40,845 bases of DNA from an uncultured Cytophagaceae bacterium (GCA_903933935.1 CAIZMB010000113.1:1-40845); one strand, 5' to 3'. Shown: positions 1-40,845, numbered from the stretch's first letter. Notes: generated by a model from the letters alone, not told the origin. A program made the numbers and translations.

Positions 1-683
1 CCTAATGCCTTACTTTTTTCAACGCATGTTTCCCACATTAAACCGGGGCCACTTTTAGGATATCGGAACGAATCTATTAACGTTTTAATAACTCCATCCC
101 CCTTCTTTTTATTTTTATTTGGGAATAAGGCATTCCAAATGGCTGAACTTAAGGATAAGCCTTTGATTCGTTGGGCCGCCCAATCTGCCGAAATTTCATT
201 GCAAGGAATCCCCCAAACTTTCTCTGTGTAGGTCTTAAAAAAGATATTAAATAAGCGTTTCCCAAATTGGTTAGTCACCCACTCTTCAAAATTCTTTGGA
301 TTTTTAATCGGAAAAACCTTGGATTGTAAATAGCTAAGTACGCACAAAATACTTTGGAAGATCCCCAATTTCAAAAGTGCCTCCATCGCAACTAATGGAT
401 ACGAAAAGAAATTGTTATTGTAATAAATACGTGAACTACGAGGTCGTTCTAACATCTCATCTCCCAAAATCTCCGTCCAAAAATCTTCAACTTCTTGAGA
501 TTTAGAAAAAAATCGGTGACCTCCGATATCAAAATGAAATCCTTTATAAGACTCCGTTCTAGAAATTCCACCCACGTATGTTGGGTCCTTTTCAAAAACA
601 GTTACAGCTACATTGGCCTTCCCTAATAAATATGCCGCCGTTAAACCTGCAGGCCCCGCACCTATAATCGCTACTTTTTTCAT
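1..683 (-). CDS. NAD(P)/FAD-dependent oxidoreductase, UDP-galactopyranose mutase/protoporphyrinogen oxidase-like (partial)
   Basis: The first 227 residues of a flavoprotein are visible; the C-terminus lies beyond the left edge. The start at 681-683 gives [20 protein letters not shown], a GxGxxG Rossmann motif for the FAD ADP moiety. An acidic residue (FEKD) follows at the end of the second strand, and then a GGHRFFSK segment typical of the amine-oxidase / UDP-galactopyranose mutase-like clan. A YTEKVWG segment and a GPGLMWE segment also fit that clan. Members of this group often sit beside glycan or carotenoid genes, but the substrate cannot be told from this fragment. It is separated by 137 bases from the upstream aminotransferase gene, so it may have its own promoter. 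The family call is firm and the specific function is open. Confidence 0.85.
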
Positions 684-820
684 TTATAAATCTCCTTTAA
701 ATAAACGTAAGATTCGATACTGAGCCCTTCTCAAGAATTTAAAATATATTTTTTAACTAATAAATATTCAACCACAAAACTAGGAAAAATATTTGATTAA
801 ACCTCAATTGGGGCTAATTA

Positions 821-2098
821 TCAAGCCGCAGCCATTTCTTTAATCGCCTTAACCAACACATCTAACTCGGCGGTGGAGGTAAAAACATTGACGGTAATTC
901 TACAGCCGTGCACATTTGAATTGTCGATCGCCACCGTATAGATACCGTATTGATTCAAAAGCTTCTTAGCTAAATCCGGCGCCAGAATTCCTTTGATGCC
1001 TACATTGGCAATGGCACAATTTCGAGCAGGATCCTTAGGGGTATTCATTAAAACCCCTGAAAGATTGCGAACGCGAGAAGTCCAATAATTTTGCAAATAA
1101 CGCAATCGGGCCAATTTATTTTCGGGACCCATTTTTTTATAAAATTCAATCGAACTTGAAATAGCTAAATGTGCATGCACAGGATGTGTCCCTAAATGAC
1201 TTAAACGCTTTATATCAAACTCCTCATGAGGAAATTCCGCCTCTGCAATCAATGGCCAAATCTTAGCTATCTTTTCTTTTTTAACATATAACATGCCGAC
1301 ACCCAAAGGAACTGCCAACCATTTATGTAAACTAGCCCCGTAATAATCACAACCCAACTCAGGTAGCGTGTAGATAAGTTGGGCCACCGCGTGTGCTCCA
1401 TCCACCATCACCTCCACTCCCTTTTCATGCGCCATTTGGCAGATTTTTTTAACGGGCATTACTTGGCCTGAGATATTAACCACATGAGAAATTAACAACA
1501 ACTTGGTTTTGGGTGTAATCGCATTAGCATATAAAGCCACGATTTCGTCATCTGAAGCAGGATCTAAGGGCAAAGAAACTACGTTATTTTTTACACCATA
1601 GCGCTTGGCGACCATTTTAAACATGTCCAACATGGCAGGGTAATCTTGCTGGGCCATCACCGCTTCATCCCCTGATTTCCAAGGATATCCGCCAATAATC
1701 ATATCCAAAGATTCTGTAGTATTGCGAGTTAACGTCAACTCTTTCACTGAACAGCCCATTAAATCCGCGACAAGACTAGTTGCTTTTTCCCGATTGACCA
1801 TTTGAACCGTTCGCATATAATAAGCCCCCTGTAAATTTACCTCCCGAATATGCTGGATATATTGCTCTAAAATCTCTTCTGGAAGAATATTATAGTAGCC
1901 ACTTTCCAAATTAATGTATTCCGATTTCAATCGATATAACTTGCGGTATTTGGCCCAATAGGCCTCGTCAATAGCTAAATCCTCCGAATTTTTATCTTGA
2001 GCATACTTCATCAATTCTTCCATCGTACTAACATGACTTTTAAGACCTGCGAAGCCCGAAAGCAATGCCATGTTTTTCAAAAAGACTCTTTTTTCCAT
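821..2098 (-). CDS. Aminotransferase class V-fold PLP enzyme (isopenicillin N epimerase-like)
   Basis: This 425-residue fold-type I PLP enzyme resembles the aminotransferase class V group that includes isopenicillin N epimerase and cysteine desulfurase relatives. The Schiff-base lysine is K259 in the segment GASLHKWLAVP. The pyridine-ring aspartate is D233 in MVDGAHA, with H236 close by. The N-terminus (MEKRVFLKNMALLSGFAGL) looks like a Tat leader of the RRxFLK type in which the first arginine is a lysine, so export is possible but uncertain. It lies 10 bases downstream of the desaturase-family gene and is probably co-transcribed with it. The reaction and substrate are not evident. A true isopenicillin epimerase role is unlikely because there is no beta-lactam context. 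Confidence 0.85.
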   Translation of the reverse strand: MEKRVFLKNMALLSGFAGLKSHVSTMEELMKYAQDKNSEDLAIDEAYWAKYRKLYRLKSEYINLESGYYNILPEEILEQYIQHIREVNLQGAYYMRTVQMVNREKATSLVADLMGCSVKELTLTRNTTESLDMIIGGYPWKSGDEAVMAQQDYPAMLDMFKMVAKRYGVKNNVVSLPLDPASDDEIVALYANAITPKTKLLLISHVVNISGQVMPVKKICQMAHEKGVEVMVDGAHAVAQLIYTLPELGCDYYGASLHKWLAVPLGVGMLYVKKEKIAKIWPLIAEAEFPHEEFDIKRLSHLGTHPVHAHLAISSSIEFYKKMGPENKLARLRYLQNYWTSRVRNLSGVLMNTPKDPARNCAIANVGIKGILAPDLAKKLLNQYGIYTVAIDNSNVHGCRITVNVFTSTAELDVLVKAIKEMAAA

Positions 2099-2108
2099 TA
2101 GTACCTAA

Positions 2109-2960
2109 TTAATAATCGGTTTTAATATCTTTATTAAACGGCAAACCCAATTGGTACAACATGTTTTTATCCTGCTCTCCATCTAAAACATCAAGGCCAT
2201 AACGGATTTCAGATAATTCCATGACTTGAAAAGTACCAAAAATATGATCCCAAATTGAAAAGATATTGCCATAATTGGAATCGGTTTGAGGCCTCACGTC
2301 ATGATGATGAATCTTATGCATATTGGGGGAAACAATGACATAGGAAATGAATTTATCCACTGCTGCCGGCAAAGCGATATTGGCATGATTAAACTGAGAT
2401 AATAAGGCACTCAAGCTTTGATACACCATCACTAACCACATGGGGGCACCACAAATAAATACCCCAATCAGCGTAAAAATCGCCCGAAATACACTCTCTC
2501 CAGGATGATGACGATTAGCCGTCGTCGTATCTACGTGCGTATCTGCATGATGCACCATATGAAATTTCCAAAGAACTTTTACCTTATGCTCAATCCAGTG
2601 AATAAAATAAGCCCCCACTAAATCCAATAACAACATGCCTAATAAAAAGAAAAGCCATGTGGGTAAAGCGTAAATCTGTAATAGACCAAAATGATTTAAT
2701 ACGGTCCAATCACTTGCTTGCACAATAATAGTGGCAAAAATGAAATTTATGATGACGGTCGTTAACGTAAAAACCAAATTTAACTTAGCATGCTTCCACT
2801 TCCCATACTCATTTTTAACCATGGGGATCACTCCCTCGATGATCCAAAAAAAGGTAATTCCTCCGGCTAAAATAAGCGCTCTATGTGAGCTAGGAATCGT
2901 ATCAAAATAAGCAATCATTTGTTCCAACATAAAAATATCATTTAAAATGCTTTGCAGCAA
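2109..2960 (-). CDS. Sterol desaturase / fatty acid hydroxylase family membrane protein
   Basis: This 283-residue integral membrane di-iron oxygenase belongs to the fatty acid hydroxylase superfamily. The histidine clusters are HWIEH (121-125), HMVHH (134-138), RHH (150-152) and HKIHH (215-219), which together make the metal site. Four to five hydrophobic segments lie around residues 28-48, 60-82, 100-120, 158-182 and 200-212. Such enzymes hydroxylate or desaturate lipid chains at the cytoplasmic membrane using O2. It sits between the exported FGE homologue (54 bases upstream) and the aminotransferase (10 bases downstream), all on the same strand, suggesting an operon. The substrate (fatty acyl, sphingoid, sterol or carotenoid) cannot be read from sequence. 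Confidence 0.9.
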   Translation of the reverse strand: MLQSILNDIFMLEQMIAYFDTIPSSHRALILAGGITFFWIIEGVIPMVKNEYGKWKHAKLNLVFTLTTVIINFIFATIIVQASDWTVLNHFGLLQIYALPTWLFFLLGMLLLDLVGAYFIHWIEHKVKVLWKFHMVHHADTHVDTTTANRHHPGESVFRAIFTLIGVFICGAPMWLVMVYQSLSALLSQFNHANIALPAAVDKFISYVIVSPNMHKIHHHDVRPQTDSNYGNIFSIWDHIFGTFQVMELSEIRYGLDVLDGEQDKNMLYQLGLPFNKDIKTDY

Positions 2961-3014
2961 TGTCTAAAAATTAAGGCCCACTGAGTTCTGGGGTAAGGCC
3001 TTTTTCACATAAAA

Positions 3015-4115
3015 TTATAAATCCTTCACACAACGAAATCCAGTATGCTCCAATCCAGAATCCGGACTTGATTTCATTCTAGCCGCCACTCGGTAACTAG
3101 CACAATATGAATCATTACACAAAAATGACCCTCCACGCATGACTTTTTTGGGAATTCCTGGCTCATCAGGATCAAAACTATCCTTGGGACCCCGAGGCGA
3201 AATCGCCAACTTAGGTTTTAAGACTTTATAATAATCAGGCCTGTAATTATCAAAACACCACTCCCAAACATTGCCTCCCATATCCGACAAACCATAGCCA
3301 TTCGCTTGAAAACTTTTTACTGGAGCCGTGGTAAATTTATAGCCATCTTTCGCATCATCTTGATAAGGAAATTTTCCCTGCCATGTATTTGCCTTGATTT
3401 TTCCCTTGTCCACAGATTCAGCTCCCCAAGGATATTCCATATTTTTTAATCCTCCTCGAGCAGCCCATTCCCATTCCGCCTCCGTAGGCAAACGTTTCCC
3501 GGCCCATTTTGCATACGCCTGAGCATCATCCCAAGAGACTTGAACCACAGGATGATTTTCCTTTCCTATGATGGTAGAAAGTGGACCCGATGGGTGACGC
3601 CAATCGGCCCCACGCTTAAATTGCCACCATTGACTATAATCACTCAAGTTTACTGGACCCAGGGTTGGCATAAAAACTAATGAACTAGCGGCCAATAAAG
3701 AATCTGGGGGTTTCGGGGTGCCAACAGGTACCTGTTTTTTCATTTCATCCCAATCAATAGGTCGCTCAGCCGTGGTCACATAACCCGTCGCCTGAACAAA
3801 CTCCTGAAATTGAGCATTGGTAACCTCTGTTTGATCCATCCAAAAACTGGCCAACTTAACCATGTGAACGGGATATTCATCCGTTCTTCCCTCTTTAGTA
3901 TGCGAACCCATACCAAAAGTACCTGCTGGAATTCGAACCATTCCCTGCACATTTACTTCCTTAATGCTTTTGGAGTTAGTGACATTTTTGGCCATTATAA
4001 ATCCCTTTTTTGAAGGGACAGGAACATGGCAAACAGGGATTTTTTTTGTCTGGGCAAACAGATTAAATCCGCAAAATATGAGCATCAACAAAACCTTTAT
4101 TTTAAATCTAGTCAT
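3015..4115 (-). CDS. Exported formylglycine-generating enzyme (SUMF1/EgtB-family) homologue
   Basis: This 366-residue protein has a signal peptide (MTRFKIKVLLMLIFCGFNLFAQ) and a C-type-lectin-like FGE-sulfatase domain from about residue 58 to the end. Family motifs are visible: RIPAGTFGMGS, the PVHMVKLASFWMDQTEVTN region, HPVVQVSWDDAQAYAKW, RLPTEAEWEWAARGG and GNVWEWCFDN. The C-terminal RGGSFLCNDSYCASYRVAAR carries the CxxxxC pair (C333 and C338) that matches the two active-site cysteines of genuine formylglycine-generating enzymes, which convert a sulfatase cysteine to formylglycine. Many SUMF1-fold proteins in Bacteroidota lack these cysteines, so activity is plausible here. No sulfatase gene lies in this window. 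It is first in a minus-strand set with the desaturase and aminotransferase genes. Confidence 0.9.
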   Translation of the reverse strand: MTRFKIKVLLMLIFCGFNLFAQTKKIPVCHVPVPSKKGFIMAKNVTNSKSIKEVNVQGMVRIPAGTFGMGSHTKEGRTDEYPVHMVKLASFWMDQTEVTNAQFQEFVQATGYVTTAERPIDWDEMKKQVPVGTPKPPDSLLAASSLVFMPTLGPVNLSDYSQWWQFKRGADWRHPSGPLSTIIGKENHPVVQVSWDDAQAYAKWAGKRLPTEAEWEWAARGGLKNMEYPWGAESVDKGKIKANTWQGKFPYQDDAKDGYKFTTAPVKSFQANGYGLSDMGGNVWEWCFDNYRPDYYKVLKPKLAISPRGPKDSFDPDEPGIPKKVMRGGSFLCNDSYCASYRVAARMKSSPDSGLEHTGFRCVKDL

Positions 4116-4227
4116 ATATTCATTTAGCTTTTGCCCAAATCCTGATATTCATTTCAAATTGTTTTAGCTAATTTAATAAAATTTAGAACTTTTATCATCT
4201 AATTTACAAGGCTAAACTTGATTTAAT

Positions 4228-4905
4228 ATGATTTCGGAAAACCTTAAAGGCTATGACATTTATCCATTGGGCGATTCGGCGATCACGATTGAATTCGGGA
4301 AACACATTAATCCAGAGACCAATGACCTCGTCATTGCACGCTTCAATCAATTTCAAGAAAATCCACTAAACGGAGTCTTAGACTTAATTCCATCCTATCA
4401 TTCATTGACAGTCTGCTATGATCTAAACTATGTGACCAAACAAAAAATGGGGTTACATTCGCTGATAGATCAAGTGAAATCGCGTTTAGATGAACCCATC
4501 AAATTACAAGCTAATTCATCCAAACTACATGAAATCCCTGTAGTTTATGGGGGTAAAAACGGGTCAGATTTGTTGCGGGTAAGCCAAGAAAAAGGGATTG
4601 ACTTACATGAAATTATTCGTTTACACGCGGAACCTACCTATCGGGTCTATATGTTAGGCTTCATCCCAGGATTTGCTTATTTGGGAGAACTCGATGCTAA
4701 GTTAACCATGCCTAGAAAATCTTCCCCACAACCTATGATCCCTGGTAGCATTGGAATCGCAGGTCTCCAAACAGGTATTTATCCATCCTTTTCCCCAGGG
4801 GGATGGAACATCATTGGACATACCGATTATCCTCTTTTAACGAATGGAATACCCATTCTTCAAGCAGGCGACCGAGTAAAATTTATCCCTCAAAACCAAT
4901 TATGA
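4228..4905 (+). CDS. pxpB: 5-oxoprolinase subunit PxpB
   Basis: This 225-residue protein of the KipI/PxpB family (Allophanate hydrolase subunit 1 domain) is the B component of the ATP-dependent prokaryotic 5-oxoprolinase, which opens 5-oxoproline (pyroglutamate) to glutamate. The N-terminal GDSAITIEFG and the C-terminal block GFIPGFAYLGELD, then PRKSSP, GSIGIAG and YPSFSPGGWNIIG, are the family signatures. Its stop overlaps the start of pxpC in an ATGA (4902-4905), so the two are translationally coupled. Gene order B-C-A with all three parts present indicates a complete enzyme. It starts a plus-strand operon that diverges from the FGE homologue across a 112-base A/T-rich gap. Confidence 0.96.
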   Translation: MISENLKGYDIYPLGDSAITIEFGKHINPETNDLVIARFNQFQENPLNGVLDLIPSYHSLTVCYDLNYVTKQKMGLHSLIDQVKSRLDEPIKLQANSSKLHEIPVVYGGKNGSDLLRVSQEKGIDLHEIIRLHAEPTYRVYMLGFIPGFAYLGELDAKLTMPRKSSPQPMIPGSIGIAGLQTGIYPSFSPGGWNIIGHTDYPLLTNGIPILQAGDRVKFIPQNQL

Positions 4906-5834
4906 GCCTAATTATCCATAAAGTAGGAATTTTAGATACGATCCAACATTTTGGAATGAGAGGGCTGCAATCAAAAGGTATTCGGCCAGGAGGTGTTATG
5001 GACCAATTTTCCGCATCGATTGCAAATGCCCTCGTAGGCAATAAATTAAATGAAGACCTCTTAGAAATTCATTTTCCTGCATGCGAAATCACCTTTAATA
5101 AATCATGCATCATTGCTTTAGTAGGCGCCCATTTTTCAGCTAAACTAAATGAAAAATACCTGCCCTTAAACCGGCCCATTCTGATTCCAACGAATGGCAA
5201 ATTACAATTTATCGCCCCTAAATCTGGCAGAATAGTTTATTTAGCCATCCAAGGAGGGTTGATAGGCCAAGGGCGTCTCATAAAAAACAGTGAAATAGCA
5301 TTTAAAAAGATGCCCAAACTGAATTCCTCTTCCTTGCACATTTTTCCATGGTCAGCAGATGTCGATTGGCAAAAATATTCCCCCGAAATTCATGTCATTC
5401 AAGGTCGAGAATGGGAGCGATTAAATGAAGAATCTCAAAGAAAATTTTGTTGCAAGCCTTTTAAATTATCCCACCATGCTGATCGAATGGGCTACCGATT
5501 AGAGCATGAACCTTTCAAAACAAGAACCAAGGAAGAAATTATTTCCTCTGCCGTTAATTTTGGAACGATCCAATTGCTTCCCAACGGACAAACGATTGTA
5601 CTAATGGCCGACCATCAAACGACCGGCGGATACCCAAGAATCGCGCACGTCATTTCGGCCGACCTCCCAAAACTAGCGCAAAAAAGTCCTGGGGAAGAAG
5701 TCGTATTTCATCTCACAGACCAAGAAACTGCTGAGAAAGAATGGGCAGCCCAACAAAAACACATAAGACAAATTCAAAATATAAGCCAATTAAAACTAGA
5801 TGAATTCTTTCAGAAAAATTCCAATCAATTGTGA
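4902..5834 (+). CDS. pxpC: 5-oxoprolinase subunit PxpC (biotin-dependent carboxyltransferase-like domain)
   Basis: This 310-residue PxpC/KipA protein is the Allophanate hydrolase subunit 2-type partner of PxpB. The start at 4902 overlaps the pxpB stop. The reading frame stays open further upstream, but only as a shadow of pxpB, and the conserved N-terminus begins at MSLIIHKVGILDTIQ. The GMRGLQSKGIRPGGVMDQFS segment and the later SHHADRMGYRL and DHQTTGGYPRIAHVI segments are family hallmarks. It acts in the cytoplasm with PxpA and PxpB to hydrolyse 5-oxoproline. The 3' end overlaps pxpA by 35 bases, which is unusually long for coupled genes but consistent with the pxpA start. Confidence 0.95.
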   Translation: MSLIIHKVGILDTIQHFGMRGLQSKGIRPGGVMDQFSASIANALVGNKLNEDLLEIHFPACEITFNKSCIIALVGAHFSAKLNEKYLPLNRPILIPTNGKLQFIAPKSGRIVYLAIQGGLIGQGRLIKNSEIAFKKMPKLNSSSLHIFPWSADVDWQKYSPEIHVIQGREWERLNEESQRKFCCKPFKLSHHADRMGYRLEHEPFKTRTKEEIISSAVNFGTIQLLPNGQTIVLMADHQTTGGYPRIAHVISADLPKLAQKSPGEEVVFHLTDQETAEKEWAAQQKHIRQIQNISQLKLDEFFQKNSNQL

Positions 5835-6513
5835 TTTAGGAGAAGGAATGCCCGACGATGCCGCAATCATTCCTTTTATCGACGAGGCAAATATCGCTTG
5901 TGGTTTCCATGCAGGAGATTCTTTAACCATGCGAAAAACGATCGCACATTGCCTCTCACACCAAGTAAAAATAGGTGCCCACCCGTCCTACTTGGATCGT
6001 GAAAATTTTGGCCGAACCGTTATCCCATTAAGTCCAACCGAAATATACCAACTGGTCCAAAAACAAATACACATTTTACAGAAAATGGCAGCCGAATCAG
6101 GGGCTAAACTAAACCACGTAAAACCCCATGGTGCCTTATACAATGAATCTGCCAAAAATGAAACCGTTGCTCATGCCATTGCAAAAGCAGTGTTTGACCT
6201 GGATCCGAACCTCATTTTATTTGGTCTAAGCCAAAGTCATTCCATCACACAAGCATTAAAAATGGGATTAAGGGTAGCCAATGAAACTTTTGCAGATCGA
6301 GCCTATATTGCGGATGGCAGTTTAATGCCGAGAAGCCAAATCGGGGCTGTTCATGAAGACGTAGACTCATTAGTCCAACAAGTCCTAGATATTCAAAATG
6401 GCTATGTAAAAACTAACCTTGGCCATAAAATAGCTTTAATATCAGACACTATTTGCATTCATGGGGATGGCCCAAATGCACTAGCTTTTGCTAAAAAGAT
6501 TCACAGTTTATAG
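5800..6513 (+). CDS. pxpA: 5-oxoprolinase subunit PxpA (LamB/YcsF family)
   Basis: This 237-residue LamB/YcsF-family protein is the third subunit of 5-oxoprolinase. The N-terminal INCDLGEGMPDD, ANIACGFHAGD, KIGAHPSY, HVKPHGALYN and ADRAYIADGSLMPRS segments are characteristic of the family. The start at 5800 leaves six residues before the conserved INCDLGEG motif, matching the usual short leader, although it lies inside the end of pxpC. The gene ends two bases before the stop of the convergent lipoprotein gene at 6516. Together with PxpB and PxpC it salvages 5-oxoproline formed by spontaneous cyclisation of glutamine or glutamate. The identification is firm. Confidence 0.96.
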   Translation: MNSFRKIPINCDLGEGMPDDAAIIPFIDEANIACGFHAGDSLTMRKTIAHCLSHQVKIGAHPSYLDRENFGRTVIPLSPTEIYQLVQKQIHILQKMAAESGAKLNHVKPHGALYNESAKNETVAHAIAKAVFDLDPNLILFGLSQSHSITQALKMGLRVANETFADRAYIADGSLMPRSQIGAVHEDVDSLVQQVLDIQNGYVKTNLGHKIALISDTICIHGDGPNALAFAKKIHSL

Positions 6514-6515
6514 AC

Positions 6516-7697
6516 CTATTTAATCTGGTCCACGGTAATGCCAAAAACTTTCAAACTGATTTGATTTAAGTCTTGTTTTGAGCCCATAAAATGAATCGTT
6601 CTATGATGATGGGTTATCGTTTTCCCAGGATCCAATTCCGCCGCCGGAGAAGAACTCTCAATCTCATAAAATTTTCCTAATTGGTTCCCATTGTTAACGC
6701 CATCATTGTATGCATTTACCGCATCGCCACTTAAAGGATCTTTTTGAAGCTCCCACTTCCCATTGACATACTGAGAATTCCCCCCTGGCAAATCAAATTG
6801 GGCCACCGTCAACACCTGTTTTTCCGCATCATAACTTCCAATAAATGGCAAAGCCCGAGACGGGGAAATACCTATTTTACTTCGATATTTGGCATCGGCC
6901 TTAAAAAATATAACTCCATTTTCGTGCCTTAATCGATCAGCCGGGACCTTTCCAAAATAATCATCCGTATAAACAGGGCCTGTCGCATCTTGCTTAAATG
7001 GCGCAACAACCATCGTTTTTTCAGACGCATTTAACATACTTAAAATCCAAATGGATAGCATTCCATTGGTTTTATTCCATGGATTTTTTCCTGTATTGGT
7101 CATGGAATTAGCTGTTTCAAACCCAACCATCTTAACCTCATTGGACAGATTAATGCCGAGCAATTCATTAATTTTCTCCTTGCTCAATAATCGAATATCT
7201 CGATCCACACGCAGGTCCAAAGCTGTCCCTATGTAATTTTCAAAATGCATATCCTTGGTCAATTTTGCCTCCGATTTAGTCGCGGAAACGAGTTGGAATG
7301 CCTCTGAATCAATTTCCTTAGGTACTTGCCAATTTTCAAATGAAAAGTCATTTCCCTTCTTAAAATAGATGGAAAATTGGCCCCCCTCCGGGCCCAACCA
7401 AAACCGTTCTTCTCCTCCGAATGCAGTCATATGTTGGGTCGTCTTCCGGGTAGCCAATAAATCATAATTAAGCCAACCAAAAGAAGTTCCATGATCACCT
7501 TCGGCCGTACTGGTCATCACACGACCTTGTAAATTAGGGGAAATAATGATTTTAGAGTCACCGCTAGAATCCTCTAATACTAGAATTCCTGGCTCACTTT
7601 TTTGAAGAAATTCAAGATCAAAACCAAAAGTGCCTTTGATTGAAGGAGTGTTTGTGCAAGAAAAAGCCATAAATAGAAAACAGATTATATATTTCAT
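6516..7697 (-). CDS. Predicted lipoprotein of unknown function (DUF6786-like)
   Basis: This is about 393 residues if translation starts at 7695-7697 (MKYIICFLFMAFSCTNTP), which gives a clean lipoprotein signal with the lipobox cysteine at about residue 14. A longer reading from 7733 only adds twelve poorly conserved residues before that signal. The mature protein is rich in beta-strand-like segments: ILVLEDSSGDSKIIISPNLQGRVMTSTAEG near the N-terminus and GGEERFWLGPEGGQFSIYF in the middle. The latter resembles the galactose-mutarotase-like fold used by several Bacteroidota domains of unknown function. I think it corresponds to the DUF6786 group, but that is from memory. It ends convergently with pxpA and diverges from the haem-binding gene. 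Confidence 0.7.
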   Translation of the reverse strand: MKYIICFLFMAFSCTNTPSIKGTFGFDLEFLQKSEPGILVLEDSSGDSKIIISPNLQGRVMTSTAEGDHGTSFGWLNYDLLATRKTTQHMTAFGGEERFWLGPEGGQFSIYFKKGNDFSFENWQVPKEIDSEAFQLVSATKSEAKLTKDMHFENYIGTALDLRVDRDIRLLSKEKINELLGINLSNEVKMVGFETANSMTNTGKNPWNKTNGMLSIWILSMLNASEKTMVVAPFKQDATGPVYTDDYFGKVPADRLRHENGVIFFKADAKYRSKIGISPSRALPFIGSYDAEKQVLTVAQFDLPGGNSQYVNGKWELQKDPLSGDAVNAYNDGVNNGNQLGKFYEIESSSPAAELDPGKTITHHHRTIHFMGSKQDLNQISLKVFGITVDQIK

Positions 7698-7800
7698 GAG
7701 AAAAATCATCTTAAAATTTGGCGATTTTAACATTTAATCTACGACATTTTTAAGATTAATTGTAAATTACAAACTTACAAATCTTGTTAACATCAAAAAA

Positions 7801-8301
7801 ATGATAAAAAAAATCGCCCTAGGCCTCATTGGCCTCTTGATCGTAATTCAATTTATTCCCCAAGAGAAAAATCTTTCGGATGATCAACTATTTGATATTT
7901 CAAAGAAATACGAAATCCCTGCCGACGTACAAGTTATCTTAAAAAATGCGTGTAATGATTGCCACACCAATAAATCTACGTACCCATGGTATAGCAAGAT
8001 CGAACCTGTAGGGTTTTGGTTAAATCACCACATCAATGACGGGAAAAAACATTTGAATTTCTCTACCTTTTTGCAAAAACCAATCGCGGTTCAAAATCAT
8101 AAATTAGAAGAGGTCATTGAACAAGTAGAGGAAAAAGAAATGCCAATGCCTTCTTATACCTATTTAGGATTGCATGGGGATGCTAATTTAACAGACCAAC
8201 AAAGAGAGGTTTTGATCAAATGGGCAAAATCACAAATGGCAATGTTGAAAGCAACATATCCAGCGGATAGCTTAAAAATGAAGCCCCGACCTAAATCTTA
8301 A
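7801..8301 (+). CDS. Haem-binding domain protein (single CxxCH, membrane-anchored)
   Basis: This 166-residue protein has an N-terminal signal or anchor (MIKKIALGLIGLLIVIQFIP) and a Haem_bd-type domain. One CNDCH motif (CxxCH) at about residues 57-61 would bind a c-type haem covalently. It is followed by the family-typical TYPWYSKIEPVGFWLNHHINDGK, where the extra histidines could supply the distal ligand, and by EMPMPSY, which offers methionines. It should sit on the periplasmic face of the inner membrane. It converges on the PepSY/ApbE pair with a shared hairpin between them, so it may belong to the same extracytoplasmic redox neighbourhood, although it is not co-transcribed. The partner protein is unknown. 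Confidence 0.88.
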   Translation: MIKKIALGLIGLLIVIQFIPQEKNLSDDQLFDISKKYEIPADVQVILKNACNDCHTNKSTYPWYSKIEPVGFWLNHHINDGKKHLNFSTFLQKPIAVQNHKLEEVIEQVEEKEMPMPSYTYLGLHGDANLTDQQREVLIKWAKSQMAMLKATYPADSLKMKPRPKS

Positions 8302-8306
8302 CTAAT

Positions 8307-8347
8307 ATTTATTGGCTTTGGCAGAAAAATCACCAAAGCCAATAAAT
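8307..8347. terminator. Perfect 15-bp inverted repeat between convergent genes, likely bidirectional terminator
   Basis: Bases 8307-8321 are the exact reverse complement of 8333-8347, separated by an 11-base loop. It begins six bases after the stop of the haem-binding gene and includes the last codons of the PepSY gene, whose TGA lies in the loop. There is no long U tract on either side, but the base of the stem is A/T rich, so it may work in both directions. Confidence 0.6.
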
Positions 8348-8944
8348 AATTCCAACAGCAATGATGCCAATCATGGCAACAAGCAATCCATTGCTGCGCC
8401 GTTTTTTTAAAAATAGCATTAGGATTAAACCCGTTATTGAAATTAAAGTCATGAAAATGGCGGAGAAATCGATAATCCAAGACCATCCTTTGCCGGTGTC
8501 CCTGCCTTTATGTAGGTCATTCATGACAGCTACAATTCCCATATTTGTTTCCGTTAAATGGTAGGCACCATCTTCACGGCTAATAAATATATCTGAAGTA
8601 TAACCTGGCCCTTGAAACGATATAGAGCATTCTCGGTCATCAATTCTAAAATCATTCAACAATCCTTTCACTCCATGTGTCGCCCTAAAATATTCGACTA
8701 TAGTCAATTTAGGAATTTTTGCAGTGTCGGATTGATTCACCCAGGCAGGATTTAATTTGGCATCTATTTCTTTGACCGATGTTTTTTCCGGAAACCAATC
8801 CACATGATTCAATGTCAATCCCGTGACCGCAAAGAAAAGGACAATGATAAAGCTAAACATGGACAAGTAAATATGGAGCCAACGAGTCCACGTAGCGACT
8901 GGCGTCTTCCAACTGGTTTTTGAAGTGCCCATAGTTTTTCCCAT
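8330..8944 (-). CDS. PepSY-associated membrane protein
   Basis: This 204-residue protein has two hydrophobic helices: residues about 22-44 (WLHIYLSMFSFIIVLFFAVTG) and a C-terminal pair around 158-180 and 190-204. The periplasmic part between them carries a PepSY-like domain (KIPKLTIVEYFRATHGV onward). The histidines in WLHIYLSMF and in MNDLHKGRD near the membrane are typical positions in PepSY transmembrane proteins, several of which bind haem or act in transmembrane electron transfer. It starts immediately after the stop of the ApbE-DUF2271 gene (no intergenic base), so the two are surely coupled. Family knowledge links PepSY membrane proteins with ApbE-type flavinylation. The exact electron donor and acceptor are unknown. 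Confidence 0.85.
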   Translation of the reverse strand: MGKTMGTSKTSWKTPVATWTRWLHIYLSMFSFIIVLFFAVTGLTLNHVDWFPEKTSVKEIDAKLNPAWVNQSDTAKIPKLTIVEYFRATHGVKGLLNDFRIDDRECSISFQGPGYTSDIFISREDGAYHLTETNMGIVAVMNDLHKGRDTGKGWSWIIDFSAIFMTLISITGLILMLFLKKRRSNGLLVAMIGIIAVGIIYWLW

Positions 8945-10429
8945 TTATTTATTTCTATACGCTAATGATGCTGAAGTAATTTCCTCGTTACCCGGAAGAA
9001 CTTGGTCTTTCGGTTTACCATCAAAATTCATCTCTTGCTTAATTAATTGGTACGTTCCATGTTCACGAGCCGCCTCCACAAAAACGGTGTATTTCCCCTG
9101 ATTTACATATTGGCCTGCATCATTCTTTCCATCCCAAACCAATGAGTAATTTCCAGCTGGACGGGTTGCGCCTGTAATCGAGGATACATCTATTTCACTC
9201 GCCCTTTGTGCTGCATACCAAGATCTTAAATCTGGAAGCCAACGAGGTTTGTTATACCAAAGTGCAATTCTACGAATCGGTTTATGGGCTTCATCTTCAA
9301 TCCAAACAGCCACAAATGGACGCCTGAATCTTCCTTCAAATCTGGCCAATTCAAAATTTATCACTAGCTCTTGGTTAGCATTCCAAACTTTTTCTTTCAA
9401 ATGAACCATTGAAATTGAAGATTTGGCCGCTAGATTTTCAGTCGATATAATTTGATTGTGCCAATTATCACTCGTGGTTATCTGACCCTCACGATTCATC
9501 AATAAAAATTCAATACCTGGGATCGATGATGCCAAAGCTTTAGACTCAGCAATAGACAAAACATTTAACGCAGTCGCCAAAGCTCCTGCGGTCACAGCAT
9601 CTGAATGCACTACGGTAGCGCTGATAATTTCCTCCGCTGGAAGCGCAGTTCGTGGATCCACTACATGCGAATATTTCTTTCCATTAATTTCCACGCCTCT
9701 TCTATAATCCCCACTAGTTGCCACAGCCTTGTTATTTAAGGCGACAATGGCTAATGGCTCTGCATTCTCTGAACTATTTCTAGGATCAGTCAACGCAATT
9801 TTTTCTGTATAATTTCCTTTGACAATTAAATCTCCTCCTATATTAATCACCAAACCTTCCACTCCATCTTCTTTCATAGCCTTCTCACTCGCTTGCTCCA
9901 TAATGTACGACTTCGCAAATGTATGCAATCGCAAGGCCGCATCTGTCACATGAGTCGCTGTCCCTTCCCCTAATTCCCAATGTGCTTGATTTGCTTTCGC
10001 AGCCACTTCATCTAAACGATCATTCGAGGGAAGCTTATTTTCCATGGCCGCAAAATTCCATAATTGGTTCACTTCTTCTGCTGCAGATTGGATAACCCCG
10101 CTCGTTTTTTCATTCCAAACATCAAAAGATTGTAGAACGGAATGCAATTCATCTGAAACCGGAACGGCTTCATTCATTGTTTTTTGCCACTGACTAAATT
10201 CAGTCGACGAATCAAAAGAACCCAAGATATGACTAAGTCTTTTAATCTCATCCAAAACTACCTTTTCAGCTTTTTCAGCAATTTCAAACGTATTTGCAAT
10301 GATTTTTAGATCCAGAGAAGTCCCTAAAATATAATCAAAATGGGCAGATAAAATCCCGGAATGGCTTGAGGCGGATGCTTGGGGAATAGCCGAAATTAAT
10401 GATGCTAACCCTATGTTCAATGCTGGCAT
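8945..10429 (-). CDS. ApbE-family FAD:protein FMN transferase fused to DUF2271
   Basis: This 494-residue exported protein has two parts. Residues about 28-330 are ApbE-like: FDYILGTSLDLK, SFDSSTEFSQW, FAKSYI around 171-176, VINIGGDLIVKG (194-205), SGDYRRGVEINGKKYSHVVDPRTALP (239-264) and a final AGALATAL (281-288). Residues about 345-485 are DUF2271: INFELARFEGRFRRPFVAVWIED, IALWYNKPRWLPD and ITGATRPAGNYSLVWDG. ApbE proteins attach FMN to a threonine of extracytoplasmic redox proteins. Two oddities stand out. The usual metal-binding aspartate of the ADALATAL motif is glycine (G282), and the DUF2271 part carries a TGAT (419-422) resembling a flavinylation site. The N-terminus chosen has a signal-like stretch but no basic n-region, so the true start could lie a few codons upstream. 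Confidence 0.9.
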   Translation of the reverse strand: MPALNIGLASLISAIPQASASSHSGILSAHFDYILGTSLDLKIIANTFEIAEKAEKVVLDEIKRLSHILGSFDSSTEFSQWQKTMNEAVPVSDELHSVLQSFDVWNEKTSGVIQSAAEEVNQLWNFAAMENKLPSNDRLDEVAAKANQAHWELGEGTATHVTDAALRLHTFAKSYIMEQASEKAMKEDGVEGLVINIGGDLIVKGNYTEKIALTDPRNSSENAEPLAIVALNNKAVATSGDYRRGVEINGKKYSHVVDPRTALPAEEIISATVVHSDAVTAGALATALNVLSIAESKALASSIPGIEFLLMNREGQITTSDNWHNQIISTENLAAKSSISMVHLKEKVWNANQELVINFELARFEGRFRRPFVAVWIEDEAHKPIRRIALWYNKPRWLPDLRSWYAAQRASEIDVSSITGATRPAGNYSLVWDGKNDAGQYVNQGKYTVFVEAAREHGTYQLIKQEMNFDGKPKDQVLPGNEEITSASLAYRNK

Positions 10430-10540
10430 AAATGTATTGGGGTTTATTTTGCAAACATAAGAAGTCAGCTACTACGAACTTTATCAAATAGACCAAATTA
10501 AGCATTTTGTCTACCTAAAAAGATGAGTTAAACCCGATTG

Positions 10541-10581
10541 AAAAAAAATGCCCCTAGGAAAATGAATTTCTAGAGGCATTT
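10541..10581 (-). terminator. Rho-independent terminator after the zinc alcohol dehydrogenase gene
   Basis: Read on the minus strand, the arm AAATGCC...CTAG pairs with CTAG...GGCATTT (7 bp, one mismatch, then 4 bp) around a 12-base loop, and is followed directly by a run of eight T (complement of 10541-10548). It lies about 24 bases past the stop of the gene ending at 10605 and closes the long minus-strand transcription unit that begins with susC. Confidence 0.78.
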
Positions 10582-10604
10582 ATAACCGATTAAAAAACTA
10601 TTAG

Positions 10605-11648
10605 CTACATCGAAGCCATATCAATGACAAAACGATACTTCACATCGGAATTTGAGATACGGGTATAGGCTTCATTTATATCCTTCATTTGAATCATTTC
10701 CACGTCTGATAAAATATTATGTTCCGCGCAGTAGTCCAACATTTCCTGCGTTTCCGCAATGCCGCCGACGTTAGAACCTATGATGCTTCTACGCTTCGAA
10801 ATTAATTTGGCACTCCCTAATTCATTGTCTTCCGGAGGAATTCCCACCAAAAGCATTTTACCTTCGACGGTCAATAAATCTAAAAATTTATTTAAGTCAT
10901 ATTTAGCCGCTACCGTGTTCAATATAAAATCAAATTGGCCACGCAAGGCCTTCATTTGATCCTTGTCGGCCGACAAAGCAAAATGATGAGCCCCTAACAT
11001 TTTGGCATCATTTTCTTTAGAAGGCGAAGTGCTTAACATCGTCACTTCCGCACCCATCGACACAGCAAACTTAACCCCCATATGGCCCAAACCACCCAGG
11101 CCTAAAACCGCTACCTTATGTCCTTTTCCTACGCCTGCGTATTTTAAAGGAGAATACGTGGTGATTCCCGCACATAACAAAGGCGCCACACGTTCTAGTT
11201 CTTTTGTAAAAGGGATATGCAACGTAAATGCTTCATCCACCACATATTGAGTCGAATAACCTCCGAAAGTAGGCGTTACTCCATCCCGATAATATCCATT
11301 GTAAGTAGGCGTAAACCCTTCATCACAATACTGCTCTTGGCCTTTTTTGCATGAAGGACATTCCCGACAAGAATCGATAAAAACGCCTACTCCCGCCATT
11401 TCGCCGACTTTAAATTGGGTTACCCCAGAACCAATTTGGCTAATTTTGCCTACAATCTCATGGCCCGGAACAATGGGATACACCGAAGGTCCCCACTCAG
11501 AACGTGCCATGTGAATATCAGAATGGCAAACGCCACAATATAAAATGTCAATTAGAATATCTTTCTCCCCTAATTCCCTACGTTCAAATTCGATGGGAGC
11601 GATTGACGACGTGGCATTTAAGGCGCCGTAGCCTGAAACTTGAATCAT
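10605..11648 (-). CDS. Zinc-dependent NAD(P) alcohol dehydrogenase (YahK/AdhC-like)
   Basis: This 347-residue medium-chain dehydrogenase has the catalytic zinc ligands C41 in CGVCHSD and H63 in VPGHEIVG. The structural zinc loop has four cysteines at about 94, 97, 100 and 108 (CRECPSCKKGQEQYC). The cofactor motif GLGGLGHMG lies near residue 183. This pattern matches cinnamyl-alcohol-dehydrogenase-like aldehyde reductases such as YahK, which reduce a broad range of aldehydes with NADPH in the cytoplasm. It follows the DUF1080 gene by 44 bases on the same strand and precedes a strong terminator, so it may be the last gene of the SusCD-led unit. Whether it works on a product of that locus is not known. 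Confidence 0.93.
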   Translation of the reverse strand: MIQVSGYGALNATSSIAPIEFERRELGEKDILIDILYCGVCHSDIHMARSEWGPSVYPIVPGHEIVGKISQIGSGVTQFKVGEMAGVGVFIDSCRECPSCKKGQEQYCDEGFTPTYNGYYRDGVTPTFGGYSTQYVVDEAFTLHIPFTKELERVAPLLCAGITTYSPLKYAGVGKGHKVAVLGLGGLGHMGVKFAVSMGAEVTMLSTSPSKENDAKMLGAHHFALSADKDQMKALRGQFDFILNTVAAKYDLNKFLDLLTVEGKMLLVGIPPEDNELGSAKLISKRRSIIGSNVGGIAETQEMLDYCAEHNILSDVEMIQMKDINEAYTRISNSDVKYRFVIDMASM

Positions 11649-11692
11649 AAAATATATTTTTTAACCTAAACAAAAATGCCGAAAAATGGTTT

Positions 11693-12445
11693 TTAAAAAT
11701 CCGTTACCGCCTGAACAAAATCCATATCTTTCATCCAAATATTCCGATAACGCACATCGTGACCTTCGGCTTGCAATTTCAGCCCTTGAGGAGAATCCGT
11801 GATCCCTTTTCCCCCATTATTTCCACCGTCAATTCCCGAGTTTGGACCACCCCATACTTGGTTAATGACCTGATTTTTATGCACTTTCTTTCCATTAAAA
11901 TACATCGTAACCATCGGCTTTTCTGTTAATACCCCATCTTTAAATCGGGCCGCGCGGAACTGAATATCATACGCATTCCATTTCCCAATCCCATTATAGG
12001 CATAATAAGGAGATGGCGTTTCATTAATCACCGCACCCATTCCATGCTTCGTAGTGTCGCCGTCTAAGACTTGAATTTCATATCTATTTTGTAAATACAC
12101 TCCTGAATTTCCCCCTTTAGAAGGGATAAAGAATTCAATGTGTAACCTGAAATCACGGAATTTTCTTTTGGTAACAATATCCGCTGAACCATATTTCCCG
12201 CCAGCTCCAGCAGGATCATTGGTCGAAACCGTAGTTCCTTTATCCACAGGATCTGAAACAATTTCCCATTTAATAGGCATTTGGGCTGCAAAACGAGGCC
12301 CTTCCCAATAGGTCCATTTTTCATCTAACATGGACCGTGATCCATCAAACATCATATCAGCATTTTTGGGTTTTTTAGCGCCTACGCCAATTTGCGCGAT
12401 GGCCCCAACAGATACCATCAAAAATAAAATAGTATACTTTTTCAT
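11693..12445 (-). CDS. DUF1080 (3-keto-disaccharide hydrolase-type) exported protein
   Basis: This 250-residue protein has a signal peptide (MKKYTILFLMVSVGAIAQ) and a DUF1080 domain filling the rest, a concanavalin-like jelly-roll fold. Diagnostic segments are MMFDG near residue 32, KFRDFRLHIEFFIPSKGGNSGVYL, YEIQVLDG, KWNAYDIQFRAARF, VTMYFNGKKVHKNQ and the final VRYRNIWMKDM. Some members cleave 3-keto-glucosides and are now named 3-keto-disaccharide hydrolases; others are uncharacterised. It should act in the periplasm or on the surface. It is 70 bases downstream of the GntP permease in the SusCD-led unit. No 3-dehydrogenase partner gene is visible in the window, so the keto-sugar reaction is only a family-based possibility. 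Confidence 0.9.
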   Translation of the reverse strand: MKKYTILFLMVSVGAIAQIGVGAKKPKNADMMFDGSRSMLDEKWTYWEGPRFAAQMPIKWEIVSDPVDKGTTVSTNDPAGAGGKYGSADIVTKRKFRDFRLHIEFFIPSKGGNSGVYLQNRYEIQVLDGDTTKHGMGAVINETPSPYYAYNGIGKWNAYDIQFRAARFKDGVLTEKPMVTMYFNGKKVHKNQVINQVWGGPNSGIDGGNNGGKGITDSPQGLKLQAEGHDVRYRNIWMKDMDFVQAVTDF

Positions 12446-12482
12446 AACAATAGGTTTTAGTTTAAGCTTGCAAGAAAAGAAA

Positions 12483-12506
12483 AATTTGACAAAAGCTGTC
12501 AGAATT
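12483..12506 (-). terminator. Weak hairpin between the GntP and DUF1080 genes
   Basis: TGACA at 12487-12491 pairs with TGTCA at 12497-12501, extended by AATT/AATT with one bulged base. On the minus strand a U-rich stretch follows. The stem is short, so this may only attenuate read-through into the DUF1080 gene. Confidence 0.3.
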
Positions 12507-12515
12507 AGCGTAATC

Positions 12516-13814
12516 CTATAGATAATTTTGTAAAACGAGCACTCCCAATAATCCCACGACCGCCAAAATTGTTTCCATAATAGTCCAAGATCTCAATGAG
12601 TCTTTGATAGTCACCCCAAAGTATTCTTTATAAAGCCAAAATCCTGCATCGTTTACATGAGAAAGGACCATAGATCCGGCACCGATGCTCAGCGCCATTA
12701 AATTTGGATTCGTCCCGCTTGCACTTAAAATAGGCAAAATTAATCCGGCAGTCGTTATGCCCGCAACGGTCGACGAGCCCGTAACAATCCTCAAAACCCC
12801 CGCAATCATCCAAGCAATAATTAAAGGATCCAGGGTACTTTGTTGGGTTAATTGCAAAATCTCATCCCCCACTTTCATCGCCTGCAATATTTCTTTAAAT
12901 GCACCCGCACCTCCAAAAGTCAACATCAAGGGAGAAATATCTTTGATGGATTCCAATAACCACCCTTGTAATTCCGACCAAGAAATACCCCGATTAAATC
13001 CCAATAAGTAAATAGCAGCGCCCAATGAAATTAATAGTGCAACGATCGGCTCGCCGACAAACTCGAGGAATGGATTATGAAGGTTTTTGGCAAAAGATTG
13101 CATGGCAATTAAACCTACGGGCAATAATAAAACAAACAAGCTGGCGCCTAAACTAGGCGCCTTTGCAGCCGTGGGAGGTTCCACAAAAGACATGGGTGAA
13201 GCAGGAATATTTCTAAGAGTCTTTCCAAAAAGCCAACCAGAAGCGAGCATCGCAGGAATTGAAATCATGATTCCTAATCCCAAGGTAATGCCCATATCAG
13301 CACCTGGCAAATGTGTAACCAAATAATAAGGAGCTGGATGCGGAGGTAAAAATCCTTGTGTGATAGACAAAGAAGCGAGCATCGGAATGCCCAAGTAAAC
13401 CACCGGTAAATTATGTCGCTGTGCCGTGGATAAAACCAAAGGGGCCATCAGCAAAAAAGCCACCGAATAAAAAAGAGGAAGGCCCACAATAAAGCCAATG
13501 ATCATAAAGGCAAATGGCAAGTTTTTATGCCCTAAGACTTCCACTAGCCAGTCGGCAATGACCGTAGTCGCCTGACTTTTAGCGACCATTTTACCAATCA
13601 TCGCCCCCAAAATAATAATGGGTATAATCGAACCTAAAGTGCCCCCAATTCCCTTTTGGATCGCTACAATTGTATCCCCCGTAGTCAAACCACTCGCTAA
13701 ACCTAAGCCTAGGGAAACCAGTAAAAAGGATATAAATGGCTGTAGCTTAAATACTGAAATGAACAGCACCAATAAAACAATGGCTACACTAATGAATACC
13801 CAAATACTGATCAT
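12516..13814 (-). CDS. GntP-family permease (gluconate/organic acid:H+ symporter)
   Basis: This 432-residue polytopic membrane protein of the GntP family carries about 12 hydrophobic helices. It shows the family loop GFLPPHPAPYYLVTHLPGADMGITLG near residues 153-178, the GSSTVAGITTAGLILPI segment near residue 342 and SHVNDAGFWLYKEYFG near 385. GntP proteins import gluconate, related sugar acids or D-serine with protons across the inner membrane. It is embedded between the propeller-domain protein (15-base gap) and the DUF1080 gene in the SusCD-led unit. This suggests that the locus yields a sugar acid or similar anion for uptake. No gluconate kinase or KDPG pathway gene is present in the window. 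Confidence 0.94.
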   Translation of the reverse strand: MISIWVFISVAIVLLVLFISVFKLQPFISFLLVSLGLGLASGLTTGDTIVAIQKGIGGTLGSIIPIIILGAMIGKMVAKSQATTVIADWLVEVLGHKNLPFAFMIIGFIVGLPLFYSVAFLLMAPLVLSTAQRHNLPVVYLGIPMLASLSITQGFLPPHPAPYYLVTHLPGADMGITLGLGIMISIPAMLASGWLFGKTLRNIPASPMSFVEPPTAAKAPSLGASLFVLLLPVGLIAMQSFAKNLHNPFLEFVGEPIVALLISLGAAIYLLGFNRGISWSELQGWLLESIKDISPLMLTFGGAGAFKEILQAMKVGDEILQLTQQSTLDPLIIAWMIAGVLRIVTGSSTVAGITTAGLILPILSASGTNPNLMALSIGAGSMVLSHVNDAGFWLYKEYFGVTIKDSLRSWTIMETILAVVGLLGVLVLQNYL

Positions 13815-13829
13815 CTTTCAATTAAATAA

Positions 13830-16046
13830 TTATTTTCCTGATACCGGTGGACTAATTACCTTTAAATATCTTCCCATCCAATAAGGCAACAACCAAATAT
13901 CTCCAGCGCTGTGCTCCGAATTTCCATTGCCCCCGTTACGGTCCATATTAAACATATTTCCATTATGGCGTTGAACAGGTCGCTCATCAGGAGGTAAAAC
14001 CTCTTTCGTTTTTTGATCCCTAAAATTAGGGGCTAATTTTTCAATATCTCCCCGATGGCTATTTTGAATAGCCCAGTCCACCAAGTCCATGGGATGTTCC
14101 CTCAAATACCAAGCAGCCTCATCTAAATCAAATTTTTGTGTGCCTGTTAACGCCGTAAAAATATTCCAAGCACCTTCTTTTTCAGGCCTTTCTATTTCCC
14201 AATGATCAATGATAGATTTTTTAAAACTAGCTCTCAACGTATCATTGAATGCGTAGCGATATAAACCCCAATACCCAACATAATACATTTCATCATCCGA
14301 ATGATTCCAGCCGTCCGACAGATTTTTTGCGTGAGGATCCGCGCTATCCGGTGCGTGGCCGATTTGGTCAATGGGACGCATCAAATTCTCATAATACCCA
14401 TGCTTTTGCATAAGTTCAAAAGCTTTCTGTTTGTAAATTGGTTTTTTAGTAAACCGATAAGCCGTCTGCAACATCGCGACAATATTCGATGAGTTCAATT
14501 TGCGATCCCCAATGTTTGTCGGGAAGCCATTCACATACTCTGGATTCCAACGCCCCCACAAAGTAGGCTTACCATTGTAGTCAATTAAGTACCAATTATT
14601 TTTGATGATATGTGACATCAACGTGTCAATCAAAACGATGGAACGTTTTTGTAAATCAGGGACATCCACTAATTCTGCCAAAGCGCCAAAGGCAAAAATA
14701 TGCCCAATCACTTCATCCGATGAGGTGGTAGATTTCCAGTCCCACTCGGGCTCCGGAGAATGTTGCCAGCGTTCAGGGTCTGAAAGCTGTGAGATAAAAC
14801 CACGCCTCTCAAAGGAACGTGCAGGAAATCCCGGTACCGGATTAACCGTGTATAACCTTTCCATCGACTCAAAAGCCTCGCGTACATTTGCTAAGGCATC
14901 TGCTTCTTTGGTCACTGCATACCTGAATATCTCCCCTCCTAAATACATTGAAGTCCATAGACCGTCATTATCAGAATCCGATAAATATCCAGTCGTAATA
15001 TTCCCATGATCCATATGATCCAAATGTGCATTAAAGCCATTTCGAATATGTCGGTCACGCACTTGAGCCTCATAATACATGGCCTTTTCATGCAAGGTCA
15101 TTGGCTTAAAACAAATTTGACCCAAGCCCGCTTTCGTTAATACCAATACAGAATTTTGGGGTCCTGCACTTATCGATGTAACGGCGTTACCTGGAAGCCA
15201 GCGCTCCCCTTGGTAATAATCAAACTTACCATCTTTGCGCAAAGCAAATGCTCCGTTGGTGGAACCAAACCATATTTTATCTCCTAAAATCTTGACAGAT
15301 GTAATTGATTTCACCGGAATTTTTTGTTGGAGTACCCCCGCTTTTTTCCCAGCCAAATCCACTTTAAAAAATCCTTCACTACTACCTACAACGGCGTCAT
15401 TTCCTTTGACGTCAAATGCCGTCAAATTATTTCCAGAAACCCATAAAGATAATTGGCCCGTAGCCACATCAAAACGATGCAAACCTTTAGAAGCTAGTAC
15501 CCAAAAATTACCAGTGATTTTATCAAAATTGATGGCTAGTACTTGGTCTGCAACATTCGTTTTAAAGAGCGTCTTTGATTTTTTAACCAAATGCAAGGAA
15601 GAGCCATCAGAAATTAAAAATGTAAAATCATTTCCGCCAGCGGCCAAATTAGCTCCTGGCAATTCATGTGTGGAATAAAGAGTTCCGGCCCAAGCATGGC
15701 TAAAAATAGCTTTGTCGTCGACAAAAACAAATTGGTTTTCGTGGGCCAATAAGCTTTGAATTTTTTTAGGGGCACTGGTTCGGTTTCGCTTATCGGCCAT
15801 CAAAACCCCGGGGTATAAAAATTGGCCATCATGTGGCAATAGCAAACCCGCCGAACTAAATATTTTGATAGATCCGTTGCGGTCGGCAAAAGCAGACTTC
15901 AACGCGACCTGACTATCTTTTACATAGTATTTGATACTATAATCCTGCATGTAGGGCTTATCTACATAAACTGGCTGAGTTGTTTTTTTTTGCCCATAAG
16001 CAACCATACTTAAAAACAGCAAAAATAATGCGATACTTTTTTTCAT
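13830..16046 (-). CDS. Exported two-domain protein: N-terminal beta-propeller-like, C-terminal helical domain; unknown function
   Basis: This 738-residue protein has a signal peptide (MKKSIALFLLFLSMVAYGQ). Residues about 30-315 contain repeating strand patterns such as ITGNFWVLASKGLHRFD, AVVGSSEGFFKVD and KIWFGSTNGAFAL, which resemble the blades of regulator-type propellers. Residues about 325-735 are helix-rich with conserved-looking clusters YLSDSDNDGLWTSMYLGG, SSDEVIGHIFAF, PTLWGRWNPEYVN, WNHSDDEMYYVGYWGLYRY and HNGNMFNMDRNGGNGN. The last part suggests an alpha/alpha-barrel-like catalytic or binding domain with many acidic and aromatic residues. I do not recognise a named family. Its start abuts the stop of the sialidase-like gene with no spacer, so it is tightly coupled. 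It is a candidate for a new carbohydrate-active enzyme. Confidence 0.8.
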   Translation of the reverse strand: MKKSIALFLLFLSMVAYGQKKTTQPVYVDKPYMQDYSIKYYVKDSQVALKSAFADRNGSIKIFSSAGLLLPHDGQFLYPGVLMADKRNRTSAPKKIQSLLAHENQFVFVDDKAIFSHAWAGTLYSTHELPGANLAAGGNDFTFLISDGSSLHLVKKSKTLFKTNVADQVLAINFDKITGNFWVLASKGLHRFDVATGQLSLWVSGNNLTAFDVKGNDAVVGSSEGFFKVDLAGKKAGVLQQKIPVKSITSVKILGDKIWFGSTNGAFALRKDGKFDYYQGERWLPGNAVTSISAGPQNSVLVLTKAGLGQICFKPMTLHEKAMYYEAQVRDRHIRNGFNAHLDHMDHGNITTGYLSDSDNDGLWTSMYLGGEIFRYAVTKEADALANVREAFESMERLYTVNPVPGFPARSFERRGFISQLSDPERWQHSPEPEWDWKSTTSSDEVIGHIFAFGALAELVDVPDLQKRSIVLIDTLMSHIIKNNWYLIDYNGKPTLWGRWNPEYVNGFPTNIGDRKLNSSNIVAMLQTAYRFTKKPIYKQKAFELMQKHGYYENLMRPIDQIGHAPDSADPHAKNLSDGWNHSDDEMYYVGYWGLYRYAFNDTLRASFKKSIIDHWEIERPEKEGAWNIFTALTGTQKFDLDEAAWYLREHPMDLVDWAIQNSHRGDIEKLAPNFRDQKTKEVLPPDERPVQRHNGNMFNMDRNGGNGNSEHSAGDIWLLPYWMGRYLKVISPPVSGK

Positions 16047-17228
16047 CTATTTGATTTTTGAGGGGTCAACGACCACATATTTAATTGATTTTTGATCTGT
16101 ACCTATATGTGATGAATACGTCATGCGCAACATCCCATCTGGAGTTTGAATGAATGAAGGATACGAAAAACCTCCCTTTCCTGGTTCTACATTTTCAATG
16201 GGAATTTTCCATTTCCATGTTTTGCCCTCATCTTCTGAAAGATATAATTGAAAGCGATAACGACCATCTGTGATGTCATTGCCCAAAAATGCCAAACGGC
16301 CATCTTTTAAAACGAGTAATTCTACGCTGGCTGTATTCGGGATTTCAGATTTGATTGTGGGTGTCCAAGTCTCCCCTAAATCCGCTGATTCGCTGATATG
16401 AACACGAGGAGGATCATCTCCACTATCCCGCATAAACGCCATGATATTTCCATTTTTTTTACGGACCAACGCAGGCTGAATGGGGCCGCGACCTACGACA
16501 GGTAAACTTGGATGCCATGTGGACCCTTGGTCATCTGAAATGGCCATGATCGAGAGATTAAATCCATCTGAATATAAAGGTAAAATAATTCGGCTTTCAC
16601 CTATTAGCAAAGGTTTGATTCGAGTCATCCAACCTAAATTTCGCTTCATTGGGTCTAATGCAGCTGCATTAATCATCTCGTCGTATTTGGGGGCATAACC
16701 AGCCCAACCAATCGCATGAGCAGGCAAAGCCTTCAGATTGGTAGCAATTTCTTTTGCAAAACGGTCATCCATTTTCAATAAAATATTGTCTTGCCATTCC
16801 CAAACAGGTGCGCCCGCTTTAGCATAATTGGTCGTCGTTTTTACGCGCAAAATGGATTGTTCCCATCGGTTCGATTGGACCGCAATCCAGACCAAAAATA
16901 ATTTGCCGCTTTGATTTAAAAATAATACGGGATTGCAATCAGGCAATTTAGGAGTATCGGCCATTAAAAAGGGTTCGCTCCAGGCTTTTGCTCCTTTTTG
17001 TAATCGGGCGCCCATCAATTTCACATCGTCTGAATTTCGTTCTCCGTTGCCATAAAACCAAACAGAAAGAAGATCGCCATTAGGCAAAGCCACCATACTA
17101 CTTCCATGGACATGCTTTTCCTGTCCAGGAAAAATAAGCATTGATTCAACGACAGGATTAGCTGATTTTTGTGTAAATGCAATATAAGGTAATCCTAAGA
17201 CGAGCATTAAAACGAATAATCTTCGCAT
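16047..17228 (-). CDS. Exported sialidase-like (Asp-box / BNR) protein
   Basis: This 393-residue protein has a signal peptide (MRRLFVLMLVLGLPYIAFTQ) and a six-bladed sialidase-type propeller. Three Asp boxes are clear: SDDQGSTWHP, SADLGETWTP and SEDEGKTWKW. The N-terminal segment HVHGSSMVALPNGDLLSVWFYG, the central ILPLYSDGFNLSIMA and the late GGFSYPSFIQTPDGMLRMTYS match the BNR-repeat 'sialidase family' group common in Bacteroidota and Planctomycetes. The FRIP arginine motif of true exo-sialidases is not visible, so cleavage of sialic acid is not supported; the family includes hydrolases and lyases of other acidic sugars. The start at 17228 is one base after the stop of the deacetylase gene, which indicates tight coupling. 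Confidence 0.85.
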   Translation of the reverse strand: MRRLFVLMLVLGLPYIAFTQKSANPVVESMLIFPGQEKHVHGSSMVALPNGDLLSVWFYGNGERNSDDVKLMGARLQKGAKAWSEPFLMADTPKLPDCNPVLFLNQSGKLFLVWIAVQSNRWEQSILRVKTTTNYAKAGAPVWEWQDNILLKMDDRFAKEIATNLKALPAHAIGWAGYAPKYDEMINAAALDPMKRNLGWMTRIKPLLIGESRIILPLYSDGFNLSIMAISDDQGSTWHPSLPVVGRGPIQPALVRKKNGNIMAFMRDSGDDPPRVHISESADLGETWTPTIKSEIPNTASVELLVLKDGRLAFLGNDITDGRYRFQLYLSEDEGKTWKWKIPIENVEPGKGGFSYPSFIQTPDGMLRMTYSSHIGTDQKSIKYVVVDPSKIK

Positions 17229-17229
17229 C

Positions 17230-18300
17230 TTATTTAAGTTTTTTACGGCGTTCCAATAACTCTCGGAAAGTCGTCAAAATGATCCCTTCCTTTTCAATAT
17301 AGGCCCTTAAATCAGGATTCATCATGGAATTCATATCGGCTAAACGAGAACCCCCTGAACCCGAAACATATTTAAATTCTTCCGTAATATCACTGCTATG
17401 AACAATCATCATCGCTACCCCTGGATTCATATTTTTGATCGTTTCAATCCATTGTTGGGCCTTGTATTTTCCCCATTCTTCCGCTGTAGGATTTCCAGCT
17501 GGCTTCCAATCACCGCTAAACGTATGTAAGTCATCCAATACAGGAAGCCCTGCATTCCAAAGTCTTTCCCCCATTTTACTGGCTTCGCCAAATAAGTCGG
17601 TCAGCCCATATCGTTTAGCCTCTAGTTTTGTCCCCTCTTTCCAAGTTCCCTCTGCTTTCATTTTCTTGATGAGAGGCAGGTTCATAGATTCAATCATCAT
17701 TTTATTGTTGCCCCCCGGAAACATCACTGGGATTCCTAATTCAATGCCGACTTTCACATAACGTTCCAAAAATGGAGGGTACGCAAATAAAGTTCCCATG
17801 TGCGAGTCTAAATGTGAAGGATCCCAACCTAAACGTTTGGCACGTTCTACTTGAGCTCTAATTTCCCTTTCCACTTCATCAGGACTCGCATTTTTTATCA
17901 CCTGCTCCACACTATGATATAAGCAACCATCTCCATCACTTAATGTGGGAACTTGTTGGAAACCAGCCAGCGCAGGCCAGCGATAATCCTTCCATTCTGA
18001 AGTTAAAGTCAAATGTAATCCAGCATCGGCTTTGGGATTATTTTTCTGCAAATAATGGATAAAGCTAGCAGCCCATGGGCAAGGCATCATGATGCTACAA
18101 GAAGTGGCTACTCCCTGCTCCATCGATTTATAGGCTCCTTGGTTTGAAGAATAGGACATACCACAATCATCTACGTGGAAAATCAATACCTTTTTCCCTT
18201 TTGGAAATCCTAATCTTTCGGCATAGGTTTTCTCTGTTTGGGCGAATAGTTGGAAACTTAGTAGGCAAAAAATAGCCAATACGTTGAAGCGATTATTCAT
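17230..18300 (-). CDS. Exported YdjC/ChbG-like carbohydrate deacetylase
   Basis: This 356-residue protein has a signal peptide (MNNRFNVLAIFCLLSFQLFAQ) and a YdjC/ChbG-type distorted TIM-barrel domain. The metal and catalytic motifs are visible: FHVDDCGMSYSSN near residue 42 (acidic pair), GLHLTLTSEW near residue 95 and HLDSHMGTLFAYP near residue 165. ChbG removes an acetyl group from chito-oligosaccharides. Known ChbG acts in the cytosol, whereas this homologue is exported. It is followed with one-base spacing by the sialidase-like gene, in the middle of the SusCD-led unit, so its substrate is probably an N- or O-acetylated glycan taken up or trimmed by that system. Confidence 0.9.
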   Translation of the reverse strand: MNNRFNVLAIFCLLSFQLFAQTEKTYAERLGFPKGKKVLIFHVDDCGMSYSSNQGAYKSMEQGVATSCSIMMPCPWAASFIHYLQKNNPKADAGLHLTLTSEWKDYRWPALAGFQQVPTLSDGDGCLYHSVEQVIKNASPDEVEREIRAQVERAKRLGWDPSHLDSHMGTLFAYPPFLERYVKVGIELGIPVMFPGGNNKMMIESMNLPLIKKMKAEGTWKEGTKLEAKRYGLTDLFGEASKMGERLWNAGLPVLDDLHTFSGDWKPAGNPTAEEWGKYKAQQWIETIKNMNPGVAMMIVHSSDITEEFKYVSGSGGSRLADMNSMMNPDLRAYIEKEGIILTTFRELLERRKKLK

Positions 18301-18324
18301 ATTTTAAATAGGTTTAGCGATTTT

Positions 18325-19620
18325 TTAATTCTGCGGTTTGGGGCTTTCTTTAACTAATTTAAGGGCTTGTTCCATGTAAATTTCTGCGGTCATTTCACCT
18401 AGGGAAGTGCGGGAGACATATTCATATCGTTTGAAGGAATTGAAATCTACTTTGGCCAACATATACCCAAAGGCGTCATTGGTCAAACCAAATAAAAATG
18501 GCATTTTAGTATTCATATTTCTTTTGACATAATACCCTACATTAGGCAAAGCCTCGCCTGGAACGGTTAAGATTTGTGCGGGCCCAATATTCAAAAGATT
18601 GAGCTGGGTCGACACATAATTCTCTTTCCCTCCCTCATATTTCAATGGAGATTTTTTCAAAATATACCGCATGATTTCGGAGTCGATGGGGAATTCTATT
18701 TTTCTTGAGGTGCAATAAAGTGCAGGGTTCACAAGTACGGGAGCGGCAGCGACAATCCGCATGGCTTCGCCCGCTAAAAGCTCTCCGATTCGAATGCATT
18801 CTTCCCAAGTATTGGCTTCTTTTTGCCCTTCGCCTTCCTTCCCATATTCCAATCGGGTATCCGCAGTAACCATTCCACCCTGTGCGCCATTCATAAATAA
18901 GGCCACACCACCAATGGTGGATTCGATTTTTTGGTACAAGGGCCCAATCATGTCAGGGCTTAAAATTCCTCGGCTATTTCCTAAAACCTCTGGATGAACG
19001 GCATAATTAACTAAAGTCGCGATAGGTTGTCCCGTGCGAGGACCTGCATTCGCAATGGCTTGAATGACACCGCAACGAGGATCATAAAGCGCTGGTGCAT
19101 AATAATTATAGGCGATTTTACCTTTTGCTTCGCCCATGGCGACTTTTAAAGACGCCGACTGCAGGTTGGCAGATGCCTCATTCACCGCATCAGCAATTTG
19201 CTTCACACACCAATCCAAATATTTTAGATCAGCATAAGACTTACCCGACATATCTGGAAAGCCGTAGGCATCCGGGGCACTGTGTGTATGTGTGGCACCA
19301 ATCAAAATATTTTCAGGAGCAATGCCTTTAATCAGCGCACGAGATCGGTTGCCTAAGATAGAAGTCCAACCTAAATTATCGACATTGACGATAGCAAAAC
19401 GAGTACTTCCTTGCTCAAACACCATCGCTCGGGCAAACAAATCACCCCGCTTTTCTTTGACTGGATGTGGTACACCTATTCCACCCGAAACGGGCAAAAG
19501 GGGATCTGGAGTAATGACGCGAACAGCGGCACCCACACGTATATTTTGTGCTTGGACCGTCAAGCAAGCCACTAGTAATAAGCCAATACAAATGAAGCGA
19601 TGCATCATAAATTGAAACAT
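18325..19620 (-). CDS. Exported neutral ceramidase N-terminal-domain-like protein
   Basis: This is about 431 residues from 19620; starts at 19608 or 19605 (MHRFICIGLLLVACLTVQAQ) are equally possible. It has a signal peptide and one domain of the neutral/alkaline ceramidase N-terminal family. Visible metal-type motifs are GATHTHSAPDAY (first histidine pair) and NYAVHPEVLG. The catalytic GDVSPN signature of real ceramidases is replaced by NGAQGGMVTAD, and the C-terminal domain of true ceramidases (around 650-760 residues in total) is absent. Such short relatives are frequent in glycan loci of Bacteroidota and Planctomycetes and are uncharacterised, so ceramide cleavage is doubtful. It follows the terminator after susD and precedes the YdjC-like gene by 24 bases. 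Confidence 0.85.
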   Translation of the reverse strand: MFQFMMHRFICIGLLLVACLTVQAQNIRVGAAVRVITPDPLLPVSGGIGVPHPVKEKRGDLFARAMVFEQGSTRFAIVNVDNLGWTSILGNRSRALIKGIAPENILIGATHTHSAPDAYGFPDMSGKSYADLKYLDWCVKQIADAVNEASANLQSASLKVAMGEAKGKIAYNYYAPALYDPRCGVIQAIANAGPRTGQPIATLVNYAVHPEVLGNSRGILSPDMIGPLYQKIESTIGGVALFMNGAQGGMVTADTRLEYGKEGEGQKEANTWEECIRIGELLAGEAMRIVAAAPVLVNPALYCTSRKIEFPIDSEIMRYILKKSPLKYEGGKENYVSTQLNLLNIGPAQILTVPGEALPNVGYYVKRNMNTKMPFLFGLTNDAFGYMLAKVDFNSFKRYEYVSRTSLGEMTAEIYMEQALKLVKESPKPQN

Positions 19621-19621
19621 T

Positions 19622-19659
19622 AAAAGAAAAAAAAACCACAGGTAAAAATACCTGTGGTT
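19622..19659 (-). terminator. Rho-independent terminator/attenuator downstream of susD
   Basis: ACCACAGGTA (19635-19644) and TACCTGTGGT (19649-19658) form a perfect 10-11 bp stem with a 4-base loop. On the minus strand it is followed by a nearly unbroken run of T (complement of 19622-19634). It sits 20 bases past the susD stop and just before the ceramidase-like gene, so it should limit read-through from susCD into the enzyme genes. Confidence 0.88.
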
Positions 19660-19678
19660 AAATTAATAAATATTTTAA

Positions 19679-21322
19679 TTAATAAGGCTTACTGGTGCCT
19701 ATTAAAAGCCATGGTTTAGACCAAGCGCTATTTTTTCCATCCGCTTGTGAAAAATTAGTAACTTCTAATTTATCCATGGCAGCAGTTGCATTTTTTGCAT
19801 TGATTCTGATTTCATCTTGCATATAATAAAAACGCAATGGCAATGCTTGGCGTTTCGCCGCTGGACCAGCTGTTAATGCAGGAAGTCCAGTTCTTCTATA
19901 GTCAAACCAAGATTCTGTAGCCGCAGTCCAAGAAGCAATCCATTTTTGTTCCATGATTTGCTTTAAAGTTCCATTGTAAGCTACACCGCTACCAGCAAGA
20001 TATGCTGCTGATGATCCACTTACTCCCCAGGTAGCTAAAGATGCTTTAACACCTGCTTCGTAAAAAGATTTCGCATCGCCAACAGACCAGCCTTTTTGGG
20101 CTGCCTCCGCTAAAATGAAGTTTACCTCAGCTGCAGAAACCAAACGTGCTCTTAACAAAGCACCCGTAGCATTCTTATACATGGGAGCTAAAAAAGATAC
20201 GTGAGGATTAAATGACGTTTGTCCAGGTGTAGGATTTAAGTTATATGCGGAAGGCAATGCAGAGAATGAAGTAGGTAAGCCTACATATTCTGGATCTGTA
20301 TCCACTAAGGTTTTACCTACTTTATCAGGAGATAAATAACGTTTGCCTCCTTCAATTTTATCCGTACCTGCCGGTAAAGCAGCATCCACTACTAATGGAA
20401 TTTCAACTTTAGCAGCCCACACGCCTAAACGTGGATCTTTTACTCCTTGCAAATATTCAACAAAAGTATTGGCCATTTTGATACGGCGGTAATTACTTCC
20501 AGATACATCATATACTGCATTAGCAGGCCAAGAAGTACCATCAGAAGTTCCAGGGAATCCCATCGTAGCATCTTCTGTGTTTGAGGTAATGATTGGATAA
20601 TTCGCTGCATTTTTAACAATGTTTTCAATACCTGCTTTCGCTACATCTGCCTTCTTTCCTGAAATACGCATGAAATAACGCAAAGCTAATGAGTTAGCAA
20701 ATTTTCTCCATTTAGTCGGATCCCCAGCATAAATAACGTCCACATTATCTACAATGCTTGAGTATTCTGATTTTTGCTTTGACAATAATTTATTTGCCTT
20801 TTCCAAATCCGCGATGATCCCTGCATAAATAGTCTCTTGGCTATCATAAGTTGGAAGAATATTCGCTACTCCTCCTAATTCACCTTTTAAAGCATTCGTG
20901 TAAGGAGCATCTCCCCATAAGTCCGTAATTAAACCAAACAAAAATGCTTTATTCACCAAAGCGACACCTTGATGGAACTCTAAGTTCATCGTTACGGAAC
21001 GTTGATATAATAATTCATTGTCTCTAAGTAAACCGTAATAACCGGCCCAACTTTGATTTCCGCCCCAGTCGTAATCATTATGACCTGAAGACCAAGCATC
21101 TTTTTGAGTATGTTGCACAACTCCCGCGATATCCTGATATCCTAAGTTGACATACGCTTTTGCCATTTCGGTCAAGACCGTAGGCATAATTAAATTAGGG
21201 TTCACCTTATCAGGCTGAACTCCATTCGGGTTAGTATTTACCGAGGTTAAATCTTCACAAGAGAAGAATGAACCCGTGAATAAGGCAAAAACTGCGATTT
21301 TAATATATTTATTCATTTTCAT
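19679..21322 (-). CDS. SusD/RagB-family outer-membrane lipoprotein (SusD-like_2 type)
   Basis: This 547-residue surface glycan-binding lipoprotein has a signal MKMNKYIKIAVFALFTGSFFSC whose lipobox cysteine is at about residue 22. The TPR-like helical fold of SusD is indicated by LTSVNTNPNGVQPDKVNPNLIMPTVL at the mature N-terminus, the GLITDLWGDAPYTNALKG segment near 135, LALRYFMRISGKKADVAKAG in the middle and EVNFILAEAAQKGW near 405. The final IMEQKWIASWTAATESWFDYRRTGLP motif is the SusD-like_2 hallmark. It caps the SusC transporter and binds the incoming oligomer or peptide. It is 26 bases downstream of susC and is followed by a terminator. Confidence 0.95.
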   Translation of the reverse strand: MKMNKYIKIAVFALFTGSFFSCEDLTSVNTNPNGVQPDKVNPNLIMPTVLTEMAKAYVNLGYQDIAGVVQHTQKDAWSSGHNDYDWGGNQSWAGYYGLLRDNELLYQRSVTMNLEFHQGVALVNKAFLFGLITDLWGDAPYTNALKGELGGVANILPTYDSQETIYAGIIADLEKANKLLSKQKSEYSSIVDNVDVIYAGDPTKWRKFANSLALRYFMRISGKKADVAKAGIENIVKNAANYPIITSNTEDATMGFPGTSDGTSWPANAVYDVSGSNYRRIKMANTFVEYLQGVKDPRLGVWAAKVEIPLVVDAALPAGTDKIEGGKRYLSPDKVGKTLVDTDPEYVGLPTSFSALPSAYNLNPTPGQTSFNPHVSFLAPMYKNATGALLRARLVSAAEVNFILAEAAQKGWSVGDAKSFYEAGVKASLATWGVSGSSAAYLAGSGVAYNGTLKQIMEQKWIASWTAATESWFDYRRTGLPALTAGPAAKRQALPLRFYYMQDEIRINAKNATAAMDKLEVTNFSQADGKNSAWSKPWLLIGTSKPY

Positions 21323-21348
21323 GATTTCAAAATTTTAAGGTGAATGAA

Positions 21349-24300
21349 TTAAAATGTTAAACCAAGTTTAAATCCTACTGGGATAACCCATGGTGTCACA
21401 TTGTATCGTTCGATACCTTGTTTAAATTGTGTTCCTGCTTGAGTTCCAGCTTGTGGTTGGAATGCCGTTTCCGGATCTATACCAATTTTTGCTGCTGTCC
21501 ATAAGATAATGTTACGGCTATAAACGGAGAAGTTAGCTGCTTGTAAGCCTAATTTCTTCACCACATTGCTTGGCACTTCATATCCAATCGAAACCTCTCT
21601 TAATTTTAAGAACGATGCATCAAAAGTAGCTGCACGTGTAAAACTCCAAGGATAATTATCTCCATAAGGGATGATGCGAGTATTAGGTCCACCTAAGTTT
21701 TCCTCATATCCAGTAATATTACCTTTGCTATCGTATTGAGCGATAACCCCAGGATTGAATACTCCATTAGGATAAACCTTTCCACCATATTCAAACGGAT
21801 AGCCACCATATTCTTTAGTTGGCCCGCCAACAATCGGGAACGTGTTTCCATTGATCTTAATCATGGTTTCTTGGTTAGTGACTAAGTAATTACGTAAAGC
21901 ATCACCCGTCATGGTACCAGGATTAATTAAATTATCCAAGAATCTTTGTGATTTCAAATCAGACTCTCCATAGCGATACGTTTGAGAAACAAAGTTTCCA
22001 CCATTTCTCCAATCAAACGTCATGTTCAAGCTCCAGTTTTTATAACTTAAAGAAGCCTGCATCCCTAAGATAAAATCAGGATTGAAATTACCAATTTTAG
22101 TTCTTGAGTTAGACGCTCCAATGGATTGCCATGAACCATCACCATCCAAGATCGGATATCCAAAGTACTTAGAAGATTTATCCTTAACAGTAACAATTTC
22201 AGCGTCATAAATATCGCCAATAGTCTCACCTACATAGGTCCATGCGCCACCTTTCGCATCTGTCCATAAAGTATAGAAGTTTAATCCTTCTGAAAGCTCT
22301 TTAATGGTTGTAGCATTTTTATAAAAATTAGTCGTTAAGTCTAATCTCCAACCATTTTTGTCAATGGGCGTTCCACCTAATGTTAATTCAATTCCCTTAC
22401 TAACTAACAATCCAGCATTAATATTTTTTGAAGAGAAACCTGTGGATGCTGGCAATGTGGTCGGAATAATTTGGTTTCTATTTTCAACCGTATAATAAGT
22501 ACCCGAGAATCTTAAACGATTTCTATACATCGTTACATCCAAACCTAAGTCCATCGATGTTGTAATCTCAGGCTTCAAATCAGGAAGTAAAATAGAACCC
22601 GGTTTTGTTAACCTTGTAACACCTGCCCACGGTTCTGCCAATCCTAAAGTGTTAAATAAAGCGTAAGGGTTGGTGTCATTACCTGCTTGAGCTACACCTG
22701 CACGCACTTTGATTAAGTCGATGCGGTTATTAGGTATTTGGAACATTTCGTTCAACAATACACTCAAAGAAGCTGATGGATAGAAATATGATCTATTATC
22801 CACTGGTAAAGTACTTGACCAGTCGTTACGAGCGGTTAAATCCAAATAAATCATGTCTTTATATCCTACGTTCGCCATTCCATACGCAGAATAAACAACC
22901 TTCTTAGATTGAGAACTCGAATATTGAATGTTGGCTGTAGCGATATTTTGCAAGGTATATAATCCAGGAATAACTAAACCTGTTCCTCCTCTACTTGACT
23001 CACTGATAAAACGATTCGTTGAATTTCTAGCGTTCCCTCCTACGGAAAGTGACAAAGAGAAGTCTTGTAATGATTTTGCATAAGTCGCTAAGAAATCAAT
23101 ATTTGTTTCAGACGGAGAAAGTGTAGTTAAGCCATAAGCTCCATTTTTCTCTCCTGTATAACTAGGAGCAATTTTTGTTTCTCTAGTTTCTCCATAGGTA
23201 TCTAAAGAGTAACGAGCCATAAAGTTTAACTCTTTTGTGATTTGATAATCTAATTTAGCATTACCAAAAAAGCGATTACGCTCAAACGCATTTTTAACTT
23301 CATAGGCTAAGAACCATGGATTGTTATAACTTCCAATCGCTTGAGATTTTTGCTGTAAACCCTCTCTTCCTGGAACCCAATAATTCTTCAAATCCAAGAT
23401 GTTGATATGTGGTGAAACCGCATAAGCCCATTGTAAAGGATTTGATCCACGCTCACTTGCAGGACGATTGTTTGAATTGTTACGACTGAAATCGAAGTTG
23501 GTACTTAACTTAATTTTATTTGTCAACTTCAAAGAAGTAGCTAAATCGATCGAGTTTTTAAATAAATCAGATCCTGGAATTAATCCACGATTGGTCATAT
23601 TTGAATATGAAATTCGATAAGTCGCTGCATCTGTGCTATTCGAAATTGAGAAGCCATTGGTTGTCGTAATACCGGTTTGAACAAAATTCTTCAAGTTATT
23701 CGGGTACGACTTTAATTCTGTAGGAATTGATTTTCCCGCTGCATCTTTAGGGCTATTCCATTGTATGGCAGTATACCCTTTATCTAACTCTGGACCAATT
23801 CCTCCTGCTGAACCTTCTTCAATAGACATGATGCCTCCTGGATAAGGGTTATTGTCTGGCGTAAATGGCAAAACACCCGTTGCGAACTTTGAGTGCATAT
23901 TTAAATACTTGAATGGATTGTCAAATACGGTATTTGAATTTACATTAACCGTCATTTTATTTGACTTAGCTCCGGTTTTTGTTGTGATCAACACAACTCC
24001 ATTACCAGCTCTAGACCCATAAAGCGCCGCAGCACTGGGTCCTTTTAAAACAGAAACACTTTCAATGTTATCCGGATTTAAATCTGAAATAGCATTGCCA
24101 TAATCCACGCGGTTATCATTCCCTACTTGGCCTATGTTGTTCAAGGTATTAATGACCGGAACGCCATCGATCACAAATAATGGCTGATTGTCATTACTTA
24201 AAGACTTCGCACCGCGAATAATCATACTCACTGAAGAACCCGTTGCACCCGTTGCGTTAATACTAACTCCGGCTAATTTACCCGAAAGGCCATTTAACAC

Positions 24301-24741
24301 GTTCTCAGTAATAACCCGATTTAAGTCTTTTCCTGATACTTTTCCTACCGAATAACCCAAAGATTTCTCTTCGCGTTTAATTCCTAAGGCTGTAACCACT
24401 ACCTCGTTTAGCTCTTGAGTGCTTGAAGTCATCACGACATCAACTACATTTCTGTTGCCCACCTTAATTTCTTGGGCATCAAAACCAATCGATGTAATAG
24501 ATAAAACGGGGCTTGCGCCAGAAACTTCAAGGGAATAGGTACCACTTGCATTACTACTCGTTCCCTTTTGAGATCCCTTCACTTGAATATTAACACCTGG
24601 AATTCCAGTACCATCTGAGCTCGCGGTAATTTTACCGGTGATGGTTCTTGTTTGCGCAACCATTGTCGAGATGCCTAGCGCAAATACAAGGGTTGTGATT
24701 GCCAAATGCCGAAGCATTTGATACGTAAAATGTAAATGCAT
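21349..24741 (-). CDS. SusC/RagA-family TonB-linked outer membrane transporter
   Basis: This 1130-residue TonB-dependent receptor carries a signal peptide ending near MVAQT and a carboxypeptidase-regulatory-like domain (about 33-115, RTITGKITASSDGTGIPGVN). A plug domain follows (about 120-250) with NEVVVTALGIKREEKSLGY and the SusC marker PLFVIDGVPV, and then a 22-strand barrel to the C-terminal GFKLGLTF. It imports oligomers captured by SusD across the outer membrane using TonB energy. No STN domain is present, so signalling through an anti-sigma factor is not expected; the divergent AraC regulator is the more likely control. The start at 24741 is preceded by an A-rich stretch. A second ATG eight codons in lies inside a hairpin. 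Confidence 0.95.
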   Translation of the reverse strand: MHLHFTYQMLRHLAITTLVFALGISTMVAQTRTITGKITASSDGTGIPGVNIQVKGSQKGTSSNASGTYSLEVSGASPVLSITSIGFDAQEIKVGNRNVVDVVMTSSTQELNEVVVTALGIKREEKSLGYSVGKVSGKDLNRVITENVLNGLSGKLAGVSINATGATGSSVSMIIRGAKSLSNDNQPLFVIDGVPVINTLNNIGQVGNDNRVDYGNAISDLNPDNIESVSVLKGPSAAALYGSRAGNGVVLITTKTGAKSNKMTVNVNSNTVFDNPFKYLNMHSKFATGVLPFTPDNNPYPGGIMSIEEGSAGGIGPELDKGYTAIQWNSPKDAAGKSIPTELKSYPNNLKNFVQTGITTTNGFSISNSTDAATYRISYSNMTNRGLIPGSDLFKNSIDLATSLKLTNKIKLSTNFDFSRNNSNNRPASERGSNPLQWAYAVSPHINILDLKNYWVPGREGLQQKSQAIGSYNNPWFLAYEVKNAFERNRFFGNAKLDYQITKELNFMARYSLDTYGETRETKIAPSYTGEKNGAYGLTTLSPSETNIDFLATYAKSLQDFSLSLSVGGNARNSTNRFISESSRGGTGLVIPGLYTLQNIATANIQYSSSQSKKVVYSAYGMANVGYKDMIYLDLTARNDWSSTLPVDNRSYFYPSASLSVLLNEMFQIPNNRIDLIKVRAGVAQAGNDTNPYALFNTLGLAEPWAGVTRLTKPGSILLPDLKPEITTSMDLGLDVTMYRNRLRFSGTYYTVENRNQIIPTTLPASTGFSSKNINAGLLVSKGIELTLGGTPIDKNGWRLDLTTNFYKNATTIKELSEGLNFYTLWTDAKGGAWTYVGETIGDIYDAEIVTVKDKSSKYFGYPILDGDGSWQSIGASNSRTKIGNFNPDFILGMQASLSYKNWSLNMTFDWRNGGNFVSQTYRYGESDLKSQRFLDNLINPGTMTGDALRNYLVTNQETMIKINGNTFPIVGGPTKEYGGYPFEYGGKVYPNGVFNPGVIAQYDSKGNITGYEENLGGPNTRIIPYGDNYPWSFTRAATFDASFLKLREVSIGYEVPSNVVKKLGLQAANFSVYSRNIILWTAAKIGIDPETAFQPQAGTQAGTQFKQGIERYNVTPWVIPVGFKLGLTF
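24703..24720 (-). promoter_or_regulatory. UUCG-tetraloop hairpin at the start of susC
   Basis: On the minus strand the transcript reads CAAATGC-UUCG-GCATTTG, a perfect 7-bp stem closed by a C-G pair on a UUCG loop. It covers codons about 8-13 of the chosen susC reading frame and includes the alternative ATG at 24715-24717. It may affect translation initiation or mRNA stability; this is an inference. Confidence 0.4.
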
Positions 24742-24848
24742 ACGTTTTTAAATTTAGAAGTAAAAAAACACTAATAATTAATGGGTAACAGAAATAAAAT
24801 AATACTTACAAAAAAATGGATTTAAATAACGCCATAATTAAATGGAAA

Positions 24849-24894
24849 ATTCAAATAAATAAATTATTTTGGCATAAATATTCAAATAAGTAAA
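24849..24894. promoter_or_regulatory. Two near-identical 15-base direct repeats in the susC-araC divergent region
   Basis: ATTCAAATAAATAAA (24849-24863) and ATTCAAATAAGTAAA (24880-24894) differ at one base and are 31 bases apart, about three helical turns, so they face the same side of the DNA. They could be binding sites for the AraC-type regulator. Alternatively, their reverse complements give a Bacteroidota-type -33 TTTG and a near -7 TTTATTTG with a 23-base gap for susC. The two readings overlap. Confidence 0.4.
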
Positions 24895-24929
24895 AGAACA
24901 CTGTCGAATTCCGTGGAATAATTAAATTT

Positions 24930-25799
24930 ATGAAGGCTTTATTATTAAAAGTTTCTCCTCAGTCGCTTCGCTCCTTTAGCATTCGACGAGACAATGTTAG
25001 TTATTTTTATAATCAATATCATTACCATCCGGAAATAGAACTATTATTTATTGATAAAGGAACAGGCACTCAGTTTGTGGGCGACAGTATCCAACGTTTT
25101 CAGGATGGCGACCTACTTTTAATCGGGTCAAATTGTCCTCATTATTTGAGAAGTGATAATATCTATTTTCAAGGCAATCCCGATTTAGGAGTATCCGCAG
25201 TTGTGATCCATTTTGATCCAGCAATTTTTGGACCTAATTTTTTCGAACTTGTTGAAAATAGATATGTCAAGCAGCTGCTTGAAAAATCAAAACTTGGCTT
25301 GCGAATTACGGGTAAAACCAAAACCGCTATTGTCAAGCAAATGCTTCATATGCTCGAAGACACAAAAAGCAACCTTATTCTTGAGCTTCTTAAATTATTA
25401 GATCCCCTCTCACAAAGCTCAGAAATCGAAATGTTAGCGACCCGAATTTTAGAGCATAATCCGAGCGATAAAGAAACGGCCAGATTAAATTCGATCTACA
25501 ATTTTTCTGCTAAACATTTTAAACGTAAAATAACGATTGAGGAAATTGCCGAGGTGGCCAACCTAAGTTCCAATTCATTTTGTCGGTATTTCAAAAATAG
25601 AACTCGGAAACACTTTTCCCATTTCTTGAACGAAATACGTGTTGAGTATGCCTGTAAATTAATTAAGGAAAATCAATTCCAAGTAACTCAAGTCTGCTAT
25701 GAAGCTGGATTCAATAATTTCCCAAACTTTAATAATGCATTTAAAAAGATTACTGGCAAAACACCCTTACAATATTCAAAAGAGTTTATAGTAAGTTAA
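24930..25799 (+). CDS. AraC-family transcriptional regulator
   Basis: This 289-residue regulator is transcribed away from susC. The N-terminal cupin-like sensor domain spans about residues 20-110 (YHYHPEIELLFIDKGTGTQFVGD and then DGDLLLIGSNCPHYL). The C-terminal AraC double helix-turn-helix spans about 190-289, with KITIEEIAEVANLSSNSFCRYFKNRT as the first HTH and FQVTQVCYEAGFNNFPNFNNAFKKITGKTPLQY as the second, including the family signature. Cytosolic AraC proteins with this cupin usually bind a small sugar or sugar acid released by the locus. Divergent placement next to susC indicates that it controls the SusCD unit, probably through the repeats at 24849-24894. The 5' region also has a small ATTCC-GT-GGAAT palindrome at 24908-24919. 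Confidence 0.93.
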   Translation: MKALLLKVSPQSLRSFSIRRDNVSYFYNQYHYHPEIELLFIDKGTGTQFVGDSIQRFQDGDLLLIGSNCPHYLRSDNIYFQGNPDLGVSAVVIHFDPAIFGPNFFELVENRYVKQLLEKSKLGLRITGKTKTAIVKQMLHMLEDTKSNLILELLKLLDPLSQSSEIEMLATRILEHNPSDKETARLNSIYNFSAKHFKRKITIEEIAEVANLSSNSFCRYFKNRTRKHFSHFLNEIRVEYACKLIKENQFQVTQVCYEAGFNNFPNFNNAFKKITGKTPLQYSKEFIVS

Positions 25800-25880
25800 T
25801 TTGAAAATAAATAAACTAAAAAATAGTTGTGTAAATTTGACCCACCTAATTTCAATACACCCCCATTTACTCCTTTTAAC

Positions 25881-27167
25881 ATGAAACATTTTACGCTCAT
25901 ACTTATTCTACTTACTTTTTTTTGCCGCGCACAAGAAATCAAAGTCATTCGCGGACCGTACTTGCAAAACTTCACTCCCAATTCGGGCGTGGTTCGTTGG
26001 CGCACCGACATCGCAGCTAATAGCCAAGTGATTTATGGCAACAGCCCAAGCCAACTAAACCAATCGGTCAAAGACGAAAACCTACTCACTGAGCATGAAG
26101 TGGAAATCAAAAACTTAAGCCCAGGAAAAAAATACTTTTACGCGATCATTTCCGCAGGAACTAAAGTGGGTGGCGACGAAACCCATTATTTTAATACGGT
26201 ACCTAAAGCGGGCTCCACCAAGCCGGTACGGATTTGGGCCTTAGGAGATTTTGGAAATAGTTCGAAAAACCAAGCAGACGTCCGCGACGCGATGTTCAAT
26301 GCGACAAAAACACATAAGCCAGACGCTTGGATTTGGATGGGCGATAATGCCTATAGCAATGGAAAAGAAGAAGAATACCAAAACCATGTATTCAGAGTGT
26401 ACCAAGATACTTTCTTTAAAAATCTACCTGTTTGGCCGTCACCGGGCAACCATGATTATGCAGGAAAACATAATCCTGCTTTGCCTCCCTATTTTAAAAT
26501 ATTTACCATGCCTACCAAAGGCGAAAATGGGGGATTGCCTTCTGGAACGGAATCTTTTTATTCATTCAACTATGGAAATGTGCATTTAATTTCGCTCGAC
26601 AGTGAAGCGATGGAAACTGACAGCAGCTACTTATATAATGAAAATGGGAAACAAGCGGCTTGGTTAAAAAAGGATTTAGAGGCAAATAAATTGCCTTGGA
26701 CGATTGTATACTGGCATAAACCTCCCTATTCAAAAGCATCTCATGATTCCGATACCGAGATTTGGATGTATAAAGTCAGAGAAAATATCACCCCTATTTT
26801 AGAGAAATATAAAGTTGATTTAGTGATCTGTGGCCATAGTCACGGATACGAAAGAAATCATCCGATGGTCGGACATACGGGCAAAAGCGCTACCTACGAC
26901 CCTAGCATTCATAAAAAAGCAAATGAAGTTGCTCCTAATCAATACGTAGTCAAAAAAGGAGAAGGCCAAGGAACCATTTACATCGTCAACGGATCTGGAG
27001 GCCAATTGGGCGGCAAGCAAAAAGACTATCCTTTAAAGTCTTCCGTTTACTCGAACGTCACCGAGGGAGGTTCTATGTTGATCGATGTAGTGAACAAAAA
27101 ATTAAACGCACAATGGATTTGTGCGGATGGAGTAGTGAGAGATATGTTCTCGATTGAGAAAAAATAA
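25881..27167 (+). CDS. Exported purple-acid-phosphatase-like metallophosphoesterase
   Basis: This is 428 residues from the ATG at 25881, which begins a good signal peptide (MKHFTLILILLTFFCRAQ); the longer open frame from 25827 adds a proline-rich leader that does not look like protein. Residues about 22-110 form a fibronectin-like N-terminal domain. The metallophosphatase domain follows, with ALGDFGNSS, WMGDNAYSNG, PSPGNHDYAG, WHKPPYS and CGHSHGYERN supplying the di-metal ligands in the usual order. The tyrosine of GDNAY matches the purple acid phosphatase metal-ligand tyrosine. It hydrolyses phosphomonoesters outside the cytoplasm, probably for phosphate scavenging. It ends directly against the convergent polysaccharide deacetylase gene with no intergenic base. 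Confidence 0.93.
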   Translation: MKHFTLILILLTFFCRAQEIKVIRGPYLQNFTPNSGVVRWRTDIAANSQVIYGNSPSQLNQSVKDENLLTEHEVEIKNLSPGKKYFYAIISAGTKVGGDETHYFNTVPKAGSTKPVRIWALGDFGNSSKNQADVRDAMFNATKTHKPDAWIWMGDNAYSNGKEEEYQNHVFRVYQDTFFKNLPVWPSPGNHDYAGKHNPALPPYFKIFTMPTKGENGGLPSGTESFYSFNYGNVHLISLDSEAMETDSSYLYNENGKQAAWLKKDLEANKLPWTIVYWHKPPYSKASHDSDTEIWMYKVRENITPILEKYKVDLVICGHSHGYERNHPMVGHTGKSATYDPSIHKKANEVAPNQYVVKKGEGQGTIYIVNGSGGQLGGKQKDYPLKSSVYSNVTEGGSMLIDVVNKKLNAQWICADGVVRDMFSIEKK

Positions 27168-27959
27168 TTAATGCTTTAAATATTTTGTGACCTCCCTTAC
27201 CGGAGCGATCCAAATGCCATGTTGGGGATCTTGTGCATAACGTATCAGATCTTCCAACATGCTTAATCTAGTTGTTTGATTTCCTCCCTTGCCCATTTCG
27301 TGGCCAGCTAACACAAGCCAATACCCCTTGTCGCTCGCATCTTTGATCATCGGCAATATCTCATCGAAATTCTTGCCATCCATTTCTACTCCGGTCAATT
27401 GGGCCATATTTAAATACGCGGGATCATTAGGTGCTTCATCTCGCCAGCCTCGCCCCGAGCTAAATATTTGGTAAACGAGAGGCACATAGCTTTGCGTTTT
27501 TTCATTGTTGCCCACAAACTTCTGCCCACACGGATAGGCAAAAGACTCCGGTTTTATCCCAATCATTTGATGCAATTGTTCATTCGACTCGACTAATTCT
27601 TTTTGCATCTTTTCCAAAGTATACTCCTCTAAAGCTCTGTTTCTAGACCAAGCGAAATTACCAGAGCAAGGATGTAAGCTCGAATGATTTCCTATTTCAT
27701 GGCCATTCTCCGCCGCTTTTTTCCAAAGTGCTACGTTTTTTTCAATGGCGATTGGCATTACATATAAAGTAGCCTTTACTCCGTATTTATCTAAAAGCGC
27801 CGTTCCTCCATTCACCTGACTGCCTCGGCCATCATCAAAAGTCAAACTCAATGCCATCTTTTTGCCTTTTGGCCAAATCACTTTATTTTGAGCTTTCAGA
27901 GAAAGCTGCATGCTAAAGATTAGTAAACTTGCAAACGCGCTGATCAATAAATTTTTCAT
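27168..27959 (-). CDS. Exported polysaccharide deacetylase (NodB homology domain)
   Basis: This 263-residue protein has a signal peptide (MKNLLISAFASLLIFSMQLSLKAQ) and a NodB domain. The catalytic motifs are SLTFDDGRG (motif 1, the general base and metal aspartates), GHEIGNHSSLHP (motif 2, metal histidines) and ESFAYPCGQ (motif 3). LVLAGHEMGKGG near the end supplies the late histidine. It removes acetyl groups from an acetylated glycan in the periplasm or cell wall. It lies 10 bases downstream of the SGNH hydrolase gene, itself ATGA-coupled to an unknown membrane protein, so the three probably act together on an acylated sugar. The substrate is not identifiable. Confidence 0.92.
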   Translation of the reverse strand: MKNLLISAFASLLIFSMQLSLKAQNKVIWPKGKKMALSLTFDDGRGSQVNGGTALLDKYGVKATLYVMPIAIEKNVALWKKAAENGHEIGNHSSLHPCSGNFAWSRNRALEEYTLEKMQKELVESNEQLHQMIGIKPESFAYPCGQKFVGNNEKTQSYVPLVYQIFSSGRGWRDEAPNDPAYLNMAQLTGVEMDGKNFDEILPMIKDASDKGYWLVLAGHEMGKGGNQTTRLSMLEDLIRYAQDPQHGIWIAPVREVTKYLKH

Positions 27960-27969
27960 ATGCCTTTAT

Positions 27970-28884
27970 TTATGGGGTAAATTCTTTTATTTTTTTCATC
28001 AAATCCGCCGCTTTTAATTTCGCGTCTGACATAGGTATTCCCATTTTCATTTCGGGTCTTTTATGACCTGTTTGTGTTAGCCAAGAATCTTTTAAGATGT
28101 TATGACGCTCCACCACTAGGTCAAAAAACGCCTTCGGGTCTTTCATGGGTTCAAGCATTTCCTCAACAGAATTCATACGGTTTATTTTTTTCGCGCCCAA
28201 ATACCTTAAAATTTCTTTGGCCATGATCCAGTGCCCTTGGTCGCCAGGATGAACACCATCTTTAGAGATTCGAAAATTAGCCTCCTTTTTTACTTCGGCA
28301 TTTAAGTACTTTTGAAGCGCCGTGTGGGTGTCAATGACTTTCCAATTTTTTTCCTGGGTCAGCCAATGTGAATATTCATCCAGCACCTTCCCATAACCTA
28401 TATTTTCATTGGGTTTTTCTTCATACAAAGAAGGGGTTATGTGAATAATTTTGGCGCCAGAAAATACCACTTGGTCGTGCATCCAACAAATACCCTCTTT
28501 GAATTTTAGAAATCTTGCTGAATCCAAAGGAAGATAAATTCCATCATTCATTCCATAAGTCGCGAATACTAAATCGGGTTTTATTTGTTCTAATACTCGG
28601 GCCAATCGCTCATGTAAATCAGGCCTAGGAAAACGCCCGCTGGCATGTCCGTCTTCCGACAAGCCTGATACCGTTTCACTAGGTAAACCCACATTGTAAA
28701 TGTCAATTTCTTGATTCGGAAATTTTGCTCGCTGGTACGCCTCAATAATCTGAACATACCTCCCCGCATAAGTGATGCTATTCCCAATAAAAAGCACACG
28801 CTTGGGATTTCCCGGAAAAATTTGCGCTTGGGCCGAAAGGCCCACGAAAAATAATACGACCAAATGTAAGCGCTTCCCCATCAT
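27970..28884 (-). CDS. Exported SGNH/GDSL-family hydrolase
   Basis: This 304-residue esterase-type protein has a signal peptide (MMGKRLHLVVLFFVGLSAQA). The SGNH blocks are in order: LFIGNSITYAG (block I, nucleophile S36), YNVGLPSETVSG (block II glycine), TYGMNDG (block III asparagine) and KDGVHPGDQGH (block V aspartate and histidine). It is likely to remove acyl groups from a carbohydrate in the periplasm. Its start overlaps the stop of the upstream polytopic membrane gene in an ATGA at 28881-28884, and it precedes the polysaccharide deacetylase by 10 bases. The pairing of an O-esterase-type and an N-deacetylase-type enzyme suggests stepwise deacylation, which is an inference. Confidence 0.92.
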   Translation of the reverse strand: MMGKRLHLVVLFFVGLSAQAQIFPGNPKRVLFIGNSITYAGRYVQIIEAYQRAKFPNQEIDIYNVGLPSETVSGLSEDGHASGRFPRPDLHERLARVLEQIKPDLVFATYGMNDGIYLPLDSARFLKFKEGICWMHDQVVFSGAKIIHITPSLYEEKPNENIGYGKVLDEYSHWLTQEKNWKVIDTHTALQKYLNAEVKKEANFRISKDGVHPGDQGHWIMAKEILRYLGAKKINRMNSVEEMLEPMKDPKAFFDLVVERHNILKDSWLTQTGHKRPEMKMGIPMSDAKLKAADLMKKIKEFTP

Positions 28885-30179
28885 TTTTTCAACGTATCGA
28901 CCACCACTGGTTCCGCCCCAAACCTCTTTTTTGCACCCTTGATTTCACCATGAGAATTTACGGCAATGGCCGCCAGAATTCCAATGAATACTAAAACCAA
29001 AACTGAGTTTTTTATCCCTGTGGCAAGCTTTAAATCGCGCGGATTGATTTCGGGTTCTGTGCGATCTATGAGAAAAAATATGACCACAAAATTAACGAGG
29101 TATAAATATTGTTCTACGCGGTATATACTGATAAATGCCCCAGTAATTAGGAAACTTAAGGTAATATATAAGGCCCAATGTCCAAAGAAAAAGGTCTTTA
29201 TCTCTCGGTAATCCAAGGTTTCAAATTTCTTAAATCTAAGGATCCAATACACCCCTGCGCCAACAATTAATACTACGGAACCCCAAATGACCCCATCATA
29301 AAAGGCGTAATTATCTATCGGCAATAATTTGACAAACGTAGATTGGATTCGCTCCCACTCGAAATTTTGTTGCCACATAATGACAGGAATTATGAGCACC
29401 AACATGATCAATTGGAATACCTGGTTTTTTGTTGGCGCCGGTTTCTCTTTCCCCCAATCGCTGGTCAACGTACCATAGGCTAATCCAAGCCCGCCAAAGA
29501 ATCCTAAGGAATACTCCATGACATTCCAAAAATTAAAATGAATCTCAGTGGTTTGACCTAATACTTGGAGAAAGTTGCCAAAGGCAAAACCAAAACCACC
29601 CCCTAAACCAGAAAAAATGGCGACCCGGAGGGCCGACTTCTTTTTTCCTCGAATCATATTCCAAGTTAACGCAACCGCCATACCCAAACACACAGCCCAT
29701 ACTTCTGAACGCGGAGGCGTCATGTTAAAACCAAATTGTTCAACGAGAAAGAAATAAAAAATGATTCCACCGGCGGTCATTTCTAAGATCAATTTTGGCC
29801 ATTTGATTGGCTTTTTAATCGTATTTGAAAGGCCTAATCCGAATAGCCCTCCCCCTAAAAATCCATATAAACCACCGATCACAAATAACATCGATAAGCC
29901 ATAAAATACATTGGGCCAGTCACTTCCTCGGCCATAGCCTACCACCATGCCATAGCTCATCATGCCACCCAATCCCCAACCTAAAGCACCTGCTAAGACC
30001 ACTGAAAAAGATTTTGCTAACCAATCTTTTCTTTTCACAACTAAAAGAGTGGCTAAAGATCCTATTCCGCCAGCCCAGGCCGCACCATGTTCGTGACCAA
30101 ATTGGCCTCTAATCGCCCAGGCAGTCCCTAGCGACATCGCTACGACCAGCATACTTAAATATAATTGATTTGATTTCAT
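28881..30179 (-). CDS. Polytopic membrane protein of unknown function
   Basis: This is about 432 residues from the ATG at 30177-30179 (MKSNQLYLSMLVVAMSLGTA); the frame is open for 20 more codons upstream but these look non-coding. About ten to twelve hydrophobic helices cover most of the protein. A charged motif AIRGQFGHEHGAAWAGG sits right after the first helix, and glycine-rich segments (LGWGLGGMMSYGMVVGYG, GLGGGFGFAFGN, GFFGGLGLAYG) suggest packed helices as in a transporter or membrane-bound enzyme. I cannot assign a family. The ATGA overlap with the SGNH hydrolase gene and the following deacetylase gene argue for a shared role in an envelope or imported acylated sugar. Confidence 0.8.
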   Translation of the reverse strand: MKSNQLYLSMLVVAMSLGTAWAIRGQFGHEHGAAWAGGIGSLATLLVVKRKDWLAKSFSVVLAGALGWGLGGMMSYGMVVGYGRGSDWPNVFYGLSMLFVIGGLYGFLGGGLFGLGLSNTIKKPIKWPKLILEMTAGGIIFYFFLVEQFGFNMTPPRSEVWAVCLGMAVALTWNMIRGKKKSALRVAIFSGLGGGFGFAFGNFLQVLGQTTEIHFNFWNVMEYSLGFFGGLGLAYGTLTSDWGKEKPAPTKNQVFQLIMLVLIIPVIMWQQNFEWERIQSTFVKLLPIDNYAFYDGVIWGSVVLIVGAGVYWILRFKKFETLDYREIKTFFFGHWALYITLSFLITGAFISIYRVEQYLYLVNFVVIFFLIDRTEPEINPRDLKLATGIKNSVLVLVFIGILAAIAVNSHGEIKGAKKRFGAEPVVVDTLKK

Positions 30180-30267
30180 TGAGTTAACAGGTTTATATCG
30201 TAAACATAGGAAATTTTTACGGGTAGCGCAATTTGTCAATTTTCAATAATTAAAAAATAAAAATGAA

Positions 30268-30275
30268 TACTTTTG
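30268..30275 (+). promoter_or_regulatory. Candidate Bacteroidota -7 promoter element (TACTTTTG)
   Basis: TACTTTTG matches the TAnnTTTG consensus of the Bacteroidota primary sigma factor and lies 15 bases before the DUF3472 start. The nearest upstream TTTG (30232-30235) is 32 bases away, too far for a normal -33 element, and the leader would be very short, so this is tentative. Confidence 0.3.
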
Positions 30276-30290
30276 GATTTTAATTGACCT

Positions 30291-31601
30291 ATGAACAAGA
30301 ATATTTTACTAATCCTGTGTTTGATGTTTTCACTCTCGGCCACCGCCTGCGAACTGAATGATGCGCCGCAAATAAAGGCAATCCTATCAGATACCACGAC
30401 CATACCGCTAGGAGGAAATACATTTATTGAAACAAAAGGTGTGGCCAATGATGCCATCAGTGAGAGTGGAATTACAACTTGGTCCTCTGAAAAAAGTGCC
30501 TTTACTATTTATTTTAAAAATGAAAAAGCAAGAACCGGAGCGTTGTATCTAGCGCTATTGCCCGGGGAGTTTTCCAGTAAAATCAGATGTACTTTAGGGG
30601 GGCAATCTCTTGTAGTCCAACTGGCTAAATTTCAAAAGAATCCTGTATTTATTGGGAATTTCGTATTGCCTACGGGCTACCAAAAACTAGTTTTAGAGGG
30701 CATTTCTAAAGAAACAAATAATTTTGCAGCCATAAGTTCCTTAATCATCCTGACCCAAGAGTCTGGCGAATTTAGTTTCGTTAAAGACAATATTGATAAT
30801 CGGTATTACTGGGGCCGAAGGGGTCCATCCGTGCATTTGAGCTATACGATGCCGATGGAGAAAAATATCAAATGGTTTTATAATGAAGTGACTATTCCCA
30901 CGGGCCTAGATCCCATAGGTTCCTATTTTATGGCCAATGGATTTGCTGAGGGTTATTTCGGTTTTCAAGTAAATTCCGAAAATGAGAGGCGTATTTTGTT
31001 TTCTGTTTGGAGTCCATTTAAAACAGATAATCCTGCTGCTATCCCTGAGGATCAAAAAATCAAATTGCTAAAAAAGGGAGAAGGGGTTTATTCTGGCGAA
31101 TTTGGAAATGAGGGTTCTGGCGGACAAAGTTATTTGAGATATAAATGGGACGCGGGGAAGACGTATCAATTTTTAAATTCGGTCGAGCCGGATGGTTCTG
31201 GGTCCACAAATTATACCGCCTATTTCAAAGAATCTAGCTCACCTGATTGGTTACTCATCGCATCATTTAAGCGCCCAAAAACAGATACTTGGTATAAAAG
31301 ACCCCATTCGTTTGTCGAGAATTTCAACCCTAATTTTGGGCATATTCTAAGACAGGCGACCTATCAGAATCAATGGGTTTGTGATTCAAGTGGCGCATGG
31401 TTTGAATTAACAGAAGCAAAATTCACGGGTGACGATATTGCAAAACGAGGCTATAGAAAAGACTATGAAGGAGGGGAAAAAGCAGGGTTTTTTTACTTGC
31501 AGAATGGAGGGTTTTTTAATGGAATAGCATTATTAAATCAAATTTTTCAACGGGCTTCGGCAAATAAAAAGCCTATCATTGATTTCAAAAAATTACCTTA
31601 A
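30291..31601 (+). CDS. Exported DUF3472 protein (with DUF5077-like N-terminal domain)
   Basis: This 436-residue exported protein begins MNKNILLILCLMFSLSATAC, compatible with a signal peptide or a weak lipobox. Residues about 40-160 resemble the DUF5077 module (IPLGGNTFIETKGVANDAISESGITTW). The DUF3472 domain follows (about 180-420), recognised by HLSYTMPMEKNIKWFYNEVTIP, SYFMANGFAEGYFGFQVNS, GQSYLRYKWDAGKTYQFL and WLLIASFKRP. These proteins are beta-rich, exported and of unknown function, often next to glycan genes. Divergent from the membrane protein-SGNH-deacetylase operon, it could share that substrate. It is followed by the small VF530-type gene after an eight-base gap. Confidence 0.85.
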   Translation: MNKNILLILCLMFSLSATACELNDAPQIKAILSDTTTIPLGGNTFIETKGVANDAISESGITTWSSEKSAFTIYFKNEKARTGALYLALLPGEFSSKIRCTLGGQSLVVQLAKFQKNPVFIGNFVLPTGYQKLVLEGISKETNNFAAISSLIILTQESGEFSFVKDNIDNRYYWGRRGPSVHLSYTMPMEKNIKWFYNEVTIPTGLDPIGSYFMANGFAEGYFGFQVNSENERRILFSVWSPFKTDNPAAIPEDQKIKLLKKGEGVYSGEFGNEGSGGQSYLRYKWDAGKTYQFLNSVEPDGSGSTNYTAYFKESSSPDWLLIASFKRPKTDTWYKRPHSFVENFNPNFGHILRQATYQNQWVCDSSGAWFELTEAKFTGDDIAKRGYRKDYEGGEKAGFFYLQNGGFFNGIALLNQIFQRASANKKPIIDFKKLP

Positions 31602-31609
31602 TTTTGAAC

Positions 31610-31900
31610 ATGGAAGAAAAATCGAACGATCCTTTACATGGGAAAACTCTCGAAATGATTTTGACTGATTTAGTCGCTTTATATGGTTGGGATGAAATGT
31701 CAAAAAAGATTCGAATTAATTGTTTTTCGTTCGAGCCTAGCATTAAATCAAGTCTATCATTTTTGAGAAAAACGCCCTGGGCAAGACAGAAAGTTGAGGT
31801 GCTCTATGTCTGGTCTATCAAGAAAATCGCTAAGATGAAACTGGATGTGGACGCACATTCACCAGCCACGCAAATACCGCCGCCGTCAAAAACATCATGA
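31610..31900 (+). CDS. VF530-family (DUF2132) small protein
   Basis: This is 96 residues from the ATG at 31610; a TTG two codons earlier is also in frame. The core PLHGKTLEMILTDLVALYGWDEM and the IRINCFSFEPSIKSSLSFLRKTPWARQKVEVLYV segment are the VF530/DUF2132 signature. This small helical fold resembles DNA-binding proteins and is annotated as putatively DNA-binding. Its last 21 residues run past the usual domain end and overlap the 3' end of the convergent bile-acid-symporter gene by 71 bases. The overlap region is proline-rich and probably not structured. The function is not established. Confidence 0.85.
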   Translation: MEEKSNDPLHGKTLEMILTDLVALYGWDEMSKKIRINCFSFEPSIKSSLSFLRKTPWARQKVEVLYVWSIKKIAKMKLDVDAHSPATQIPPPSKTS

Positions 31901-32699
31901 TGCTATAGACTACCGCAGGTATCGTCATCGTTCCATTGCCGATCACATTCAGGGCAATGTAAATAGCCAAAGTCCCATTGTGAATCCCTATTTCCATACC
32001 GATAGCAATAGCTTGTTTTTGGGGAATTTTAAAAAATAGCGGAATATAATAGCCGACCAACAAACAAGAAATATTAAAAGTTAGGGCCGCTAGGCCTACG
32101 GTTTTGAGGTCGGCCAACAAATGATCCCGTTCGCGAAGGCCTGCTAAAATGATGATCAGCGCTAAAAAAATAGCAGAAATAATTTTAACAGGCCGCTCTA
32201 ATTTCTGGGTTATTTGGGGCGCGCGATTTCGGATGATCATCCCTAGGCCAACAGGCAAAATGACGACATAACATACTTCCAAAACTTTACTGAATTGCAA
32301 TGGGACATAGGTGTTTTGTTGTAAAAAATGGGCCATCGATACATTCACGATGACGGCGATTGAAAACACAGAAAAAAGACTATTCAAAGCGGTAAGGGTT
32401 ACGTTAAGCGCGACATCCCCCTTGGCGATATGGCTATAAAGATTGGCTGATGGACCACCCGGAGCTGCGGCTAATAGCATTAGGCCAACCGCCAATACCG
32501 GCGGGATACCCATCGCCTTGATGATTAAAAAACAGATGATGGGCAAGACAAACATTTGGCAAAAAAGCCCAATAATTACGGCTTTTGGAAAAAGATAAAC
32601 GCGTTTAAAGTCGGCCAAGGTTAGCGATAATCCCAGACCCATCATGATGAGCGAAAGGGCGAGGGGCATGAGGACTACGGACAAAAAATTAGATTGCAT
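31830..32699 (-). CDS. Bile acid:sodium symporter (SBF/BASS) family transporter
   Basis: This 289-residue inner-membrane protein with about nine to ten hydrophobic helices belongs to the bile acid:sodium symporter family. GLGLSLTLADFKRVYLFPKAVIIGL near the N-terminus and the LLAAAPGGPSANLYSHIAKGDVALNVTLTALNSL crossover region carry the family's sodium-binding features, and IGIHNGTLAIYIALNVIG is the second crossover helix region. Bacterial members carry organic anions such as pantoate, 2-keto acids or bile acids with sodium. The gene overlaps the convergent VF530 gene by 71 bases at its 3' end. The substrate here is unknown. Confidence 0.93.
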   Translation of the reverse strand: MQSNFLSVVLMPLALSLIMMGLGLSLTLADFKRVYLFPKAVIIGLFCQMFVLPIICFLIIKAMGIPPVLAVGLMLLAAAPGGPSANLYSHIAKGDVALNVTLTALNSLFSVFSIAVIVNVSMAHFLQQNTYVPLQFSKVLEVCYVVILPVGLGMIIRNRAPQITQKLERPVKIISAIFLALIIILAGLRERDHLLADLKTVGLAALTFNISCLLVGYYIPLFFKIPQKQAIAIGMEIGIHNGTLAIYIALNVIGNGTMTIPAVVYSIMMFLTAAVFAWLVNVRPHPVSS

Positions 32700-32758
32700 C
32701 CATTTTTATTTTGATGTAAATAAGCAATTAATTTTAGTTTAATGGATACGTGGGTTAA

Positions 32759-32836
32759 CTATTTTTCGGCCAATAACATTTTAATATCCTTCGTTAATTG
32801 TTCCATTTCTAATCCTAGGCTTCCATTATAAAAGCT
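32759..32836 (-). pseudogene. Possible remnant of a coding tail
   Basis: The minus strand holds 25 sense codons followed by TAG. Its translation begins SFYNGSLGLEMEQLTK and ends IKMLLAEK, which looks like a natural C-terminus. It has an in-frame TGA before it and no plausible long start (a 15-residue peptide from an internal ATG is possible). It may be the relic of a deleted gene between the symporter and PIG-L genes, or chance. Confidence 0.2.
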
Positions 32837-32843
32837 TCATAAA

Positions 32844-33716
32844 TTAACGACCTAACATGGGAAATAATCTACGAATTTCCGCTTCGGTAGGAATACTTCC
32901 ATACTCACAAATTTCAAAAGCTTCGGCATAATTTATCTGCTCCGCTTTTTCTTTTCCATACCATTTTTCTAGCGCCTTTTTTACCTCAGGGTTTACTTTG
33001 GTCACGCGTTTGCTCAATAAATATTCTCTCTGCTTGGCCTTATCTTTTGGGATTTCAGCTTCGTAGTTTCCGATCCAAGGAAGCCACTCAAAGAACTGAG
33101 ATTGATGGGCATCTAGGCCATCCAATTTTTTAGCAATAACGGATGTTATATCGACCGCGATGTCTGCTTGGAATGGATTTGGCTTTTTGAAATTGTCCTG
33201 AAAATATAAAAAAACAGGGTTTTTTCGCAATGGAGGAGTATCGGGAGCAATGTTGGGGACACCCACCATAAAGGCCGCATCCTGAACTAAAACTCCCGTA
33301 TAGCGATGGTCAGGATGATAATCATTGGAGCGTGGGGCGATCACCACATCAGCTTTCCACTCTCTAATTTTGCGTATGATTTGAAGTCGGATTTCCAAGG
33401 TAGGAAGTAATTCGCCGTCATGATTATCTAGTACATCGTAAGAAACACCCAGGCGTTTCGCCACTTCTTTTGTTTCAGCAATGCGTCTTTTGGCTAACAT
33501 TCCCCCGCCTTCGCTTTGATGACCTGCGTCTCCATTCGTAACGGAAACAAATTTAACGTGATGGCCCATGGCCACAAAAAGAGCGGCAGTGCCTCCACTT
33601 TTAATATCACAATCGTCGGGATGTGCCCCAATCATAATGATTTGCAAAGGGCGATCTTGGGCAAAAATCATTGAATTTATACCCAAAAAACAAAAGACAA
33701 ATAGCCAGTTTTTCAT
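32844..33716 (-). CDS. Exported PIG-L family deacetylase (LmbE-like)
   Basis: This 290-residue protein has a signal peptide (MKNWLFVFCFLGINSMIFAQ) and a PIG-L/LmbE zinc deacetylase domain. The first metal and catalytic motif is IGAHPDDCDIKSGG at about residues 31-44, and the later PRSNDYHPDHRYTG supplies the third ligand histidine. Characterised members remove acetyl groups from GlcNAc linked to inositol, cysteine-ligand precursors or antibiotics. Exported Bacteroidota members are common and mostly uncharacterised. It lies alone, 144 bases from the symporter gene and 148 bases from the isomerase gene. It is the third predicted sugar deacetylase of a distinct fold in this window (with YdjC-like and NodB types). 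Confidence 0.92.
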   Translation of the reverse strand: MKNWLFVFCFLGINSMIFAQDRPLQIIMIGAHPDDCDIKSGGTAALFVAMGHHVKFVSVTNGDAGHQSEGGGMLAKRRIAETKEVAKRLGVSYDVLDNHDGELLPTLEIRLQIIRKIREWKADVVIAPRSNDYHPDHRYTGVLVQDAAFMVGVPNIAPDTPPLRKNPVFLYFQDNFKKPNPFQADIAVDITSVIAKKLDGLDAHQSQFFEWLPWIGNYEAEIPKDKAKQREYLLSKRVTKVNPEVKKALEKWYGKEKAEQINYAEAFEICEYGSIPTEAEIRRLFPMLGR

Positions 33717-33864
33717 CGTTTTTATGTTTAATTGTGAATTTTTAATTCAAAAAATTAATTACAACTTTAGAAAATATCTTAACAAAATAAAAATCGCATC
33801 TCATTAAATAACTATAAAATAATCTGTCTTTTTTTAAATAAGCACATTGCGTTCCTATATAGGC

Positions 33865-35280
33865 CTAACAAATCGTCACCACTTCAATGCCTAAAATCTG
33901 TCCCAGTTTTTCAATTTTATTTCCAATGTGTCCAATTCCTATGGCGCAATGATGGGCAGGGCCTTGTTTCGACCATTCGTTCATAAATCGTTTCGCGCCT
34001 ATGGAAAAACGATAACGGCTATTGGTATTGCCAATTTCGAGAATGGGACCCTCAACCGATTCTCCTTGAGCGACTAAAAGAAACACTTCGTTTTTCCCTT
34101 CCACCACCGAAAGCAAAGTAACTGGGCCCTGTTTTACTGACATTTGAATCGATAATCCTTTGCCAGGCTTTCCATGATACATAGGAAGCGGGACTAAACC
34201 AACTGGACCCTCTGCAATGGCAAAATGCGCGGGACCATCGTGGCCAAGCAGTATGACATCATCCTTGAAATCCATTAAATAAAATTCTGAAAAGGAACCT
34301 CCGGCCCCAAATTCAGCCATTATTTTCATTGCTTGGGCATTCTTCACTTCACATTCCCCTGCTATGGGAATATTTCGTCCGGTCAATAACGTATTTCCGG
34401 CAATAACGGAAGTGACTATATTTTCATATTCATTGCCACTTTCACCTTCATAATAATAGGCCATTGAGCCGAGATGATGATTTTGTATCAACTTATCTAA
34501 CGCTACTGATGTTTTTGCCGCGCGCTCAATTTCATATTGTTCGCACTCAGGCGACACTTCAAACGTATGATGAAACTCCAAAATTTTTGCTTCCACCTCA
34601 CTGTCCGTTACCTCATCTCTCCATTTTTTCAATTCACACATTTCCAGCATTTCAATATGCGTTCCAAATACGGCAGATTGTTTTGTCAAATCGGTATAAA
34701 CATCAAGCATGCCACCATAATAATGACCCAAAATTCCTAAGCAATTATGTCGCATCGCGACGGATACTTTTGATGCCTCAATCCATGTTTCAATTTCCTG
34801 CCAAGCCTCCTCATCTTCAAGGTAGCCCGTTACAAAATCATAGCTATGTCCGGTACGGTTAAACACGCTTGCAATTTCAGGAACGGAACACGCTTGGCAA
34901 TTTTCAAGCCAAAATCCGGTCATCTTACCTCTGTCGCCTAATTGATTGAACTTGTCATAATCAAGCACGGCAACTGGCTGGAGATTTAGGATAATGATTG
35001 GAATCTTTAGCTTCTGCGCTATGGGCAATACAGTGGATGATAACGCATACGTGGAAACATATAAAAAAACAATTTCAACATCATTTGATTTTAAAAAATC
35101 TGCCGCCTCTCGGGCCTTGATTGGATTATCTACCATGCCCGCGTCCACAACCTCAACACCGAATTTGCCTATTTTATCATGGATAAAACTTTGATAGCGC
35201 ACTAAATTGTCAAGTAAACCATCAAACTGATCCCAATAAGTATCTAATCCAATTCCAAATAATCCTACTTTAGTTTTCAT
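33865..35280 (-). CDS. L-fucose/L-arabinose isomerase family protein
   Basis: This 471-residue cytosolic protein is related to L-arabinose and L-fucose isomerases, which interconvert aldoses and ketoses with a manganese ion. The N-terminal Rossmann-like part (KVGLFGIGLDTYWDQFDGL, VEIVFLYVSTYALSSTV) is followed by a second domain (LGILGHYYGGMLDVYTD) and a C-terminal part. The active-site region SEFYLMDFKDDVILLGHDGP resembles the second glutamate and histidine block of AraA, and PAHHCAIGIGHIG resembles the last histidine. It is not close enough to name AraA or FucI. Downstream of the exported epimerase-like gene on the same strand but 155 bases away, it may belong to a sugar-processing group. 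Confidence 0.87.
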   Translation of the reverse strand: MKTKVGLFGIGLDTYWDQFDGLLDNLVRYQSFIHDKIGKFGVEVVDAGMVDNPIKAREAADFLKSNDVEIVFLYVSTYALSSTVLPIAQKLKIPIIILNLQPVAVLDYDKFNQLGDRGKMTGFWLENCQACSVPEIASVFNRTGHSYDFVTGYLEDEEAWQEIETWIEASKVSVAMRHNCLGILGHYYGGMLDVYTDLTKQSAVFGTHIEMLEMCELKKWRDEVTDSEVEAKILEFHHTFEVSPECEQYEIERAAKTSVALDKLIQNHHLGSMAYYYEGESGNEYENIVTSVIAGNTLLTGRNIPIAGECEVKNAQAMKIMAEFGAGGSFSEFYLMDFKDDVILLGHDGPAHFAIAEGPVGLVPLPMYHGKPGKGLSIQMSVKQGPVTLLSVVEGKNEVFLLVAQGESVEGPILEIGNTNSRYRFSIGAKRFMNEWSKQGPAHHCAIGIGHIGNKIEKLGQILGIEVVTIC

Positions 35281-35373
35281 TTTAATGAATGATTACACCA
35301 TTTCAATGCCACTGTAATTTTACTTTACCCTCATACAAATTGAGCTTTTTGAAAGCGCAAAATAATATTGCCC

Positions 35374-35392
35374 ATCGAAATAAATTTTCGAT
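35374..35392. repeat. Short inverted repeat between the isomerase and epimerase-like genes
   Basis: ATCGAAA (35374-35380) and TTTCGAT (35386-35392) form a 7-bp stem with a TAAAT loop in the 155-base gap. There is no U tract directly after it on the minus strand, so it is at most a weak terminator for the upstream epimerase-like gene. Confidence 0.25.
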
Positions 35393-35435
35393 ATCCTTTC
35401 AAATGAGTATACAAGGAAATAAATAAGACTCTTGA

Positions 35436-36290
35436 TTATAAACTCTTTAAATAGGCAATACTCAAAGGTATATTTTCTAACTCCTTATCACTTTCATCTT
35501 CAATAAAACAGTGCTCAACCCCTCCTTTTTTAGCTAATTTAATGATCTGCTTCCAGTTGCCCTGACCAGCACCGACAGCCACATCATTTTCCGCAGGAGT
35601 ACCACCTGTCAAATCACCTTTGACGCCCTTGCGAAGGTCTTTTACGTGCATCAATTTAAAGCGGCCTGGATATTTACGAAGCAATTTTACTGGCATATCT
35701 GCTCCACCGCCATGTATCGTCCACAACACATCCATTTCAAAAGAAACAAATTGTGGATTGGTATTTTTAATCATGTAATCTAACAAAGTCCCATCTTCAA
35801 AAGGTTGGAATTCAAATCCGTGGTCGTGGTAGCACAACGTTATTCCATTCTCCTTTAAAACTTTTCCAGCGTTATTAAAAACCTCAATGGCTTTCTGTGC
35901 ATCCACTAAAGAGAATGCCCCTTTTTTATGCGGAATCCAAGCACACATGACAAATTTAGAGCCTAATATTTTTGCTCTTTGTACGACCGCCATAGGGTCT
36001 TTGGCTAATTCATTAAAATCCGCACCCGTGGATGGAATGGAAATTCCTCTCGCATCGCATAATTTCTTATACTCTTCTAAGGACATTTCTTTTACACCCC
36101 CACCTTCTATTTCGGTAAAGCCTAATTCTTTAATTAAATCAAGTGTTTTTTCAGCGCCTTTCACAGGGAAATGCTTTCTAAAAGTATAGGTTTGAACACC
36201 TATCGGATAGGTGTAAAGTTTTTGAGCTTGCAGTGTGCCTAAGCTCAACATGATACCCAAAAGGGCCAGCATAATGGTATTCTTTTTCAT
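35436..36290 (-). CDS. Exported sugar phosphate isomerase/epimerase-like TIM-barrel protein
   Basis: This is 284 residues from the ATG at 36288-36290 (MKKNTIMLALLGIMLSLGTLQAQ), a good signal peptide; a longer open frame upstream lacks coding character. The AP-endonuclease-2/xylose-isomerase-like TIM barrel follows: YPIGVQTYTFRKHFPVKGAEKTLDLIKELGFTEIEGG, LCYHDHGFEF, FEMDVLWTIHGGGA, FKLMHVKDLRKG and HCFIEDES carry the acidic and histidine metal ligands in order. Exported members of this group are frequent in Bacteroidota and may act on keto-sugars or sugar derivatives in the periplasm rather than on phosphates. The nearest genes are the isomerase-family gene downstream and the divergent PQQ dehydrogenase. 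Confidence 0.9.
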   Translation of the reverse strand: MKKNTIMLALLGIMLSLGTLQAQKLYTYPIGVQTYTFRKHFPVKGAEKTLDLIKELGFTEIEGGGVKEMSLEEYKKLCDARGISIPSTGADFNELAKDPMAVVQRAKILGSKFVMCAWIPHKKGAFSLVDAQKAIEVFNNAGKVLKENGITLCYHDHGFEFQPFEDGTLLDYMIKNTNPQFVSFEMDVLWTIHGGGADMPVKLLRKYPGRFKLMHVKDLRKGVKGDLTGGTPAENDVAVGAGQGNWKQIIKLAKKGGVEHCFIEDESDKELENIPLSIAYLKSL

Positions 36291-36520
36291 ATTATTTATG
36301 TCATTAAAGTGCTTATTATTATTTAGATCAAAAATGCAATAAATTCTTTTAAAGTTGCAGATTTCTAAAAATAAATTTGAAAAAATAAATGAGTACAAAC
36401 CACCCAAATTTAATAAAATTTAGATTTAATACCTCTGAACCCTCATTTTGGCATAATGCTTTTTTGATTTGATTTTCTAGATCATGAAACTGAATTAAAA
36501 AATATTTTTTATCTTCCCTC

Positions 36521-38611
36521 ATGAGACTAATCGCTGGGCTAATATTGATTGGCATTTTCGGTTTTTTTACCGCACCTGAATTTACGGATTGGGATGGGTA
36601 TCATGGGGGGAATGATCGCAATCACTTTTCCTCGTTAACGCAAATAACTCCCGCTAATGTCAAAAATTTAAAGCTAGCGTGGTCCTATTCTTCCGGGGGT
36701 GCTGACACCGTCAACCAAACCACTCAAATGCAATGTAATCCCATCATCATTCAAGGGGTCATGTATGGGGTTTCGGCAGGATCACAAGCTTTCGCAATAG
36801 ACGCTTCGAGTGGTCGAGAAATTTGGAAAACAAATATTCAAGAAAAAACCCCTAGTATGAATAGTCGGGGCGTGGCCTATTATTCAGCTCCCGGACACCG
36901 TTCAAAAATATTTTTTGGTTTTGGATCGTATCTTTTTGCCTTGGATGTAAAGTCGGGAAAACCCGATGAAACCTTTGGAGAAAAAGGAAAAATCAATTTG
37001 TTAAATGGATTAAAGCGACCAGGCGCAGATGAATATACGGTACTCAATACCCCGATTTCCATTTACAAAAATACATTGATCGTAGGGACAAGAGTGTCAG
37101 AAACCGCTCCCGCATTGCTGGGAGATATTCGCGCTTTTGATGCCAATAGTGGGCGATTAATTTGGACTTTTCATACCATTCCAAAACCCGGCGAATACGG
37201 ATACAAAACATGGGAAAAGGATAATTACAAAAATGTGGGCGGCGCTAATAACTGGATGGGTATGGCGGTAGATTCCAAACGAGGGATTGTTTTTGTTCCT
37301 ACCGGTTCAGCTGCCTTTGATTTTTATGGGGGAAATAGAAAGGGGGATAATTTATTTGCCAACTGCCTACTGGCCTTAGATATTCGGACTGGAAAACGGC
37401 TTTGGCATTTTCAAACGGTACATCATGACATTTGGGATCGGGATATTCCGGCCCCACCCAATTTATTTACCATCACTCAAAATGGCAAAAAACGCGATGT
37501 CGTTTCTGTTTTAAGCAAGTTAGGTTTTATGTTTGTTTTTGATCGGGTAACGGGTAAGCCTATTTTCCCCATTGAAGAAAGGCCATTCCCCGCTTCGGAT
37601 GTTATCGGTGAAAAAACCTCAAAAACGCAGCCCATTCCTCTTTGGCCTCTGCCATTTGTCAAGCAATCATTTACCGAAAAAGATGTGAATGAATGGGCGT
37701 CAAATAAGGAAGAAATTATTGCTGAGCTTCGCAATTCCCAAACCGGTCAGCCCTTTATTCCATTAAGCTTAACGAAGAAAACTATTTTTTTCCCGGCAAC
37801 GGATGGTGGGGCGCAATGGGGTGGAGCCGCTGTCGATGAAAATAGTGTCATGTACATTCCAGCAAAACAAAATCCTGTCTATATTTCCTTAGTTCCCTTA
37901 GAAAAGACGATTGAAAACTCAGGCAAATCGCTGTATGTGCGACACTGTCAAAGTTGCCATGGGACAAACCGGGAAGGGAGCGAAGATGGGACTATTCCTC
38001 CTTTAAGGGAAGTCCACAAAAAATATTCGGAACCTCTTTTAAATCAAATTTTAGCCCAAGGCCGAGGAAGAATGCCGGCATTTAATTACCTATCTGCGGC
38101 AGAAAAGAAAGCCGTTTTAGCTTATGCCCAAGGATTAAATGTAGCTGTCGAAGGGCCTGTAAAAAAATCGACACTAGACTTTTCCCCTTTTAGCTTTACT
38201 GGCTATACACGCTGGTATGATAGCCAAGGGTATCCCGTTAGCAGACCCCCGTGGGGAATCTTAACGGCAATTGAAATGAATAGTGGAAAACATCTTTGGC
38301 AAGTTCCTTTAGGGGAATATCCTGAATTAACGGCAAAAGGAATTGCACCTACGGGAACTGATTTATACGGTGGCCCAGCAGTGACAGCGGGTGGCTTACT
38401 ATTTATTGCAGCGACAAAAGATGAAATGTTTCGAGCCTTTGATCGAAAAACAGGAAAGATTTTATGGGAATATAAGTTGCCGGCTGCCGGGTACGCTTCC
38501 CCTAGCATTTACTCGATTGGCGGCGTTCAATATGTCGTTATTGCCTGTGGAGGAGGAAAGGTAAAAACAAAATCGAGTGATCGATATTTAGCTTTTGCTT
38601 TAAAAAATTAG
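36521..38611 (+). CDS. PQQ-dependent sugar/alcohol dehydrogenase with an inserted cytochrome c domain
   Basis: This 696-residue periplasmic quinoprotein has a signal or anchor (MRLIAGLILIGIFGFFTAP) and an eight-bladed propeller related to membrane glucose dehydrogenase. WDGYHGGNDRNHFSSLTQI at the N-terminus, HHDIWDRDIPAPPNLF (301-316) and the C-terminal GTDLYGGPAVTAGGLLFIAATKDEMFRAFD are typical. A c-type cytochrome domain is inserted between blades at about 465-545: CQSCH at 476-480 binds haem, and M518 in GRGRMPAF is the likely sixth ligand. Electrons from PQQ would pass to this haem. The substrate is probably an aldose or alcohol oxidised outside the cytoplasm. No PQQ biosynthesis gene is in the window. 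It faces the Dabb gene across a gap with inverted repeats. Confidence 0.93.
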   Translation: MRLIAGLILIGIFGFFTAPEFTDWDGYHGGNDRNHFSSLTQITPANVKNLKLAWSYSSGGADTVNQTTQMQCNPIIIQGVMYGVSAGSQAFAIDASSGREIWKTNIQEKTPSMNSRGVAYYSAPGHRSKIFFGFGSYLFALDVKSGKPDETFGEKGKINLLNGLKRPGADEYTVLNTPISIYKNTLIVGTRVSETAPALLGDIRAFDANSGRLIWTFHTIPKPGEYGYKTWEKDNYKNVGGANNWMGMAVDSKRGIVFVPTGSAAFDFYGGNRKGDNLFANCLLALDIRTGKRLWHFQTVHHDIWDRDIPAPPNLFTITQNGKKRDVVSVLSKLGFMFVFDRVTGKPIFPIEERPFPASDVIGEKTSKTQPIPLWPLPFVKQSFTEKDVNEWASNKEEIIAELRNSQTGQPFIPLSLTKKTIFFPATDGGAQWGGAAVDENSVMYIPAKQNPVYISLVPLEKTIENSGKSLYVRHCQSCHGTNREGSEDGTIPPLREVHKKYSEPLLNQILAQGRGRMPAFNYLSAAEKKAVLAYAQGLNVAVEGPVKKSTLDFSPFSFTGYTRWYDSQGYPVSRPPWGILTAIEMNSGKHLWQVPLGEYPELTAKGIAPTGTDLYGGPAVTAGGLLFIAATKDEMFRAFDRKTGKILWEYKLPAAGYASPSIYSIGGVQYVVIACGGGKVKTKSSDRYLAFALKN

Positions 38612-38665
38612 AAAATTCTGCGTCCTTGAGTTTTTGTAATGTGGGATAAAGGGACCTCACCCCGC

Positions 38666-38697
38666 AGCTTTACTAAATTTTTAAATTTAGGAAAGCT
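38666..38697. terminator. 32-base inverted repeat in the convergent gap (possible bidirectional terminator)
   Basis: AGCTTT (38666-38671) pairs with AAAGCT (38692-38697), and CTAAATTT (38673-38680) with AAATTTAG (38683-38690), with one mismatch between the two stems. The hairpin lies between the stops of the convergent PQQ dehydrogenase and Dabb genes. No U tract follows on either strand. A weaker AAAATCA/TGATTTT repeat (38713-38737) overlaps the Dabb stop. Confidence 0.4.
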
Positions 38698-38735
38698 AAG
38701 CCCAAGCAATTAAAAATCAATCTGAAAAACTGATT

Positions 38736-39032
38736 TTATTGATCAAGGATTTGATAATCGATTTCTAAAAAGTCTTCCACACAAGCCGCCCAATATTTTT
38801 CGACAAAGGCAGAATGCAACGAATGGTTTGTATATAAATCATACGCTTCTTGGGATTCAAATTCCATTGAAATCCCAAATTCAAAAGGATTTTTGGCACT
38901 AGTTTGCTTTAATACCTCAAATTTTTGCACTCCCGGAATTTGTTTCAATTCGTTTACCGCGTCAAAATATTGCGTTTTATCTTCAGGAGATAAACTGGAT
39001 TTTAATGTTAAAATAACTGAGTGGCGAATCAT
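38736..39032 (-). CDS. Dabb family (stress-responsive A/B barrel) protein
   Basis: This 98-residue single-domain ferredoxin-like alpha/beta barrel of the Dabb family starts MIRHSVILTLKSSLSPED. The KFEVLKQTSAKNPFEFGISMEFES strand pair and the helix EAYDLYTNHSLHSAFVEKYW are the family pattern, including the conserved HSLH. Members are dimeric, usually of unknown function, and often accompany sugar or aromatic catabolic genes. It follows the glucarate dehydratase gene by 15 bases on the same strand and appears to be the last gene of that operon. A role in the glucarate pathway is inferred only from position. Confidence 0.9.
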   Translation of the reverse strand: MIRHSVILTLKSSLSPEDKTQYFDAVNELKQIPGVQKFEVLKQTSAKNPFEFGISMEFESQEAYDLYTNHSLHSAFVEKYWAACVEDFLEIDYQILDQ

Positions 39033-39047
39033 TTTATAAAATTTAAA

Positions 39048-40352
39048 TTACCAACGAACGGCTTTGAAAGTCCAATCTGGATTAACTTTTTGCATTTCAA
39101 TTTCATCATTTCGTTTGGTAAGGCCGCAGGCCAAATAGTTTTGATGTAAAGCCGCTAAAGCCACACGATCTAATTCTACTCCTAGGCCAGGTTCGCTTGG
39201 CACCTCGACCGAACCATCCTCAAATTTCATGCGTCCGCCTACAATAATTTCGTCCGACTGCCAAGGATAATGCGTATCTAAGGCATAAGTCATTTTTGGT
39301 AAAGCTGCACCTAAATGAACCATGGCTGCCAATGAAATGCCTAAATGGCTATTAGAATGCATGGACAAATCTCTACCAAAGGTCTCACATATACCGGTTA
39401 AGGTCATTGACGCGCGCAAACCTCCCCAAAAATGATGGTCACTTAAAATAATATCTTCGGCGCCAATTTCAATACTTTTAGGAATTTCAGCGAAAGAAGT
39501 CGTACACATATTGGTGGCCAAAGGTGTTTTTAAAGCCTTACGAACCAGCGCCATATTTTCTTGGCCTCGGACCGGATCCTCCAAATATTCTAAATACGGC
39601 TCCATTTCTTTTCCATATTTTATCGATGTCTCAACAGTCCATAAAGCATTTGGGTCGATTCTTAACGGATATTTTTCACCAAACGCTTGGCGCAAGGCAA
39701 TCACCGCATCCACTTCTTGACGAGGCTCAAAAACTCCCCCTTTTAACTTGATGGATTGAAACCCAAATTCCTTGCACATAGCCTGAGCCTGCGCGACAAT
39801 CTCATCTGGATTTAACGCACTTTTTTGTCGGGCTGCATCCCAACCTGTGGCATTTGGATTGAGACCAAAACCTAATTCGCCGCCCGCCCCTTCATATTTA
39901 TAAAATAAATAGGCCGAAAATGGAACTCGGTCACGCATCTTTCCGCCTAATAAATCGACGATTGGTTTTCCGGTTACCTTGCCCATGATGTCCATACAAG
40001 CCACCTCCACCGCACTAAAAATATGCACTAATTTTCGTTGGTCCCAAGGAGCTAATCCTCGGTCAGCAACTGAATCTGTTCCAAAGGCTTGTTCTAAAAT
40101 ATGCCTAATTTGGTTTAATTGAAATACGTCTTGGCCGATCAACAATTTTTTTGATTCCTCTAAAGCCGCATCAATATCCTTAGTTCCTGGAATTTCACTA
40201 ATGCCTGAAATATTGTCCTCGGTAACAATTTCCAAAACCGTACGCAAAGCATAAGGCGCGTGCAAACCGGCCGCATTCAATAACGGAGGATCCACAATAG
40301 CAATCGGGGTAATGTGAATTTCTTTAATCCGGGGTCCTGCTTTATAAGACAT
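39048..40352 (-). CDS. Glucarate dehydratase-like enolase superfamily protein
   Basis: This 434-residue enolase-superfamily acid-sugar dehydratase belongs to the glucarate dehydratase group. The catalytic KxK is K202/K204 in SIKLKGG. The metal ligands follow as D233 and N235 (RIDPNALW), E258 in LEDPV and N281 in TNMCTT; D305-H306 (DHHFWGG) and the catalytic histidine H332 (MHSNSHLG) complete the site, in the order known for GudD. It dehydrates D-glucarate (and possibly L-idarate) to 5-dehydro-4-deoxy-glucarate in the cytoplasm. It follows the GarR-type gene by 7 bases and precedes the Dabb gene, and the GarR partner supports a glucarate or galactarate pathway. Closely related galactarate dehydratases of the same superfamily cannot be excluded. 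Confidence 0.92.
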   Translation of the reverse strand: MSYKAGPRIKEIHITPIAIVDPPLLNAAGLHAPYALRTVLEIVTEDNISGISEIPGTKDIDAALEESKKLLIGQDVFQLNQIRHILEQAFGTDSVADRGLAPWDQRKLVHIFSAVEVACMDIMGKVTGKPIVDLLGGKMRDRVPFSAYLFYKYEGAGGELGFGLNPNATGWDAARQKSALNPDEIVAQAQAMCKEFGFQSIKLKGGVFEPRQEVDAVIALRQAFGEKYPLRIDPNALWTVETSIKYGKEMEPYLEYLEDPVRGQENMALVRKALKTPLATNMCTTSFAEIPKSIEIGAEDIILSDHHFWGGLRASMTLTGICETFGRDLSMHSNSHLGISLAAMVHLGAALPKMTYALDTHYPWQSDEIIVGGRMKFEDGSVEVPSEPGLGVELDRVALAALHQNYLACGLTKRNDEIEMQKVNPDWTFKAVRW

Positions 40353-40359
40353 CTTTATT

Positions 40360-40845
40360 TTATTTTTCTAATAACAATACCAAAGAACTATGATCCAATT
40401 CCCCATTCCCAACTTCCACCGCTTTTTTCATTTGTTGGGCTACTTGAGCCGTCCCCAATAAATCCACATTTAATGCTTTTCCAGTCTCTAAAGCTATATT
40501 CATATCTTTGTTGTGCAACTTTATTTTAAAGCCCGGCTTGAAGTTTCGATCGATGATCCGTTGGCCATGTAAGTCCAAAATCCGGCTTTGTGCAAATCCT
40601 CCGAGTAATACCTCGCGCATTTTTTCTAAATCTACCCCCGCTTGGTTTGCTAAGGTGAACGCTTCAGAAACGGCTTGTATCGTCATGCCCACAATCATTT
40701 GATTGCAAGCCTTTGTAATTTGGCCCGCCCCAGCTTCGCCGATGTGAACAATATTTTTACCCATGGCTTGAAAAATAGGCAATGCCTGATTAAATGCCTC
40801 AGAAGATCCGCCCACCATAATAGAAAGTGTAGCGGCCTCGGCACC
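40360..40845 (-). CDS. 2-hydroxy-3-oxopropionate (tartronate semialdehyde) reductase-like, GarR family (partial)
   Basis: The C-terminal 161 residues are visible; the N-terminal Rossmann domain lies beyond the right edge. The frame is open to the last base of the window and reads GAEAATLSIMVGGSSEAF at its upstream end, matching the beta-hydroxyacid dehydrogenase family's second domain. The catalytic lysine is in GQITKACNQMIVG, and the final region NKDMNIALETGKALNVDLLG is typical of GarR. The enzyme reduces tartronate semialdehyde to D-glycerate with NAD(P)H, the step after aldol cleavage of the glucarate product. It precedes glucarate dehydratase by 7 bases, and the pair makes a coherent aldarate operon. 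Other beta-hydroxyacid dehydrogenases remain possible. Confidence 0.87.
   Translation of the reverse strand, partial: GAEAATLSIMVGGSSEAFNQALPIFQAMGKNIVHIGEAGAGQITKACNQMIVGMTIQAVSEAFTLANQAGVDLEKMREVLLGGFAQSRILDLHGQRIIDRNFKPGFKIKLHNKDMNIALETGKALNVDLLGTAQVAQQMKKAVEVGNGELDHSSLVLLLEK

Follow-up and report, generated by a model that had tools for sequence, protein, structure and literature searches.

A SusCD locus without recognized classical glycoside hydrolases or polysaccharide lyases, conserved in Bacteroidota around a propeller-helical candidate enzyme

The window analyzed here, a 40,845-nucleotide stretch of DNA from an uncultured Cytophagaceae bacterium, carries a run of nine minus-strand genes from susC (24741) through a zinc alcohol dehydrogenase gene (10605), with positions as given in the initial annotation. 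The SusC/RagA TonB-linked outer-membrane transporter (21349..24741; NCBIfam TIGR04056, 592.8 bits against a cut-off of 368.25) is followed by a SusD-like surface lipoprotein (19679..21322; PF12771, 261 bits), which has many SusD homologues in the PDB and shows, by eye, a lipobox SC at the end of its signal peptide. An AraC-family regulator (24930..25799, plus strand; PF12833 68.4 bits, AraC_binding 29.1 bits) is divergent from susC. Downstream of susD come genes for a neutral-ceramidase-fold protein (hereafter the ceramidase-like protein), a YdjC/ChbG-type protein (YdjC), a sialidase-clan propeller (BNR), a protein with a beta-propeller and a helical domain (P738), a GntP-family permease, a DUF1080 protein and a zinc-type alcohol/aldehyde dehydrogenase (ADH). 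Gaps between successive genes from susC to ADH measure 26, 58, 24, 1, 0, 15, 70 and 44 bases, and the next gene lies 175 bases away. Signal peptides were recognized by eye in the sequences of the ceramidase-like, YdjC, BNR, P738 and DUF1080 proteins. Read from sequence, this layout likely describes a path from outer-membrane import through periplasmic processing to an inner-membrane permease and a cytoplasmic dehydrogenase.

An intrinsic terminator consisting of a hairpin followed by T8 closes the unit on the minus strand (10541..10581, MFE -17.5 kcal/mol), as had been annotated, while a strong terminator-like hairpin on the same strand between susD and the ceramidase-like gene (19634..19659; 11-pair stem, long T tract, MFE -17.3 kcal/mol) had been overlooked. 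This second hairpin is probably an attenuator that allows partial read-through into the enzyme genes, which are therefore probably expressed below the level of susCD. The canonical Bacteroidetes promoter pattern had no match in the susC–AraC gap or in the unit. The gene order, coupling, divergent regulator and closing terminator of the initial annotation all hold, but the last three genes that it lists in the unit lie outside the conserved set.

Adjacent susC and susD genes, a linked regulator, exported enzymes and an inner-membrane permease are common to this locus and to the SusCD polysaccharide utilization loci (PULs) of Bacteroidota. Unlike those loci, it holds no classical glycoside hydrolase or polysaccharide lyase as judged by Pfam and NCBIfam, and its candidate core enzyme falls in no family catalogued there. 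As the initial annotation had proposed, no protein of the unit scored above cut-off for a classical family, the nearest being the BNR_2 and DUF1080 proteins, and the candidate glycan-degrading proteins are a deacetylase and a sialidase-clan protein. The family names given earlier match the Pfam and NCBIfam assignments: SusD, GntP, YdjC, BNR_2 and DUF1080 all exceed their Pfam cut-offs, with the ceramidase match just under its own. Profile searches of each protein against Pfam and NCBIfam, together with the PDB, thus return a non-classical SusCD locus, a reading that is right as far as these three resources reach.

The ceramidase-like protein (18325..19620, minus strand), a predicted zinc amidase, comprises only the N-terminal catalytic domain of the neutral-ceramidase fold. 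It scores 31.5 bits against a Pfam cut-off of 32.1, and its predicted structure superposes on the Pseudomonas aeruginosa enzyme (2zws) with Z 28.7 and rmsd 3.3 over 376 residues (VIA-align). In the sequence alignment its His111 and His209 fall opposite His97 and His204, the zinc-binding histidines of the P. aeruginosa ceramidase, so that fold and two metal histidines are shared with neutral ceramidases (2zws and human 4wgk). Those enzymes, however, have two domains and 630-670 (about 640) residues, whereas this protein has one domain in 431 residues and reaches just 16.5 bits against the 1200-bit cut-off of the NCBIfam ceramidase equivalog. The catalytic serine motif of ceramidases is NxGDxSP; it is not evident here, where NGAQGGMVT is read by eye in a region outside the sequence alignment. 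The initial annotation had entertained a lipid-linked sugar, and a locus for uptake of lipids or ceramide-linked glycolipids would agree with the fold, but the short length, the low equivalog score, the lack of an evident serine motif and the absence of the protein from 16 of 37 genomes that encode P738 make this extremely unlikely. A ceramide or lipid substrate was rejected on the grounds of length, score and patchy presence.

The YdjC protein (17230..18300, minus strand) is a predicted zinc deacetylase, scoring 185.9 bits against PF04794 (cut-off 29.7), and its PDB relatives include 8jqe (E 1e-54) and the chitooligosaccharide deacetylase 7vi8. Residues D44, D45, H96, H163, H167 and H301 are invariant in 16 relatives and, matched by motif order, D44, D45, H96, H163/H167 and H301 correspond to the metal and catalytic residues D10, D11, H61, H125 and H206 of kpChbG (PMC9402603). 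YdjC thus belongs to the same fold family as the ChbG/YdjC chitooligosaccharide deacetylases and keeps the positions reported for zinc binding and for the catalytic base and acid, but differs from ChbG in being exported, about 100 residues longer and encoded inside a susCD locus. Both this protein and the ceramidase-like protein fit a predicted role as zinc amidases or deacetylases acting on sugar N-acyl groups.

BNR (16047..17228, minus strand) matches PF13088 with 139.7 bits and also PF02012, and it has the BNR_2/Asp-box propeller of GH33 sialidases, with which its C-terminal half can be aligned. The N-terminal half, in contrast, aligns with no solved sialidase. No FRIP motif occurs in the alignment; in the N-terminal half, where the FRIP arginine would be expected, an HxHGSS-like motif is conserved instead.

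P738 (13830..16046, minus strand) was modeled with AF2 from 52 relatives (pLDDT 92.4, pTM 0.90) as a beta-propeller at about residues 25-316 and a helical domain at about 318-738. Its only Pfam match is a sub-threshold hit to FecR, and PDB sequence and fold searches returned propellers only; these filled the structure matches, and a structural neighbor missing from the list was not counted as excluded. The helical domain of the window protein has no sequence match in Pfam (0 families), NCBIfam or the PDB; the best Pfam result over 29 members was E 0.011, and a profile that included two stand-alone relatives gave no convincing match in Pfam or the PDB. D444, D489, D584, R665 and several tryptophans are invariant across the helical-domain set, and the four named residues are kept even in relatives at 22-33% identity, two of which are the stand-alone helical domains of 407 aa that lack the propeller. 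In hhalign comparisons the helical domain gave 48% over 153 columns with GH127 relatives and 69%, but over just 31 columns, with PL5 relatives, against 1.4% for GH88/105 and 0.1-0.3% for unrelated controls. This profile similarity hints that the helical domain may be an (alpha/alpha)-toroid enzyme; to the GH127 and PL5 toroid enzymes it is too weak for membership, and Pfam offers no match.

By sequence, the P738 propeller is related to the sensor domains of (hybrid) two-component systems, which would be compatible with a role in binding, and a Reg_prop paralogue of P738 is encoded at other loci. On these grounds P738 could serve in the periplasm to sense or bind glycans rather than as an enzyme, with the cleaving enzymes encoded elsewhere. 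We regard this as distinctly unlikely, since P738 has no kinase or DNA-binding part and carries a second domain of considerable size in which acidic residues are invariant, a domain that also exists in stand-alone relatives, and since P738 itself is present in up to three tandem copies at some loci. We favor P738 as a putative glycan-active enzyme, uncatalogued in Pfam, NCBIfam and the PDB. It belongs to a large family found across Bacteroidota, in Aquirufa, Runella, Emticicia, Dyadobacter, Spirosoma, Larkinella, Saprospiraceae, Prolixibacteraceae and others, and it was absent from the viral contigs searched.

Comparison of synteny across Bacteroidota bore out conservation of a core set, with P738 relatives in at least 575 places among GTDB genomes; the search was anchored on P738, and its loci therefore all carry P738. 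Among 80 loci, BNR was found at 47, the Reg_prop paralogue at 40, YdjC at 33 and the ceramidase-like protein at 22, and SusC or SusD proteins sharing 45% identity or more with those of the window at 32. Homologues of the AraC regulator (68-71%) lie beside susC and are conserved in Aquirufa and Saprospiraceae. In Aquirufa rosea, A. ecclesiirivi and others, SusCD is accompanied by the ceramidase-like protein, YdjC, BNR and P738, with GntP, DUF1080 and ADH not adjacent. Two Saprospiraceae loci (L089 and L137) consist of AraC, SusC, SusD and P738 only, in this order. The minimal locus is AraC-SusC-SusD-P738, and because these two loci keep just this set, P738 is the candidate core enzyme of the system.

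Co-occurrence was assessed in 291 genomes of the order, 37 of which encode P738 homologues. BNR is present in 33 genomes and the ceramidase-like protein in 21, all inside the P738 set, as are the 14 genomes with close YdjC orthologues (E < 1e-170). Fisher tests of association with P738 gave 2e-39 for BNR and 2e-22 for the ceramidase-like protein over the whole order, and 5e-9 and 2e-5 within one family alone, values that overstate independence because the genomes are related by descent. Presence and absence of P738 shift together with its partners inside single genera, and the association persists where the genes lie on different contigs or far apart (as in G279, G288, G190 and G203). Within the genus, P738 occurs in 12 of the first 24 genomes, all 12 of which have the ceramidase-like protein; one further, incomplete genome has the ceramidase-like protein without P738. 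This co-occurrence of P738, BNR and the ceramidase-like protein is strong evidence that the three belong to one pathway.

The remaining three genes of the unit encode a GntP-family inner-membrane permease (12516..13814; TIGR00791 406 bits, cut-off 292.75), the exported DUF1080 protein (11693..12445; PF06439 99.3 bits, PDB 4qhz E 1e-14) and ADH (10605..11648), whose closest NCBIfam model, Ahr, scores 309 bits, below its cut-off of 470; all three are on the minus strand. They are found in close relatives of the window only, except that GntP and ADH are also present in one less closely related genome within the genus (G036, locus L052), and are a local addition: DUF1080 and ADH proteins of these types each occur at 5 of 80 loci, and GntP is missing from most. 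Acid-sugar uptake, for which the initial annotation had taken the permease as a clue, was accordingly rejected as a defining feature, GntP being local to close relatives. Pfam now names DUF1080 (PF06439) 3-keto-disaccharide hydrolase, and DUF1080 proteins together with LacABC-type dehydrogenases have been linked to lactose use (PMC9007349). The exported DUF1080 protein and the dehydrogenase could thus point to a 3-keto-glycoside locus, in which a sugar is oxidized at C3 and then cleaved by DUF1080, and the window protein does share domain and export with the 3-ketoglycoside hydrolases BT2157 and CCNA_01705. Unlike in those systems, however, the unit lacks an oxidizing partner (no LacABC or C3-oxidizing GFO/IDH dehydrogenase was found among its proteins with Pfam and NCBIfam), and since DUF1080 and ADH are so rare among P738 loci and stand outside the core set, this alternative is very unlikely.

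In other lineages, these loci adjoin genes whose products have glycans or amino sugars as targets. GH92, GH20 and sulfatases occur, the sulfatases accompanied by HGSNAT, SIS, MFS and BadF kinase genes, and phosphodiesterase- and phosphatase-like genes are also found, as are the DHDPS-family, HpcH/HpaI aldolase and BT_1020-like genes taken up below. Loci of the Dyadobacter group commonly include DUF3748 and PfkB-HAD genes, which are absent elsewhere, and the UxuA, SDR, ThuA and GFO/IDH genes of that group mostly lie in a separate run; none of these was counted as core. Together the neighbors point to amino-sugar-rich, acylated glycans and possibly to 2-keto acid sugars, although they differ strongly between lineages and no single substrate follows.

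A further alternative is a locus for glycans containing sialic acid or another ulosonic acid (Kdo/Dha-like), in which BNR would free a terminal 2-keto acid sugar, the deacylases would strip it of acyl groups and a cytoplasmic aldolase would split it. In its favor, besides the sialidase-clan fold of BNR, are the DHDPS-family genes that adjoin BNR, P738 or susC in many lineages, several of them with an SSF sodium symporter, the HpcH/HpaI aldolase in Spirosoma loci and a BT_1020-like protein encoded in the same run of genes as P738 at one locus (L152). The DHDPS relatives, however, score far under the cut-offs for NanA, DapA and KdgD. At the position of the usual GSTGE motif they read CLSSE. With no such aldolase in the window, and with the FRIP-arginine half of BNR unalignable to solved sialidases, we consider an ulosonic-acid substrate rather unlikely.

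The reading we prefer, to which we give an even chance, is a SusCD locus for uptake and trimming of an N-acylated glycan, conserved in Bacteroidota and undescribed, with P738 as an uncatalogued putative glycan-active enzyme. AraC would sense an oligosaccharide and switch on susCD, with limited transcription passing the hairpin after susD. SusCD, as expected from its family, would carry oligosaccharides to the periplasm, where amino sugars may lose their N-acyl substituents (most probably acetyl) to the ceramidase-fold protein and YdjC. There P738, aided by the sialidase-like propeller, might cut glycosidic bonds or remove a terminal sugar. In the clade of the window, a small sugar acid could then pass the inner membrane through GntP, while an oxidized sugar could be handled by DUF1080 and the dehydrogenase. 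The gene set, the folds, the conservation and the co-occurrence are shown by the analysis; the class of substrate, the sequence of steps and the enzymatic nature of P738 are inferred. A bolder proposal, which we advance tentatively and with somewhat more doubt than belief, is that the helical domain of P738 is the founding member of a new family of glycoside hydrolases or lyases (alpha/alpha-toroid-like, with an N-terminal propeller) and that, together with BNR and the ceramidase-fold protein, it defines a new PUL type for an N-acylated glycan unserved by described PULs.

Full-text literature searches found no PUL of this make-up, in line with the earlier suggestion of an undescribed system, and nothing relevant on ceramidase in PULs, on the combination of YdjC, sialidase and SusD, or on Dyadobacter/Runella. 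PULs are usually read from their CAZymes, which is not possible for this locus. What is gained beyond the initial annotation is a widespread, strictly co-occurring set around the two-domain P738, and such a set with an uncatalogued core suggests that the breakdown of some glycan common in fresh water, in soil or on plants has gone unrecorded. The locus also offers a handle on exported ceramidase-fold and YdjC proteins of Bacteroidota, whose names mislead.

The host of the window is a freshwater bacterium, and the closest named relatives of its 2.9-Mb genome are Aquirufa species (Cytophagales). Several MAGs labelled 'Spirosoma fluviale' encode a P738 80-97% identical to that of the window, compared with 63% for S. 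fluviale DSM 29961. Beyond the AraC gene lie a polysaccharide-deacetylase-like gene (27168-27959), an SGNH-type gene (27970-28884) and a gene for a multi-TM membrane protein (28881-30239), the first and last of which are kept at that place in Aquirufa.

By its four protein types, the interval at window 32844-40352, encoding PIG-L deacetylase-like, sugar isomerase-like, quinoprotein dehydrogenase-like and glucarate-dehydratase-like proteins, is a second sugar-catabolic neighbourhood; its isomerase-like protein bears a weak likeness to sulfoquinovose isomerase. Past the AraC gene, at window 27168-30239 on the minus strand, lie genes for a polysaccharide deacetylase-like protein, an SGNH hydrolase-like protein and a multi-TM membrane protein. 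In three Aquirufa loci (L158, L159, L169) the first and last of these are kept adjoining AraC-susC. Locus L160 encodes a protein related to the membrane protein, and there its gene adjoins those for SusD, BNR and ceramidase-like proteins.

Among loci encoding P738, the 738-residue exported propeller-helical protein, one variant (L084:1-16365) combines SusCD with two SGSH-type sulfatases, a ceramidase-like protein, P738, HGSNAT, SIS, MFS and a BadF kinase, and L051 is of the same type. The MAGs of L084, L078, L080 and L083 are labelled Spirosoma fluviale, yet P738 identity groups them with Aquirufa and places them distant from S. fluviale strain DSM 29961 (L128). In about 20 loci, mostly from Dyadobacter, the P738 run is preceded by a PfkB-HAD fusion (L110:3461-5386; best model, a heptose-7-phosphate kinase domain). 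A stand-alone, propeller-less relative of the P738 helical domain (407 aa; G000:C30, L023:1255-2478) had no Pfam matches.

In a DHDPS-superfamily group (L158:11842-12786, L105:13663-14595, L160:6698-7675), CLSSE replaces the usual GSTGE motif, and these proteins score far under every NCBIfam cut-off; SSF symporter and BNR proteins are frequent neighbours of CLSSE-type genes. Finally, a single in-frame TAA lies inside the ceramidase-like gene in three genomes of one genus (G059, G203, G211).
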